Below are positions 1-56,304 of a stretch of DNA of 56,304 nt, in pieces. Source of the stretch: an uncultured Flavobacteriaceae bacterium (GTDB lineage: Bacteria; Bacteroidota; Bacteroidia; Flavobacteriales; Flavobacteriaceae); the NCBI GenBank assembly GCA_905479745.1, contig CAJQNO010000043.1:1-56304 (forward strand), in the 5' to 3' direction. The notes under the pieces were generated by a model. It was not told the DNA's origin, did no database searches, and was given only the letters and a program-made list of their open reading frames with translations. Every line of letters begins with the position of its first letter. The stretch's first letter is position 1. The translations under genes were made by a program, and so were the position numbers.

Positions 1-90
1 AAAGCATTTACTGCAAATGCCATAGGGATCTTTTTATCTTCAGTGATCATCTGGGGAACTACCTTACTAACCATGGGTAGTCTGGGTTAG
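1..90 (+). CDS. C-terminal end of a membrane protein (partial)
   Basis: An open reading frame enters from the left edge and ends with TAG at 88-90. The 29 visible residues include a hydrophobic run (IFLSSVIIWGTTLLT), consistent with a last transmembrane helix and a short tail. The family cannot be recognised from so little. It converges with the two-component system on the other strand, with only 14 bases between the stop codons. Confidence 0.45.
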   Translation, partial: KAFTANAIGIFLSSVIIWGTTLLTMGSLG

Positions 91-104
91 GCATTTTTAC
101 ATCT

Positions 105-800
105 TTAATATCTTAGAATAAATCCCCGGTTGTGTATATTATCTATGCGCACATCAGGATCATCGGAGAGATATCTTCTTAAATGAGAAATAAACACATT
201 AAGGCTTTTTTTGTTGAAATAATCGTTCTCTCCCCAAATATCAAGTAGAATATTCTTATAACTGCAGAGCTGGTTCCGATGGGTCACCAGATATAGCAAT
301 ACCTCCGATTCTCTAGCCGTTAAAGACTTGAATTTTCCTTCCCGTAACAGGGTTTGCTGATCCTTATTAAAAAGATACAGCCCTATCTGATATTGAGGCT
401 CGGTCTTTTTAGTTTTTTCTCAAGCCACTACCCGGGCAAGTATGGCATTGATCCGGGCAACGAGCTCGTCTTCATCGATGGGTTTTTTAAGATAATCTAC
501 AGCTCCCGAGGCAAAACCTTTTAAAACGTCGATCTTCATGGAACGAGCCGTTAAAAACAGAAAAGGTAATCTTGGAAAATGAGTCTTGATTTGTTTAGCC
601 AGGCTAAACCCATCTGTATCGGGCAAAGTAACATCGAGGATAGCGAGATCGAACGTTTCCTTATTCAAGATAGATATGGCTTCTGCAGCACTTTTAGACC
701 ATCGTATATCAAACGAATTGATCTTCAAATATTCCGATAGTACATACCCCAGAGATTCGTCATCTTCAACCAGTAATATTTTAAAATTAGACTCATTCAT
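105..800 (-). pseudogene. OmpR-family response regulator with an in-frame TGA
   Basis: Read on the minus strand in one frame, this region encodes a complete OmpR/RprY-type response regulator of about 231 residues. The receiver (about residues 1-120) has the acidic pair (LLVEDDE), the phospho-acceptor Asp (ILDVTLPDTDG), the Thr (FLTARS) and the Lys (YLKKP). After ARVVA a TGA at 420-422 stops translation. The same frame then continues through a linker (EKTKKTEPQYQIG) into a winged-helix domain (LTARESEVLLYLV, LNVFISHLRRYL, NRGFILRY). No start codon follows the TGA until a TTG in the middle of the DNA-binding domain. As written, only a DNA-binding-less receiver would be made. A sequencing error, a true nonsense mutation or read-through are all possible. 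The start overlaps the kinase stop by 8 bases. Confidence 0.8.
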
Positions 801-2064
801 TAAGAAGGGGCAATTTAATAATTACTTCAGTACCACGGTCCACTTCACTGTTTATCTCGACCTTTCCTTTGTGCCGTTTAAGAACCTCCTGTACATAGCT
901 CAGGCCGAGTCCGTAACCCGATATGGTTTGCATGTTTTCGGGTATGATACGCACGTATTTCTTAAAGATACGCTGAATGTCTTTCTTGTCTATACCCTTA
1001 CCATTATCTGTAACTTTTATAGTAAGATATTTACCATCTTTTTGGGCACTCAAACTGAATTTAGGATTATTAGAATACTTCTTACTATTATCCAATAAGT
1101 TGAGAATTGCATTTTCCAAATGACTACCCACACCATATAATTTAAATTCTCCCTCTTCAATTTTAAAGCTAAATTCTATATCTTCTAAAGCCACCAGTGT
1201 TTTATATTCTTCACAAAGTTTTACTAGTAATGGTCTAAAATCCAGTTGCTGCATTTGGAAGAGTTGTTTTTTCGATTCGATCATACTCAACTCTAGAATC
1301 TTGTCTATATGTTTACGAAGTCTGCCTATCTGCAATTTTATGATGTCGAAAATGGGTTTATGCTTCCCTTCGAGATCCTTCTCTAGTATACCCGAAGCCA
1401 GACCAATAGAGAATACGGGCGTTTTAAGCTCATGGGTGAAATTATTTATAAATTCATTGGTGCTGATAATTAAACTTCGCTGTGACAAATAGGATTTCAT
1501 GATCCAAACTATTACCAGTATGATAATCACTATAAAAACCAGGCTGGGAATAACCATTCCGTTTAATTGGGACAAAAAGTACTGGTTAAGGTCCTTAAAA
1601 TGTAACTCAAGAAAAAGTTGTTTGTTCAGTGCCAAAGGTAAATAGCCTTTTAATTCGATAGGATATCGAACGATAGAGGGGTCGGATTTCAATTTTACAG
1701 GGGAATCCAAATAATAGGCGCTATCCTTGGTGTATAAGCTGTAATCAAATTCTTTCTCGATACCATTTGCTACCAATCTGCTTTGAATAAAATCGTACAA
1801 AAAATGGCGGGATGCCTCCTGTATACTATCTACACTCAACTTAAAGAAAGAATCGTCTTTTTTTAGTGATTGAAGCACAAGGAACGACAACTGGTTTTCT
1901 GTGGAGAGGTCTTCCGTAATTACCTCGCTACTCAACGCGATATTTTGTCCAAATTGAACCCGCGCGAGATTAAGTCCAATTCTCAGGTATTGATATTGAA
2001 TGATAAACAATCCTATTATGGCCGCGGCGAATAGAACAATATATAAGTTACGGTTCCGGTACAT
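793..2064 (-). CDS. Membrane-bound sensor histidine kinase
   Basis: This is the sensor of a two-component pair with the response regulator that follows it. The 423 residues hold a first transmembrane helix (about 7-25), an extracytoplasmic sensor region of roughly 145 residues, a second helix (about 170-190), and then the kinase core without an obvious HAMP domain. The H-box is NFTHELKTP with the phospho-accepting His near residue 211. The N-box is NLLDNSKKYS, the G1 box DNGKGID and the G2 region GYGLGLSYV. All catalytic elements are present, so the kinase looks intact even though its partner carries an in-frame stop. The signal cannot be told from the sequence. The outer-membrane barrel gene starting at 2195 is divergent and could be a target. 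Confidence 0.88.
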   Translation of the reverse strand: MYRNRNLYIVLFAAAIIGLFIIQYQYLRIGLNLARVQFGQNIALSSEVITEDLSTENQLSFLVLQSLKKDDSFFKLSVDSIQEASRHFLYDFIQSRLVANGIEKEFDYSLYTKDSAYYLDSPVKLKSDPSIVRYPIELKGYLPLALNKQLFLELHFKDLNQYFLSQLNGMVIPSLVFIVIIILVIVWIMKSYLSQRSLIISTNEFINNFTHELKTPVFSIGLASGILEKDLEGKHKPIFDIIKLQIGRLRKHIDKILELSMIESKKQLFQMQQLDFRPLLVKLCEEYKTLVALEDIEFSFKIEEGEFKLYGVGSHLENAILNLLDNSKKYSNNPKFSLSAQKDGKYLTIKVTDNGKGIDKKDIQRIFKKYVRIIPENMQTISGYGLGLSYVQEVLKRHKGKVEINSEVDRGTEVIIKLPLLNE

Positions 2065-2194
2065 CTTGCGCTATATTACTAAAAATTATCCTGAATTAAC
2101 TTTAATTATAATACTGTTAATCCTATTATATTTTCATTAAACCTTTTGAACTACACTTAACTCGATAAGGCTTCAATTCCGCATATATTCGCCT

Positions 2195-3355
2195 TTGAAT
2201 TCTCAAAGTAAAAAAGTGCAGAGACCAATCACCTTCTTATTACTTGTTTATCTTCTTATATGTCCAATACTAAACATGAACGCACAGGGATGTGTAGCCA
2301 TTAGGCATTTCTCCTGTGCGGTAGGCAATACCCTGGACACCAATGCTTATAGTGAGGGAGAATTACGCCTTGGGATGAATTACAGATTTTTCGAATCTTT
2401 TCGCCATTTTAGAGGAACCGAGGAAGAACCAGACAGAGTGTCTAATAATACCGAAGTGGTTAATTATTCTAATTCGTGGGATTTATCCTTATCGTATGGC
2501 ATCTCCAGCCGATGGTACGTAGGGATTACCATTCCCACTGTAATCAATGAACGATCCTCTCTCTATGAACACGGAAGAAACGAACGCAATAAGACCGCCT
2601 CGCGCGGACTTGGAGATATTAGGGTAGGTGGGGGTTATTGGTTATTCGACCCATTGGAGTCCAGTAAAATGAATGTGGCCGTCGGGCTTGCTTTAAAATT
2701 ACCAACCGGCAACTATAGTGCAACCGACATATTTTACAATGTGGGGCCAGAAGGTAGCCCGGAGGTTCGCCCGGTAGATCAATCCATTCAGCCCGGGGAC
2801 GGTGGTTTCGGATTTGTGGTGGATTTTCAGTATTACCAGCGCATTGTTAACCAGCTTTATGGTTACGCAGGGGGATTTTATCTCTTCAACCCAAGAGGGA
2901 TTAATGGCACCCGTACCTTCAGAGAGACATTAAGCCCAATACTTCAAAACGAGGCCATTATGGCTGTACCGGACCAATTTTCCTTACGCGGCGGATTGAG
3001 CTATTCTGTCTCTGCCCAGATAGCGACCTCATTAGGAGCACGCTATGAGGGTGTGCCGGTGAAAGATGTTTTTGGCCCCGATTACGGTTTTAGACGACCC
3101 GGGAATGTCGTTTCAATAGAACCGGGGATCTCCTACACATTAAACAATCTTGCTTTAAATTTAAGCGTACCTGTGGCGTTGAGAAGAGAGCGTCCGCAAA
3201 GTGTTACCGATCTGGAGACACAAATGATTACAGGTATGCCAAGGGCGGGCGACGCTGCCTTTGCAGATTATCTAATAAATTTCGGGATCTCATATAGTTT
3301 CAGAAAAAAGAATACAGACCCAATTGAATCTAACGAGAAAGTTAAGTTTGAATAG
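2195..3355 (+). CDS. Outer-membrane beta-barrel protein, function unknown
   Basis: A protein of about 386 residues with an N-terminal hydrophobic signal (ITFLLLVYLLICPIL) followed by a Cys-containing mature start (AQGCVAIRHFSC). The rest alternates polar and hydrophobic residues and is rich in Gly and aromatic residues (WDLSLSYGIS, RWYVGITIP, NVAVGLALKLPTGNY), typical of a beta barrel. It recalls the loosely defined transporter/MetA-like barrel group, but I do not recognise a precise family. The start is unusual: the only candidate that keeps the signal peptide is TTG at 2195, because the first in-frame ATG lies after the signal. It is divergent from the sensor kinase and ends with a clear terminator. 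Confidence 0.65.
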   Translation: MNSQSKKVQRPITFLLLVYLLICPILNMNAQGCVAIRHFSCAVGNTLDTNAYSEGELRLGMNYRFFESFRHFRGTEEEPDRVSNNTEVVNYSNSWDLSLSYGISSRWYVGITIPTVINERSSLYEHGRNERNKTASRGLGDIRVGGGYWLFDPLESSKMNVAVGLALKLPTGNYSATDIFYNVGPEGSPEVRPVDQSIQPGDGGFGFVVDFQYYQRIVNQLYGYAGGFYLFNPRGINGTRTFRETLSPILQNEAIMAVPDQFSLRGGLSYSVSAQIATSLGARYEGVPVKDVFGPDYGFRRPGNVVSIEPGISYTLNNLALNLSVPVALRRERPQSVTDLETQMITGMPRAGDAAFADYLINFGISYSFRKKNTDPIESNEKVKFE

Positions 3356-3380
3356 TTTTTTTCTAATTTCCTAGTGTATG

Positions 3381-3409
3381 GCGCCATTGATATTCGATGG
3401 CGCTTTTTT
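3381..3409 (+). terminator. Rho-independent terminator after the barrel gene
   Basis: GCGCCAT at 3381-3387 pairs with ATGGCGC at 3397-3403 around a 9-base loop and is followed by six T. It separates the barrel gene from the TetR-led operon. Confidence 0.85.
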
Positions 3410-3488
3410 ATTATTGATAGATTTTAACGCCCTAATACCTTAAAACTATGTTAAGATGTTTTTAAGATCAGTTTTTTTCGTAATTTTG

Positions 3489-3504
3489 TTAACCAAATGG
3501 TTAA
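3489..3504 (+). promoter_or_regulatory. Palindromic operator upstream of the TetR gene
   Basis: TTAACCA-AA-TGGTTAA is a perfect 7+2+7 inverted repeat, 26 bases before the ATG of the TetR gene. Its right arm also starts a second overlapping palindrome (TGGTT-A-AACCA, 3498-3508). The position and symmetry fit autorepression of the efflux operon by its first gene product. The binding itself is inferred. Confidence 0.65.
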
Positions 3505-3530
3505 ACCAAAAAGTTAATTATAAATTTATT

Positions 3531-4142
3531 ATGGGGAAACACAAGGACAATCAAACGGAGGAACAGATTTTAACGGCGGCACAGCATGTGTTTCAAACAA
3601 AGGGGATGGATGGTGCCCGAATGCAGGAAATTGCAGACAAGGCCAGTATCAACAAAGCGATGTTGCACTACTACTATAGAAACAAGCGACTTTTATTTGA
3701 GGCGGTATTTAAAAAGGCATTTTCCTTACTAGCTCCACAGCTTAATGCTATACTTAATGATGATTCATCATTGGAAGAAAAGATAAAGAACTTTACACAT
3801 GATTATATCAGCTTTATTTTGAAGCATCCTTACTTGCCCAATTTCATTATTCAGGAATTGAACAGAAACCCAAAATTTATAGAAAAAATTAAAAATAATG
3901 TTGCTTTTCCAGATATCTCAAGGTTTAAAGAACAAGTTAATAGAGAAGTTGAAAACGGCACAATACGGCCAATTACCGCCGAACAATTATTTATCAATAT
4001 AGTTTCCTTAAACATTTTTCCTTTTGTGGGTTCGCCTTTAATTAAAGCCTTTACCAATGTTGATGATAAAGCTTATAAAGTAATATTGGAAGCTCGAAAA
4101 AAGGAGGTGTCGGATTTTATAATCAACGCAATAAGAATTTAA
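3531..4142 (+). CDS. TetR/AcrR-family repressor of the efflux operon
   Basis: A regulator of 203 residues. The N-terminal helix-turn-helix is typical of TetR (ILTAAQHVFQTKG, MQEIADKASINKAMLHYYY, NKRLLFEAVF), followed by a helical ligand and dimerisation domain. I chose the ATG at 3531 (MGKHKDNQ): the longer in-frame extension upstream is hydrophobic, unlike TetR N-termini, and would run over the palindromic operator. It is the first gene of a packed operon, 3 bases before the TolC gene, so it most likely represses its own operon and is released by an exported compound. The ligand is unknown. Confidence 0.88.
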   Translation: MGKHKDNQTEEQILTAAQHVFQTKGMDGARMQEIADKASINKAMLHYYYRNKRLLFEAVFKKAFSLLAPQLNAILNDDSSLEEKIKNFTHDYISFILKHPYLPNFIIQELNRNPKFIEKIKNNVAFPDISRFKEQVNREVENGTIRPITAEQLFINIVSLNIFPFVGSPLIKAFTNVDDKAYKVILEARKKEVSDFIINAIRI

Positions 4143-4145
4143 ACT

Positions 4146-5405
4146 ATGAAAAATATAAATCTGTTCGTATTATTTGTTTTTACCGGGATTTTCGGTTTTT
4201 CTCAAAGCACAATAAGTCTCGATCAATGTTATGAGGGATTAAAAGAAAACTACCCATTAGTTAAACAACAGGCCATTTTAGAGCAGCAAAATGAAGTGGA
4301 ACGATCGGCTCTTGCAACAAAGACTCTACCTCAACTTAATCTTAATGCTCAGGCCACGTATCAGAGCGATGTAACAGAAGTTCCAATTCCAAATATCGCT
4401 ATTGAGCCCCTTAATAACGACCAGTATCGTGCGACCCTAACAGCTAACCAACTCATTTATAATGGTGGCAGGATTAAAGCGACACAAGGATTGCAAAATA
4501 TCACCACAAACAGAAAACAACAGGAAGTAGAAGTTGGTTTATATCAACTGAAACAACGTGTTAACCAGCTCTATTTTTCAATCCTATTAATTGACGATCA
4601 GGCTAAATTATTAAGCCTGAGGGAGCAACAGCTAAAGAGTAAATTGAAGGAGGTGAAATCCGGAATAAAGAACGGTGTACTTTTACCTACTTCAGATAAA
4701 GTAATTGAGGCTGAATTATTAAAAGTGTTTCAGCAAAATCAAGAAGTTTCTAATAATAAATTGAAGTTAGTTGCATCCTTATCTTCCTTAATAGGAATTC
4801 CTATTAGTGATGAAACTGAATTCCAAAAACCCTTACTCTCCATTTCCGATAATTCTGAATTGAAGCGACCCGAGCTAAGCTTGTTCAACTTACAAATCCG
4901 GGAAATCGAACAACAACAAAATGTCCTGTCAAAATCCGTTGTTCCGGAACTTAATGCGTTTGCCACAGGGGGTTATGGTAATCCTGGCCTGAACATGTTA
5001 GAAAATAACTTTAAGTCATATTACATCCTTGGTGTAAAACTTAACTGGAATGTATTCGACTGGAACAATAACAAAAAACAAAGACAAGCGCTAGAGTATT
5101 CGAAAGATTTAATTAATAATCAGGAAGAAGTCTTTAGGTTGAATACAAATTCTGTATTAAACGAGCAATTAAAAGAGATCGAGACTCTTGAAAGTACGAT
5201 TGCAATCGATCGAGATCTTATCAATTTGCAGCAAGAGGTTGTAAATAGCTTCGAATCGCAATTGAGGAATGGTGTAATTACAACTTCCCAATACATCATA
5301 GAACTCACCAAGCTTTATGAAACAGAAAATTTATTCAGTCAACATAAAACTCAATTAGAATTGGCAAGAGCAAATTACAACACTCTAAAAGGAGATACTA
5401 AATAA
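4146..5405 (+). CDS. TolC-like outer-membrane efflux protein
   Basis: An outer-membrane channel of 419 residues for the tripartite exporter encoded by the following genes. A signal peptide (LFVLFVFTGIFGFSQS) precedes two outer-membrane-efflux repeats rich in Gln, Asn, Leu and Glu helices. The first contains LTANQLIYNGGRIKATQG, and the second begins after the linker near ELKRPELSLFNLQI and contains LGVKLNWNVFDW. Length and two-fold repeat fit the family. It follows the TetR gene by 3 bases and precedes the HlyD-like gene by 6. Confidence 0.9.
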   Translation: MKNINLFVLFVFTGIFGFSQSTISLDQCYEGLKENYPLVKQQAILEQQNEVERSALATKTLPQLNLNAQATYQSDVTEVPIPNIAIEPLNNDQYRATLTANQLIYNGGRIKATQGLQNITTNRKQQEVEVGLYQLKQRVNQLYFSILLIDDQAKLLSLREQQLKSKLKEVKSGIKNGVLLPTSDKVIEAELLKVFQQNQEVSNNKLKLVASLSSLIGIPISDETEFQKPLLSISDNSELKRPELSLFNLQIREIEQQQNVLSKSVVPELNAFATGGYGNPGLNMLENNFKSYYILGVKLNWNVFDWNNNKKQRQALEYSKDLINNQEEVFRLNTNSVLNEQLKEIETLESTIAIDRDLINLQQEVVNSFESQLRNGVITTSQYIIELTKLYETENLFSQHKTQLELARANYNTLKGDTK

Positions 5406-5411
5406 TAAGTA

Positions 5412-6302
5412 ATGAAAAACATGAAAATAATAATGGCACTGGCTTCGGTAAGCCTATTGCTTGCTTGCAACGATAACGCTAACAAAGCCGACGGCTACGG
5501 AAATTTTGAAGCAACCGAAATCACAGTTTCCGCAGAAAATACCGGTAAACTTATGTCTTTTACTATAGATGAAGGTGCGATAATTATGCCAGATGAATTA
5601 GTTGGTGTTATAGATACTATTCCACTACACCTTCAGAAAGAGCAGCTTTTGGTACAAAAAGACGTGATCAATGCTAAATCCAAAGGTGTTTTATCTCAGA
5701 TACATGTATTACAAGCGAAATTAAAAACCGCAAATACAAATAAAACAAGAATTGAAAATTTAATTAAAGACAATGCCGGAACCCAAAAACAACTAGATGA
5801 TATTGATGGTGAAATAGCTGTAATAAAAAACAGTATACGAAGCATAGAAATACAAAATGCACCTGTGGTTAATGAGCTTAAAAGTATAGATGTGCAGTTA
5901 GAACAACTTAATGATCAGATAGAAAAATGCCGAATTACCAATCCCATTCATGGTACTGTGCTGTCTAAATATGCCCAGCCTAATGAAATTGTGACCTATG
6001 GAAAACCTTTGTATAAAATTGCAGATTTATCGACCATGGAACTGCGTGTTTATGTAAGTGAAACGCAACTGGCCAATGTTTCCATTGGCCAATCTGTAAC
6101 AGTAAAAATAGATGACCAGGATGGGATGAAAACCTATGAAGGTAAAATTAGCTGGATAGCTTCTGAAGCAGAGTTTACACCCAAGATAATCCAAACCAAA
6201 GAAGAGCGCGTTGCCTTGGTTTACGCCGTAAAAGTGCTTGTACAAAATGATGGCAGTTTAAAAATAGGGATGCCGGCAGAAATGTGGCTAAACCCAAAAT
6301 AA
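5412..6302 (+). CDS. HlyD/YbhG-like periplasmic adaptor lipoprotein
   Basis: The membrane-fusion protein (296 residues) that links the ABC permeases to the TolC channel. A lipoprotein signal ends at LLLACNDN, so it should be anchored by lipidated Cys near residue 19. A biotinyl-lipoyl-like strand (VSAENTGKLMSFTIDEGAII) comes next, then a long coiled-coil hairpin (about residues 75-175, many Lys, Glu and Gln heptads), and the returning lipoyl half plus barrel (ITNPIHGTVLSKYAQPNEIV, DLSTMELRVYVSE). Its order in the operon matches E. coli YbhG with YbhFSR. Confidence 0.88.
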   Translation: MKNMKIIMALASVSLLLACNDNANKADGYGNFEATEITVSAENTGKLMSFTIDEGAIIMPDELVGVIDTIPLHLQKEQLLVQKDVINAKSKGVLSQIHVLQAKLKTANTNKTRIENLIKDNAGTQKQLDDIDGEIAVIKNSIRSIEIQNAPVVNELKSIDVQLEQLNDQIEKCRITNPIHGTVLSKYAQPNEIVTYGKPLYKIADLSTMELRVYVSETQLANVSIGQSVTVKIDDQDGMKTYEGKISWIASEAEFTPKIIQTKEERVALVYAVKVLVQNDGSLKIGMPAEMWLNPK

Positions 6303-6328
6303 AATCAATTAACCTTACACTTAATATC

Positions 6329-6808
6329 ATGAATAAAATATCAATAATACTCATTACCATATCACTAGTTCTGGTAGGTTGCAAACAACAACCCAAAGAA
6401 GATAATGTGTCAAAAATAAATGAAGTAGAAGCATCGAAACCGCATGCGAAGACCAGCCAGAAGAGTAACGACTGGATGCAAGAAATAAAATTAAATGGTC
6501 GAGCCAAATGGAAAGCTAATCCTGAAACCAACATTGGTGTTGCCAAAATGCAATCGATCTTTACATCTAATAGTCCGAAGGAATTAAAAGATTTTCATCT
6601 TATTGCTGAAGAACTGAATATGCATAAAAACTATGTGATACAAGAATGTACTATGAAAGGGGCATCACATGATAATTTACATATTTGGCTACTTCCATTA
6701 ATTGAAGAGATAGAAGCGCTAAAGAAAGCCGGTACGGTAGCCGAGGCGCATGAAATTTATACGAACATTGAGCTCAGTGTTAATGCTTATTCTCTTTATT
6801 TCGAATAG
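6329..6808 (+). CDS. Small lipoprotein of the efflux operon, unknown function
   Basis: A 159-residue protein with a lipoprotein signal (IILITISLVLVGCKQQ) and a helical mature part containing His and Met residues (AEELNMHKNYVIQECTMKGASHDNLHIW). The ATG at 6329 was chosen because it places the lipobox correctly; an upstream frame would overlap the adaptor gene. I do not recognise the family. It sits between the adaptor and the first ATPase gene (2-base gap), so it is probably co-expressed with the exporter. The Met/His/Cys-containing segment could bind metal or a ligand, but that is a guess. Confidence 0.7.
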   Translation: MNKISIILITISLVLVGCKQQPKEDNVSKINEVEASKPHAKTSQKSNDWMQEIKLNGRAKWKANPETNIGVAKMQSIFTSNSPKELKDFHLIAEELNMHKNYVIQECTMKGASHDNLHIWLLPLIEEIEALKKAGTVAEAHEIYTNIELSVNAYSLYFE

Positions 6809-6810
6809 CT

Positions 6811-7713
6811 ATGAGTATTTCTATTTCAAACATATCGAAATCTTATGGTGAGGTCACAGCACTATCTAATATTTCATTTGATGTAAAACCCGGTGAACTT
6901 TTTGGCCTTATTGGACCCGATGGAGCAGGAAAAACCACTCTGTTCCGCATCCTTACCACCCTTTTGATAGCAGATGAAGGACAAGCCATGGTTGCCGATT
7001 ATGATGTGCTTAACGATTATAGATCCATTCGGAAAAGTGTAGGATATATGCCGGGACGGTTTTCGCTATATCAAGATCTAACGGTAGAGGAAAACCTTAA
7101 TTTTTTTGCAACCATATTTGGAACCACCATAGAGGAGAATTACGACCTTATAAAAGACATCTATGTGCAAATAGAACCTTTTAAAAATCGTCGTGCGGGA
7201 AAACTTTCAGGAGGAATGAAACAAAAACTTGCGTTAAGCTGCGCGTTAATTCATAAACCGAAAGTGCTATTTCTGGATGAGCCAACTACGGGAGTTGATC
7301 CTGTCTCGAGAAAAGAGTTTTGGGAAATGTTAAAACGATTACAAAAAACAGGCATCACTATTTTGGTCTCTACTCCATATATGGATGAAGCCGCACTATG
7401 TGATCGCATCGCTCTTATACAAGATGGTAAGATCCTCGAAATAGATAAGCCGGAAGCCATAGTTAAACACTTCCCAAAATCTCTGTATAACATAAGCGCA
7501 GACGATATGTACAACCTTTTTGTAAGCTTAACGAATTACGAACATACTTATAGTGTTTTTCCATTTGGTGAATTTGTGCACTATACAGATAAGCGTGATT
7601 TAATAGACACTGCAATTGTAGCGACCTATTTAGAAGAACAAGGGCTTACAGATGTTCAAATTGCAAAAACACAACCCACCATAGAGGATACCTTTATGGA
7701 ATTAGCAAAATGA
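6811..7713 (+). CDS. ABC transporter ATPase, canonical half of a YbhF-like pair
   Basis: A 300-residue nucleotide-binding subunit that powers the two ABC-2 permeases. It has Walker A (GPDGAGKTT), a full signature motif (LSGGMKQ), Walker B (VLFLDEPTTGVDP) and a switch region (VSTPYMDEA, with Pro-Tyr where many relatives have a switch His). About 80 C-terminal residues beyond the core form a small accessory domain. Its stop overlaps the next ATPase start by 4 bases. In E. coli YbhF the two nucleotide-binding halves are fused; here they are separate genes in the same order. Confidence 0.9.
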   Translation: MSISISNISKSYGEVTALSNISFDVKPGELFGLIGPDGAGKTTLFRILTTLLIADEGQAMVADYDVLNDYRSIRKSVGYMPGRFSLYQDLTVEENLNFFATIFGTTIEENYDLIKDIYVQIEPFKNRRAGKLSGGMKQKLALSCALIHKPKVLFLDEPTTGVDPVSRKEFWEMLKRLQKTGITILVSTPYMDEAALCDRIALIQDGKILEIDKPEAIVKHFPKSLYNISADDMYNLFVSLTNYEHTYSVFPFGEFVHYTDKRDLIDTAIVATYLEEQGLTDVQIAKTQPTIEDTFMELAK

Positions 7714-8438
7714 TGAATAACAACGTAATTCAAGTAGAAAACCTGTCTAAACTATTTGGCGATTTTGCTGCCGTAGATACTATTAGCTTTCACGTTAAGG
7801 CAGGGGAGATATTTGGATTTTTAGGAGCCAATGGGGCTGGCAAAACCACCGCAATGAAAATGCTCATCGGTATTTTATCGCCAACTTCAGGAACTGCAAC
7901 TGTAGCCGGTTTCGATGTGTACAAAGAGGCCGAGAACATAAAGAAAAACATAGGTTATATGAGTCAGAAATTTGCTTTATATGATGACTTAACCGTAAAA
8001 GAAAACATTACGTTTTTTGGTGGAATATATGGTTTAACCAAAAAGCAGATCGACCAGAAACGATGTGAGTTGGTTGAAGAACTAGGGTTACAGGAAGTAA
8101 CTAATAGTCTCGTAGCTTCTTTGCCCTTGGGGTGGAAACAAAAACTGGCATTTTCTGTTTCTTTATTACATGAACCTAAAATAGTTTTTTTAGACGAACC
8201 AACCGGTGGAGTAGATCCTATTACCCGACGTCAATTTTGGGAAATGATATACAAAGCCGCCCACCAGGGAACCACGATTTTTGTCACTACCCATTATATG
8301 GACGAAGCAGAGTATTGCGATCGTGTATCTATAATGGTAAATGGTAAGATTGAAGCTCTGGATACCCCAAAAAAGTTAAAAGAAAACTACAACACAAACA
8401 CGATGAACGATGTGTTTTTAAAACTGGCAAGAGGATGA
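7710..8438 (+). CDS. ABC transporter ATPase with degenerate signature, YbhF second half
   Basis: A 242-residue nucleotide-binding subunit paired with the preceding one. Walker A (GANGAGKTT), Walker B (IVFLDEPTGGVDP) and the switch His (VTTHYMDEAEYCD) are intact. The signature motif LSGGQ is replaced by LPLGWKQ, as I recall for the second half of YbhF-type proteins. This suggests an asymmetric heterodimer with one composite site altered. Start and stop overlap both neighbours by 4 bases, indicating translational coupling. Confidence 0.9.
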   Translation: MMNNNVIQVENLSKLFGDFAAVDTISFHVKAGEIFGFLGANGAGKTTAMKMLIGILSPTSGTATVAGFDVYKEAENIKKNIGYMSQKFALYDDLTVKENITFFGGIYGLTKKQIDQKRCELVEELGLQEVTNSLVASLPLGWKQKLAFSVSLLHEPKIVFLDEPTGGVDPITRRQFWEMIYKAAHQGTTIFVTTHYMDEAEYCDRVSIMVNGKIEALDTPKKLKENYNTNTMNDVFLKLARG

Positions 8439-9541
8439 AGCGGTTCGTTGGTTTTGTTCGAAAGGAGTTCTACCATATCTACCGAGATAAGCGCTCACTT
8501 TTTATCTTGTTTGGAATGCCAATAGTCCAAATTTTGTTATTTGGATTCGCCATTAGTAATGAAATCAACAATGTTGATATTGCCATATTAGATCAGGCGA
8601 ATGATGTTACTTCGAAAGAAATTATAAATAAAATTGCAGCCTCCAAGCATTTTAGTGTAGTGGATGTCATTCACCAGGAGTCGTCCATAGAAAATATCTT
8701 TAAAAAAGGTAAAGTAAAAGCAGTTCTACAGTTTGAAAACAACTTTGGAAACAATCTTGTAAAAGAGAATAATGCCAGTGTGCAAATACTTACCGATGCG
8801 ACCGACCCAAATATGGCAAGTGCCATAAGTAATTATATAGCTTCAATTCTTCAAAACTATCAGCAAGAATCAAATAAAAATGTTTCCATAGACTACCAGA
8901 TCGTAGCGCGAAGCAGAATGGTTTATAATTCTGAATTGAAAAGCGTTTACATGTTTGTTCCGGGAGTTATGACCGTAATTTTAATGTTGGTATCGGCTAT
9001 GATGACCTCAATATCCATTACTCGTGAAAAAGAACAAGGGACAATGGAAATCTTGCTGGTTTCACCTCTAAAACCATTTCAGGTTATTATTGGCAAAGTG
9101 TTTCCGTATATTTTTCTCTCGGTTATCAATGCAATTATCATTGTGTTATTGAGCATCTTCGTTTTTAATGTACCAGTTGAGGGAAGTATATTTTTACTGG
9201 CGATTGAAAGTGTATTGTTTATCATCACATCTTTAGCTTTAGGCATTTTAATTTCAACTATTTCGGCAACGCAACAAACAGCAATGATGATCTCCTTAAT
9301 GGGATTGATGCTGCCCACCATATTGCTTTCAGGCTTTATTTTTCCTATAAGCAGCATGCCCGTACCACTTCAGGTAATTAGCAATATCATTCCTGCGAAA
9401 TGGTTTATCATAATTGTAAAAGGAATTATGCTGAAAGGTATCGGGATAGGTTACATATTAAAAGAAACCTTAATACTCTTTATAATGACCTTACTATTCA
9501 TTGGAATAAGTGTGAAGAAATATAAAATCAGACTCGAATAA
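8435..9541 (+). CDS. ABC-2 type permease, YbhS/R-like
   Basis: A 368-residue inner-membrane permease. One N-terminal helix (SLFILFGMPIVQILLFGFAI) is followed by a large extracytoplasmic domain of about 140 residues, then five C-terminal helices. The conserved cytoplasmic segment after the second helix (TSISITREKEQGTMEILLVS) is the hallmark of ABC-2 exporters. It forms a heterodimer with the next gene, judging by the tandem arrangement and similar length. Substrates of such pumps include cationic drugs; here the substrate is unknown. Confidence 0.9.
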   Translation: MKRFVGFVRKEFYHIYRDKRSLFILFGMPIVQILLFGFAISNEINNVDIAILDQANDVTSKEIINKIAASKHFSVVDVIHQESSIENIFKKGKVKAVLQFENNFGNNLVKENNASVQILTDATDPNMASAISNYIASILQNYQQESNKNVSIDYQIVARSRMVYNSELKSVYMFVPGVMTVILMLVSAMMTSISITREKEQGTMEILLVSPLKPFQVIIGKVFPYIFLSVINAIIIVLLSIFVFNVPVEGSIFLLAIESVLFIITSLALGILISTISATQQTAMMISLMGLMLPTILLSGFIFPISSMPVPLQVISNIIPAKWFIIIVKGIMLKGIGIGYILKETLILFIMTLLFIGISVKKYKIRLE

Positions 9542-9542
9542 G

Positions 9543-10664
9543 ATGCGAATTATACGCTACATCGTTAAAAAGGAATTTAAGCAGATCTTTCGAAATAAAG
9601 GAATGCTTCCTATCATTTTTATTTTGCCCGTCCTGCAATTGGTTATTTTATCCAATGCAGCCACTTACGAAATAAAGAATATAATGGTTGGCTATGTTGA
9701 TGCAGATAACAGTAGTTCATCCAGAGGATTGGTTGAGCGATTTGACGCTTCAACCTATTTTTATGTAACAAATAAGTTTGCTTCCGAAAAAGAAGCTTCC
9801 GAAGCCATGCAGGGAGGCTCCATCGATGCATATATTAATATACCAACAAACTTTGAACGCGATTTACAAAAAGACAAGATAAACGAAGTAGGTGTATTTA
9901 TTGATGCTATCGATGGTTCAGCAGCCGGCGTAATAAATGTATATATCAGCCAGATAATTAAGAGTTATAATAAAAATATTAGGTTGGATCTGATACAGGT
10001 TTCCGATGGTGTTCAAAAAACAAACAACATAGACAGCATACCACTTTTTTGGTATAACAACACCTTGAACTATAAAACTTTTATGGTACCTGGTATTTTA
10101 GTGCTGCTCGTAACAATGATTACGCTGTTCTTATCCGGTATGAATATCGTTAGAGAAAAAGAAATTGGCACCCTCGAGCAAATCAATGTAACTCCTATAA
10201 AAAAACATCATTTCATAATAGGTAAACTATTCCCGTTCTGGGTATTGGGGATGGGGTTACTAACCATAGGATTAATACTTGCCAAAGTTATCTTTAACAC
10301 ACCTATGATAGGTAATCTAGGATTGCTATATGCGTATACTTCGGTTTATATTTTAGTGATTTTAGGAATGGGACTTTTTATCTCGAACTTTACCGAAACG
10401 CAGCAACAGGCGATGTTTATTGCCTGGTTCTTTATCGTGATATTTATATTGATGAGTGGTTTATTCACTCCTATTGAAAGTATGCCGAAATGGGCACAAA
10501 TACTTACAGAATTTAATCCCATAAAATATTTTGTCGAAATCATCCGAATGGTGATGCTTAAAGGATCGGGTTTTACGGATATATTCCCACTAGCCATCAA
10601 AACTTTAGCCTATGCTATCGTGATGAATGGTTTGGCCGTATGGAGCTATAAAAAAACAACTTAA
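9543..10664 (+). CDS. ABC-2 type permease, second subunit
   Basis: A 373-residue partner of the preceding permease with the same plan: one N-terminal helix (MLPIIFILPVLQLVIL), an extracytoplasmic domain (about residues 40-175), and a C-terminal helical bundle with the ABC-2 cytoplasmic segment (MNIVREKEIGTLEQINV). It starts one base after the previous stop and ends one base before the LOG gene start. It completes a TolC/adaptor/2xATPase/2xpermease exporter. Confidence 0.9.
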   Translation: MRIIRYIVKKEFKQIFRNKGMLPIIFILPVLQLVILSNAATYEIKNIMVGYVDADNSSSSRGLVERFDASTYFYVTNKFASEKEASEAMQGGSIDAYINIPTNFERDLQKDKINEVGVFIDAIDGSAAGVINVYISQIIKSYNKNIRLDLIQVSDGVQKTNNIDSIPLFWYNNTLNYKTFMVPGILVLLVTMITLFLSGMNIVREKEIGTLEQINVTPIKKHHFIIGKLFPFWVLGMGLLTIGLILAKVIFNTPMIGNLGLLYAYTSVYILVILGMGLFISNFTETQQQAMFIAWFFIVIFILMSGLFTPIESMPKWAQILTEFNPIKYFVEIIRMVMLKGSGFTDIFPLAIKTLAYAIVMNGLAVWSYKKTT

Positions 10665-10665
10665 A

Positions 10666-11409
10666 ATGAATCGCAAAATCAGAAATAAGAACAAATTGGT
10701 CACCAACGAATCACAATTCATCAGAGGTCCATTGTCTCGGATAAAAGAATTGAGTTTTGCCTTTAAAGTTTTTATAAATTTTATCAAGGCCTTCAGGATC
10801 ATGCACTTCGTTGGCCCTTGTGTAACGGTATTTGGTTCGGCACGTTTTACGCACGAGTCGCAACATTATCAAAATGCTGAAAAGATTGGAGCCGAACTAT
10901 CTAAAATGGGATTTACAGTAATGACGGGTGGTGGACCGGGAATCATGGAAGCTGCCAATAAAGGAGCCTACGAATCCGGTGGTTATTCGGTGGGCTGTAA
11001 TATAGTGTTGCCATTTGAGCAGAAACCAAATCCTTACCTGCACAAATGGATTGATATCCCATACTTTTTCTTGCGAAAGGTAATATTGGTAAAATACTCG
11101 TATGCTTTCGTGGTGATGCCAGGGGGCATTGGTACACTTGATGAATTATTTGAAGCGCTTACGCTTATTCAAACCGGGATCATTAAAAACTTTCCGGTAG
11201 TTATATTCGATTCAGAATACCATAAAGAATTGTGTGAACATATCCAATTAATGGCAGAGCGGGAAAGTATAAGTAAGGCAGACATGAAATTATTGTACGT
11301 GACAGATTCGATAAACGACCTGGTAAAACATATAGATACATATGCTGTTCAAGAATTCGGGTTAATTAAAAAAGCATCTAAACCAAAATGGTGGTTAAGA
11401 GAAAAATAA
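10666..11409 (+). CDS. LOG-family (TIGR00730-like) Rossmann-fold protein
   Basis: A 247-residue member of the family long misnamed lysine decarboxylase, whose characterised members are cytokinin-type nucleoside 5'-monophosphate phosphoribohydrolases. The diagnostic motifs are present: an MTGGGPGIMEAANKGA loop and PGGIGTLDELFEALTLIQ (PGGxGTxxE). An N-terminal extension of about 50 basic residues precedes the Rossmann core (GPCVTVFGSARF). The ATG at 10666 was chosen because upstream in-frame codons overlap the permease gene. Its place directly behind the exporter genes suggests co-transcription; the physiological substrate is unknown. Confidence 0.88.
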   Translation: MNRKIRNKNKLVTNESQFIRGPLSRIKELSFAFKVFINFIKAFRIMHFVGPCVTVFGSARFTHESQHYQNAEKIGAELSKMGFTVMTGGGPGIMEAANKGAYESGGYSVGCNIVLPFEQKPNPYLHKWIDIPYFFLRKVILVKYSYAFVVMPGGIGTLDELFEALTLIQTGIIKNFPVVIFDSEYHKELCEHIQLMAERESISKADMKLLYVTDSINDLVKHIDTYAVQEFGLIKKASKPKWWLREK

Positions 11410-11801
11410 TTTCAGTGATCATTAAAAGAAATGTTAGGATCGTTACCGCCGTCTTTTTGATGGTCTTTGGAATCTTAACCCTGATTTTAAGCAGTTCGAT
11501 ACTTTTCGATTGGTTTGGTTTAAGAGCAAAGGAGGGGAACTATGTGCAATTTATAGTGGGGACAAATTTATTATGTGCTCTCTTGTATCTGGCCGCTGCA
11601 TTTGGCCTTGTAGTAAAAAAGAGATGGGCTTATAAATTATTGTGGATAGCCTTAATACTATTAGTTGTTGGAATCATTGGATTGATCGTTCATATATATG
11701 TAGGAAACCTCTATGAAACTAAAACGGTTGGGGCCTTGATTTTTAGAATTTTGCTCACTATCGGGTTCTTGATTTTGGCTAAAAAATCAATAAGCCAATG
11801 A
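11388..11801 (+). CDS. Small four-helix membrane protein, unknown
   Basis: A 137-residue protein with four predicted transmembrane segments (ITAVFLMVFGILTLILSSSI-like start, FIVGTNLLCALLYLAAAFG, LLWIALILLVVGIIGLIVH, GALIFRILLTIGFLILA). It overlaps the end of the LOG gene by 22 bases; a later start (for example GTG near 11415) would remove much of the overlap and keep all helices. It overlaps the DUF2141 gene by 4. I do not recognise a named family. Confidence 0.7.
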   Translation: MVVKRKIISVIIKRNVRIVTAVFLMVFGILTLILSSSILFDWFGLRAKEGNYVQFIVGTNLLCALLYLAAAFGLVVKKRWAYKLLWIALILLVVGIIGLIVHIYVGNLYETKTVGALIFRILLTIGFLILAKKSISQ

Positions 11802-12241
11802 GACTTTTAATGGTCACACTTTTGGGATATTGGGCAGCAATTACAGCACCCAATACCATTAATTACCACTCGCTAACGATAGTCGTGGAAAATTTAAAAA
11901 ACTCTGATGGCAGCCTGATTTTTACCTTATATAATAAGGATGGAACAATTCCAGACGAAAAATTTCAAGCATATTATAAAAAAGCCGAAGTAGAAATAAA
12001 ATCAAAGCGCGCTCGGTTCACCTTTAATCAAATTCCGGGAGGAACGTACGCCATAGCCATTTTGCACGACGAAAATAACAATGGCAAAATAGATAAAAAG
12101 TTTATGCTTCCTTTACCCAAGGAGGGTGTTGGTTTTTCTAATTATACTGATTTTGGATTGTCCAACAGACCAAACTTTAAAGGTGCAAGTTTCACTTTAG
12201 ATAGCGACAAGACAATGGTAATTAAAGTCATTTATAAATAG
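11798..12241 (+). CDS. DUF2141-family secreted protein
   Basis: A 147-residue protein with a short signal-like N-terminus (MRLLMVTLLGYWAAI) and a single beta-sandwich domain of the DUF2141 type. The typical segments are LTIVVENLKNSDGSLIFTLY, IPGGTYAIAILHDENNNGKI (including the Asp/Asn-rich loop) and PLPKEGVGFSNY. It is likely periplasmic or attached to the outer membrane. The function of the family is unknown; the Asp/Asn loop could bind calcium. It lies 2 bases before a phospholipase-like outer-membrane gene. Confidence 0.82.
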   Translation: MRLLMVTLLGYWAAITAPNTINYHSLTIVVENLKNSDGSLIFTLYNKDGTIPDEKFQAYYKKAEVEIKSKRARFTFNQIPGGTYAIAILHDENNNGKIDKKFMLPLPKEGVGFSNYTDFGLSNRPNFKGASFTLDSDKTMVIKVIYK

Positions 12242-12243
12242 CA

Positions 12244-13140
12244 ATGAAACCCAGGTATTTCATATTGGTTTTAATTTTCAATTTAAATTTTTTGGCGTTG
12301 GCCCAAAATCCTAACGACACTATTCCGGAAGTGACTCTATCTAAAGTAGCCCTTATTAATCAGACCGACAGCTACATAACTTTTCCCACAGATGTTGGGA
12401 ACCTTGAACCCTTGATGTTTGAGGCAAACATAAACCCCTCATTTATTATTAGAAAGCGACAGGATTCTAAACTTATGGCTGTTTTAACTCCCCAAATTAT
12501 AATAAGGATGTATAATGAGGATTCTTATCCTGTTAGAACACCAAGTTATATTCCTCAAATCTCTTTTTATTATTTAGCACATCAAGAAGCATTGAACACG
12601 ACTTTTTCCATTTTTGGAAAACTAGCACATCATTCCAACGGCCAGGATGGTACTTTCTTTAACGAGGACGGGACAATTAATACAATGTCGGGAAATTTTG
12701 CTACCAATTATTTCGAATTAGGGGCTTTAAAATCTGCTTACAGCAGTAACCTCAAAGCGTTAAAAGTCTTTAAAAGCTCTGTCGAAATACATCCAAAAAG
12801 CTGGATGCTTGAAGAACTTAAAGGTTCATTTAGCGGAGTTCGCTGGCATAATTCGTTTACTGCCTTTAAAATACCAGTTGGTAGAAGTAGCAATAACAAT
12901 AGGCCTCATTTTTCACTAAAATTGGAAGCCGTACTTATGCTGGATCAATACAATAACCTGGATGTTTTTGATGCAGACCGGATAAATGGCGGATTAACTT
13001 TCTATTATCATCCCATGTTCTTAGAGGATATTGGATTGTTCGTTCAATTATATCACGGTTTCGATTACTACAATATCTATTTTCAGCATCAACTGGACGT
13101 AATACGATTTGGGATTATGACCGAAATTTTACGTTTTTAA
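12244..13140 (+). CDS. Outer-membrane phospholipase A1-like barrel
   Basis: A 298-residue protein with a signal peptide ending LALAQN and a barrel-like body rich in aromatic residues, ending in Phe as barrels often do (EILRF). The segment KLAHHSNGQDG carries His-x-Ser-Asn-Gly, the arrangement of the catalytic His and Ser in outer-membrane phospholipase A (OMPLA), and an Asn about 25 residues later (FATNYFELG) could be the third catalytic residue. Family assignment rests on this motif and topology, not on full alignment. If correct it would hydrolyse phospholipids in the outer leaflet. It lies within the long efflux operon. Confidence 0.6.
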   Translation: MKPRYFILVLIFNLNFLALAQNPNDTIPEVTLSKVALINQTDSYITFPTDVGNLEPLMFEANINPSFIIRKRQDSKLMAVLTPQIIIRMYNEDSYPVRTPSYIPQISFYYLAHQEALNTTFSIFGKLAHHSNGQDGTFFNEDGTINTMSGNFATNYFELGALKSAYSSNLKALKVFKSSVEIHPKSWMLEELKGSFSGVRWHNSFTAFKIPVGRSSNNNRPHFSLKLEAVLMLDQYNNLDVFDADRINGGLTFYYHPMFLEDIGLFVQLYHGFDYYNIYFQHQLDVIRFGIMTEILRF

Positions 13141-13152
13141 AATACTTCGTCT

Positions 13153-14025
13153 ATGAAGCATAATCAAAAAATAGTAGCTAAAAATTCGGAAGAAAAAGAA
13201 TTTTTTTCCGAAGAAAAATTAAGAGCATCTTTACACTCTTGCGGTGCAACAAACAAGCAGGCTGATCTAATAATTAAACAGCTAAACCCCCAGATCTACA
13301 ATGGTATATCAACCGACGAAATATATAAAAAGGCATTTTTAATTTTAAAGAAAATCGATCGTTCTTTTGCCTCCAGATATAGCCTAAAGCGAGCCCTTTT
13401 TGCGCTAGGTCCAACTGGATATCCCTTCGAGCGCTTAATTGGAGCTTTATTGAGAGAAAAGGGCTATAAAACGGAAGTGGGAGTAGTTTTACAAGGAAAT
13501 TGTGTTACACACGAAATAGATGTACTGGCAGAAAAAGACGGTAACGTTTATGTTATAGAATGTAAGTTTCATTCAGATCCAAACACAACAAGTAACGTAA
13601 AAGTACCTTTATACATAAATTCCAGATTTTTAGACGTACAACACTATTGGAATAGCAGTTCAAACATAACTCGTTTAAAACAAGGGTGGTTAATTACCAA
13701 TACTCGTTTTACAAAAGATGCTATAGAATATGGAAATTGTATTGGACTTACACTTTTAAGCTGGGACTACCCTAAAGGAAACAGTATAAAAACAAACATA
13801 GACAATTACGGCCTTTATCCGGTTACGGCACTTACCACTTTATCAAAAAAAGAAAAACAACAATTAATTTCAACAGATATTATTTTGATAAAGGAACTTT
13901 ATACTAATCTGCATGTTTTACAAGGATTAAATATTTCAACCAAAAGGATACAGCAAACTAAAATTGAAATTGGCAAGCTGTTACATATTGACAATTTTAG
14001 CCATGAAACAATCAAAAAACAGTAA
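13153..14025 (+). CDS. ATP-cone plus Mrr-like restriction endonuclease fusion
   Basis: A 290-residue, two-domain protein. Residues about 5-85 form an ATP-cone-like nucleotide-binding domain (EKEFFSEEKLRASLHSCGA, YNGISTDEIYKKAFLILKK). Residues about 95-210 form an Mrr/PD-(D/E)xK nuclease domain: FERLIGALLREKGYKTEVG, then the catalytic core Asp (HEIDVLAEKDG) and ECKFH. ATP cones sense ATP or dATP in ribonucleotide reductases, so a nucleotide-gated DNase is plausible but inferred. It starts 12 bases after the phospholipase-like gene and overlaps the next gene by 23 bases, suggesting that the two act together. Confidence 0.8.
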   Translation: MKHNQKIVAKNSEEKEFFSEEKLRASLHSCGATNKQADLIIKQLNPQIYNGISTDEIYKKAFLILKKIDRSFASRYSLKRALFALGPTGYPFERLIGALLREKGYKTEVGVVLQGNCVTHEIDVLAEKDGNVYVIECKFHSDPNTTSNVKVPLYINSRFLDVQHYWNSSSNITRLKQGWLITNTRFTKDAIEYGNCIGLTLLSWDYPKGNSIKTNIDNYGLYPVTALTTLSKKEKQQLISTDIILIKELYTNLHVLQGLNISTKRIQQTKIEIGKLLHIDNFSHETIKKQ

Positions 14026-14551
14026 CGAAAAATTACAAAAGTACGACTCCCGGGGTGTACAAACATTATTCAGAACCGTAAGCAAAAACCATTATAATCT
14101 TTTAAAAATGGTGGACAACAAAGCAAGGATTGTGCTTACTGTTAATTCGATAATCACCTCTTTACTTTTTGGAATCCAATACTTGAATATGGAAGCTCAA
14201 ATAACCAAAAACAGTATATCTATAAAAATACTCGTAATATGTAGTATGCTGTCGATGATATTTGCCATTACCAGTATGTTACCCCATAGGTATTTTGGGA
14301 AGAGCTATAGAAAAAGCGGCTACAAGGGAACTCTTTATGCCGAAAACTTCTCCAATCAAAGTCTATCAGAATTTAAAAAAGAATTTGATAGAATTATGAA
14401 TACGGGCAAGGCCGTGTATGACGAATTAATTACAGACCTTTATTTTCTAGGAAAGACAATTGCCATAAAACATCGAATCTTATTGCTGTCAGTTATCAAA
14501 TTTATGCTGGGATTATTAACAACTATAATTATTTCTTTAACCACTATATAG
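14003..14551 (+). CDS. Pycsar-effector-like transmembrane protein (PycTM/DUF5706-like)
   Basis: A 182-residue membrane protein. The segment RGVQTLFRTVSKNHYNLLKM followed by DNKARIVLTVNSIITSLLFG matches the pattern I know from Pycsar-effector family proteins (DUF5706), in which a short helix-loop precedes two transmembrane helices. A second helix (ISIKILVICSMLSMIFAI) and a C-terminal one (IKFMLGLLTTIIISLTTI) follow. In Pycsar such proteins perforate the membrane after binding cCMP or cUMP. No cyclase gene lies next to it here; instead it is coupled to an ATP-cone nuclease. The ATG at 14003 keeps the conserved region and gives a 23-base overlap. Confidence 0.75.
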   Translation: MKQSKNSNEKLQKYDSRGVQTLFRTVSKNHYNLLKMVDNKARIVLTVNSIITSLLFGIQYLNMEAQITKNSISIKILVICSMLSMIFAITSMLPHRYFGKSYRKSGYKGTLYAENFSNQSLSEFKKEFDRIMNTGKAVYDELITDLYFLGKTIAIKHRILLLSVIKFMLGLLTTIIISLTTI

Positions 14552-14640
14552 ATGTTCGAAGTAAAGTTATCATATTCGACAAATGGGGGCTAATAATTGG
14601 AACCCTGATTTTGGTAGCAATGTAATGGACTAGATCGTTT

Positions 14641-14778
14641 TTATTCCTTTTTCTTTCTGAATAAAAATCCCAACGGCAACCAGATAAACAAAAAGAGAAA
14701 TTTTCCTGTGAGCAATCCAAAAACAGTTATAGCCGCCGCGATCACCATGATCCAGATTTTATAAGGGCCTAACTTCAT
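14641..14778 (-). CDS. 45-residue two-helix membrane protein
   Basis: A short frame reads MKLGPYKIWIMVIAAAITVF, then a Gly-Leu-Leu-Thr-Gly-Lys turn, a second hydrophobic run (FLFLFIWLPLGFLF) and a basic tail (RKKKE). It begins 26 bases downstream of the OmpA-lipoprotein stop on the same strand, so it may be the last gene of that transcript. The two helices and positive C-terminus look like a genuine small membrane protein; the family is unknown. Confidence 0.6.
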   Translation of the reverse strand: MKLGPYKIWIMVIAAAITVFGLLTGKFLFLFIWLPLGFLFRKKKE

Positions 14779-14804
14779 ACTTTTAACTGTGTTCTTGTAG
14801 ATCT

Positions 14805-16223
14805 CTATTCAATCACTCTCACCTCAACGCGTCTGTTAAGTGCTTTACCAGCATCGGTTTCGTTGCTTGCTACAGGGCTGTATTCTCCTTTGCCATCGGC
14901 CAAGATATAAGTGATGTCTATGCCCTCTTTTTTTAACCAGGATCTTACAGACTTCGCTCTTCGGCGGGAAAGGTCCTCGTTATAAGCCGCATCTCCTTCC
15001 GAATCGGTATGACCAATGATCTCGATCTTTATTTCTGCATTATTCCTTAGGAATCCTGCAAGTTCTTTTAAAACAGGCTCAGACCCGGCTTTTGGAATAT
15101 CCTTACCCGAATCGAATAATATGCCATACAGATTTACATAGCCTTTTTCCTTAATTTCATCACTTACGTAATTTTCGTTCTCGGCTTCTTTCTCTTTAAG
15201 GACCAGTGTTACTTGTTTATTCTCTTCACGCATTAATTCGGAGGCTTTACTGGTTTGCTGATAACCAGATTTATTTGCAGAGACAACAATCATACCTACG
15301 GGCACTTCATTCAATACGAAAGTACCATCTGCTGCTGTGAGTGTTTGAACTAGGCCATTGGCAGATACTAATACCCCTTCAAGGAGATTGCCCTGTTCAT
15401 CCTTAACGATTCCACGAATGCTGCCATTGCACTTATATTCGGAGGTAGGATTTATAAGTAATTGAATAAAATCGATAGCAAATCCATCGCCAGCGTCGTT
15501 AATAGGATCGTCAATACTGATATTGATTGAACCAGAAGTGAACAGTTCAAAATCTTCTGGCAACATACCCACCTGTACTAGTTTTCCTGTAGGGCCGGAT
15601 TGATTCAGGTTATTGATCACCGACTCAACGTAGGTAAGTCGCTTTTCATTGATGTGGAACTGGAAGGAACTACCAAAGACAGGAGATTGAAAATCATCCA
15701 GCATCATCTGTAAAACCACTTCTTTTATTTCAATTGCCGGAGGGTCATAATTCATTTCAATAGGAACCGGATCTGTATGTGCCCGAAGGGTATAGGAGGT
15801 ATATCCATCGCTACGTGCTCTTTTATAAGCACTAACCACCATGATGCGGTCGGTTCCTTCGTGATCTGTAGAGTCTACCTCCCACGGATATCGGTGTATC
15901 GATGTATTCTGTCCACAGAATGGATCGAAACCGGGGTCCCAGCCAAACCCTAAATTGTCCACATCACCAACGCGAACTTGTATGGCGGCTTTATCGCCTT
16001 CGGTAGTATAAAAATACTGATCGGATACTATTGTATCTGTTTCGCTCGTTTTTACAGTGTCATTTTCAATAATATTTTCTGTTTCGGAAACCACTTCCTC
16101 TTTTAGGGGAATCGTCTCCTCAGGTAGAACTTCCGGAGTTTTTTCTTCCGCATTTTTACATGAGAAATTAAGTGTAAAAAGAAATATGATGGCCCAGCTA
16201 TACAGTAAATACTTCATTATCAT
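14805..16223 (-). CDS. OmpA-family lipoprotein with carboxypeptidase-regulatory-like domain
   Basis: A 472-residue envelope protein. A lipoprotein signal ends at LNFSCKNAEE. An acidic Thr/Glu-rich stretch follows, then a domain of about 220 residues with no clear name, a carboxypeptidase regulatory-like beta-sandwich (about 275-345: IRGIVKDEQGNLLEGVLVSA) and a C-terminal OmpA peptidoglycan-binding domain (LFDSGKDIPKAGSEPVLKEL, IEIIGHTDSEGDAAYN, LNRRVEVRV). It probably tethers the outer membrane to peptidoglycan. If the island at 16321-35459 is removed, this gene lies directly downstream of mnmE on the same strand. Confidence 0.88.
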   Translation of the reverse strand: MIMKYLLYSWAIIFLFTLNFSCKNAEEKTPEVLPEETIPLKEEVVSETENIIENDTVKTSETDTIVSDQYFYTTEGDKAAIQVRVGDVDNLGFGWDPGFDPFCGQNTSIHRYPWEVDSTDHEGTDRIMVVSAYKRARSDGYTSYTLRAHTDPVPIEMNYDPPAIEIKEVVLQMMLDDFQSPVFGSSFQFHINEKRLTYVESVINNLNQSGPTGKLVQVGMLPEDFELFTSGSINISIDDPINDAGDGFAIDFIQLLINPTSEYKCNGSIRGIVKDEQGNLLEGVLVSANGLVQTLTAADGTFVLNEVPVGMIVVSANKSGYQQTSKASELMREENKQVTLVLKEKEAENENYVSDEIKEKGYVNLYGILFDSGKDIPKAGSEPVLKELAGFLRNNAEIKIEIIGHTDSEGDAAYNEDLSRRRAKSVRSWLKKEGIDITYILADGKGEYSPVASNETDAGKALNRRVEVRVIE

Positions 16224-16320
16224 TCGTTTATTCGAATTTAAGGATTTTACCTTTAATATCAGTGAGTTGAGTGTGATTCAATCAATACAATGAAAAGAAG
16301 TGAAGGAGGCACTGGGAATT

Positions 16321-16338
16321 TTACTTCCCAATACAAAA
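16321..16338 (-). repeat. att-like site, left end (copy of the mnmE 3' end)
   Basis: On the minus strand the 18 bases read TTTTGTATTGGGAAGTAA, which translate as Phe-Cys-Ile-Gly-Lys-stop, exactly the last residues of MnmE, with 14 of 18 bases shared with the real mnmE end. No MnmE coding sequence precedes it here. Direct repeats of a gene's 3' end at both island borders are the footprint of tyrosine-integrase insertion. As I recall, Salmonella island SGI1 uses the same gene end. Confidence 0.65.
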
Positions 16339-16375
16339 AGTAACAATATTTTATTTTACTGGGCTTGCAGACCTG

Positions 16376-16385
16376 TGAGACACAA
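16376..16385 (+). repeat. Integrase arm-type motif near the left end
   Basis: TGAGACACAA, identical to 35323-35332 near the right end. It is followed by CAAATGAGAAACAAAA, which resembles the CAAATGAAACCAAA motif at 35416-35429. It lies 38 bases inside the left att-like copy. Function as an integrase or excisionase site is inferred. Confidence 0.5.
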
Positions 16386-16547
16386 ATGAGAAACAAAACA
16401 AGATTTTTGCTTACTTCTTTACAATTATTGAAACAATATTAATAAATTTTATATCACTTGTTTTAAATTGATAAAGAATTATGTGCTTTTTATTTCGTCA
16501 AATATTAAAATAAATTTTTGTTATATTTCCAAAAACTTTGAAGGTGT

Positions 16548-17249
16548 ATGATAAATTTTCCATTAGTGGCCGGAACGCTCGCTTCAATGTTACATGTAAT
16601 TTCTGGGCCAGATCATTTGGCAGCCGTTACTCCTTTAGTAATTGAAACCAAAAGAAAAGCATGGAGAATAGGCTTATTTTGGGGACTTGGACACTTATTG
16701 GGGATGCTTTTAATTGGTGTTTTGTTTTTATTATTTAAAGATATAATCCCCGTTGAAAGTATTTCAGAATATAGTGAGCAATTGGTGGCTGCTGTGTTGA
16801 TTGGTGTCGGACTTTGGGCGTTTTATCGAATATTTAATCAAAAAAAGAAACACCTACATCCACATGTGCACCATGACACTGAAACCTATGTTCATATTCA
16901 CGAACACGAACATCATGATGAAGGGCATTACCATAAGCATGATAAAATTGTAAAACAGGATGTTCTATCTTCTTTTGGTATTGGATTTTTGCATGGATTA
17001 GCTGGTGTGGCCCATTTTTTATTATTGTTACCCGTGCTTGGCTTTCAAGATAACTCTGAAGGCATTCAGTATATTATTGGGTTCGCTATTGGTACGGTTC
17101 TGGCAATGTCCGTTTATGCCTTAATATTGGGTAAGATTACTTCTTTTTCTAAGCATCAACATAATGATAATTTTTTCAAAGGGATTCGCTTCGCAGGCGG
17201 GTTATTTGCAATAATCATTGGTATTTACTGGATGTATTTAAGTCTTTAA
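16548..17249 (+). CDS. UreH/NiCoT-like nickel transporter with His-rich loop
   Basis: A 233-residue inner-membrane protein with about six hydrophobic segments. The first carries LHVISGPDHLAAVTPL, a His...Asp-His arrangement like the metal-recognition motif of nickel/cobalt transporters and UreH-type proteins. A cytoplasmic or periplasmic loop (about residues 103-132) contains about fifteen His residues (HLHPHVHHD, HIHEHEHHDEGHYHKHD), well suited to binding nickel. A second pattern, GFLHGLAGVAHFLLLLPVLG, follows. It is the only plus-strand gene of the island and faces the hydrogenase cluster, overlapping the end of the NHL gene by 12 bases. Supplying nickel for the hydrogenase is the obvious role. 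Confidence 0.82.
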   Translation: MINFPLVAGTLASMLHVISGPDHLAAVTPLVIETKRKAWRIGLFWGLGHLLGMLLIGVLFLLFKDIIPVESISEYSEQLVAAVLIGVGLWAFYRIFNQKKKHLHPHVHHDTETYVHIHEHEHHDEGHYHKHDKIVKQDVLSSFGIGFLHGLAGVAHFLLLLPVLGFQDNSEGIQYIIGFAIGTVLAMSVYALILGKITSFSKHQHNDNFFKGIRFAGGLFAIIIGIYWMYLSL

Positions 17250-18332
17250 ATCGCAAATTATTACGCGATGGTTACCAGTATCTGCTATAAATAGTTTGTT
17301 TTCTTCCGTTGCAATTGAAAATGGCCAATAAATGGCGCTGCCTGTGCCGTGCATATTTTCTTTATACTCACTACTTGTATTAAAATCTGGCCTCCCAATT
17401 AGTGCATTGGCACTGGCATTGTTCTCTTTAGGAATACTTTTAAAGACTAAAATTCTACTATTACCTGTATCGTTCACCAAAATACCTTCTTTATAAAAAC
17501 AAGCGTCATACGTCCAATTTAAGGTATTCGCTTCTGGTGAAAGTCTAAACTGATTTTGTCCTGCATCATCAAAATTTTGTTGTCCTATGATTACATCAGC
17601 GGGTTTGTTAAACGCATCGTTTTTATCATTCCAAACTAAAACTCTATAAAACTGTGTGTCAGTAATGGCTAAATATCCCTTTTTGCTAATTTTAATTGAG
17701 TATGGCCAAATAGGATCATTATTTTCATAATCTCGGGTATTGAAATCTGACTTTCCAATGACATTGTCTGCATTAGCAAAGTTTTCCGTAGGAATTTTGT
17801 TAAAATACAACACACGACGGTTACCCGTATCGGCTATCCATAAGCTTACACCATCTGAAAAAACACCATAAGGCCAGTTCAAAGTATTAGCTTTAGGGTT
17901 TGCCGATTGCCCTTTTACATTGGGATAATTCGTTTCAAAACTGGCTTGTCCTAAAACAACATCTGCCGGTTGTGCATTCACTGTAGGAATGCTATGCCAA
18001 ATTAAAACACGATGATTCCAAGCGTCGGCAACAATCAGTTTTATACCATCGCTCCAAATTCCTGAAGGGTATTGCAATGTTTTCGAAGAGACTAAAGAAT
18101 CTGCATTTCTACCTGTGTCTTCAATACTTTCTTGCCCAAGAATAACATCTGGATTTTGAAATTCTGATGTAGGTATAGTTTTCCAAATAAAAACACGATT
18201 CCGTCCAGTGTCTGAAACAAAAAGCATATTATTAACTACAAACACGCCTCGTGGTGCTAAAAACGGTTTTTGTTTTGAACCTTTAAAAATATAAGCATTC
18301 GCGACGTTGCTACCTAAAGTAGTATAATCCAT
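17238..18332 (-). CDS. NHL-repeat six-bladed propeller protein, hydrogenase-associated
   Basis: A 364-residue protein made almost wholly of six NHL repeats, each ending in a strand of the form ADTxNxRVLxW...IP (VSDTGRNRVFIWKTIP, VADAWNHRVLIWHSIP, IADTGNRRVLYFNKIP, ITDTQFYRVLVW, VNDTGNSRILVFKSIP, IADTGNHRVIICD) and separated by GQxxF segments. There is no signal peptide, so it should be cytoplasmic. It is the last gene of the hyp operon, 3 bases after hypE. NHL proteins occur in other group-2a hydrogenase clusters as far as I recall; the role is unknown and assembly or scaffolding is a reasonable guess. Confidence 0.82.
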   Translation of the reverse strand: MDYTTLGSNVANAYIFKGSKQKPFLAPRGVFVVNNMLFVSDTGRNRVFIWKTIPTSEFQNPDVILGQESIEDTGRNADSLVSSKTLQYPSGIWSDGIKLIVADAWNHRVLIWHSIPTVNAQPADVVLGQASFETNYPNVKGQSANPKANTLNWPYGVFSDGVSLWIADTGNRRVLYFNKIPTENFANADNVIGKSDFNTRDYENNDPIWPYSIKISKKGYLAITDTQFYRVLVWNDKNDAFNKPADVIIGQQNFDDAGQNQFRLSPEANTLNWTYDACFYKEGILVNDTGNSRILVFKSIPKENNASANALIGRPDFNTSSEYKENMHGTGSAIYWPFSIATEENKLFIADTGNHRVIICDLKT

Positions 18333-18335
18333 AGG

Positions 18336-19397
18336 TTAACAGATTCTTGGCAATTGTTCTCCAGGAAGCATGCTTACCATGCGTTTACCACCAATGGCGC
18401 TCTCCAAAATCACTTGTTTTGGGTGTGCTTCAACAATGGTTCCTATAATTTTCGCATTGGTACCATTTTCGTCGTTTTGTAAGGTTGCTACAAACGAATC
18501 GGCTATAGAAGCATCTACAAAGCTTAAAAACAATCCTTCATTCGCCACATATAATGGATCTAACCCTAATAATTCGCAGGCACTTGCTACCTGACTATCT
18601 ATTGGCAAATCTTTCTGAAAAATATCAATTCCAATATTAGAGGACAAAGCAATTTCTTTTAAAACCGTGGCTATACCACCTCTCGTGGGATCAGTTAATA
18701 AATGAATGTCTTCTCCAAACGCATCTATCAGTTTTAAAATAGTATGATTCAAATTTGTGGTATCGCTTTCAATGGTGGAATCGAATTCTAATCCTTCTCG
18801 AACAGACATAATTGCCATACCGTGCGTTGCTATGTTACCACTAACGATGATTTTATCTCCAATTTTAATATTCTTTTCATTGATATGTGCTTTTGGATGG
18901 ATGTTGCCAACACCAGAAGTATTTATAAATATTTTATCGCCTTTACCTTTTTCAACTACTTTAGTATCACCGGTAACTACATTTACGTTTGCTTTCTCGC
19001 AAGCATACTTGATAGCTACTAAAATCTCCCAAAACTGTGTCATTTTCAGGCCTTCTTCAATAATAAAACTTAAGGATAGATACTTAGGAATAGCACCGCA
19101 CATGGCTAAATCGTTTACAGTGCCATTAACAGCCAGTTCACCAATATTTCCTCCGGGGAAAAATATAGGGGACACTAAAAAACTATCGGTTGAGAATGCC
19201 ATCTTGCCATTCATTTCGAGAAACGCACCATCATGTCGTTCATTGAGTATATCATTGCTTAACACATCAAAAACGCCGCTGTCAAGTAGTTTATTGGTTA
19301 AAGTACCACCGCTACCATGCCCAAGAGTTATGACATCAAAATCTAATTTTGGCATGGGGCATTGCAGCTGCATTCGTATTTTTTTTGAATCAGACAT
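18336..19397 (-). CDS. hypE: Hydrogenase maturation protein HypE
   Basis: HypE (353 residues) dehydrates the thiocarboxamide on its own C-terminal Cys to a thiocyanate, the source of the CN ligands of the active-site iron. Seen here are the PurM-like ATP-binding parts (ITLGHGSGGTLTNKLL, AFSTDSFLVSPIFFPGG, NVVTGDTKVVEKGKGD, LTDPTRGGIATVLKEIA) and the conserved C-terminus PRIC, with the acceptor Cys as last residue. It works with HypF (carbamoyl donor) and HypCD. The N-terminus could start a few residues later. It lies 20 bases after hypD. Confidence 0.96.
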   Translation of the reverse strand: MSDSKKIRMQLQCPMPKLDFDVITLGHGSGGTLTNKLLDSGVFDVLSNDILNERHDGAFLEMNGKMAFSTDSFLVSPIFFPGGNIGELAVNGTVNDLAMCGAIPKYLSLSFIIEEGLKMTQFWEILVAIKYACEKANVNVVTGDTKVVEKGKGDKIFINTSGVGNIHPKAHINEKNIKIGDKIIVSGNIATHGMAIMSVREGLEFDSTIESDTTNLNHTILKLIDAFGEDIHLLTDPTRGGIATVLKEIALSSNIGIDIFQKDLPIDSQVASACELLGLDPLYVANEGLFLSFVDASIADSFVATLQNDENGTNAKIIGTIVEAHPKQVILESAIGGKRMVSMLPGEQLPRIC

Positions 19398-19417
19398 TTA
19401 TTATTGATTATTGTAGA

Positions 19418-20512
19418 TTAAGCTTCGATTAAGCCAGAAAAATGGTAATAGGCCGCACAAGCACCCTCACTACTTACCATAGGAGCTCCTAATGGAAAGG
19501 ACGGTTTACATTTCTTACCAAATTGTGGGCATTCAAAAGGTTTTTTGATGCCTTTCATAATTTGTCCTGAAATACAATCGGGATGTTCTGGGGCTTCTTC
19601 TATTGAAATACTAAACTTTTTGTTGGCATCAAAGGCGGCATATTTTTCTTTAACGGCATAACCGCTTTCAGGAATTTCGCCAATACCTCGCCATAGCTGA
19701 TTCCTAATTTCAAAAACTTCAAAAATCATTTTTTGAGCTTCGGTATTACCTTCCTCTTTCACAATTCTTGAATATTGATTCTCGACTTTAGCTTTATTTG
19801 CTTCTAACTGACGAATTACCATCAAGATACCTTGCAAGACATCCAAAGGTTCAAAACCAGTAACTACGATTGGTACATTGTAAGTTGCCGAAAGGGGATG
19901 ATACTCTGAATTGCCCATAATGGTACATACATGCCCAGCGGCTAAAAAGCCATCAATATTACTTTCGTCATCATCAATTACCGCTTTTATAGCTGGTGGT
20001 ACTAATACATGAGATGCTAAAATGGAATAATTAGTCAAACCTTTTCGGTGCGCATGGATAAGAGATAAGGCATTTGCTGGTGCGGTAGTTTCGAATCCTA
20101 CAGCAAAAAAAACAACTTCTCTGTCTGGATTCGCTTCTGCAATCTTTACAGCTTCTAATGGTGAATATAAAATGCGAATATCGGCACCTTTGGCTTTGGC
20201 TTCCAAAAGATTAATTTTTGAGCCAGGAACGCGCAACATATCTCCAAACGAACATAAAATCACACCCTCATTGAGCGCCAAATGAATGGCTTTATCTATT
20301 AAATTTAACGGTGTTACACAGACAGGGCAGCCTGGACCATGAATCATGGTGACTTGTTCTGGCAACATGTCTATGATACCATTTTTAACCAAACTATGTG
20401 TTTGCCCGCCGCAAACTTCCATTATAGCCCAAGGTTGCGTTACCGTTTTTTCTATTTCTTCGAGATACTTCTTTGCTAATTCAGGATCTCTATATTCATT
20501 CATATACTTCAT
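19418..20512 (-). CDS. hypD: Hydrogenase maturation protein HypD
   Basis: HypD (364 residues) is the Fe-S scaffold on which, with HypC, the Fe(CN)2CO unit is assembled. Conserved Cys motifs are visible: MEVCGGQTHS, HGPGCPVCVTP, AAGHVCTIMG and the C-terminal cluster ligands (DCISGQIMKG, ECPQFGKKCKPSFPLGAPM, SSEGACAAYY). The conserved FFAVGFETTAP stretch is also present. The gene overlaps the end of hypC by 4 bases, which fits equimolar HypC/HypD. Met-1 and Met-4 are both possible starts. Confidence 0.96.
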   Translation of the reverse strand: MKYMNEYRDPELAKKYLEEIEKTVTQPWAIMEVCGGQTHSLVKNGIIDMLPEQVTMIHGPGCPVCVTPLNLIDKAIHLALNEGVILCSFGDMLRVPGSKINLLEAKAKGADIRILYSPLEAVKIAEANPDREVVFFAVGFETTAPANALSLIHAHRKGLTNYSILASHVLVPPAIKAVIDDDESNIDGFLAAGHVCTIMGNSEYHPLSATYNVPIVVTGFEPLDVLQGILMVIRQLEANKAKVENQYSRIVKEEGNTEAQKMIFEVFEIRNQLWRGIGEIPESGYAVKEKYAAFDANKKFSISIEEAPEHPDCISGQIMKGIKKPFECPQFGKKCKPSFPLGAPMVSSEGACAAYYHFSGLIEA

Positions 20513-20790
20513 GACTCATCTTTTTTAGGCAAATAATCGTCAACATCTTCAAGTTCGCCTAATTCGCCAATTTCTTCTAAATATTCAAACGTTTTTTTAG
20601 CTTCTTCTTCGTTAACTTTACTTATAGCAACCCCAACATGCACTAGAACATAATCGTCAACATCGGCATCTGGTAGCATTTCTAAACTGGCTTCTTTCGT
20701 GATTCCACCAAATGAAACCTTTGCCATTCTCACCAAACCGTTATGTTGTAATTCTATACTTTTAATTTTCCCTGGAATTGCTAAACACAT
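20509..20790 (-). CDS. hypC: Hydrogenase maturation chaperone HypC
   Basis: A 93-residue chaperone that binds HypD and the precursor of the large subunit. The N-terminus MCLAIPGKI is diagnostic: the essential Cys-2 is exposed once Met is removed. The small OB-like barrel continues (MAKVSFGGITKEASLEMLP, YVLVHVGVAISKV), and an acidic C-terminal helix and tail (EELGELEDVDDYLPKKDES-like) extends slightly beyond the usual length. It is coupled to hypD by a 4-base overlap. Confidence 0.96.
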   Translation of the reverse strand: MCLAIPGKIKSIELQHNGLVRMAKVSFGGITKEASLEMLPDADVDDYVLVHVGVAISKVNEEEAKKTFEYLEEIGELGELEDVDDYLPKKDES

Positions 20791-20795
20791 AGTAC

Positions 20796-23054
20796 TTAAT
20801 TTTTTATATGTTGATGGTACATCAACTGTCCGAATGATATATTTTCGTCGTTAGCAGACAATTTACAATTTAATTTTAAATTTATTTTATCTTTTTTTGC
20901 CATCAGAGAAAGCATTGAAACTAATAGCGCGTTTTGAAAAACACCACCACTACAGGCAATCATGTTTATTTGATTCTTTTTAGCAACCCTTATAATGGAT
21001 TTAGCTAAAGTGTAGATAAAACTATAAGCCAATCGTTCTTTACAAAATCCTTCTCTATAGGCTTTTATAAGTTTTTTAAGAATATACTGGGATGGTATTT
21101 CATTATAAGTTGTATCATGTAAAAAATCAATATAATAGCTTTTAGAGTATGTGTTTGCACAATCTTCAAGTCGCATGGCTGCTTCAGCTTCAAAAGTATT
21201 TATATCTACTAAGTCTAATGCCGAAGCTGCTGCATCAAACAACCTACCAACAGAGGATGTTTTAAGCTTGTTGGTTTTTATAGTTTTTGAATAGATTTTC
21301 CATTCGGTTTCGGTAAACTTATCTTTAATGAAAGGCTTCGTTTCATCATCTAATAGACTAAATAAAGCTAAACGTGGCTCTTTAGCCATTTTGTCGTTAG
21401 TCAACCAATCGAAATATTCAAAATGTGTTAAGCGTTCAATTTTATAATTTTCGTAAGTAAAAAATTCACCTCCCCAAATCTGATTGTCATCACCTAAACC
21501 TGTACCATCCCAAATCACACCTAGTATTTTGTCTTTGCAATTAAACAAATCATGTTCTCCTAAAACACTTGCAAAATGTGCTTTATGATGCTGAATTTCT
21601 TGAATAGCAGCGTTGTATGTTGAAACCAGTTCGTGCCCTAAAACGCTGCTTTGGTATTGTGGGTGTTTGTCAATAAGAATTGTTTTTGGAGTGGTGTCGA
21701 AAACATCAAAGTAATTTTCAATTATAGTGTTATAACGTTTTAAAACATCGTAATTATCTAAATTTCCGAAATATTGACTCACGTATGTTTGTGCATTGGG
21801 CACAAATGTAAAGGTGCTTTTTAAATGCGCTCCCATTGCCAAAATAGGCTTGGTATCGTTTATTTTAACATCGATATAATTCGGTGCCAACCCTCTAGAG
21901 CGTCTATAGATAAGCTTTTTGTTATATCCAAATTTGATAACAGAATCGTCTTGCGGAAATTGAATATCGAGATTGTGATGCAAGAAATAATCAGCAACAT
22001 TTTTTAAGTGTGTATGCGCTTCTTTTTCTTCAGAAATAATAGGCGAACCATGTATATTCCCACTCGTGGCAACAATGGGCTGTTTAATTTCTTGCATTAT
22101 TAATTGCAACAATGCAGAAAACGGTAGCATCACACCTGTTTGGTTTAAATTTGGTGCGATGGTATTGACAGCGATACTTGTATTTTTAGTGTTTTGCAGG
22201 ATCACTATGGGTGCTACTCTAGATTGTAAAGCTTCTTCTTCGTGAGATGATAATTGAAACTCTTTCTTTGCGGTTCTAATTGAAGGATACAATACTGCAA
22301 AAGGCTTATTGGGCCTTTTCTTTCGCGCTCTTAACTCTTTGATGGCTTCTGGATTTAAAGCATCACAGCACAATAGGTAACCATTGGTGTTTTTAATAGC
22401 AACAATTTTTCCATCAGAAATACATTGGCCAACTTTTTTAATACAATCAATTTGATTTTCTGCAATCGTTTTTTCATCCGTTGCTACCAATCTTAATTGT
22501 ATGCCACATGAACTACATGAGTTAGTTTGCGAATGAAACCGTCTGTCGTTTGGATTAATATACTCTGCATGGCAAGCCTCACACATGTCAAACTCTGTTA
22601 ACGACGTATGTGCTCTTTCAAATGGAAACTTGGTTGTAATGGCATAGCGTGGTCCACACTGTACACAGGTTGTAAATGGATAATTATAGCGCCTGTTTTT
22701 AGAGTCTGAAAGTTCGGTTTTACAGGACTCGCAAATTGCAAAATCTGGTGTTAATGGTACATTGATTTGTGCCTGTGTTTTTGATGAAATAATGGTAAAA
22801 TTGTTAAATTCAGTAAACGGACTTCCAACAATTTTACAGGAAGTTATAATGGCTATTTCTGGTTTGTGAAGCAGAATGTCTTCTGAAAATCTATCGACAC
22901 CTTCTTTAGAAGTATTACAATAAATAAGAACACCATTTTCATTGTTTGAAACAGTACCATTTAACTTATGTTTTTTCGCAAGATTAAAAACAAAAGGACG
23001 AAATCCAACACCTTGAACCTGTCCTTCAATTTGTATTTGAAATGTTTTACTCAC
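20796..23054 (-). CDS. hypF: Carbamoyltransferase HypF
   Basis: HypF (752 residues) makes carbamoyl-adenylate from carbamoyl phosphate and ATP and transfers the carbamoyl group to HypE. Domains in order: acylphosphatase (residues about 5-90, GQVQGVGFRPFVFNLAKK), two zinc-finger pairs (CESCKTEL, CVQCGPRY, CEACHAEY, CSSCGI), a YrdC-like nucleotide-binding domain (about 195-375, RKKRPNKPFAVLYP, VATSGNIHGSP), and a Kae1-like domain (about 380-750, QHHKAHFASVLGEH, GVIWDGTGLGDD, IACSGGVFQNALL). All parts are complete. It lies between hypC and hypB with short gaps. Confidence 0.96.
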   Translation of the reverse strand: MSKTFQIQIEGQVQGVGFRPFVFNLAKKHKLNGTVSNNENGVLIYCNTSKEGVDRFSEDILLHKPEIAIITSCKIVGSPFTEFNNFTIISSKTQAQINVPLTPDFAICESCKTELSDSKNRRYNYPFTTCVQCGPRYAITTKFPFERAHTSLTEFDMCEACHAEYINPNDRRFHSQTNSCSSCGIQLRLVATDEKTIAENQIDCIKKVGQCISDGKIVAIKNTNGYLLCCDALNPEAIKELRARKKRPNKPFAVLYPSIRTAKKEFQLSSHEEEALQSRVAPIVILQNTKNTSIAVNTIAPNLNQTGVMLPFSALLQLIMQEIKQPIVATSGNIHGSPIISEEKEAHTHLKNVADYFLHHNLDIQFPQDDSVIKFGYNKKLIYRRSRGLAPNYIDVKINDTKPILAMGAHLKSTFTFVPNAQTYVSQYFGNLDNYDVLKRYNTIIENYFDVFDTTPKTILIDKHPQYQSSVLGHELVSTYNAAIQEIQHHKAHFASVLGEHDLFNCKDKILGVIWDGTGLGDDNQIWGGEFFTYENYKIERLTHFEYFDWLTNDKMAKEPRLALFSLLDDETKPFIKDKFTETEWKIYSKTIKTNKLKTSSVGRLFDAAASALDLVDINTFEAEAAMRLEDCANTYSKSYYIDFLHDTTYNEIPSQYILKKLIKAYREGFCKERLAYSFIYTLAKSIIRVAKKNQINMIACSGGVFQNALLVSMLSLMAKKDKINLKLNCKLSANDENISFGQLMYHQHIKN

Positions 23055-23066
23055 TAAAATAAAACA

Positions 23067-23768
23067 TTAAGTTTGCTGCTTTTGTTTAACTTTTTGTACT
23101 AACCAATCACACCATTCGTCTATGCCTTCTTCAGATAAAGACGAAATTTGTAACACTTCTAATTCGTGATTAACTTCTCTTGCATCTTTAGTCACTGCTT
23201 CTACAGAGAAGGGTAAATAAGGTAGCAAATCAGCTTTAGAAACGAGCATCATATCGCTTGTTAAAAACATGCGTGGATACTTTTTTGGTTTATCATCACC
23301 TTCGGTAGTAGCCATTAAAGTAACACGGTAATCCTCACCTAAATCAAAAGAAGCAGGGCACACCAAGTTTCCTACATTTTCAATAAAAAGCAGATCGATA
23401 TTTGGTAAATCAAACTGATCTAACACCTGATGAATCATTTGGGCTTCCAAATGACAAATACCTCCAGTTACGATTTGCAATGCAAAAATGCCCGTTTCTC
23501 TTATGCGCTCAGCATCACGCTCGGTTTCCAAATCACCCACCATAACGGCCATATTTAGCTTGTCTTTTAGCTTTTCTGCTGTTTTTTGCATCAGCGTAGT
23601 TTTTCCGCTTCCGGCTGAGGACGTTATATTAACCAACAGCGTGTTGCTTTTTGCCATTTCCTTTTTGATAATATCGGCTACAAAATCATTAGCCTTTAGC
23701 AAATTGATATTGGTATTCTCGCATTGTGCAGTTCCGCGAGCCGCTTTTGTGGATTTCTCTATACTCAT
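23067..23768 (-). CDS. hypB: Hydrogenase nickel-incorporation GTPase HypB
   Basis: HypB (233 residues from ATG at 23768) is the GTPase that, with HypA, inserts nickel. The P-loop is TSSAGSGKTTL, switch/base motifs include DLETERDAERI and ENVGNLVCPASFDLGE, and the metal site at the dimer interface is in TGGICHLEAQM. The N-terminus lacks both the His-rich nickel store and the CxxCGC motif known from other HypB proteins; only one Cys is found there, so nickel storage may fall to the His-rich transporter loop. An upstream in-frame GTG at 23801 is possible but less likely. HypA ends 35 bases upstream. Confidence 0.94.
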   Translation of the reverse strand: MSIEKSTKAARGTAQCENTNINLLKANDFVADIIKKEMAKSNTLLVNITSSAGSGKTTLMQKTAEKLKDKLNMAVMVGDLETERDAERIRETGIFALQIVTGGICHLEAQMIHQVLDQFDLPNIDLLFIENVGNLVCPASFDLGEDYRVTLMATTEGDDKPKKYPRMFLTSDMMLVSKADLLPYLPFSVEAVTKDAREVNHELEVLQISSLSEEGIDEWCDWLVQKVKQKQQT

Positions 23769-23803
23769 AATTGTATTGTTTAATTGGTACTTTTTATGCA
23801 CAT

Positions 23804-24151
23804 TTAATCGTCAAATTCTACTTTATGGATTAACATTTCTTCACCTTGAATCACATTTTTACTGGGCCTTTCACAATTATCACAGATAAATCGATAGTTT
23901 TTAACATCTGTGATATGGTTGCACACCTCGCACTGAATTTTTAGTTCAGTTGACTCTATATGAAGCACTACATGATGATAGCCTGGATTCGTAATATGGT
24001 AAGCACTGTAGGCATTGTGCAACAATCGAGGTTCAATGTTCGATAAGATGCCAACTTTAAGGTGAATGGCTTTCATCTTATTCAATTTTTCTTGTTCAAA
24101 CTCCATTTCTAAAGTTCGCATAATGCTATTAACGATGGATGTTTCGTGCAT
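23804..24151 (-). CDS. hypA: Nickel metallochaperone HypA
   Basis: A 115-residue nickel chaperone. The N-terminal MHE motif (Ni ligand His-2) is intact, and the zinc finger has two CxxC pairs (CEVCNHITDV and CDNCERP) separated by about 14 residues. The body contains the conserved IHLKVGILSNIEPRLLHNAY. It delivers nickel to the large subunit together with HypB, encoded just downstream. It starts 2 bases after the TPR gene ends. Confidence 0.96.
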   Translation of the reverse strand: MHETSIVNSIMRTLEMEFEQEKLNKMKAIHLKVGILSNIEPRLLHNAYSAYHITNPGYHHVVLHIESTELKIQCEVCNHITDVKNYRFICDNCERPSKNVIQGEEMLIHKVEFDD

Positions 24152-24153
24152 GG

Positions 24154-25635
24154 TTAATTCAGTATGGTTTTTAAATTTTTTAAAGCTTCTATGTGTTCAT
24201 TTGCCTTTTCTATTAAAGCACTGTCGGTAACCAATTGCGATATTTCATTCGCTTTATTGAGCATCGCATTGTATTTTTTGGCTTCTTCTTCACTGTTTTC
24301 ATTATGCATGACCCAGTAGAGCTCTAATTGGTTTACTAAAGTCAAAGCGCGCTCAAAAGGATAGCTAGCTGCTGTTCTAACACTCAAAGCATCTTCAAAC
24401 ATACCAAAGGCTTTATCTAAATTGTTGTGCAATTTGGCTACAGGAAAACTCATTAAAGCAGTAGCATAATTATGACTTGCCATGGCAAACTCGTAAGGAT
24501 AATCTTCTTTGGTGTAAAACTTCAATACTTCCTTAAATGATGAGGCGCAAAAGGCTGTCCAAATAGGTTTTTCTTCTGAAGATACAGGGATTTCCGAATA
24601 GATCAACGCTAAATTATGATGCACATGTGCAAACTTTTGAGGATGTGTCTCTCGCTTAAAGACTTTTAACGTGTCCTGAAAGGCATTTATAGCAGGTTTG
24701 TAATATTGCGGGCTTCCGTTTTTACTCCAGGTATAAAGTAGCGTGGCTTTCCGCAAACCTGCTTCCCCTAAAAATTCTGGAATATCAGCTTCTTTGAAAA
24801 TTAAAATGGCTTTGTTTATGTAATCCTTCGAAGCAATATAATCTTTCTGATAGTTTGCAATTTCTGAGGCATCCACATACAATAAGCCTGCGTTTACATT
24901 TTGATTTCTTGTCTCATAAAAATGAATACCTTCTTGAAATAATTCTGAAATTTCATCTAAAGTATCGTTTTCATAAGGTAGTTGTAATTGCGCCATGAGT
25001 GCTGATGCCAATTGAATTTGCATCGCATTTTTTGATTCGGGCGAGATGGCTTTGTCCTGTAGCGAACGTACCAACTCCTCTGCTTCCTGATAGGCATTTA
25101 CATCTAAAAGCAAGTTACTGTAATGTTTCGCGATAAACACCTTTAATTCATCATGAATCTCCGTATCTATGGCTTTAGCATACATTTTTTTTAAGGTTTC
25201 AACAGTACAGCGATTAGAGTATTGTCCATAATGCTGAACGATACTTTGATTAGCTAAAGTGTCTATTTTAGAAAACATCGCATCAGAAATATCGTAACCA
25301 AACTGTAGATGTGTAGCGACTAAAAGATCATTATATATACTGTTACCTTCTGAAACAAATTCAAATACTTTCTGCTGGTTTCCTAATTTATAAAAGATAA
25401 TCGCCAAAAGATTATTGGCGTTAAAAGTAATTTCTGGAAATATATAAGGTGGTTCTGTGTCGTACCAATCGAGTGACGCTCGGATAATGTCATTTTCAAC
25501 TGTCAGCAATTTAGAGGTAGGATCAATTTCTTCTGGATGACTCACAACAGCAACTAACTCGTCCAAACGATCAACTACCATAATTACCTCGCGAATGGAT
25601 TCTTTAAAATTAGTTGCTGTTAATATTGTAATCAT
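24154..25635 (-). CDS. TPR-like helical protein of the hydrogenase operon
   Basis: A 493-residue, wholly helical protein with repeated Ala/Tyr/Leu helix pairs resembling tetratricopeptide repeats (YQEAEELVRSLQDKA, FAHVHHNLALIYSEIP, FAMASHNYATALMSFP, FERALTLVNQLELYW). It has no signal peptide or membrane segment, so it is cytoplasmic. It overlaps the preceding 88-residue gene by 26 bases and is followed 2 bases later by hypA, so it is firmly within the operon. A role as adaptor or assembly factor for the hydrogenase is inferred; TPR proteins are known from some other group-2a clusters, as far as I recall. Confidence 0.75.
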   Translation of the reverse strand: MITILTATNFKESIREVIMVVDRLDELVAVVSHPEEIDPTSKLLTVENDIIRASLDWYDTEPPYIFPEITFNANNLLAIIFYKLGNQQKVFEFVSEGNSIYNDLLVATHLQFGYDISDAMFSKIDTLANQSIVQHYGQYSNRCTVETLKKMYAKAIDTEIHDELKVFIAKHYSNLLLDVNAYQEAEELVRSLQDKAISPESKNAMQIQLASALMAQLQLPYENDTLDEISELFQEGIHFYETRNQNVNAGLLYVDASEIANYQKDYIASKDYINKAILIFKEADIPEFLGEAGLRKATLLYTWSKNGSPQYYKPAINAFQDTLKVFKRETHPQKFAHVHHNLALIYSEIPVSSEEKPIWTAFCASSFKEVLKFYTKEDYPYEFAMASHNYATALMSFPVAKLHNNLDKAFGMFEDALSVRTAASYPFERALTLVNQLELYWVMHNENSEEEAKKYNAMLNKANEISQLVTDSALIEKANEHIEALKNLKTILN

Positions 25636-25876
25636 CTTTGTTTACTTTTTGTGTTCCTCTAATATCCTTTGCGGCTGTTTGTTGCATATTTCTAGCATAC
25701 ACTTCTGCCAAACGCTTCGATCTGTAATCGCCTATTTTTTTGATTAATATATGTTTAGGATCCTTAGTATCGATAAATACTAATGATACTTCCCAACGGC
25801 TATTTATTTCTTCAATCTTATATTGTACTTCGGCATCTAATAACCATGCATCTTTTGGATCATTACGTTTTGTCAT
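25610..25876 (-). CDS. Small hydrogenase-operon protein, unknown (88 residues)
   Basis: A soluble, highly charged 88-residue protein without Cys, signal peptide or membrane segment. It shows alternating beta-like stretches (YKIEEINSRWEVSLVFID, HILIKKIGDY) and a helix (SKRLAEVYARNMQQTAA). I do not recognise it. Its first codon shares a base with the stop of the 105-residue gene and its end overlaps the TPR gene, so it is translationally coupled on both sides. That makes a structural or assembly role with the hydrogenase likely. It is not an Fe-S protein, because it has no Cys. Confidence 0.7.
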   Translation of the reverse strand: MTKRNDPKDAWLLDAEVQYKIEEINSRWEVSLVFIDTKDPKHILIKKIGDYRSKRLAEVYARNMQQTAAKDIRGTQKVNKDDYNINSN

Positions 25877-26193
25877 TACATATTGACTTTTATAAGATTT
25901 GTTTTTTCCACTATTTCATACTCAAGTACTCTATCAGTCATATTTATATCATTATCGATTAAAATTTCTCGAATTGCTAATGTTCTATCGCCTTTTAGGT
26001 TTCTAGATTTTAATAAAAACTGAGTTGGTTTGTACATCTTCACAAACCATTGACTACTTACGGGTGTTATGAGTAGTCTTTCTTGAGATTTTACATACGT
26101 AACATAGGCATAATGAATATTTTTAAAAATGTTCTCTACCAGTTCACTATCTAAAAAAATATGAGATGACTTTAATGCTACTTTTTCGTTCAC
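25876..26193 (-). CDS. Small hydrogenase-operon protein, unknown (105 residues)
   Basis: A soluble 105-residue protein with no Cys, signal peptide or membrane helix. The middle is basic (FVKMYKPTQFLLKSRNLKGD) and the end beta-like (RVLEYEIVEKTNLIKVNM). I do not recognise the family. It overlaps the protease gene by 4 bases and abuts the 88-residue gene, so the three are coupled. Conservation in other group-2a hydrogenase clusters would decide whether it is a dedicated subunit. Confidence 0.7.
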   Translation of the reverse strand: MNEKVALKSSHIFLDSELVENIFKNIHYAYVTYVKSQERLLITPVSSQWFVKMYKPTQFLLKSRNLKGDRTLAIREILIDNDINMTDRVLEYEIVEKTNLIKVNM

Positions 26194-26669
26194 AATACTT
26201 CTGAAACTTTTAATTCTTCTAGTATATGTTCAACGACTTTATCTCCTGCATCTTTAACTGCATCACTTAATTCTACTTCTAACTTCGTATTTTCTATGGC
26301 AATTAAATACACCTGAATATCGTCTGGATACTCGTCTTGTAAAATCTTTTTAGCGTACGACAATGCTTGATCCCATTTCATACCATGCAAAAACACCAAA
26401 GGATCATCTTGTGGTGCTCTCAAAACTTCTTCGGCAGGAACTTTAAAAAGTGTTCCTACAGGTTCATTGGTATTTAAAGCTGCATCTACCAGTATAATTT
26501 TTTGATGCCCTTTTAATCCAAAAAGGACTTCAAAAGCCGCTGTTCCCATATCAAAAATATTGATGGCCTCATTATCACCAATATGCTCCTTGAGTTTTTC
26601 AATGACATACATTCCAACACCATCATCACTTCTTACAGGGTTTCCGAAACCCATGATTGCAATTTGCAT
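26190..26669 (-). CDS. Hydrogenase maturation protease (HyaD/HupW type)
   Basis: A 159-residue endopeptidase of the HybD/HyaD fold that removes the C-terminal tail of the large subunit once nickel is in place. The N-terminal MGFGNPVRSDDGVGMYV carries the nickel-sensing acidic residue (in the DDG), a second Asp is in IFDMGTAAFEVLF, and the His ligand is in VFLHGMKWDQ. Its presence agrees with the large subunit having a 15-residue tail after its last metal-binding His. It is separated from the large-subunit gene by a strong stem-loop. Confidence 0.92.
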   Translation of the reverse strand: MQIAIMGFGNPVRSDDGVGMYVIEKLKEHIGDNEAINIFDMGTAAFEVLFGLKGHQKIILVDAALNTNEPVGTLFKVPAEEVLRAPQDDPLVFLHGMKWDQALSYAKKILQDEYPDDIQVYLIAIENTKLEVELSDAVKDAGDKVVEHILEELKVSEVL

Positions 26670-26689
26670 ATTAATATATTTAAAATTAA

Positions 26690-26723
26690 AAAACTTTCTT
26701 AAGTGCTACCTTAAGAAAGTTTT
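26690..26723 (-). terminator. Strong intra-operon stem-loop between the large-subunit and protease genes
   Basis: AAAACTTTCTTAAG (26690-26703) and its perfect complement (26710-26723) form a 14-bp stem with a 6-base loop. On the transcribed minus strand it is followed by a T-rich run. It looks like an intrinsic terminator or RNA-processing site inside the operon, likely to allow much more structural-subunit mRNA than accessory mRNA. Partial read-through would be needed for the hyp genes unless they have another promoter. Confidence 0.8.
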
Positions 26724-26748
26724 ATGTAACTATCTTATATTGTGCCTG

Positions 26749-28341
26749 TTACAACTTGAATTTCGATAATTCGACACCACTTTTTTCATCATGAGCATGT
26801 ACAGTACATACTAAACACGAATCAAAAGAACGGGCTACAATACCCACTTCAACAGGATCAGCTGGATCTTCAATTTCTATGCCGGTTAAAGCACTTTCAA
26901 TTGGTCCAGGATTTCCATTAGCATCGTTAGGCCCTACGTTCCAAGTGGTTGGTGCCATAACCTGATAATTTTTAATAACACCATCTTTTATTTCTATCCA
27001 ATGAGCTAAAGCACCTCGAGCTGCTTCGGTAGCACCAAAGCCTTTTCCATCTTTTTCAATAGGTTTGTTATAAAACACACCATCAAGGTCTATTTCTGAT
27101 AACCATTGCTCGATAAATTTATAGATTCTAGGAGCTTCATGTACACGTGCCAATACACGTGTAAATACACTAGGTCCTAATTTTTTGATAATATCTCCGA
27201 ATAAAGGATCTCTAATTTGATGTTCTTTATTGTTAGGGTTTGCATTCATCACACAGCGAGCAAGTGGCCCTGTTTCGCATGCATGGCCATCATACCTTGG
27301 TGATTTAGCCCAAGAGTATTGTCCATCAAAATTTGTATCATGTAATACTTGAGATTTTGCGGGTGTTGGTAACGGCTCATCCCACGGATGTAAACCATCT
27401 TCCTGATTATCATACCAAGAGTGCTTAACGTGCTCACTCACTTTTAAATGATCAAACTCATGCCAATTTTCTCCATCAAAGAATCCGCTTGAGCTTATTA
27501 AAGCATCGTTTCTTCCTTCAATAGTAGGATTATTATACATATCTTTATGTAAGTATGTTCCTGTTGCCAAGAACTTGCCAACGCCTTGACCAAATTTATC
27601 TAATCCAAATTCAATACCAGCTCTGATTAATAATCCTAAGTCACTATTTTTATGCGACTCATTTTCTTCTACCCAAGCTAGCATGTCGTCCCACGACTTT
27701 ATTTTCATGTATCGCTCAATAGAACAACCTAGCCAAATAGGTTCTAACCAATCATTTTTAAATTGCGCTAAAATAGCATGTGCTCTTGTAATATCTTTTA
27801 GAGTAGGCGCACACATTACACCTCCAGGTACCATATAGCTTGAGTGTGGCCATTGACCACCAAACAACGCATAAATCTGTACAGGAAGGGCACTCGCTGT
27901 TAGCCCTTTTTGAAAGGTTTCTCCTACATATGCTGACCAACGTTTTACAACCTCTTTATACAGGGGTTTATTGGCATATTTTTTATTAGCTAAATCTGTA
28001 GCAAAAATGGCATAATACCATCTCGGAATACTTTGAAGAGTTTCAGAAGCCTGTCCTATTGCTCTTAACAATAAAGCATTAGGTGACAGTTTAGTTCCCC
28101 ATGCAGTATCAAGAGCAGATGATGCGCAATACAGATGTGATCCTCCACAAATACCACAAATTCGAGGCGTTACAATTAAACCTGACTGTGGATCTTTACC
28201 CGCCATAATTTTCTCAAACCCTCGAAACATTGCTGCTTGGGTATGTGCTCGAGTTACTTTACCATTATCTATGTACACCTTAACATCTAAATCGCCTTCA
28301 ACGCGACCTACAGGTGAAATATTTAATTCTTTTACTGACAT
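26749..28341 (-). CDS. hupL: [NiFe] uptake hydrogenase large subunit, group 2a-like
   Basis: The catalytic subunit (530 residues) that oxidises H2 at a Ni-Fe(CN)2CO site. The N-terminal metal-binding motif is RICGICGGSHLYC and the C-terminal one DSCLVCTVH, so all four Cys ligands are present; Ser replaces the usual Pro after Asp. A 15-residue tail follows the last His and would be cut by the protease encoded next. The proteins resemble cyanobacterial HupL and the group-2a class rather than membrane-bound group-1 enzymes. The start (MSVKELNISPVGRVEGD) is standard. It follows the small-subunit gene by 18 bases. Confidence 0.94.
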   Translation of the reverse strand: MSVKELNISPVGRVEGDLDVKVYIDNGKVTRAHTQAAMFRGFEKIMAGKDPQSGLIVTPRICGICGGSHLYCASSALDTAWGTKLSPNALLLRAIGQASETLQSIPRWYYAIFATDLANKKYANKPLYKEVVKRWSAYVGETFQKGLTASALPVQIYALFGGQWPHSSYMVPGGVMCAPTLKDITRAHAILAQFKNDWLEPIWLGCSIERYMKIKSWDDMLAWVEENESHKNSDLGLLIRAGIEFGLDKFGQGVGKFLATGTYLHKDMYNNPTIEGRNDALISSSGFFDGENWHEFDHLKVSEHVKHSWYDNQEDGLHPWDEPLPTPAKSQVLHDTNFDGQYSWAKSPRYDGHACETGPLARCVMNANPNNKEHQIRDPLFGDIIKKLGPSVFTRVLARVHEAPRIYKFIEQWLSEIDLDGVFYNKPIEKDGKGFGATEAARGALAHWIEIKDGVIKNYQVMAPTTWNVGPNDANGNPGPIESALTGIEIEDPADPVEVGIVARSFDSCLVCTVHAHDEKSGVELSKFKL

Positions 28342-28359
28342 TTCTATAGTTTTAATTGG

Positions 28360-29319
28360 TTACTTCGAAGCTTCCATTACTCTACGGTTCTTAGGCATAA
28401 CTTTTTGGAAGCCAGCTTCCATATAATATGCTAATTTTGTTCTGCCGTGAGGTACTTCTTTAGGCAAAACACCTAGGTACTTCATAGTATTGAATACACT
28501 TCCTTTCTTAAGATCATGATGAGGGAAACCTGGTTCAGTGCACCCTAAACATGGATGATTTGAACGTGTTTTGCTTGATTGTCTGTTCCACAATATGTTG
28601 TTACAACTTGCCCTAGTCATTGGTCCTCTACATCCTACTTCATAGAACAGGCAACCACCACGTTTACCAAAGTTCCCATCTACTTTTTGAGCAAAATTGG
28701 TTACATTAGTACAACCATCCTGAACAAAATCTGTAAAGAATGTTTTTGGTCTATGATAATCATCAATTACAACATCACCAATACGACCAACAGCAATTGC
28801 TACCAGTATTTGGGTAATCCAATCTGGATGTGCAGGACAACCAGGTATATTGATTACTGGCAAACCACCTTTAGAAACATAGTTAGCGCCTAAAAAACCT
28901 CCTTTATTTTTTTTGTGAAACTGCAAACCAGTAGATTCACTCGGGTTAGGTGGTACAGCAGGAATTCCTCCCCATGTAGCACAATCTCCTATGGCAACAA
29001 CATAGCCAGCTACTTCAGATAATTCTTTAATCCAATCTTTCATTGGGCGGTCAGCAAAATAATTCATTGATCCTGTTCCATTTGGTCCTTGAATTAATGA
29101 ACCTTCATAAACAAGAATATCCATTTGCTCTTTACCTGCAATAATATCTCTTAGTAAATCCTGTACTTGGTCACCAATTTGCAATCCAGTGGTTGGATGC
29201 CAAAGTATATTTAGACCAAAATCAGTGATGAGCTCTACAACGGTTGGTTCTTCCGCGTTAAGAAAAGACATAGTGTTACCACTACATGCTCCCCCTTGTA
29301 ACCATAAAACGTTTGCCAT
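28360..29319 (-). CDS. hupS: [NiFe] uptake hydrogenase small subunit, group 2a-like, no Tat signal
   Basis: The electron-transferring Fe-S subunit (319 residues). It begins directly with the mature fold (MANVLWLQGGACSGNTMSF), so there is no Tat signal peptide and the enzyme should stay in the cytoplasm, as in cyanobacterial HupS and other group-2 enzymes. Cys ligands for three clusters are visible: GACSG, GDCATWGG, IPGCPAHP, then CLFYEVGCRGP, ASCNN and CLGCTEP. Long stretches look close to cyanobacterial HupS. The C-terminus lacks the membrane anchor of group-1 small subunits. It is the first gene of the operon; the promoter must lie in the 217 bases upstream, near the middle att-like copy. 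Confidence 0.95.
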   Translation of the reverse strand: MANVLWLQGGACSGNTMSFLNAEEPTVVELITDFGLNILWHPTTGLQIGDQVQDLLRDIIAGKEQMDILVYEGSLIQGPNGTGSMNYFADRPMKDWIKELSEVAGYVVAIGDCATWGGIPAVPPNPSESTGLQFHKKNKGGFLGANYVSKGGLPVINIPGCPAHPDWITQILVAIAVGRIGDVVIDDYHRPKTFFTDFVQDGCTNVTNFAQKVDGNFGKRGGCLFYEVGCRGPMTRASCNNILWNRQSSKTRSNHPCLGCTEPGFPHHDLKKGSVFNTMKYLGVLPKEVPHGRTKLAYYMEAGFQKVMPKNRRVMEASK

Positions 29320-29428
29320 AGTAATTAAAGGTTAGTTAAAAAATTTATGGATTAAATATAGTAATTTAAAATTAATTGATTTAATATTAATAATTTATTA
29401 AAATATTGATATCATAATTATGAATAAA

Positions 29429-29446
29429 TCATTTTCCTATAAAAAA
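29429..29446 (-). repeat. Degenerate att-like copy of the mnmE 3' end (middle)
   Basis: On the minus strand the sequence reads TTTTTTATAGGAAAATGA (Phe-Phe-Ile-Gly-Lys-stop). It shares 14 of 18 bases with the real mnmE end, and 17 of 20 over 29431-29450 against 35444-35463. It divides the hydrogenase operon from the mobilization genes. It lacks the TGAGACACAA arm motif seen at the two outer copies, so it may be a relic of an earlier insertion, a secondary site or chance. Confidence 0.45.
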
Positions 29447-29535
29447 GTTTAGCCAGAAAAAGAAAATTGCACTTGGTAATTGATACTTAATATTTTGGCA
29501 ATCAAAAATTATATAAGTAATGAAAATACTTTATC

Positions 29536-29931
29536 TTAGAAAGAAATAACCTTTTCAATTTGATTTATGCCTCTGAATTTTTCTAAGGTCGTTTTAGTTT
29601 TAGAAGCATATACTAATGATACTACTGAAATAAGGATTGCAATAATAAAAATAATAACTGCCCATTTAGGATATACTCCAGCTTTTTTAAACAAGGTTTC
29701 AAATCTTCTGTATTGCCTTTCTTGTAGTTCACTTTGCCTTTTAAGTTGATTGTTATAAGTCTCCAAGAGTGATTTTATTTCTGACAAATCAATAGCCACC
29801 TTTGTATTTTGGATTTGATCATTAATAATTTCCAGTCTGCTTACGTCACTACGGAATTCTTCCATTTCAGAAGTTAACAATTCCATATATTCTTTAGCTC
29901 TAGTCATATTTTTAATCTTTTTAAATTCCAA
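29536..29931 (-). CDS. Coiled-coil single-pass membrane protein of the mob module
   Basis: A 131-residue protein: a long N-terminal coiled coil (about 10-80, rich in Glu, Gln and Leu; SLLETYNNQLKRQSELQERQ), one transmembrane helix (WAVIIFIIAILISVVSLVYA) and a short basic tail. The gene overlaps the end of the relaxase gene by 11 bases, so it is translationally coupled to it. Flavobacterial mobilizable elements often carry such a gene after the relaxase. A membrane anchor for the relaxosome or for contact with a helper coupling protein is plausible but inferred. The start could be Met-9. Confidence 0.7.
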   Translation of the reverse strand: MEFKKIKNMTRAKEYMELLTSEMEEFRSDVSRLEIINDQIQNTKVAIDLSEIKSLLETYNNQLKRQSELQERQYRRFETLFKKAGVYPKWAVIIFIIAILISVVSLVYASKTKTTLEKFRGINQIEKVISF

Positions 29932-30784
29932 TCCCTACGTCTATAGAATGTTTCACAACTTGTTTTGTAATTTTCTTTGCAATACTTAAAACCAATCTTG
30001 GAGCTAAAGGAATAGCTTTATCCAACACTTTTATTGGAGCTATGTTTTTTATGACTTTATTTGACCGACCATAAAGTCGTTGCCCAATGTTGCCACCGGT
30101 CATGCTACGATGCACTTCGCTACCTTTCAAATTATAACCGTTGAATTCAAAGCGAAACCCTTGAATATTTCCTGCTTTATTGATACTTGGCAATACTTTT
30201 ACACCATTGGTTTGCATGGCTTTTATATAATCCTCAAAATTCTTTGTGGTAAATTGTTTTAAGGTCAGTTCATGTCTTCGTTTGATTTCCTGTCGAACCT
30301 CCTTCAATAAAAACTCTTTTTCGAACTGTACTTGTTTGACGGTAGTTAATTGCATTTGCTCCGCAACTCTTTCAGCGGCATATTGACTGCGTTTTCCAAT
30401 GAAACTATCATTATAGGCTACACCTCGAAAATCAATACGATTTACATATAAGTGGATATGAGTATGCTCTTTATTTCTATGAACAAATGCTATGGCCTGT
30501 CGTTGCTCCAGTTTCATTTCTTTCATAAATCGTTTACAGATTATTTCAAGATCTTTTTGTTGTAATCGTTTTCCATCTTCTATGGTCGGGCTGATCACAA
30601 AGGACAGTGTATTTTTTTGACAATGATAGTTCTGGTCCTGGACCATTTTAAATTCCTGAGTAATTTCAGCAGGACTATCACCAACCAGTTCTTGCTTAAA
30701 TACAACTTCAGCTCCCTTTTCCTGATTCCATCCATAGGCTACCGAAGCTTGAGTATGTGCAATGGCTTTTCCTTTTCCTATCAT
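29921..30784 (-). CDS. mobA: Relaxase MobA (MOBP-like, relaxase/mobilization domain)
   Basis: A 287-residue relaxase that would nick the element at its oriT and start single-strand transfer. The metal-binding triad is HTHIHLYVNRID, and the upstream region has the conserved LSFVISPTIEDG and RQAIAFVHRNKEH. The likely catalytic Tyr is in the N-terminal segment (SVAYGW). The C-terminal half has a conserved GFRFEFNGYNLKGSEVHRS block and a basic hydrophobic end. It overlaps mobC by 4 bases. There are no conjugation pilus genes, so the element should depend on a helper for transfer. Confidence 0.9.
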   Translation of the reverse strand: MIGKGKAIAHTQASVAYGWNQEKGAEVVFKQELVGDSPAEITQEFKMVQDQNYHCQKNTLSFVISPTIEDGKRLQQKDLEIICKRFMKEMKLEQRQAIAFVHRNKEHTHIHLYVNRIDFRGVAYNDSFIGKRSQYAAERVAEQMQLTTVKQVQFEKEFLLKEVRQEIKRRHELTLKQFTTKNFEDYIKAMQTNGVKVLPSINKAGNIQGFRFEFNGYNLKGSEVHRSMTGGNIGQRLYGRSNKVIKNIAPIKVLDKAIPLAPRLVLSIAKKITKQVVKHSIDVGIGI

Positions 30785-31281
30785 TGCGATAACTTTTGTA
30801 AATGTGTTTTTATCTCATTAGCTAATCGATATACTTCTTCGGTAAGTTTTGGATTTCGTTTGCGATACATATTTCCAATGGACTTAAAGTTGTTATGAAA
30901 CTTAACCAAGGTGCTATAAATAATAATCTCATCTTCGGTCAAGCGCTCAGTAATCTTCTTTTCAAACGCTACTCTTCTAAAATATTCACTGAGTGTCAAC
31001 CCAGATCGTTTCGCCCTGTTCTTCAATAACTTTTTTTCCATGGAAGTACACCTAAATTTGATCACTTCGGTTTTCCTCTTAAACCGACTCTTTTTTTCAT
31101 TGCGACCATCGGGAGTAATCGAGATTGTGCCCACAGGCACACATCTCGAATTTGTTTCCAACAAATCTTTTTCACCGATATCTAAAAGAATAGTATCGCC
31201 ATCTTTTAAATGCTCTTGAGTTAACTGAAGTACAGTTTTCACAACTGTTTTTGAGTTATGTTTTTTTGTTCTTAAATCCAT
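30781..31281 (-). CDS. mobC: MobC-like relaxosome accessory protein
   Basis: A 166-residue basic protein. After a variable N-terminal region comes a ribbon-helix-helix-like DNA-binding stretch (KTEVIKFRCTSMEKKLLKNR, SGLTLSEYFRRVAF) and a C-terminal helical region (YSTLVKFHNNFKSIGNMYRK). This is the usual form of MobC/BmgB proteins that help relaxases bind oriT. The gene is overlapped by both neighbours (mobA by 4 bases, primase by 10), showing coupled expression. Confidence 0.82.
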   Translation of the reverse strand: MDLRTKKHNSKTVVKTVLQLTQEHLKDGDTILLDIGEKDLLETNSRCVPVGTISITPDGRNEKKSRFKRKTEVIKFRCTSMEKKLLKNRAKRSGLTLSEYFRRVAFEKKITERLTEDEIIIYSTLVKFHNNFKSIGNMYRKRNPKLTEEVYRLANEIKTHLQKLSQ

Positions 31282-32123
31282 GACATCAGCTTTTCATTTG
31301 CATCTTTATATCCTTTGTAAAACTCCCTGCAATCATGTGATTGTGGACATGCATCCAATAGATAGTTTGTTACCAAATCACCCGATCGGTCATTGTCTAA
31401 ATAGAGAAGGATTTTTTCATAATTCATTAGTGTAGGAACAGCATTATTTGCAAAGGCAACTGAATTAAGCACTAATAGATCAACTTCTTTTATTTTCTCT
31501 TGTAACATACTATCAAGGGATAACAGATCAAACATCCCTTCGGTAACCAATAAACTTTTATGCCCCTTATTTAGATGGCTAAATGTTTTGGGTGAAGTTG
31601 ATGTTTTGTAGTATTTGTTTCGCAATTCCCACCCTCCATCATTATTTTGTAAACCTAGAGCAAAATATGTCTTGTCATTATTTTGATACCAGACTTCTTG
31701 ACAATAATTCTTGGCTGTGACCAATGGTATTTTTCTTGAGGCCATATAATTTATCAACCCCGGGTGCTGAATTAGCCGAACCTTTAATATGATTAAACCT
31801 GCATTTTTTTCTTTAAAAACTGGTTGCTGTTGAAAAGAGAAGACGGAAGCTTCATTGTTTAAAAAGCCCAACGCTTCCCTAACAGAACAATTCAAAATTT
31901 CGATGATTAAGTCTATGACATTTCCTCCAATCCCTAACCCATGATCATACCATCTATTCTTTATTTTAGATACTTTAAAAGAGGCTTGTGTTTCTGACCG
32001 TAATGGACTTAGAAACCAAGCTTCTTTTTCCGATTCCTTTTTGGGAAAATGCTCAAATTTTGCCAACACCTGGAGTAGGCAAATATTTCGAGCTTTTTTA
32101 CAGTTTATTTTTTCTTTTTTCAT
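31272..32123 (-). CDS. Toprim-domain primase-like protein
   Basis: A 283-residue protein with a CHC2-like N-terminal region (FEHFPKKESEKEAWFLSPLR, RWYDHGLGIGGNVIDLI) in which the zinc-binding Cys residues of classical primases are missing, then a Toprim domain (SLLVTEGMFDLLSL with the catalytic Glu, and LLYLDNDRSGD with the Asp-x-Asp). It would prime DNA synthesis after transfer or during replication of the element. It overlaps mobC by 10 bases and lies next to the repeat array at 32158-32345. Confidence 0.82.
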   Translation of the reverse strand: MKKEKINCKKARNICLLQVLAKFEHFPKKESEKEAWFLSPLRSETQASFKVSKIKNRWYDHGLGIGGNVIDLIIEILNCSVREALGFLNNEASVFSFQQQPVFKEKNAGLIILKVRLIQHPGLINYMASRKIPLVTAKNYCQEVWYQNNDKTYFALGLQNNDGGWELRNKYYKTSTSPKTFSHLNKGHKSLLVTEGMFDLLSLDSMLQEKIKEVDLLVLNSVAFANNAVPTLMNYEKILLYLDNDRSGDLVTNYLLDACPQSHDCREFYKGYKDANEKLMSWI

Positions 32124-32157
32124 GAGCTCTTCATTTTTTAGAACATTTTTGATGATT

Positions 32158-32345
32158 TGATGACAATACCTCTGAAAGGCTTATAAACATTGAGTTTTCC
32201 CTGTCATCGTTTTGTCATCACGTCATCATTTTTGAGTTTTTTAAGTCTTTTTCTGTCATCACTTTTTATTTTGATGACAGAATGATGACAAAGTGATGAC
32301 GGTCTTAAGCCCCATAAACACTGGCTTCGGCTCAATCTGTCATCG
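32158..32345. repeat. Iteron-like array of TGATGACA / TGTCATCA
   Basis: At least eight copies of a 7-8-base motif lie in under 200 bases. TGATGAC(A) occurs at 32158, 32272, 32283 and 32294; TGTCATC(A) at 32202, 32213, 32254 and 32339; GTCATCA at 32222. The direct copies at 32272/32283/32294, and at 32202/32213, are spaced by exactly 11 bases, about one helical turn. TGTCATCA (32254) and TGATGACA (32272) also form an inverted pair. It lies between the primase and helicase genes, where an origin of replication or a regulator-binding array would be expected. It covers most of the 208-base gap 32124-32331. Confidence 0.7.
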
Positions 32346-33537
32346 ATTCATCAAAATTTTGGACTAGGAAAGGCCTTTCTATAGTAAAATAGCGTCCTTT
32401 TGCATCTTTTAAATCCATATCTCCATCACTCCAAATCACAAACTTTTGATATTTGTTGGAGTTGTCCTGGTTCTTTAATTTCCAATCCTTTTTTAATAAT
32501 CTTCGAAGTTGTGTTAAATCTGTTTTGACCCTTGTTTTATTAAGTGCATGTAAGGCATCAATAGGGCATAGGTGTACCTTTTCTAAATCAAATTTTTCCA
32601 TGACACTTAAAATGATACTGGCCAATTCCTTTTCAACACGATTGCGATTGTGTTGAACTAATTTTTTCAAAGCAACTGTTTTGATTTGCTGTGGTGCGAA
32701 CCACATTCGAGTTAAATGTTTCGTAGAGAGCTGCCTGTGTTTAAGAAAATAGAGAAAGGCAGGGATTTCAGAAATTAGCTTTTCCAGATAATCCGTATGC
32801 TCTTTTTCAATGGTTGGTACTTTGATTACCCAGAACCGGGTTTCGTTAGCATCAATTTTAATGAAGTTATCTTCATTATTGCTACAAAGGATAAACTTCC
32901 CGAAGAATTCGACTTCACGTTTATCTTTTCCTTTCGCCTCTAGCTTATTGATATTGGTAGTACTCAAATATTTAATACGTTCTGTAAGTTCTTCCTTGTT
33001 AAAGAGCACTTCATCAATGCAGATCAATAATTTGTTGGCCCAATCAGCATTGAACTGACTACTAAAGCTATCATTAGTAAGATAAGTAAGGTTGTTATCA
33101 AAGATTTCTTTTAGCCATTTAAGAAATGTACTTTTCCCGGTTGAACGCTCTTTAGATACCAGACAAAGAATAGGTAGTACTTGAATAGGTTTTACATATA
33201 ATAATTGCAGATAGTCCAGCCCTAGTTCATATTGTTTGCCAAAGATGTGTTTTACAAAATGCAGGGTAGTTTCAATTGAACCTTTCTTTGGCGTTTTGCT
33301 AAGGGGGGAGTAGATGTTATAAAAACCTTTATATTCTTGTTTAAAATCAACATGATTTGGTATACAAGTAAATCCATCATACTTTGAGATTTTACTTAAA
33401 TAAGATTTTCCGTGATCCTGTCGTATGGTTTCAATACTCCATGATACCAGTATTTCATTAAAATGCCCTGCGATGGTAGGTGCTTGGACTTTTTTATAAT
33501 AGGAGGTTCCTACTCTTATATATGGTATTGCCTTCAT
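32332..33537 (-). CDS. Primase-helicase / SF3-like helicase of the element
   Basis: A 401-residue protein with a superfamily-3-like helicase core: Walker A SKERSTGKSTFLKWL, Walker B KLLICIDEVLFNKEE, a sensor/motif C (FFGKFILCSNNEDNFI) and an Arg-finger-like ANETRFWVIKVP. This arrangement is typical of the VirE/DUF5906-type replication proteins of Bacteroidota mobile elements. A winged-helix-like C-terminus follows (LEKVHLCPIDALHALNKT). Together with the primase and the iteron-like array it suggests that the excised circle can replicate. The last bases of the gene contain one repeat copy. Confidence 0.82.
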   Translation of the reverse strand: MKAIPYIRVGTSYYKKVQAPTIAGHFNEILVSWSIETIRQDHGKSYLSKISKYDGFTCIPNHVDFKQEYKGFYNIYSPLSKTPKKGSIETTLHFVKHIFGKQYELGLDYLQLLYVKPIQVLPILCLVSKERSTGKSTFLKWLKEIFDNNLTYLTNDSFSSQFNADWANKLLICIDEVLFNKEELTERIKYLSTTNINKLEAKGKDKREVEFFGKFILCSNNEDNFIKIDANETRFWVIKVPTIEKEHTDYLEKLISEIPAFLYFLKHRQLSTKHLTRMWFAPQQIKTVALKKLVQHNRNRVEKELASIILSVMEKFDLEKVHLCPIDALHALNKTRVKTDLTQLRRLLKKDWKLKNQDNSNKYQKFVIWSDGDMDLKDAKGRYFTIERPFLVQNFDESMTD

Positions 33538-33556
33538 GATGATGTGAATTAGATGT

Positions 33557-33838
33557 TTATTTTTTCTTTAAAACATAGTCTAATGCCATGTTCTCTATTT
33601 CACATTTAGATTTTCGGTCATTCCGTAAAAGCCATTCATTTAGGCGATTGATATCAAAAAATATCATTTTACCATTTGGTTTACTGTGAGGAATAATACC
33701 AGCGGAAGTTAATTTATAGAGATAGCTGCGTGATATACCCGTATAATCACACGCTTCTTCCAAAGTAAGTACTTGTTTAGAGCCTAATAATAAGCTCTCA
33801 ATTCTATCGAGTTTTTCTTCTAGTTTAATATTGTCCAT
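33557..33838 (-). CDS. Helix-turn-helix (excisionase-like) DNA-binding protein
   Basis: A 93-residue protein with a MerR/excisionase-type helix-turn-helix (VLTLEEACDYTGISRSYLYK, then PHSKPNGKMIFFDINRLNEW). Genes of this type regularly precede integrase/replication modules in Bacteroidota mobile elements and serve as excisionase or transcription regulator. It lies 19 bases upstream of the helicase gene on the same strand. Repeats at 33964-34009 upstream of this gene and near the right att site could be its binding sites. Confidence 0.82.
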   Translation of the reverse strand: MDNIKLEEKLDRIESLLLGSKQVLTLEEACDYTGISRSYLYKLTSAGIIPHSKPNGKMIFFDINRLNEWLLRNDRKSKCEIENMALDYVLKKK

Positions 33839-34119
33839 TTTCTTCTATTTATAGATTAATAATGAACAAAGCGCTTCGTTTCTTTTTGTTGAATTCTTGA
33901 AATAAAAGTAAAAAGAAAGAAGGTATAAGGTTGGTTTTGTTTAATTTTTTTATTCACAAATAATTGATAAACAGTCAAATACATTTATTTAAGTGCAAAT
34001 GAATCCAAAATTCATGAAGCTCATAAATTAAAGTTGTAAAGCGTTTGATTTGAAAGTAAATAAAATGGGCCTAAATGATGAAACATGAAGTTATAAACAG
34101 CAAAAACCTAAAAATAGTC
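33839..34119. other. Intergenic region with paired motifs shared with the island right end
   Basis: This 281-base gap between the integrase and HTH genes holds TTGATAAACAGTCA (33964-33977) and CAAATGAATCCAAA (33996-34009). Near-identical motifs occur at 35394-35407 (TTGATTTACAGTCA) and 35416-35429 (CAAATGAAACCAAA), in the same order and orientation. Spacing differs by 10 bases, about one helical turn. No further gene is visible here. It is probably the promoter and operator region of the HTH/helicase genes. Confidence 0.6.
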
Positions 34120-35280
34120 TTATTCAACGTTTTCAAGTTCTAGTTTCGGCACTAAATGCGCAGCTTCTTTCATTTTTTTATCAATAATTTTGGCATAAAT
34201 CTCTGTAGTTCTTATTTCTTTGTGTCCTAGTCTTTTGGAAACTGTATAAATGTCAGCTCCATTTTCTAAAAGTAGAACAGCATTTGTATGCCTGGCGGAA
34301 TGAAAAGTGATATGTTTAGTGATACCTGCGAACATACACCATCGCAATAACTTTAAATTCATATGGGCACTATAATGAAGATTGGTAAATACACGATCAT
34401 TTGACTCTTTGCGTTCTCCAAGTAATTCCCTTGCCTGTTTAGAAATATATAAGTATTCCATTCCTTCCGTTTTTTTCTGCTTGAAAATGATACGAAAGAT
34501 TTCATTTCCTGAACTATCTATTCCCTCATTTCTAACTTCAGACCAGGTTAATTTATTGATATCCGACCATCTTATACCGGTAAGTGCAGAAAATAAAAAG
34601 GCAGACTTTAATACATTAACTTCACAAGGGGTTCTCGAAAGTCTTTGCAATTCTTCAGAAGTTAAATATTCTCTTTTGGATTCCCCCATAGTAAACCCTT
34701 TGACCTTTGTTATTAGGTTTTCTTTCATATAGCCTTCGTCAAAAGCAGCTCGCAACGCAGCTTTAAACTTATTAAAGTAAGTGTGTTTTGTATTTTGTGC
34801 CAGCTTCTTATTTCCTTTAGTTACTGCAACCGTATTCAAATATTTTTTGAACCCTTTTATAAAATCAATATCTACGTCATTAAAGGTAATATGCTTTGGA
34901 CAATACTTTTCTAAATGCTTTTGTGCTGCTTCCCAATTGTCATAATTTCCTTTTGTCTCATAACGCTCCTCTTTTTTTTGTTCATAAAAGTCTAATAAAG
35001 TGGTCTTACCTTTATGTTCACTCCGAATCCTATACTTTCCTTGGTAAACTTCTGCTTTCCTGATTGCAAGAATTTGCTCAGCTAATTGGAGTTGCTCTTT
35101 ATTCTTCTTCTTTTCAATGGCTGATTTTGGATTAGCAACTAAATAGAGTTGTAAATACTCATAATCTCTAAGGTGTTTAATTTTTCCGCTTTCTAGGGTT
35201 TGTATGCCTTTATAATATTCAATATATAGACTTAGTTTTCCTGTCCTTAATTTCTTCTTTCTTAAATGAACTTTTATCAT
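34120..35280 (-). CDS. int: Tyrosine recombinase (integrase) of the island
   Basis: A 386-residue site-specific recombinase. It has an N-terminal arm-binding-like domain (residues about 1-90), a SAM-like core-binding domain (about 95-205, ITFNDVDIDFIKGFKKYL) and the catalytic domain (about 210-380). The catalytic set is complete: TGIRWSDI (Arg), HSARHTNA (His-x-x-Arg), LGHKEIRTTEIYAKI (His and nucleophilic Tyr). The gene starts about 160 bases inside the mnmE end of the island. Integrases next to their att site are the rule, so mnmE should be its target. Arm-type repeats surround its start. Confidence 0.92.
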   Translation of the reverse strand: MIKVHLRKKKLRTGKLSLYIEYYKGIQTLESGKIKHLRDYEYLQLYLVANPKSAIEKKKNKEQLQLAEQILAIRKAEVYQGKYRIRSEHKGKTTLLDFYEQKKEERYETKGNYDNWEAAQKHLEKYCPKHITFNDVDIDFIKGFKKYLNTVAVTKGNKKLAQNTKHTYFNKFKAALRAAFDEGYMKENLITKVKGFTMGESKREYLTSEELQRLSRTPCEVNVLKSAFLFSALTGIRWSDINKLTWSEVRNEGIDSSGNEIFRIIFKQKKTEGMEYLYISKQARELLGERKESNDRVFTNLHYSAHMNLKLLRWCMFAGITKHITFHSARHTNAVLLLENGADIYTVSKRLGHKEIRTTEIYAKIIDKKMKEAAHLVPKLELENVE

Positions 35281-35294
35281 AATGACACATTTTT

Positions 35295-35375
35295 TTGTGT
35301 CTCGTTAATTATGCGACACACATGAGACACAATAAAAGTATGAATATTATTAAATCAAAGGAAAGTAAGACACAA
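35295..35375. repeat. Integrase arm-type repeats at the right end
   Basis: Three copies of a GACACAA core lie between the integrase start and mnmE: TTGTGTCTC at 35295-35303 (reverse), TGAGACACAA at 35323-35332 and TAAGACACAA at 35366-35375. The second is identical to 16376-16385 at the far end. Multiple short repeats next to the core site are typical of integrase arm sites; binding is inferred. Confidence 0.55.
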
Positions 35376-35393
35376 AAAGTTTTTAACAATTAT

Positions 35394-35429
35394 TTGATTT
35401 ACAGTCATTTGAATACAAATGAAACCAAA
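35394..35429 (+). repeat. Second motif pair next to the right att site
   Basis: TTGATTTACAGTCA (35394-35407) and CAAATGAAACCAAA (35416-35429) repeat the pair found at 33964-34009 with 12 of 14 and 13 of 14 bases identical. A looser match to the second follows the arm motif at 16383. They could be excisionase or repressor sites. Confidence 0.5.
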
Positions 35430-35441
35430 TAAAATTAATAT

Positions 35442-35459
35442 CTATTTTCCGATACAAAA
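35442..35459 (-). repeat. att-like site, right end, within the mnmE stop region
   Basis: The last six codons of mnmE (TTTTGTATCGGAAAATAG, Phe-Cys-Ile-Gly-Lys-stop). This segment encodes the universally conserved Cys-Ile/Leu-Gly-Lys tail of MnmE, an ideal fixed target. It pairs with the copies at 16321-16338 and 29429-29446. Confidence 0.65.
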
Positions 35460-36857
35460 ATTTGCAAAGATGTTGCCTAAAAGTTCATCGTTAGTGATCT
35501 CGCCGGTTATCTCCCCAAAGTAATACAAGGCCTGCCGTATATCTACTGCCAACAGATCCCCGCTAAGATTATTATCCAGACCCTGCTGCACCTTATCGAT
35601 CTCTTCCAGGGCTTTCAGTAAGGCATCGTAATGACGGGTATTGGTTACAATGGTCTCGTTATTGCGCAAGGCACCGGTGTTTACCAACTCTAATAATGTG
35701 CTCTTTAGTGATTCAACACCCTCCCCGGTTTTAGCCGAAAGGAGCAGGGCATGGGACTTTTCACTCTCGCCGGAGATTTCCTTTAGATCAGTTTCGATCT
35801 TTTTTCTTTCATTACCGCTTATTAGATCACTCTTGTTCACAATAATTAGTACGGCCTTTTGGGGATATTTGTTTCTTATTTTCTGAATCTCCATCTTAAG
35901 AGCGTCCTCCATACTAATAAACTTCTGCGCCTCAAGCAGGAACACCACTACCTGCGCCTGTTCCATTTTTTCGAAGGTTTTCTTTATTCCCAAGCCTTCT
36001 ATCACGTCACTGGTATCCCTTATTCCGGCCGTGTCTATAAACCTGAAAGCAATCCCGCCTATAGTGATCTCATCTTCTATAGTATCCCGCGTGGTACCTG
36101 CAATATCACTTACAATGGCTCGCTCTTCATTGAGCAGGGCGTTTAATAAGGTAGATTTACCCACATTAGGCTCCCCCACAATGGCGACTGGAATGCCATT
36201 TTTCAATACGTTTCCGGTGGCGAACGAATCTATCAGGCGTTTCAAAACGGTTCGAATCCGGCTAATTAGCTTCTGGAATTCATCACGATTGGCAAATTCT
36301 ACGTCTTCTTCAGCGAAATCAAGTTCCAATTCGATGAGAGAAGCAAAATTGAGCAATTCTTCCCTTAGTTTTTTTATTTCTGAAGAAAAACCTCCACGCA
36401 TTTGTTGAATGGCCAGTTGATGTGAAGCTTCACTATCACTGGCTATGAGATCGGCCACGGCCTCTGCCTGACTTAGATCCATCTTACCATTGAGAAAGGC
36501 TCTTAGTGTAAATTCCCCGGCCTGAGCCATCCGGCATCCTCTCCGAAGCGCCAGCTGGATAATTTCCTGCTGAATATAATTACTCCCATGGCAAGAGAAT
36601 TCCACCACATCTTCCCCGGTGTAACTCTGTGGATCCTTGAAAATACTTGCAAGCACCTCATCAATTACTCGTTCTCCTTCTTTAATATGCCCCAAATGCA
36701 CGGTGTGCGTGGGTTGGTCCTTAAGTCTCTTGTTAGAGATAGAATGAAACATAGATGATGCAATACCAATGGCATCGGGGCCCGATAGCCGTATAATGGC
36801 TATGGCTCCCGCACCGGCGGCTGTGGCTAACGCAACTATGGTATCATTTTGGATCAT
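35442..36857 (-). CDS. mnmE: tRNA modification GTPase MnmE (TrmE)
   Basis: MnmE (471 residues) works with MnmG to modify the wobble uridine of certain tRNAs. It has the N-terminal folate-binding domain (TIVALATAAGAGAIAIIRLS), helical domain, a G domain inserted near residues 210-375 (GEPNVGKSTLLNALL, DIAGTTRDTIEDE, DTAGIRDT, NKSDL) and the catalytic C-terminal Cys in FCIGK. I chose ATG at 36857: the longer form would begin with TTG at 36866, inside a promoter-type TAnnTTTG box (36864-36871). The gene end serves as attachment site of the island, and the protein sequence stays intact. Confidence 0.95.
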   Translation of the reverse strand: MIQNDTIVALATAAGAGAIAIIRLSGPDAIGIASSMFHSISNKRLKDQPTHTVHLGHIKEGERVIDEVLASIFKDPQSYTGEDVVEFSCHGSNYIQQEIIQLALRRGCRMAQAGEFTLRAFLNGKMDLSQAEAVADLIASDSEASHQLAIQQMRGGFSSEIKKLREELLNFASLIELELDFAEEDVEFANRDEFQKLISRIRTVLKRLIDSFATGNVLKNGIPVAIVGEPNVGKSTLLNALLNEERAIVSDIAGTTRDTIEDEITIGGIAFRFIDTAGIRDTSDVIEGLGIKKTFEKMEQAQVVVFLLEAQKFISMEDALKMEIQKIRNKYPQKAVLIIVNKSDLISGNERKKIETDLKEISGESEKSHALLLSAKTGEGVESLKSTLLELVNTGALRNNETIVTNTRHYDALLKALEEIDKVQQGLDNNLSGDLLAVDIRQALYYFGEITGEITNDELLGNIFANFCIGK

Positions 36858-36863
36858 AGGTTG

Positions 36864-36871
36864 CAAAAATA
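36864..36871 (-). promoter_or_regulatory. Bacteroidota -7 box of mnmE, possibly leaderless mRNA
   Basis: On the minus strand TATTTTTG matches TAnnTTTG. The ATG of mnmE begins 7 bases further on, which is about where transcription should start, so the mRNA may have almost no leader. Confidence 0.6.
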
Positions 36872-36945
36872 CGAATTAGTTAAGAGTTGTAACATTTTTG
36901 AAAATGTGCAGTCATATTAATACAACCGCAAAATCAATCAAAAAA

Positions 36946-37308
36946 ATGGAAGTAATCAACCAAAGCGCGAGGCGAACAGATAATAATCTTCTTGTAATCA
37001 CACATCTTTCACAGCTTTTATATTACGTAACCGGGTTTGGAGGCCTCCTTGTACCTTTAATTTTGTGGTTAACACAGAAGGATAAAGTGGAGGGAATGGA
37101 CGTACACGGTAAGTCAATTGTAAATTTTCAGCTAACGCTTATTCTAATCATGGTGCTTAGTATTCCAGGTATTTTTCTATTTGGGCTAGGTATACTGGGC
37201 CTCATTTATGTAGGATTCGCAGGGTTCATTATTCCTATCATTAACGGTGTAAAAGCCGGAAATGGCGAACCGCCTTCCTATTTCGGAACGATCAGATTCC
37301 TTTCTTAA
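36946..37308 (+). CDS. DUF4870-family membrane protein
   Basis: A 120-residue protein with three or four membrane segments (HLSQLLYYVTGFGGLLVPLI, FQLTLILIMVLSIPGIFLFG, LGLIYVGFAGFIIPIINGV) and the conserved HGKSIVNFQ between them, as in DUF4870/Tic20-like proteins common in Bacteroidota. I chose ATG at 36946 (MEVINQSARR) because it follows an A-rich stretch and because earlier in-frame codons give an unlikely hydrophilic extension. It is divergent from mnmE. Function unknown. Confidence 0.8.
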   Translation: MEVINQSARRTDNNLLVITHLSQLLYYVTGFGGLLVPLILWLTQKDKVEGMDVHGKSIVNFQLTLILIMVLSIPGIFLFGLGILGLIYVGFAGFIIPIINGVKAGNGEPPSYFGTIRFLS

Positions 37309-37309
37309 G

Positions 37310-37411
37310 ATGATTTGGTGGATAATATTAGGTGCGGCTTTCGTACTCTGCACCCTTTGTTTCGCTGGTGTTTTCCGAAAGGATAACTGGCGATCCATGG
37401 ACGATAAGTAA
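37310..37411 (+). CDS. 33-residue single-helix membrane protein
   Basis: The frame MIWWIILGAAFVLCTLCFAG continues with VFRKDNWRSMDDK and a TAA stop. It starts one base after the stop of the DUF4870 gene, so it is probably co-translated. One transmembrane helix with a charged tail makes a genuine small membrane protein likely. The family is unknown. Confidence 0.6.
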   Translation: MIWWIILGAAFVLCTLCFAGVFRKDNWRSMDDK

Positions 37412-37584
37412 TTTTTATATTCAATTAATTACTTGTATGAAGTTTAATGGCCGAATCCTGTCTCCTTTGATGGGGTTCGGTTTTTCTGTAAATAAGGTCG
37501 AACAGTATTGATTTTGTTCTTTACTAAATAAATCTAATATTTGAACCTATGCATACTTATCTAATAATGAGATGCTAAAGATCT

Positions 37585-39111
37585 ATGAGAAATAGTAAGA
37601 ACTGGGTAATCTTTGGTTTGGCGTTCTTCAATATCGCCATTCATCTCTATGCCATTAACAACTTAGAATATCATCGCGACGAACTTCTCTATTTCGCTCT
37701 TGGAACACACCCCGATCTGGGATATGCCACGGTACCACCTCTCATTGGCTGGATTGCTGCGATCATGCAGAAATTATTTGGGTATTCTCTCTTTGCCGTA
37801 AAATTATTTCCAGCCCTACTAGGTGGCGCACTGGTTGTCTTGGCCGCCAGGATAACTCAAGAGCTTAAGGGTGACGCTTATGCACAAATATTAACGGCTG
37901 TTGCAATAGTTTGTATGCCGGTTGGCCTAAGGGCATTTCACCTGTTTCAGCCTGTGCCTATGGAGCTATTCCTGTGGACTCTTATACTATTCTATACGTT
38001 GAGATACGTGAACACAGACAAACCAAAATATCTTCTAATAGTCGGTTTTGTTACAGGCATTGCATTGCTCAATAAGTATCTTGTAGCGCTGCTCATTCTC
38101 GCCTTGCTTGTAGCTTTGGCAATTACAGCTCATCGTCGTGTATTTAAGGTTAAAAGCCTGTATTATGCAATGTTGATCGCTTTTCTGGTCTTCCTTCCTA
38201 ATCTCATCTGGCAATACACCCACGATTTCCCGGTGATCGGACATATGAACGCCCTTAATGAAAATCAGTTGGTCTATGTGGATCGATTTTCTTTCTTGGC
38301 CGATCAATTATTGATGACGTTTTCAGTATGCTTCCTTTTAATAATGGGGATCGTACATTTTATAAGATCTACTAAGTACCGCTATCTTGCTTATACCGCG
38401 ATAGTAGTGGTTTTAGTCTTACTGGCTTTAAAAGGTAAGAGCTATTACACTATGGGAGTGTTTCCGGCACTTATCTGTGGTGGCTGTGTTGCGATGGAAG
38501 AATGGATATCAAACAGGTGGGTTCGATATGCCATTCCAGTAGTCATTGTCATGATCACACTGCCGGCCTTACCTATCGGGCTTCCCATTTACAGCGAAGA
38601 AGGCCTGGTTCGCTATTTTCAGGATCTGGAAGAGGAACACGGAATAGATATCGGTCGTCGTTTCGAGGATGGTACCATTCATTCGCTTCCTCAGGATTAT
38701 GCAGATCAATTGGGCTGGGAAGAACTTACCCAGATCACAAACGAGGCATACAAACTTATTCCGAAAAAAGATTTAAGCAAGGCTGTTATTTATGCTTCAA
38801 ATTACGGGCAGGCCGGTGCTATCACTGTTATCGGCAAAAAATACGAGCTGCCAGAACCTGTATGTTTTAATGAAAGTTTCTTCTATTGGTTTCCAAAAAA
38901 ATTCGATCCGGATATAGAGTATCTTATCTATATCAATGACGAGTTAGGGGAGAATGTTGCATACTTATTTCAGGATATAGAACTAATTGGGGCAATTTCT
39001 AATCCTAATGCTCGAGAATTTGGAACCGCGGTATATCTATGCAGAAATCCCAGATCTTCCTTCAATGAATTCTGGGCCGAGGTCCTGGAAAGTGTAGAGG
39101 ATCCTTTTTAG
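37585..39111 (+). CDS. Glycosyltransferase family 39 (PMT/ArnT-like) membrane protein
   Basis: A 508-residue polytopic enzyme that would transfer a sugar from a polyprenyl-phosphate donor on the outer face of the inner membrane. The first loop has the acidic motif expected for the catalytic site (EYHRDELLYFALGTHPDLGY, then TVPPLIGWIAAIMQ). About nine or ten more helices follow to residue 340 (ALLNKYLVALLILALLVALA, FLVFLPNLIWQY), and the last 160 residues form a soluble domain. The acceptor is unknown. It converges with dnaN, with 4 bases of overlap at the stop codons. Confidence 0.85.
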   Translation: MRNSKNWVIFGLAFFNIAIHLYAINNLEYHRDELLYFALGTHPDLGYATVPPLIGWIAAIMQKLFGYSLFAVKLFPALLGGALVVLAARITQELKGDAYAQILTAVAIVCMPVGLRAFHLFQPVPMELFLWTLILFYTLRYVNTDKPKYLLIVGFVTGIALLNKYLVALLILALLVALAITAHRRVFKVKSLYYAMLIAFLVFLPNLIWQYTHDFPVIGHMNALNENQLVYVDRFSFLADQLLMTFSVCFLLIMGIVHFIRSTKYRYLAYTAIVVVLVLLALKGKSYYTMGVFPALICGGCVAMEEWISNRWVRYAIPVVIVMITLPALPIGLPIYSEEGLVRYFQDLEEEHGIDIGRRFEDGTIHSLPQDYADQLGWEELTQITNEAYKLIPKKDLSKAVIYASNYGQAGAITVIGKKYELPEPVCFNESFFYWFPKKFDPDIEYLIYINDELGENVAYLFQDIELIGAISNPNAREFGTAVYLCRNPRSSFNEFWAEVLESVEDPF

Positions 39112-40226
39112 TTATTCAGCATTACAGGCATCACCAGCATGGTAACCTGTTCTCCTTCATCCAAGCCATCTACCGGGGTAAGAATACCGGCGCGATTAGG
39201 TAATGACATTTCCAGGGAAACATCATCACAGTCAAGATTATTCAGCATTTCGGTTAGGAATCGTGAATTAAACCCAATTTGCATATCATCTCCCTGATAA
39301 TCGCAGGTTAATCGTTCTTCGGCCTTATTGCTATAATCAATATCTTCGGCAGAAATATTAAGCTCGGCACCGGCGATCTTCAAACGGATCTGGTGAGTGG
39401 TTTTGTTACTGAAGATACTTACCCTGCGCACCGAATTCAGAAATTGTGTACGGTCTATAGTAAGTTTATTCGGATTTTCCTTCGGAATAACAGCCTCGTA
39501 ATTTGGGTATTTCCCGTCTATCAGACGACATACCATCTCTGTGCCGTCAAAACTAAATTTGGCATTGCTTTCATTATACTCGATAACCACTTCTTCTTCA
39601 CTTCCGGCCAAAATGCTCTTTAATAGATTCAGAGGTTTTTTTGGCATAATGAATTCGGCAGCCTGAGACGCGCTTACATCGGCTCTCGAATATTTTACCA
39701 GCTTATGCGCATCGGTGGCTACAAAGGTGAGATCATCAGTTGAGAACTGAAAGAAAACACCGCTCATAACAGGTCTTAGATCGTCATTTCCACTGGCGAA
39801 GATCGTCTTACTAATTGCCGTTGCTAAGATATCACCTTGTATGGTTGTGGAGGACGGGTCTTTTAATTCAACCGCCGTTGGAAACTCTTCTCCATCAGCA
39901 TAGGCGAGGGCGTACTTTCCGTGATTACTGCTTATTTCTACAGTATTGTTGTCTTCTACTGTAAACGTAAGGGGTTGTTCCGGGAAAGTCTTCAGCGTAT
40001 CGAGCAGTAATCGGGCGGGAATACACACACTTCCTTTCTCACTGCTCTCGACTTCAAGTTTCGAGGATATGGTTGTTTCAAGATCTGAGGCCGAAACCGT
40101 TAAGCTCTTTCCGTCCAGATCGAACAAAAAATTATCTAGAATGGGTAATGTGTTATTACTATTGATGATGCCGCCTAAAACCTGAAGTTGTTTTAATAAA
40201 TAAGAACTCGATACTATAAATTTCAT
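39108..40226 (-). CDS. dnaN: DNA polymerase III beta subunit (sliding clamp)
   Basis: The replicative sliding clamp, 372 residues, with the usual three-domain ring-forming fold (KFIVSSSYLLKQLQVLGGII, LDNFLFDL, RPVMSGVFFQF, VATDAHKLVKYS, LIDGKYPNYEAVIP). The C-terminus MLVMPVMLNN carries the conserved end of the binding cleft. Length and all motifs are normal. It lies downstream of gldG on the same strand but has its own promoter-like boxes in the 131-base gap. Confidence 0.97.
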   Translation of the reverse strand: MKFIVSSSYLLKQLQVLGGIINSNNTLPILDNFLFDLDGKSLTVSASDLETTISSKLEVESSEKGSVCIPARLLLDTLKTFPEQPLTFTVEDNNTVEISSNHGKYALAYADGEEFPTAVELKDPSSTTIQGDILATAISKTIFASGNDDLRPVMSGVFFQFSTDDLTFVATDAHKLVKYSRADVSASQAAEFIMPKKPLNLLKSILAGSEEEVVIEYNESNAKFSFDGTEMVCRLIDGKYPNYEAVIPKENPNKLTIDRTQFLNSVRRVSIFSNKTTHQIRLKIAGAELNISAEDIDYSNKAEERLTCDYQGDDMQIGFNSRFLTEMLNNLDCDDVSLEMSLPNRAGILTPVDGLDEGEQVTMLVMPVMLNN

Positions 40227-40288
40227 GTTCGGAGTATGTCTTTCTGGGTTGAATTTCTGAAGGCTTAACGTTTAGTTTCGCCTAACTA

Positions 40289-40324
40289 CAAATATATTTT
40301 AATTGCGCTTTTAGATAAAACAAA
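40289..40324 (-). promoter_or_regulatory. Promoter of dnaN
   Basis: On the minus strand TATATTTG (40289-40296) matches the Bacteroidota -7 box TAnnTTTG, and TTTG (40321-40324) can be the -33 box, 24 bases upstream. This places the start about 55 bases before the dnaN ATG. Confidence 0.6.
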
Positions 40325-40357
40325 CTTATTAACATTTTGGGAGAGACTATCCCATTG

Positions 40358-42049
40358 CTATCGTTGGTATTTACGCTTACGAAAGTATTGGAAGGAAATC
40401 CCGAAAACAGCTAATAATCCTAATGGTAACAGCAAGTTTAAAATTTGCCACTTGTTTCTTTCTTCACTTGTTTTCTGTGGATCAAGAAAGGCCACAGCAA
40501 TTTCCTTGGTTCGAATGTTTATAAGTCCGCTATCGTCTAACAGGTAATTTACCGTATTCAGCAGAAATTCCTTGTTCCCGTAGAAGGATTGCGTCCATTT
40601 GTCGAAACCTAATTCGAGAGGCCTACCTCGGTCCAGTTGATTCCTTATTACATCGCCATCGCTTATTACTACCATACGCGTGGAAGGGGAGGTTGTTATG
40701 TCTTCCGATAACTTAACAGGTTTTACACGGTTGTTGTATACCGAGGTAAATTTTCCTTCCAGCAAAACAGCCAAAGGAACTTCACCCGCCTTAAATTTGT
40801 TGGGGTCGGGCCCTTCGTTGATCACTTTCAGGTTCTCCGGTATCTCTTTATCGATATTGATCTCTGCTGGAAGACCTATTAGCTGTGAAATGGGTGACGA
40901 ACTCAGCAGTACGGTTTTATCTATACCATTAGGCAGCGTATCTATGGCACTGGCATATTCAAACTTAACGGCTTCGATATTGGTAACTACAGGATGATTG
41001 TTTGCCGAACTGCTTAACGGATTAAAGAACCAGGGATATCGATTGTACTGCGATTCGCGTTCCTGCCCACTTGCCAGCACTATAGGAGCGGCATAAATAT
41101 CTTTTACGAGATTAGGGTTGACACGTAGGCCGTATTTAAAGAAGAAATCGTTCAGGTTGAGGTCTTTTCCGAAGGAAAAAGTATTACCACTAACAGTGTC
41201 GATCCTATTTTCGGTGGCGTCTACCAGCCATAGCATAGCACCTCCATTCATGGTATACTGGTCGAGTATATATTTTTCAGTTTCTGAAAAAGATTGCGTA
41301 GGCCCGGCAGATACGATTAGATCGAATTCCTTGAGTTGATCCAGTGTCCGCTGAGGAGACACCGCGGCCGAATCCAGGGTATAGGGCGCAATGAAGTAAT
41401 AGTCGCGCAGCGTACTGAAAAAGTCGGCCACATATCTGTCATCAAGCTGCCCATTCCCTTTCAATACAGCCACTTTTCTGCGCTTTGGCTGCGTTAGCTT
41501 ACTAAAACCATCGGCAAATGCATATTCCAAGTTCTGTACAGAATTGTTTACTCTTTCTTCGGTGGTACTTCCCAGCTGATTTTTCAATAAGGGGATCTTA
41601 ACCGTTTTGTCGTTGTAATAGGCCAGCGCCCATGGGTACACCAGTTCGGTACTGATTTTTCCATTTTCCTGAACTTCAACCTGCGCGGCTGTGAGTCCGA
41701 AATTTCGCATCTGCTCCTGGATATTCTCCCGGTCTTCATCAGCTTCCAGGGGATTGATGAACTGATAATTGATATTTGGATTATAGGCTTTGAATTCTTC
41801 CAGTAGCTGTTCGGTCTCTTGTTGAAGTCTTTTAAACTCGGGCGGAAAATTTCCCTTAAGAAAAATATCTATCACTATGGGTGAATCTGCATTGGCAATA
41901 GTTTCTTTGGCTGCTTCCGAAAGGGTGTAGCGCTTGTCCTGTGTAAGATCGAAGCGCTTGTATACATAACTGCTAATAACATTCAGCAAAACAACAGCCA
42001 TGACGAGCACAAAAAGCCGGACGATATGTTTAGGAGAACCGCCCATCAT
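40358..42049 (-). CDS. gldG: Gliding-motility ABC transporter auxiliary protein GldG
   Basis: A 563-residue membrane protein needed with GldA and GldF for gliding in flavobacteria. One N-terminal helix (FVLVMAVVLLNVISSYVYKR), a large periplasmic part with an ABC-type-uncharacterised/IFT52-like domain (PIVIDIFLKGNFPPEF, LIVSAGPTQSFSETEKYILD) and a C-terminal helix with a basic tail (ILNLLLPLGLLAVFGISFQY). It overlaps gldF by 4 bases. Met-1 or Met-2 may be the start. Confidence 0.93.
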   Translation of the reverse strand: MMGGSPKHIVRLFVLVMAVVLLNVISSYVYKRFDLTQDKRYTLSEAAKETIANADSPIVIDIFLKGNFPPEFKRLQQETEQLLEEFKAYNPNINYQFINPLEADEDRENIQEQMRNFGLTAAQVEVQENGKISTELVYPWALAYYNDKTVKIPLLKNQLGSTTEERVNNSVQNLEYAFADGFSKLTQPKRRKVAVLKGNGQLDDRYVADFFSTLRDYYFIAPYTLDSAAVSPQRTLDQLKEFDLIVSAGPTQSFSETEKYILDQYTMNGGAMLWLVDATENRIDTVSGNTFSFGKDLNLNDFFFKYGLRVNPNLVKDIYAAPIVLASGQERESQYNRYPWFFNPLSSSANNHPVVTNIEAVKFEYASAIDTLPNGIDKTVLLSSSPISQLIGLPAEINIDKEIPENLKVINEGPDPNKFKAGEVPLAVLLEGKFTSVYNNRVKPVKLSEDITTSPSTRMVVISDGDVIRNQLDRGRPLELGFDKWTQSFYGNKEFLLNTVNYLLDDSGLINIRTKEIAVAFLDPQKTSEERNKWQILNLLLPLGLLAVFGISFQYFRKRKYQR

Positions 42050-42759
42050 CGTTTGTTAAGTTTATAAACAGTAAAAATTAAAAATATTGCGGTAATGCTT
42101 AAAAAGTATACCAGGTCCCGAGTATCTATAACACCCCGCGAAACACTGTCGAAATGAGACTTCATGCCTAATTTATCTAACGAAAAAGCAAAATCTAAAG
42201 TGGCTAGACCTTCGAAGCCGTAATACAGGGCGAAGCAGAGGAACACAGAGATGAGGAAGGCTACGATCTGGTTGGATGACAGAGAGGAGCCAAAGATCCC
42301 GATGGCTGTATAGGCCGCTGCAAGGAAGAAGAGACCGATATAAGAGCCAATAGTACTTCCCACGTCCCAGTTTCCTTCGGGATTACCAAGGGCGGAGATC
42401 GTAAGGATATATAATAGGGTAGGAGCCAATGCGATCACTAGTAAGATCACCGAACCTAGATATTTTCCGAAGACAATATTTCGCAAGGCCAGTGGTTTGG
42501 TAAGCAGCAACTCCAGAGTACCAAGTTTCAACTCATCACTAAAGGCTCTCATGGTCACAGCCGGAATCAGGAAAAGTAGTATCCAGGGGGCCAGTTCGAA
42601 AAAAGGAGCCAGGTCTGCGAAACCAGAATCGAAGATGTTATAGTTTCCGCCAAATACCCAAAGGAATAAACCATTCAGTACAAGAAATATACCTATAACC
42701 AGGTACCCAATAGGACTGGCAAAGAAAGAATTTATTTCTTTTTTTATGATCGCGGTCAT
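42046..42759 (-). CDS. gldF: Gliding-motility ABC permease GldF
   Basis: A 237-residue ABC-2-type permease with six membrane segments (GYLVIGIFLVLNGLFLWVFG, ILLFLIPAVTMRAFSDELKL, YLGSVILLVIALAPTLLYIL, SYIGLFFLAAAYTAIGIFGS). The stretch AVTMRAFSDELKLGTLELLL is the conserved cytoplasmic segment. It partners GldG and a GldA ATPase encoded elsewhere. It shares one base with the stop of the preceding monooxygenase-like gene and overlaps gldG, indicating one transcript. Confidence 0.93.
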   Translation of the reverse strand: MTAIIKKEINSFFASPIGYLVIGIFLVLNGLFLWVFGGNYNIFDSGFADLAPFFELAPWILLFLIPAVTMRAFSDELKLGTLELLLTKPLALRNIVFGKYLGSVILLVIALAPTLLYILTISALGNPEGNWDVGSTIGSYIGLFFLAAAYTAIGIFGSSLSSNQIVAFLISVFLCFALYYGFEGLATLDFAFSLDKLGMKSHFDSVSRGVIDTRDLVYFLSITAIFLIFTVYKLNKR

Positions 42760-43055
42760 TAGTTCAAACTATGCAAGGTGTCCACACTCCATGCTTTCGC
42801 TTTAGAACGAAACATGCTTTTAGTTGTTGCCCAGACATTTTTAAATAATTCACTCTTACGGTAATTTTCCAAGGCCTGCTCATTTTCCCAGCGGCTATAG
42901 GTAAAAAAGATACAGGGATCGGTTTTATCTCTGTATAATTCTAAAAAATCACAACCCGGGAATGCCCGGATCTTTTCTTTTACCGAATCAAAATTAGAAA
43001 GAAAAGCAGCTACATCAGCTGCCTCAAATTCCATTTTTACAATTCTTGTGAACAT
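42759..43055 (-). CDS. Antibiotic-biosynthesis-monooxygenase-like (ABM) protein
   Basis: A 98-residue ferredoxin-fold dimeric protein of the ABM/YgiN group (MFTRIVKMEFEAADVAAFLS, FLELYRDKTDPCIFFTYSRW, LENYRKSELFKNVWATTK). Members range from heme- or quinol-acting monooxygenases to proteins of unknown role. This gene is regularly found in front of gldF in flavobacteria as far as I recall. It shares one base with the gldF start. Confidence 0.82.
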   Translation of the reverse strand: MFTRIVKMEFEAADVAAFLSNFDSVKEKIRAFPGCDFLELYRDKTDPCIFFTYSRWENEQALENYRKSELFKNVWATTKSMFRSKAKAWSVDTLHSLN

Positions 43056-43072
43056 AGTTTTTTTAGCTCTTT

Positions 43073-43903
43073 TTATTCAAAATTTACCGATATGGTATCT
43101 CTGTATTCTAGTCCGAAAAGCGATGAGGCACTACCCACCGTAGTGGGATTACTTTTGTAAATAGCAAGTTCCAGATATTCGCCGGAGTTCCAAAGGGCTA
43201 ATTTCTTGCCGTCTTCTTCGCGTTTTTCGGGAGGTAAATCGAAGTTGATCGCGTCACTGTAATTATTAAAAACTTCGGTAAAGGTGGCGGTTCTCGCCGT
43301 GATTTTAAAATTTCTACCCTTCCCGATCTTATCGAAGAGACCACGGGTGATATTACTTACCACGTTTCCGTAGTTATCGATATAGATCACATTCCCTATA
43401 ATCTGGCTGGCTTCCGGGTTTACTACCGGCCGTATCCCTGTAAGTTCTTTTATGGTGTCGATTCCTTTTCCGATAACTTCCAGGGTGCCACCCCGTGCGA
43501 TATGACAAGCAACTTTCACAAAGACATGTAGTACCGGAAAATTACTCTGTATCCTGTCATGGATGTTTATCTCCACGATCTTTTCTGGTTTTATTTCTGA
43601 AGCGAGCATCGAAATGATCCCGTTATTGGCACAAACAAAATAATGACCATCCAGGAATACTGCAACATGTTTGTTCTCCGGGGTTAGTCCGGAATCTATA
43701 CCAATAATATGAATACTTCCTTTGGGAAAGCTCTTGTACGCATTCTGAATAATATAGGCGGCTTCGGTGAGATGAAAAGGCGAAATGGAATGTGTGATGT
43801 CAACAATACGAACATCTTCCAGCTCACTGTATATAGCTCCTTTTACCCCACCTACAAAGTGATCTTTCTCTCCGAAATCGGTTGTGAGGGTTATAATTGG
43901 CAT
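43073..43903 (-). CDS. S-adenosyl-L-methionine hydrolase (adenosine-forming), DUF62 family
   Basis: A 276-residue homolog of fluorinase/chlorinase-type enzymes; most members use hydroxide to convert SAM to adenosine and methionine. Key stretches: ITLTTDFGEKDHFVGGVKGA with the SAM-ribose Asp, IVDITHSISPFHLTEAAYII, IHIIGIDSGLTPENKHVAV and the C-terminal domain with VIYIDNYGNVVSNIT. Length and motifs are normal. It is the first gene of the transcript leading to gldF/gldG, divergent from phoH. Confidence 0.9.
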   Translation of the reverse strand: MPIITLTTDFGEKDHFVGGVKGAIYSELEDVRIVDITHSISPFHLTEAAYIIQNAYKSFPKGSIHIIGIDSGLTPENKHVAVFLDGHYFVCANNGIISMLASEIKPEKIVEINIHDRIQSNFPVLHVFVKVACHIARGGTLEVIGKGIDTIKELTGIRPVVNPEASQIIGNVIYIDNYGNVVSNITRGLFDKIGKGRNFKITARTATFTEVFNNYSDAINFDLPPEKREEDGKKLALWNSGEYLELAIYKSNPTTVGSASSLFGLEYRDTISVNFE

Positions 43904-43921
43904 GCAGTTAATTGTTGATAT

Positions 43922-43959
43922 TTTGTTAAAACAACTACCACAAAAATAGGGTACTTTTG
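43922..43959 (+). promoter_or_regulatory. Promoter of phoH
   Basis: TACTTTTG (43952-43959) matches TAnnTTTG; TTTG at 43922-43925 is a possible -33 box (26-base spacing, somewhat long). It lies 57 bases before the phoH start. Confidence 0.55.
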
Positions 43960-44015
43960 CGACTAGAAAAACTATATTTACACTAAGTACACAATCCTAA
44001 TAAATAAAACCGCTT

Positions 44016-44969
44016 TTGAACGAACTCATTATCGAATTAACTGAAATTAGCCCTCGCGATTTTTTCGGACTTCAGAATGCTAATATCGATCTTCTTAAGA
44101 AATATTTCCCCAAATTAAAGATTGTTGCCCGCGGCAGTAAGATAAAAGCGTATGGCGATGAGGAAATACTCGAAGAATTTGACACTCGCCTTACTATGCT
44201 CCTCGAGCATTTTGCAAAATACAACAAGCTGGACGAAAATGTGATCGAGCGGGTACTACAAAGTGATAACAGGGATGATTACCAAACCTCTCCATCCAGC
44301 GGGGAAGTATTGGTGCATGGAGTTAGTGGGAAACTTATTAAGGCGCAAACGGTAAACCAAAGAAAGTTAGTTCAGCTAACGCAGAAGAACGACCTTGTTT
44401 TTGCTATAGGCCCGGCGGGAACAGGAAAGACCTATACAGGGGTAGCTCTTGCCGTTAAAGCATTAAAAGAAAAACAGGTAAAACGAATCATCCTTACACG
44501 ACCGGCTGTGGAAGCGGGAGAGAACCTGGGATTCTTGCCGGGCGACCTAAAAGAAAAACTAGATCCGTATATGCAACCCCTGTACGATGCCTTGCGTGAT
44601 ATGATCCCCCACGAAAAACTCGACTCACATATCGAAAAGGGAGTTATTCAAATTGCACCACTTGCATTTATGAGAGGAAGAACCCTGGACAACGCCTTTG
44701 TGATACTGGATGAAGCACAGAATACTACGCATGCACAGATGAAAATGTTCTTAACCCGTATGGGAAAGAATGCAAAATTCATGATTACAGGTGACCCAGG
44801 ACAGATAGACTTGCCAAGAAGGGTGATCTCCGGATTAAAAGAGGCTCTGCTCATTCTAAAAGATGTGGATGGAGTTGGTATGGTATACCTGGACGATAAG
44901 GATGTGATCCGTCACCGCCTGGTTAAAAAAGTAATAGCCGCCTATAAGGCCATAGAAAACAGAAACTGA
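44016..44969 (+). CDS. phoH: PhoH-family ATPase
   Basis: A 317-residue PhoH-like protein, a putative RNA-associated ATPase, often linked to YbeY. An N-terminal KH-like region ([20 protein letters not shown]) precedes the PhoH domain with Walker A ([18 protein letters not shown]), [20 protein letters not shown], and Walker B ([20 protein letters not shown]). The start is a TTG at 44016: the protein [18 protein letters not shown] has the expected flavobacterial N-terminus and no ATG alternative exists nearby. It shares one base with the purC start. Confidence 0.93.
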
Positions 44970-45922
44970 TGACGAATACCATCACCAACACCAATTTTAA
45001 TTTTCCGGGACAAAAAAGCGTATACAAAGGAAAAGTTCGTGAAGTATATCGGCTGGAGAACGACTTGCTGGTTATGATAGCCACGGACCGCTTGAGTGCG
45101 TTCGATGTTGTAATGCCAAGAGGCATCCCGTATAAGGGACAGATCTTAAACCAGATCGCCACCCGAATGATGCGTGATACTGAAGACCTTGTACCCAACT
45201 GGCTACTTGCAACCCCAGATCCCAATGTGGCAGTTGGGGTAGCCTGCGAGCCCTTTAAAGTGGAAATGGTGATCCGGGGATACCTTAGCGGTCATGCAGC
45301 CAGGGAATATAAAGCAGGCAGACGCTTGTTATGTGGAGTAACCATGCCGGATGGAATGATAGAAAACGATAAATTTCCTGAACCCATAATTACCCCGGCA
45401 ACCAAAGCCGAACAAGGCGATCACGATGAAGATATCTCCAGGGAAGAAATCCTCGATCGCGGAATAGTTACAGAAGCAGATTATTTACAACTGGAAGATT
45501 ATACCCGTAAATTATTTCAAAGAGGGACAGAGATTGCAGCCCGTAGAGGGTTGATTCTGGTCGATACAAAATATGAGTTTGGTAAAACAAAAGAGGGGAA
45601 AATTGTCCTTATAGATGAGATCCATACGCCAGACTCATCTCGTTATTTTTATGCAAATGGTTATAAGGAACGTCAGGAGAAAGGTGAGCCACAAAAGCAA
45701 CTTTCTAAGGAATTCGTGCGACAATGGCTAATCTCCAATGGATTCCAGGGGCTGGAAGGACAACGCCTGCCCGAGATGAGCGATGCCTATATAGAATCGG
45801 TCTCCGAACGATATATTGAGCTTTACGAGAATATTACTGGAGAAACATTCGAGAAAGCAGATGTTACAAATATTCAAAATCGTATCGATGGCAACGTAAA
45901 GGCATATCTTTCCTCAATATAA
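44969..45922 (+). CDS. purC: SAICAR synthetase PurC
   Basis: Phosphoribosylaminoimidazole-succinocarboxamide synthase, purine biosynthesis step from CAIR and aspartate. The 317-residue enzyme shows [69 protein letters not shown] and [14 protein letters not shown], all conserved substrate and ATP contacts. It is translationally coupled to phoH by ATGA-type overlap. Confidence 0.96.
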
Positions 45923-46037
45923 AAGGTCTCGAATAGCAAATATTAAGTGTAGGTCGATGTAATCAGTATTTCACCGATTACCAAGGATTGTTTTGGATTT
46001 TAATTTTAATTTTAGACTAAACTAAAATTAATCAATT

Positions 46038-47843
46038 ATGAAAAACTTTCAACTATCTATCTTTCTATCAATCTTTTGCTTCTCTTATTTTGCTATGGCC
46101 CAAAGCCCGGTAGTAGACCAGGATAATCCAACCAGACAAGTAATAAACGACGATCTTGAGGTGATTGGCTCACTTGGTGTAGGTTTAGACACGCCGGCCA
46201 ATCAGGCTTACGGATTCGACACTATTATCATGCGGGAAAACAATCTAAGAGTCTACTTCGATGATACCAGTAACACAGCGAGTTTCCCTAGTAACGACTG
46301 GAGGCTTCAGGCAAATGATAATACTAACGGGGGTGATAACTATTTTGCCATTCAGGACGCTACCGCCAACGTGATCCCGTTTCGTGTGGATGCAGGTGCA
46401 ACGGCCAACTCCCTTCGCATAGAATCGGGAGGGAATGTTGGTATTGGGATCGCAAATCCTGTGGTAAAATTACATGTTTTTAATCAAGATACACCAACGA
46501 TCAGACTAGACCAGGTTGGCGGTTTTGGAGATTACAAGTGGGATGTCGCGGCTAACGAGACAAATTTTTTCATTAGGGATGTTACCGGTAGTAGTCGTTT
46601 ACCTTTCAGAATTCGTCCGGGAGCACCCACAAGTTCTCTGGATATAGCTAGTTCGGGAGCTTTAGGGGTTGGTACCTCTTCCCCAAATGCATTCACATCT
46701 ATAGCATTAGGAGCTACAGATCGCGGTTTACAACTCAACCGATTAACCAACGCCGAGCGAAATACATTAGGAACCAACCTGATGACGGAAGAGGGGGTAA
46801 TTGTTTACGATACAGATGACAAACTTACCTACGCATGGGATGGAACACAATGGAACCCTGTTGGTTTGGATACAGACGATCAAACCGTAGATACTTTTCA
46901 GTTAAACGGAAACAACCTTGAACTATCGCTGGAAGATGACGGAGTAGCAGTTAACACAGTAGATCTATCCGGTTATCTCGACAATACAGATATGCAGGAT
47001 CTAGACCTTACCGGAAATACTCTCAGCCTTACCAACGATGCAACTACTGTGGACCTTTCCGGCTATCTTGATAATACCGATAATCAGGATCTTTCCCTTG
47101 CAGGCCATACACTCAGCCTCACTAACGACGCTACTACGGTAGATCTGTCAGGCTACCTGGACAATACCGATAACCAGGATATTTCAGGATCATCACTTGT
47201 GGGTACCGATCTTACCATCGGAATTAGCGGGGGTGCTTCGGAAGTGGTTGATCTTTCATCCCTGGATGATTCGGGTACCGACGATCAGCAAATTTCATTG
47301 GCTGGAAATACCTTAGCCATAGAAGATGGCGGAAGTGTGGACCTTTCAGGCTATCTGGATAATACCGATGAGCAGCTACTAGGTTTTGCGCTCAATAATA
47401 ATACATTGACCCTTGTGATAACCGACGGGAATACCCTTATGATTGATTTCACTCCAATGCTCCAGCCTCTAATAGATGAGAATGCTGCACAACAAGCCCA
47501 GATCGATGATCTCATAGCTAGAGTAGATCTATTGGAACAATGTGCCTGTACTTTACGTGTACCGGATAATATTCAGGATCCAAACAGACCGGTTTTATTT
47601 CAGAACATTCCCAATCCTTTCGATAATACAACCTCGATAGGTTACTACATCCCAATTACCTATTCTAATGCAAATATTGTAATTAGTTCCACAACCGGAC
47701 AGCTTTTAAATAATATTGCGGTAGAAGTGAAAGGTGAGGGCAGTATTGAAATTGGGAAAGCCAGTCTTCAATCTGGTATGTACTTTTATACCTTGTTTGT
47801 AGATGGGAAAAAGATCGATACCAAACGTATGATCATAGAATAA
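46038..47843 (+). CDS. Secreted surface protein with internal repeats and T9SS sorting domain
   Basis: A 601-residue protein with a signal peptide (IFLSIFCFSYFAMAQS), an N-terminal region like the structural/tail-fibre-type proteins of Bacteroidota (VGIGIANPVVKLHVFNQDTP, GLQLNRLTNAERN, TYAWDGTQWNPVG), a central run of about 30-residue repeats (residues about 289-474) built on DLSGYLDNTDNQDLSL, a short coiled coil (QQAQIDDLIARVDLLEQ) and a C-terminal type IX secretion sorting domain (FQNIPNPFDNTTSIGYYIP, SGMYFYTLFVDGKK). It is exported by T9SS, probably as a fibre-like adhesin or structural surface protein. The Asp/Asn-rich repeats could bind calcium. Confidence 0.85.
   Translation: MKNFQLSIFLSIFCFSYFAMAQSPVVDQDNPTRQVINDDLEVIGSLGVGLDTPANQAYGFDTIIMRENNLRVYFDDTSNTASFPSNDWRLQANDNTNGGDNYFAIQDATANVIPFRVDAGATANSLRIESGGNVGIGIANPVVKLHVFNQDTPTIRLDQVGGFGDYKWDVAANETNFFIRDVTGSSRLPFRIRPGAPTSSLDIASSGALGVGTSSPNAFTSIALGATDRGLQLNRLTNAERNTLGTNLMTEEGVIVYDTDDKLTYAWDGTQWNPVGLDTDDQTVDTFQLNGNNLELSLEDDGVAVNTVDLSGYLDNTDMQDLDLTGNTLSLTNDATTVDLSGYLDNTDNQDLSLAGHTLSLTNDATTVDLSGYLDNTDNQDISGSSLVGTDLTIGISGGASEVVDLSSLDDSGTDDQQISLAGNTLAIEDGGSVDLSGYLDNTDEQLLGFALNNNTLTLVITDGNTLMIDFTPMLQPLIDENAAQQAQIDDLIARVDLLEQCACTLRVPDNIQDPNRPVLFQNIPNPFDNTTSIGYYIPITYSNANIVISSTTGQLLNNIAVEVKGEGSIEIGKASLQSGMYFYTLFVDGKKIDTKRMIIE
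46902..47460 (+). repeat. Tandem coding repeats (about 90 bases per unit)
   Basis: Five to six units encode the pattern L-x-G-N-T-L-x-L...DLSGYLDNTDxQ. Units 2 and 3 are nearly identical in protein but differ at many synonymous positions, so they are old repeats under protein selection rather than recent DNA duplications. Confidence 0.8.
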
Positions 47844-47868
47844 ATATAATAAACAGATTAATGATCTC

Positions 47869-47892
47869 AGGCCTTTCGGAAACGGGAGGCCT
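47869..47892. terminator. Bidirectional terminator-like hairpin between convergent genes
   Basis: AGGCCT at 47869-47874 and 47887-47892 pair around TTCGGAAACGGG. It sits exactly between the convergent surface-protein gene and the barrel gene. Confidence 0.6.
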
Positions 47893-49152
47893 TTATCTTT
47901 CCTTAAAATTGAAGTTGTACACATAACCAAGGCTAAGGTCTGTAAAATCTGCCTGGCCTCCATTGGCGTTAATATGGATTCCGAAGAAAATATTATGAAT
48001 AGGCTCCTTACTTGTATCCCAGAGATAATATTTCAGGCCCATTCGTGCAGCCAGGGTTTTCTTGAGTCTGTACTTACTGTCGAATTCACCCAACATAAAA
48101 TTAGGTGGGATCTCCCTGGGTGTATTATCCCATCCCTGATTGATACGCCAGTCGATCTGATAAGCCGGCTTGTGAAGGTTTACTCCTAGCTGTACGTTAA
48201 ATCCAATGTGATTTAGCATAAATTCCCCATTAGCGTGAATCCCAAGATTAGATGCATTCCACCAGGGATTATCGGTAAACGCTTCAAATTCTTCGCCCGG
48301 CCGAACCAAAAATTCTTCATCGGCAATATAATCGTAATAGTGCTCGTAATAACGATAATAAAATCCGATCCCCACTTTAAACATTCCGTTTAACACCTTT
48401 CCATATTCTCCGGAGAACGTGTAAACACCGCGTTTATCGTTGTAAGCAAGTGACAGTACGTTTATTCCGAAGCCACCATAAAAACTTATATAATCATTTA
48501 CTCTTCTCTTTAGATCGGGTGTTGGAACAAATTCGGTTGAGGCAGATGTATTTATGTTCTTTATATCAGCCGAAAGGCTCAATAAAAACGAGTTATAACC
48601 TTGGTTTGGTAAGCGGGTATGTCCGTTGGAATGATGAAAATATCCTAAGCCCACACGCCAATCCATCTTTCTGGTTTTAAGGAACTCATAATGCATAAAG
48701 GCTCTGAAAGACCAGGTGAGTTTGGTAGATACGGCCTGATTTCTGGGATTGTTTGTCGCATCATAGATCTTTGTAAAATAGGAACCTCCAATCCCAACCT
48801 GCGATCGTAAACGCTTGCTATTAAATATGCCAAATTCTATAAAAGGCAACAAGGTGAAGGCGCCTCCCAGGCTGTCTTCATTCCCAAAAGAAGTATAGCC
48901 AAGGGATATACCCGTCTTTGGTCCTTTCAGCCGCCGGGCCCATTCACGAGGATTTTTACTGTGATCCCAACCAAAGTTCAGCAGTACCTGAGTTTGTAGA
49001 TTCCTGTCAGGAAAAAACTCGTTGGATTCGGCCGTATAGCCCACCATGATCTCGGGAGTAAAAACGAAGGAGGAATTATTTTCAGTATTGTACTCTTGAG
49101 AGAACAATTGGACTGTGAAAAGAAATAAAATGACGGTTAGTAGTTGTTTCAT
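47893..49152 (-). CDS. PagL/acyloxyacyl-hydrolase-like outer-membrane protein
   Basis: A 419-residue outer-membrane protein with a signal peptide (LLTVILFLFTVQLFSQ) and a beta-barrel body. The segment YFHHSNGHTRLPNQGYN carries His-x-Ser-Asn, the arrangement of the catalytic His-Ser of lipid A deacylase PagL, with the Asn-x-Gly turn typical of those proteins. It is much longer than PagL itself (about 150 residues) but matches the longer versions called acyloxyacyl hydrolase in Bacteroidota. If active, it would trim acyl chains from lipid A. The substrate is inferred. It converges with the T9SS surface protein. Confidence 0.6.
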   Translation of the reverse strand: MKQLLTVILFLFTVQLFSQEYNTENNSSFVFTPEIMVGYTAESNEFFPDRNLQTQVLLNFGWDHSKNPREWARRLKGPKTGISLGYTSFGNEDSLGGAFTLLPFIEFGIFNSKRLRSQVGIGGSYFTKIYDATNNPRNQAVSTKLTWSFRAFMHYEFLKTRKMDWRVGLGYFHHSNGHTRLPNQGYNSFLLSLSADIKNINTSASTEFVPTPDLKRRVNDYISFYGGFGINVLSLAYNDKRGVYTFSGEYGKVLNGMFKVGIGFYYRYYEHYYDYIADEEFLVRPGEEFEAFTDNPWWNASNLGIHANGEFMLNHIGFNVQLGVNLHKPAYQIDWRINQGWDNTPREIPPNFMLGEFDSKYRLKKTLAARMGLKYYLWDTSKEPIHNIFFGIHINANGGQADFTDLSLGYVYNFNFKER

Positions 49153-49212
49153 TCCTTTGCAAAGGAAAACAATTGATACGAATTTTAAAATTTAAATTAC
49201 ATTAGCTTCTTC

Positions 49213-50601
49213 ATGTACGACTACTTCATAGAAATCCTCGACAACTTTATATCGGAAGCACAAAGCATTGCCTGGGGATTACCTTTACTTATCCTGCTTA
49301 TAGGTGGAGGGTTGTATATGCTGATACGTATAAAATTTCTCCCATTCAGATATTTGGGCCATGCTATTGCGGTTCTGCGAGGCAAGTACGATAATGAGAA
49401 CGACAAAGGGGAGATCACGCATTTTCAGGCACTAACTACCGCTCTATCCGCTACTGTGGGTATGGGCAACATCGCTGGAGTAGCAGTTGCCATTGCTATT
49501 GGTGGGCCTGGTGCAGTGTTCTGGATGTGGGTTAGCGCGGTTATTGGTATGTCGACCAAATTCTTTACAGCTTCGTTGGCAGTGATGTTCCGGGGAAAGG
49601 ACAGTAATGGTGATTTACAAGGAGGGCCTATGTATTTTATCATGGAAGGCCTGGGAAAGAACTGGAAGTTCCTGGCAGTAATTTTCAGTGTAGCCGGACT
49701 TGTAGGTGCATTACCTGTTTTTAATGTGAATCAGCTTACCCAGGCTATAAACGATCTGGTGCTAAAACCTGCAGGGATGTACACCGGACTTAATAGCAAC
49801 TTAACTATAGGGATCATATTGGGGCTTATTACTGCGATCGTGATCCTGGGAGGCTTAAGTAGAATTAGTAATACGGCCTCAAAATTGGTGCCTGGTATGG
49901 TGCTGCTGTATTTCGGTATGGTGGTGATCATTTTAGCAGTTAATTTCGAAGTACTACCAAAATATCTCAGCCTGATCTTTACAGATGCCTTTACGGCCAA
50001 TTTTTACAAAGGAGATGCTTTTTTAGGTGGGGTAGTAGGAGGACTGCTATTACTGGGGATCAGGCGTGGCGCATTTTCGAACGAGGCGGGGATAGGTACG
50101 GCACCTATGGCTCATGGAGCGGCCAAAACCAACGAACCCATACGTGAGGGTCTGGTGGCTATGTTAGGGCCGGCAATAGATACACTGGTAATCTGTACCC
50201 TTACAGCTTTGGCAATATTAGTGACTGGAGTCTGGGAAACCTCCAGTGCAAACGGGGTGTCCTTAACGGCCTCTGCGTTTACGCAAACAATGCCGCAAAT
50301 AGGAAAATACCTGCTGTTATTGTGCATCGCCGTTTTTAGCATTTCCTCTCTGTTCTCTTATTCTTATTATGGCACCAAGTGTATGTCCTTTCTCATAGGA
50401 GCTAAAAGGGCTACGTATTACAATTATATTTATATTCTAAGTATAATCCTTGGTGCAACAACAGATCTAAATATGATGATCAATCTTATTGATACCTTCT
50501 TTGCAGTTATGGCGGTTCCTACCATGACAGCCACAATTCTCCTGGCCCCAAAAGTGATAAGGGAAGCCAAGCGTTACTTCGCAACTTTAAAGAAAGGCTA
50601 A
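49213..50601 (+). CDS. Sodium:alanine/glycine symporter (AGCS family)
   Basis: A 462-residue secondary transporter with ten or more helices. AGCS signatures: THFQALTTALSATVGMGNIA, VAIAIGGPGAVFWMWVSAVI, GGPMYFIMEGLGKNWK, and the IRRGAFSNEAGIGTAPMAHG block. It takes up alanine or glycine with Na+. Length and motifs are normal. Its stop overlaps the end of the convergent SGNH-like gene by 4 bases. Confidence 0.93.
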   Translation: MYDYFIEILDNFISEAQSIAWGLPLLILLIGGGLYMLIRIKFLPFRYLGHAIAVLRGKYDNENDKGEITHFQALTTALSATVGMGNIAGVAVAIAIGGPGAVFWMWVSAVIGMSTKFFTASLAVMFRGKDSNGDLQGGPMYFIMEGLGKNWKFLAVIFSVAGLVGALPVFNVNQLTQAINDLVLKPAGMYTGLNSNLTIGIILGLITAIVILGGLSRISNTASKLVPGMVLLYFGMVVIILAVNFEVLPKYLSLIFTDAFTANFYKGDAFLGGVVGGLLLLGIRRGAFSNEAGIGTAPMAHGAAKTNEPIREGLVAMLGPAIDTLVICTLTALAILVTGVWETSSANGVSLTASAFTQTMPQIGKYLLLLCIAVFSISSLFSYSYYGTKCMSFLIGAKRATYYNYIYILSIILGATTDLNMMINLIDTFFAVMAVPTMTATILLAPKVIREAKRYFATLKKG

Positions 50602-51533
50602 GGATTATTTTGAAGAAAATACTCCAGTTTTTCTGTGAATTTCCGGGCCCCCTCTACATTTAAATGGTTGTAATTAAGAAAATCCGTTACCGTAAACTCT
50701 GCACAGTCTGCTTCGCAATTGAATATGCGGACATTGGGGAATCGCTGTTCGACAACTTGCAGAATACTATCTCTTCTTTTCAGGATATGAAGGTTTCTCT
50801 TCTCCTTATAAGTTTTATAAAGTGGCGTAGTAGTAACGATCACCTCCATACCCATAGTTTCAAGCTCCTTTATCATGTTTAAAAAATAACTTGAATTGTG
50901 ATTAAAAATTTCTTTATTTTCTGAAGTGTGAACAACAAAATCCAGTTGGGCGATCTTTTCTTCATCGAAGTTATTTCTGCTGAAAGCACCGTCGTAACAG
51001 TTAACATTGAATCCAAATTCGTTAAACACATCCCCTTCGGCTTTCGAAAAGTACTCCTTATATATCGCATCGGAAAAGAACGGGGGATTGGAAATATAGA
51101 TCAAGTGATCTTTGAACCACACCTTACGGTCAAAACAATTTACCCCATAATACTCCAGGTATACATTGTTCTTCCAGAATTCTCCATCATTGTGCGGTAA
51201 TTCTAAATGCGCATAGGAGAGTTCAACCATTACGGTTTTGAGAAGCGGCATCCGGTCTTTCAATCCTCTGAATATTTTAAGATCGGTGTTGTGGTGCTGA
51301 CTCGTAGACGCCAGGTTTATAGTGGGTTTGGAGAGCCATTGGGGATTAATGGCGTCTTTCATTTGCGAAGAACCAAGCACCATCACTTCCAGGTTTGAAC
51401 TTTCCTTCTCCAGATAGTTACCTACATAGGTATATCGCATCGGAAGGTTCCTTGTTATCATTTCCACGGCAATACAACCCATGATCACGGGGATAAAGAA
51501 CAGTACAGCTTGTATGATAAATTTCCGAAGCAT
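50598..51533 (-). CDS. SGNH/DltD-like protein paired with an MBOAT acyltransferase
   Basis: A 311-residue protein with an N-terminal membrane anchor (QAVLFFIPVIMGCIAVEMI) and an SGNH-hydrolase-like domain outside the membrane: block I as VMVLGSSQMKDAI, a middle VIVTTTPLY, and the C-terminal block NYNHLNVEGARKF with the His. The Asp that usually precedes the His by three (DxxH) is Asn here (NYNH), so activity is not certain. It starts one base after the MBOAT stop and so is coupled to it. Such pairs move acyl groups across the membrane onto cell-surface polymers. Confidence 0.72.
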   Translation of the reverse strand: MLRKFIIQAVLFFIPVIMGCIAVEMITRNLPMRYTYVGNYLEKESSNLEVMVLGSSQMKDAINPQWLSKPTINLASTSQHHNTDLKIFRGLKDRMPLLKTVMVELSYAHLELPHNDGEFWKNNVYLEYYGVNCFDRKVWFKDHLIYISNPPFFSDAIYKEYFSKAEGDVFNEFGFNVNCYDGAFSRNNFDEEKIAQLDFVVHTSENKEIFNHNSSYFLNMIKELETMGMEVIVTTTPLYKTYKEKRNLHILKRRDSILQVVEQRFPNVRIFNCEADCAEFTVTDFLNYNHLNVEGARKFTEKLEYFLQNNP

Positions 51534-51534
51534 A

Positions 51535-52965
51535 TTAAAACTGAAAATATATAAAGGATTTCAAAGGTTCGTAAAACCGAATTAATAAAACTACCATTAC
51601 ATAATATAAGGTCCAACGCATCCATCTGGGCAGGTGAGCATCCAAATTCTGCAGCGGGAATTCTTTTCGTCTTGTGGCTAATTCGGCAGCTATCATCAAC
51701 ATAAGGAACACTATCTTCACACCTATTAGCAACGATAATTGTGGGTCCTTTGCTAGAGTAAAAATACGTTTTAGGATAAGCCAGGCGTCGTCTATATTGA
51801 CGGCTCTGAAGAAAATACTCGATATGGATGTAAGACTGAAGAAGTAAATCAAACTAAGCCAGCGGGGCTGAGCGGGTAGTATTCGGGCAAGAGTTTTCTT
51901 TGATCTTCCAATCGGTATCCGTTCCATGGCCAGGAGTAAGCCGTTAAAGACCCCGAAACAAATAAATGTCCAGTTCGCACCATGCCAAAGACCTACCAGG
52001 GTCATCGTTATTAGGAGAGCCGAGATTCGTGCCCAGACGGTTATTTTCTTAGTTCGCTTTACTAGGGGAAGATAGACGTAATCTGTAAACCATTTAGTAA
52101 GCGTTATATGCCAGCGCTGCCAGAATTGCGTCATACTTTTCGCCAGATATGGCAATCTAAAATTGATATGCAGCTTGAAACCAAATAGGCGCGCCGTTCC
52201 AATGGCAATGTCGGTATAACCCGAAAAATCGCAGTACACCTGGAACGAAAATAAGACGGCTGCATAGCACAAACTAATAAAACCGTAACCCTCCGGATTA
52301 TCGAAAACCATGGTTACCGCGATCCCCAGTTTATCTGCCACGAGTATCTTCTTAAACAGGCCCCATAATATTTGGCGTAGCCCCTCCTTCGCTTCAGTAA
52401 TATCGAAATGTCGCTGCTTTTCAAATTGAGGCAAGAGAAAACTGGAACGCTCTATAGGTCCTGCCACTAGCTGTGGAAAGAAACTCACATAGCAAAGGAA
52501 GTTTAATAGGTTGCGTGTAGGCTTGCATTTGTTCCGGTACACATCGATGGAGTAACTCATGGTCTGGAAGGTATAAAAGCTAAGCCCTACGGGTATGATC
52601 ACATTCCAGATACTGAACTCTCCAGGCAGTAGGTTGGTAGAGAACAAAGAATGAAACCCGTCCAGAAAAAAATTGAGATATTTAAAGGTAAAGAGTATTC
52701 CCAGGTTCCAGAACAAACTGAAAAAAAGCCAAAATCTCCTGACTCCCTTTTTGCTTGCTGCAGCAATGTATCGAGCTGCGATAAAATCGATGAGCGAACT
52801 TCCTATTAACAGCGATAGGAACCGCCAGTCCCACAAGCCGTAGAAAAGATAACTGGCAACCAGAATTAGTACGTTCTGGGAAACTCGGCGCTTACTGCCA
52901 ATGATCCAGTACATCGAGAATACAATGACCAGAAAAACTCCGAAATCCAGCGAATTGAATAACAC
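51535..52965 (-). CDS. MBOAT-family membrane O-acyltransferase
   Basis: A polytopic acyltransferase of the AlgI/DltB type, 476 residues from GTG at 52965. Conserved elements are YCDFSGYTDIAIGTARLFGF, LAKSMTQFWQRWHITLTKWF and the catalytic-His region LVGLWHGANWTFICFGVFNG. The frame extends upstream to ATG at 53007, but that ATG lies within a terminator hairpin. The GTG start gives the family-typical N-terminus (M)LFNSLDFGVFLVIVFSMYW. It probably O-acylates an exopolysaccharide or other envelope polymer together with the SGNH-like protein that follows. Confidence 0.9.
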   Translation of the reverse strand: MLFNSLDFGVFLVIVFSMYWIIGSKRRVSQNVLILVASYLFYGLWDWRFLSLLIGSSLIDFIAARYIAAASKKGVRRFWLFFSLFWNLGILFTFKYLNFFLDGFHSLFSTNLLPGEFSIWNVIIPVGLSFYTFQTMSYSIDVYRNKCKPTRNLLNFLCYVSFFPQLVAGPIERSSFLLPQFEKQRHFDITEAKEGLRQILWGLFKKILVADKLGIAVTMVFDNPEGYGFISLCYAAVLFSFQVYCDFSGYTDIAIGTARLFGFKLHINFRLPYLAKSMTQFWQRWHITLTKWFTDYVYLPLVKRTKKITVWARISALLITMTLVGLWHGANWTFICFGVFNGLLLAMERIPIGRSKKTLARILPAQPRWLSLIYFFSLTSISSIFFRAVNIDDAWLILKRIFTLAKDPQLSLLIGVKIVFLMLMIAAELATRRKEFPLQNLDAHLPRWMRWTLYYVMVVLLIRFYEPLKSFIYFQF

Positions 52966-52990
52966 CTGATGGCTTGTTTGTGGGCTAAGA

Positions 52991-53018
52991 TAAAAAAAGG
53001 CTTCCATTATGGAAGCCT
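52991..53018 (-). terminator. Rho-independent terminator of the M42 peptidase gene
   Basis: AGGCTTCCA/TGGAAGCCT form a perfect 9-bp stem with a 3-base loop, followed on the minus strand by seven T (52992-52998). It lies 30 bases after the peptidase stop and covers the upstream candidate ATG of the MBOAT gene, which argues against that start. Confidence 0.9.
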
Positions 53019-53047
53019 GTAACTAATTTCTTGCAGATAAAGCCTAA

Positions 53048-54133
53048 TTAATCAAAATAACTAAAGGTTTCATCCTTCTCAATGCGCAGTAAAGATTCGT
53101 AGATAAGCTTGATCACGTTTTCCACATCACTTTTATGAACCATTTCTACAGTGGTATGCATGTAGCGTAGCGGCAGGGAGATCAGTGCACTGGCCACGCC
53201 CATATTGCTGTAAGCGAAGGCATCTGTATCTGTCCCGGTGGCACGCGAAAGTGCAGCGCGCTGAAAAGGGATCTTATTTGTTTCTGCTGCGTCGATGATT
53301 AGGTCCCTAAGTTTTTGCTGTACGGCAGGCGCGTAAGCGATCACCGGTCCATCACCAATTTTTGCAAGCCCCTGTTTTTTCTTGTCTATCATAGGGGTAG
53401 TAGTATCGTGGGTCACATCGGTTACTATGGCCGCATTAGGTTGGATGCGTTCGGCAATCATTTGTGCACCTCTAAGTCCGATCTCTTCCTGTACAGAGTT
53501 GGTGATATACAAGCCGAAAGGTAATTTCTTTTTATTCTCATGGAGCAAACGCGCTACTTCTGCGATCATAAAGCCGCCCATTCTATTGTCAAGGGCTCTG
53601 CACACAAATTTATCTTTGTTCAGGATGTGAAACGCATCTGGATAGGTGATCACACAACCCACATGTACGCCCATTTTCTCCACTTCTTTCTTATCCTTGG
53701 CACCTATATCGATAAATATATTTTCGGGCTTGGGAGGTTCCTCCTTCGCGCGACTTCGGGTATGGATGGCTGGCCACCCAAATACACCTTTTACTATTCC
53801 CTTTTTGGTATGAATATTAACCACTTTCGAAGGAGCTACCTGGTGATCACTCCCTCCGTTTCGGATCACGTATAGCAGGCCGTTATCACTAATGTAATTA
53901 ACGTACCACGAGATCTCGTCGGCATGACCTTCGATAACTACTTTGTATTTCGCTTTCGGATTAATGATCCCGACGGCAGTACCATATGTATCGGTAAGAA
54001 ACTCATCTACATAGGGTTTCAGGTAATCCATCCAAAGTTTTTGTCCATCCCACTCATAGCCTGTTGGAGAGGCATTATTAAGGTATTTTTCGAGGAAGGT
54101 TAAAGATTTTTTATTCAGTATAGACTGTGCCAT
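53048..54133 (-). CDS. M42-family metallo-aminopeptidase (glutamyl aminopeptidase/FrvX-like)
   Basis: A 361-residue cytosolic aminopeptidase forming tetrahedral dodecamers in known members. Metal ligands and catalytic residues are visible: VVIEGHADEISWYV (His and Asp), CRALDNRMGGFMIAEV (bridging Asp), SVQEEIGLRGAQM (catalytic Glu pair), IVTDVTHDTTTP, and the final His in RYMHTTVEMVH. An N-terminal LEKYLNNASPTGYEWDGQ is also typical. Length normal. Confidence 0.93.
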   Translation of the reverse strand: MAQSILNKKSLTFLEKYLNNASPTGYEWDGQKLWMDYLKPYVDEFLTDTYGTAVGIINPKAKYKVVIEGHADEISWYVNYISDNGLLYVIRNGGSDHQVAPSKVVNIHTKKGIVKGVFGWPAIHTRSRAKEEPPKPENIFIDIGAKDKKEVEKMGVHVGCVITYPDAFHILNKDKFVCRALDNRMGGFMIAEVARLLHENKKKLPFGLYITNSVQEEIGLRGAQMIAERIQPNAAIVTDVTHDTTTPMIDKKKQGLAKIGDGPVIAYAPAVQQKLRDLIIDAAETNKIPFQRAALSRATGTDTDAFAYSNMGVASALISLPLRYMHTTVEMVHKSDVENVIKLIYESLLRIEKDETFSYFD

Positions 54134-54237
54134 AAATAGTATTTTTCAGAAAAACCAAAATTAGCAATTTATTAATTAGTGGAGCGTTTCAATTTATGTA
54201 ATTTTGGAACGATTTTAGAGTAACAGATTATTGGCAC

Positions 54238-54945
54238 GTGAAGAAAATTCAGAAAATAAAAACAGTGGCGATCCTGTTCCTTGTGATAGGGCAGTTTAGC
54301 AATGCTCAGGACTTGCAGGAGTTTACACATACCAACAAAGACAGTGTGGAAACATTCTATTATATTATAGAAGGAGATACTATCCCAAAGGAGTATATCG
54401 ACCTGGAAGAAGTGGTGCTGCTCAATAAGCTGGAATTCAATTCGAAGGAAGACCGGCGTCGCTATCTCATTCTCCGAAGAAAGACCCGGAAGGTGTATCC
54501 ATATGCCAAACTGGCTGCGGAGCGGCTTACTACTATGACGGCGCGTATGAAGACGCTCGAAAAGAAACGCGATCGTAAACGGTATACCAAAAGGGTTCAG
54601 AAATATATAGAGGAGGAATTTTCCGAAAAGCTAAAGAAATTAACCCGCACCGAAGGTCAGATCCTGGTGAAACTCATTCACAGGCAAACCGGGCGTACGG
54701 CTTTCGATCTGGTAAAGGAGCTACGTACGGGTTGGCGGGCATTTTGGTATAATACAACGGCCAGCATGTTCGATATATCCATAAAGGAAGAATACCGGCC
54801 GTTTGAGGTAAAGGAAGATTATCTCATTGAGGACATCCTGGAGCGTTCGTTTCAGTCTAATGTTCTGGAGCGACAGGCTCCGGCCTTCAAAATAGATTAC
54901 CTCGATCTCACCTCGCATTGGAATAACAGGGCTGTTGATAAGTAA
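54238..54945 (+). CDS. DUF4294-family secreted protein
   Basis: A 235-residue protein with a signal peptide (VAILFLVIGQFSNAQ) and a DUF4294 domain: IIEGDTIPKEYIDLEEVVLL, RRRYLILRRKTRKVYPYAKL, ILVKLIHRQTGRTAFDLVKE, and WYNTTASMFDISIKEEY. It starts with GTG at 54238. The family is restricted largely to Bacteroidota and unknown in function. It commonly neighbours the M42 peptidase gene, as here, in divergent orientation. Confidence 0.88.
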   Translation: MKKIQKIKTVAILFLVIGQFSNAQDLQEFTHTNKDSVETFYYIIEGDTIPKEYIDLEEVVLLNKLEFNSKEDRRRYLILRRKTRKVYPYAKLAAERLTTMTARMKTLEKKRDRKRYTKRVQKYIEEEFSEKLKKLTRTEGQILVKLIHRQTGRTAFDLVKELRTGWRAFWYNTTASMFDISIKEEYRPFEVKEDYLIEDILERSFQSNVLERQAPAFKIDYLDLTSHWNNRAVDK

Positions 54946-55010
54946 ATAAGATTCTCATTTGCCCAGTAGTAACATTTAACGTATCTTAGAGGTTCGCTCT
55001 TTTTACATTT

Positions 55011-55145
55011 TGGGTGTTCCCCTGCAGGAGAGCAGAGCACCCTGCAGGGTCGCGCTATCCGCTATATCCCTGTAGTAGTCGTGAAGTGAGCTTCGCTCTA
55101 CTTCATCGGCACTACAGGGGATGCCGCTTCTATCGCTAACACATT
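55011..55145. repeat. REP-like composite hairpin element
   Basis: CCCTGCAGG-type palindromes (55019-55029 and 55040-55048) are followed by CCCTGTAGT (55068-55076), which pairs with ACTACAGGG (55111-55119). Within that lies an inner hairpin GAAGTGAGC-TTC-GCTC-T-ACTTC (55083-55103). The linker CGCTATCCGCTATATC recalls a dispersed intergenic repeat that I know from other flavobacterial genomes. Copy number cannot be judged from one window. Confidence 0.65.
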
Positions 55146-55229
55146 TTTGTTGTTCTTTAGAAGTAAAATGATAGCGTTCAGCACTTTAAAAATTGTTAAT
55201 AAAAAAGATGCAAAAATTTTTCACTTTGA

Positions 55230-55262
55230 TTTGGTGGAATGAAAAAAGGGGTTGTATATTTG
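55230..55262 (+). promoter_or_regulatory. rRNA operon promoter
   Basis: TTTG at 55230-55233 and TATATTTG at 55255-55262, with 21 bases between, match the Bacteroidota -33 (TTTG) and -7 (TAnnTTTG) boxes. A second TTTG at 55225-55228 overlaps in effect. The promoter lies about 210 bases before mature 16S. Confidence 0.75.
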
Positions 55263-55474
55263 CACCCGCTAAAAAGGTGAGTGAGTTTTTAGATTCGCTT
55301 ATTTTTTTTGGTTTGAGATTAGATAAGTTCATTGAGATATTGAAATTGACAGCGTATGGATTTGAGATGGAAACATTTTGAATTTGTATTGAAACTAAAC
55401 TAAGTTAAAAACTCTTGAGATTTTTTTGAGGATAGCTTTTTATTTATGGTCGTAGATATTTTATTTACAATTAC

Positions 55475-56304
<830 letters not shown>

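Follow-up and report, generated by a model that had tools for sequence, protein, structure and literature searches.

A single mobilizable element at the end of mnmE probably carries a Huc-type hydrogenase operon in Flavobacteriaceae

Does the island at the end of mnmE in an uncultured member of the Flavobacteriaceae move as one unit, or was it built from two insertions in tandem? The window, that is, the whole stretch of 56,304 nucleotides that was analysed, contains three minus-strand sequences resembling the final 18 bases of mnmE, the gene of the host tRNA-modification GTPase (ORF at 35442-36866, minus strand). The left one, TTTTGTATTGGGAAGTAA, lies at 16321-16338, the middle one, TTTTTTATAGGAAAATGA, at 29429-29446 and the right one, TTTTGTATCGGAAAATAG, at 35442-35459, where it is the genuine mnmE end. 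An earlier note had described three mnmE-end copies, and all three sequences are indeed in place; the middle one encodes F-F-I-G-K-stop, as was claimed. It nevertheless is a look-alike, with TTT in place of the Cys codon and TGA as stop, so that two copies are left. The division of the interval into a hydrogenase part of about 13 kb and a mobilization part of about 6 kb is borne out by the open reading frames and family scans.

The mobilization part is encoded on the minus strand. It consists of a tyrosine recombinase, the integrase (34120-35280; PF13102, PF00589, PF17293), a small, putatively excisionase-like HTH_17 protein (33557-33838; PF12728), a DUF5906/VapE-like protein (32332-33537) and a primase-like protein with CHC2 zinc finger and Toprim domain (31272-32123), both from the protein family scan, a NikA-like mobilization protein (30781-31281; PF21983), a MobA/VirD2-type relaxase (29921-30784; PF03432) and, as the final backbone gene, a DUF6730 protein (29536-29931; PF20503). 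Conjugation-apparatus (T4SS) families are absent among the 20 proteins scanned, a set to which the 88-aa ORF does not belong and in which 10 cargo proteins were compared with NCBIfam only; no family was assigned to the 105- and 493-aa proteins. With a relaxase and mobilization genes but no conjugation genes of its own among the scanned proteins, with its own integrase and with direct-repeat cores at both ends, the island has the features of an integrative mobilizable element (IME).

The cargo comprises the small (28360-29319) and large (26749-28341) subunits of a [NiFe]-hydrogenase, both on the minus strand and both with NCBIfam matches below the curated cut-offs. Among solved structures, the large subunit is closest to 7uus (E 5.4e-202) and 7utd (7e-202), the next being 5jsu (1.8e-61). 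The entry title of the first two reads 'Hydrogenase-2, large subunit', and we take them to be Huc of Mycobacterium smegmatis; the assignment to group 2a is made on the basis of this closeness. Maturation and accessory genes follow on the same strand (17238-26669): a protease (26190-26669), proteins of 105, 88 and 493 aa, hypA (below cut-off), hypB, hypF, hypC, hypD, hypE and an NHL-repeat protein. The last cargo gene (16548-17249, plus strand) encodes a putative nickel/cobalt transporter, with weak NCBIfam matches below cut-off; 12 of 13 relatives have such a gene beside the hydrogenase block, and the thirteenth block lies on a 5.4-kb contig. Apparently, the cargo is a complete Huc-type operon, and the encoded hydrogenase is predicted to oxidize hydrogen.

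The borders of the unit can be read from two other genomes. In a genome of a different genus (G118), assembled as a single 3.1-Mb contig, positions 16331-35450 of the window are found at that host's own mnmE with 19,120 of 19,120 bases identical. The identity ends inside both outer cores, and the 55 mismatches of the aligned block are all confined to these cores and the sequence outside them, while the MnmE proteins are 67.5% identical and the flanking alignments 67-72%. A complete genome of the window's own genus (G198) has an empty site, in synteny with the window on both sides, of which the 18 bases equal the left copy (18/18). Comparison with both genomes places the integration site at the last 18 bases of mnmE/trmE. 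The right copy is the integrase-proximal attachment core, with 35442-35450 inside the block common to the window and G118, and the left copy is the distal core, positions 9-18 of which are the original, displaced mnmE end. The boundary between host and element falls between core positions 6 and 12. Consequently, the two outer sequences are the attachment sites and the middle one is excluded from the ends. Of 80 named integrase relatives, 75 lie directly after mnmE.

An absence of any difference over 19 kb is extreme, and the draft assembly of the window's genome (G000) comprises 215 contigs; contamination or a chimeric assembly could in principle create an identical island in two genera, from which the size of the unit could not be read. 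Such an artefact is very improbable, however. In each genome, mnmE and the displaced gene end are the host's own and meet the island precisely at the core borders, the G118 assembly is unbroken, and the empty site comes from the window's genus. Moreover, Allomuricauda profundi independently has the same 19-kb unit, an orthologous island with both outer cores and 87.3% identity over 19,391 alignment columns.

Mobilization and hydrogenase parts thus occur together in the three hosts seen with the hydrogenase cargo. A point against a single unit is that, relative to A. profundi, the former is 90.5% and the latter 86.3% identical, although this gap is mostly due to the integrase/HTH block. No step in identity is seen at the middle copy in 100-base steps covering 16.3-17.6, 28.3-30.5 and 32.4-35.5 kb. 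Three blocks are more alike (about 33.4-35.4 kb, the left end and about 28.7-29.6 kb), and none of them starts or stops at the middle copy. The last one includes the middle sequence and is 93-98% identical, compared with 79-88% for its surroundings; this segment has therefore been either conserved or exchanged, which likewise counts against a single unit.

The arm-type repeats are in agreement with these borders. At the integrase end (35295-35375), GAGACACAA occurs at 35295 on the minus and at 35324 on the plus strand, and AAGACACAA at 35367 on the plus strand. At the other end, a minus-strand pair, TTTGTTTCTCA and TTTGTGTCTCA (16377-16397), starts 59 and 48 bases inward of the left core, a place similar to that in relatives: a search for distal arm repeats located them about 47-59 bases inward of the core at the window's left end and at 6 of 13 relatives' distal ends. 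In the other seven it found none; by eye, five are diverged and two lacking. The arms at the distal end of the hydrogenase part are ones that recur with this integrase family. Near the middle copy the same search found none, in line with the earlier note, which for that reason had leaned towards one unit of 19 kb or a junction that is old and inactive.

It could be imagined that two units are separately mobile today, the middle sequence being a working attachment site from which the 6-kb and 13-kb pieces leave alone. What speaks for this is its 18-base resemblance only, and the idea is hardly credible: the middle has no arms, no integrase was seen in the 13-kb hydrogenase half among its open reading frames or in family scans, the A. 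profundi counterpart has three mismatches and a deleted base, and the 19-kb unit is found whole elsewhere. A working attachment site at this position was rejected on these grounds. The related proposal of successive insertions, in which the hydrogenase part would have been trapped, or mobilised in trans, is not supported either, as no integrase is seen in that part, which has the distal arms and accompanies the mobilization part in the three hosts seen with this cargo. Because the whole unit is identical in G118, the site is empty in G198, an ortholog exists in A. profundi and arms are present at the left copy and not at the middle one, positions 16331-35450 most probably are one IME (probability about 0.92), composed of a mobilization backbone and a cargo slot holding the Huc-type operon, and the middle sequence is no end of it.

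What, then, is the middle sequence? It sits in an intergenic stretch of 216 bp with 16% GC, at the boundary of backbone and cargo. The strength of its match varies with the pattern used, and both patterns were picked post hoc. From TTYTGYATYGGDAARTRR it differs by two mismatches; 0.84 such matches are expected per shuffled window, and 4 of 100 shuffled windows reached the three observed. From TTYTGYATHGGNAARTRR it differs by one. An equally good site arose in 1.0% of 400 block-shuffled islands on the same strand and in 2.0% on either strand, and sites with up to two mismatches in 25% of 150 shuffles; when the 216-bp stretch alone was shuffled, this last figure was 0.27% of 3,000. The match is thus a little less common than expected by chance (P about 0.01 to 0.02, post hoc), and a decayed old junction therefore retains a small probability. 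True mnmE ends hardly vary where the middle copy departs from them: the Cys codon is TGT or TGC in 73 of 76 relatives read, and the stop TAA or TAG, again in 73 of 76. The remaining three have AAG at the stop position, probably a reading offset of one codon.

In such a history, a 6-kb mobilization element and a 13-kb hydrogenase element would once have stood in tandem at mnmE and, after decay of the internal core, would now be mobile as one piece. Consistent with this are the rarity of the middle match and its place and orientation, exactly where a fused junction is expected. Furthermore, a true tandem array at mnmE exists in the family (G402), with a perfect internal core and one integrase per unit (the 60 kb read there did not show where the second unit ends distally), and the backbone can stand nearly alone at mnmE (L161, 7.8 kb), as the earlier note had asked of the 6-kb module. 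Tandem insertion thus occurs in the family, but at the window's locus neither a full internal core nor a second integrase is seen. Arms are missing at the middle as well, and TTT and TGA are common to both island lineages, so that any relic would already have been broken in their ancestor. A fused tandem is accordingly judged unlikely. The earlier note had looked to related islands with an unconserved middle unrelated to mnmE, and what was found lies halfway: the A. profundi stretch is homologous and less mnmE-like, and none of 34 loci scanned has a match with up to two mismatches within the first 900 bases beyond the backbone. Of the two options the note favoured, the single unit is strongly supported and the old junction is only slightly possible. 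The middle sequence would be a look-alike that arose by chance, or at most a relic long since inactive, in an AT-rich stretch where the cargo begins, and not a junction.

Each half also occurs elsewhere without the other. Among eight relatives read at 40 kb, four (G133, G145, G245, G021) have other cargo after the backbone and its relaxase; no distal core with up to one mismatch was found within the 40 kb of G133 or of G030. Conversely, in each of the other genomes examined (13 of 13), the hydrogenase block stands without this backbone, some on short contigs. A different tyrosine recombinase, about which the earlier note had asked, lies in two of the 13, at 8-10.4 kb from the block. In one genome (G001) the block is 1.7 kb from mnmE in opposite orientation, with no second core at up to two mismatches, and in another (G114) a relative of the HTH_17 protein (57%) lies at a contig edge, 3.4 kb from the block. 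With the mobilization/hydrogenase boundary as query, 9 of 395 genomes from the order gave a match: only that of the window matched across the boundary, two matched with the hydrogenase half only and six with the mobilization half only. G118 is missing among these nine, presumably as it was outside the 395-genome draw. Relatives of the large subunit are found on 17 plasmid records and those of the integrase on six, the latter all below 60% identity.

On the basis of these data, a route of movement can be proposed. The tyrosine recombinase would join the attachment core of the element to the 18 bases that end mnmE. An FCIGK-stop end is supplied by the element itself, and MnmE therefore stays intact, with the original gene end moved 19 kb away as the left copy. 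Recombination between the two outer copies is expected to yield a 19.1-kb circle, and the relaxase and the NikA-like protein may let it use the conjugation apparatus of another element. Excision and the circular form are predicted from the sequence, and conjugal transfer is suggested by the identity of the unit across genera. The cargo slot lies between the DUF6730 gene and the distal arms.

In certain aspects, the element is reminiscent of the SGI1-type trmE islands. These integrate in the last 18 bases of mnmE/trmE, are flanked by 18-bp direct repeats, are mobilizable in trans and can form tandem arrays (PMC2297512, PMC8409611, PMC7449626). The element shares this target gene end but is not classed among them. 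The host phylum differs, with the named relatives nearly all in Flavobacteriaceae; the integrase is of the Phage_int_SAM_5/Arm-DNA-bind_5 type; and the cargo is a hydrogenase instead of resistance genes. The element also resembles IMEs in general in having an integrase, a relaxase and an accessory mobilization protein, with no conjugation apparatus among the scanned genes (PMC5704250). It matched no named IME family, and the literature searches showed no paper describing it.

The operon is like known hucL loci, which have NHL-repeat and maturation genes alongside and include a Bacteroidota-associated clade (PMC7784904); it is unlike them in lying inside a mobile element. Hydrogen-oxidation gene sets on mobile DNA are described for islands of Cupriavidus metallidurans (CMGI-2, CMGI-3) and plasmids of Sphingopyxis alaskensis (PMC2864759, PMC10305171). 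Those carriers are Tn4371-family islands or plasmids, whereas here a 19-kb IME at mnmE has borders and a spread that are readable from sequence. One may speculate further that, in Flavobacteriaceae, a family of mobilizable elements directed to mnmE shuttles whole physiological modules through one slot, made or widened by tandem fusion and with the middle sequence as its worn scar, and now spreads trace-hydrogen oxidation between genera; taken as a whole, this scenario is quite improbable.

The tandem question seems to be settled by a natural experiment, that is, one unit with zero differences in two genera. It is this identity of a hydrogenase-bearing element across genera that is of most interest. 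In Flavobacteriaceae, a Huc-type hydrogenase set appears to form a compact mobile package, a finding of relevance to the ways in which the use of trace hydrogen may spread.

The window comprises the entire contig C43 (56,304 bp) of a draft assembly of 3.1 Mb that comprises 215 contigs. It contains mnmE as an ORF on the minus strand (35442-36866), of which the last 18 bases (35442-35459) recur to the left at 16321-16338 and have a weaker match in the middle, at 29429-29446. The interval between the copies holds a mobilization backbone (integrase, small HTH_17 protein, DUF5906, primase-like, NikA-like, relaxase and DUF6730 genes) and, alongside it, a hydrogenase operon with maturation genes. The earlier note asked whether this is one island or two in tandem; the mobile unit is the whole 19 kb. 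In a survey of 397 family genomes, the window's own among them, integrase relatives at E 1e-50 or better occur in 80 and the large hydrogenase subunit in 15. In G118, a single-contig genome of a different genus, both proteins are 100% identical to those of the window. The regions align over 19,334 bp with zero gaps and 55 mismatches, of which 3 fall within the left core, the other 52 lie at or beyond 35451, and the interval between has none; therefore, 16331-35450 (19,120 bp) is identical, while the MnmE proteins of the two hosts are only 67.5% identical. The host-differing core positions (9, 12 and 15 on the left; 3, 6 and 9 on the right) bracket the point of strand exchange to between position 6 and position 12.

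The empty site was sought in seven genomes of the window's genus, including its own. mnmE was found in all seven (partial in one) and the gene left of the island in two, the window's own and G198. In G198, whose MnmE is 97.9% identical to that of the window, this flanking gene directly adjoins mnmE, with no island between. Its mnmE end, TTTTGTATTGGGAAGTAA, equals the left copy in 18 of 18 bases. The left copy thus corresponds to the original mnmE end of the host, and the right copy is a hybrid with element-borne last bases. The alignment with G198 on either side of the island covers 35443-54769 (92.0%) and 14638-16346 (83.0%). A second insertion relative to G198, of low GC and about 11.2 kb (3413-14637), encodes a TetR regulator, outer-membrane efflux and HlyD proteins, two ABC ATPases, two ABC-2 permeases and an Mrr-type nuclease; no integrase is present among the 10 proteins scanned.

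Arm repeats (TTTGTGTCTCA, ≤2 mismatches) were searched for in the 130 bases inside the distal core of 13 relatives, Allomuricauda profundi among them. One or two lie 47-59 bases from this core in six, as also at the window's left end, and a diverged form is recognizable by eye in five more; L168 and G373 lack them even by eye. At the middle copy the same search finds none, as the earlier note had claimed. The integrase's distal end therefore lies at 16.3 kb, not 29.4 kb.

A named-genome scan took in 80 of 122 confirmed integrase relatives. The integrase lies 145-956 bp after mnmE in 75 and 5.9 kb away in one (L142); no mnmE end was obtained for L094, L097, L128 and L158. L158 has an integrase 85% identical and a perfect core at 9822 with no mnmE match upstream, probably a secondary site or a rearrangement. 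Backbone and hydrogenase occur together in one of the 80, Allomuricauda profundi BC31-3-A3, a count confined to loci reaching at most 10 kb beyond the integrase. Its island, with a core at each end, aligns over 19,391 columns (87.3%), and its MnmE shares 63.5% identity with that of the window and 66.6% with that of G118. Three blocks are 91-100% identical (33400-35441, 16339-16738 and 28700-29600), the first two becoming neighbours where the ends of the predicted circle would join, and the remaining stepped stretches 64-93%. Fourfold sites agree at 86% in the integrase, 93% in the HTH gene and 38-72% in 13 other genes tested. Recombination between islands is suggested behind the highly alike blocks. 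A second hypE-like gene, 60% identical and off the island (L170, G397:C6:20497-21507), is possibly part of a second hydrogenase cluster.

The middle sequence of A. profundi, CTTTTTATGGGAAAATGA, departs from the mnmE pattern at three positions and lacks one base that the window has (16/17 identical, one gap). Its 50-base flanks are similarly conserved (90% and 92%), and the 28.7-29.6 kb stretch is overall more alike than its surroundings. Among block shuffles of the island, all figures being post hoc, 25% of 150 contain a same-strand match with ≤2 mismatches and 8% of 150 one within 3 mismatches of three fixed cores; with ≤1 mismatch, matches occur in 1.0% of 400 shuffles on the same strand and 2.0% on either. 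The 216-bp intergenic stretch, shuffled alone, yields a ≤2-mismatch match in 0.27% of 3,000. The match is somewhat unusual, not compelling, and a working site is rejected on comparative grounds. A true tandem array of two different elements exists at mnmE in Aquimarina sp. U1-2 (G402; L097, L188-L190). There, mnmE is followed by a first unit with an integrase that shares 33% identity with the window's, and 17.65 kb further on by a perfect internal core, just preceded by additional mnmE-end bases; beyond this core lies a second integrase, 80% identical, whose unit has no far end in the region read. Five consecutive genes (1433, 427, 212, 698 and 220 aa) close the first unit. Nothing resembling these features is present in the window at 29.4 kb. 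That the island arose by tandem fusion, the middle copy being the relic of a decayed junction, is improbable.

The two parts of the island do occur separately. A 6-kb module alone at mnmE, for which the earlier note proposed to look, nearly exists in L161, from an uncultured Flavobacteriaceae: its unit of about 7.8 kb, bounded by the mnmE core at 9822 and the distal core at 17583, holds the seven backbone genes and a single 357-aa ORF without Pfam match. NikA-like protein and relaxase are found in 35 of the 80 named loci. Among eight relatives read over 40 kb, four have a backbone that includes the relaxase, and the genes after it are unrelated: an ABC transporter in G145 (DUF5906 split into two ORFs), TerC and a potassium transporter in G133 (two backbone genes detected only in a separate locus scan; no distal core in the 40 kb), type I restriction in G021, and a type I methylase, ThiF and an IrrE-type peptidase in G245. 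The other four (G074, G212, G373 and G030) have no relaxase match. Conversely, in all 13 of the 13 other genomes with the hydrogenase block the backbone is absent, though in three the contig is shorter than 19 kb; a PF03432 relaxase, present in three of the 13 genomes, is on another contig or megabases away. The earlier note also asked whether the block occurs with a different integrase: tyrosine recombinases lie 8.4 and 10.4 kb from it in G217 and G341, G050 has a sub-cutoff fragment at a distance of about 10 kb, and others are at least 27 kb off or on other contigs. In G001 (L072/L073, joined coordinates 15890-32552), the block lies 1.7 kb from mnmE in opposite orientation, and the 40 kb read contains neither a second core nor any relative of the window's integrase. 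A family of cargo-slot elements spreading trace-H2 oxidation between genera, its slot formed by tandem fusion and the middle copy its worn scar, is slightly more improbable still, because it contains the fusion origin and cannot exceed it.

Mobile hydrogenases and islands at mnmE/trmE ends are already known. SGI1 integrates in the terminal 18 bases of thdF/trmE and also occurs in tandem arrays (PMC2297512), Cupriavidus islands (PMC2864759) and a Sphingopyxis plasmid (PMC10305171) carry hydrogenases, and PMC6501319 makes the case for horizontal acquisition in Hydrogenovibrio. Relatives of the large subunit are found on 17 plasmid records, and the open-licence literature yielded no description of a flavobacterial mnmE island or of a hydrogenase on one. 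The integrase, the small HTH protein and the arms would release the 19-kb unit in circular form, the relaxase and NikA-like protein would enable transfer through a helper's apparatus, and new integration at another mnmE would leave that gene intact. The closest solved relatives of the hydrogenase are 7uus and 7utd, which are Huc structures. The operon contains an NHL-repeat gene. Such a gene is likewise described for hucL loci (PMC7784904). Given these structural relatives and this gene, the presumed enzyme activity, trace hydrogen uptake, would likely be the benefit of the island.
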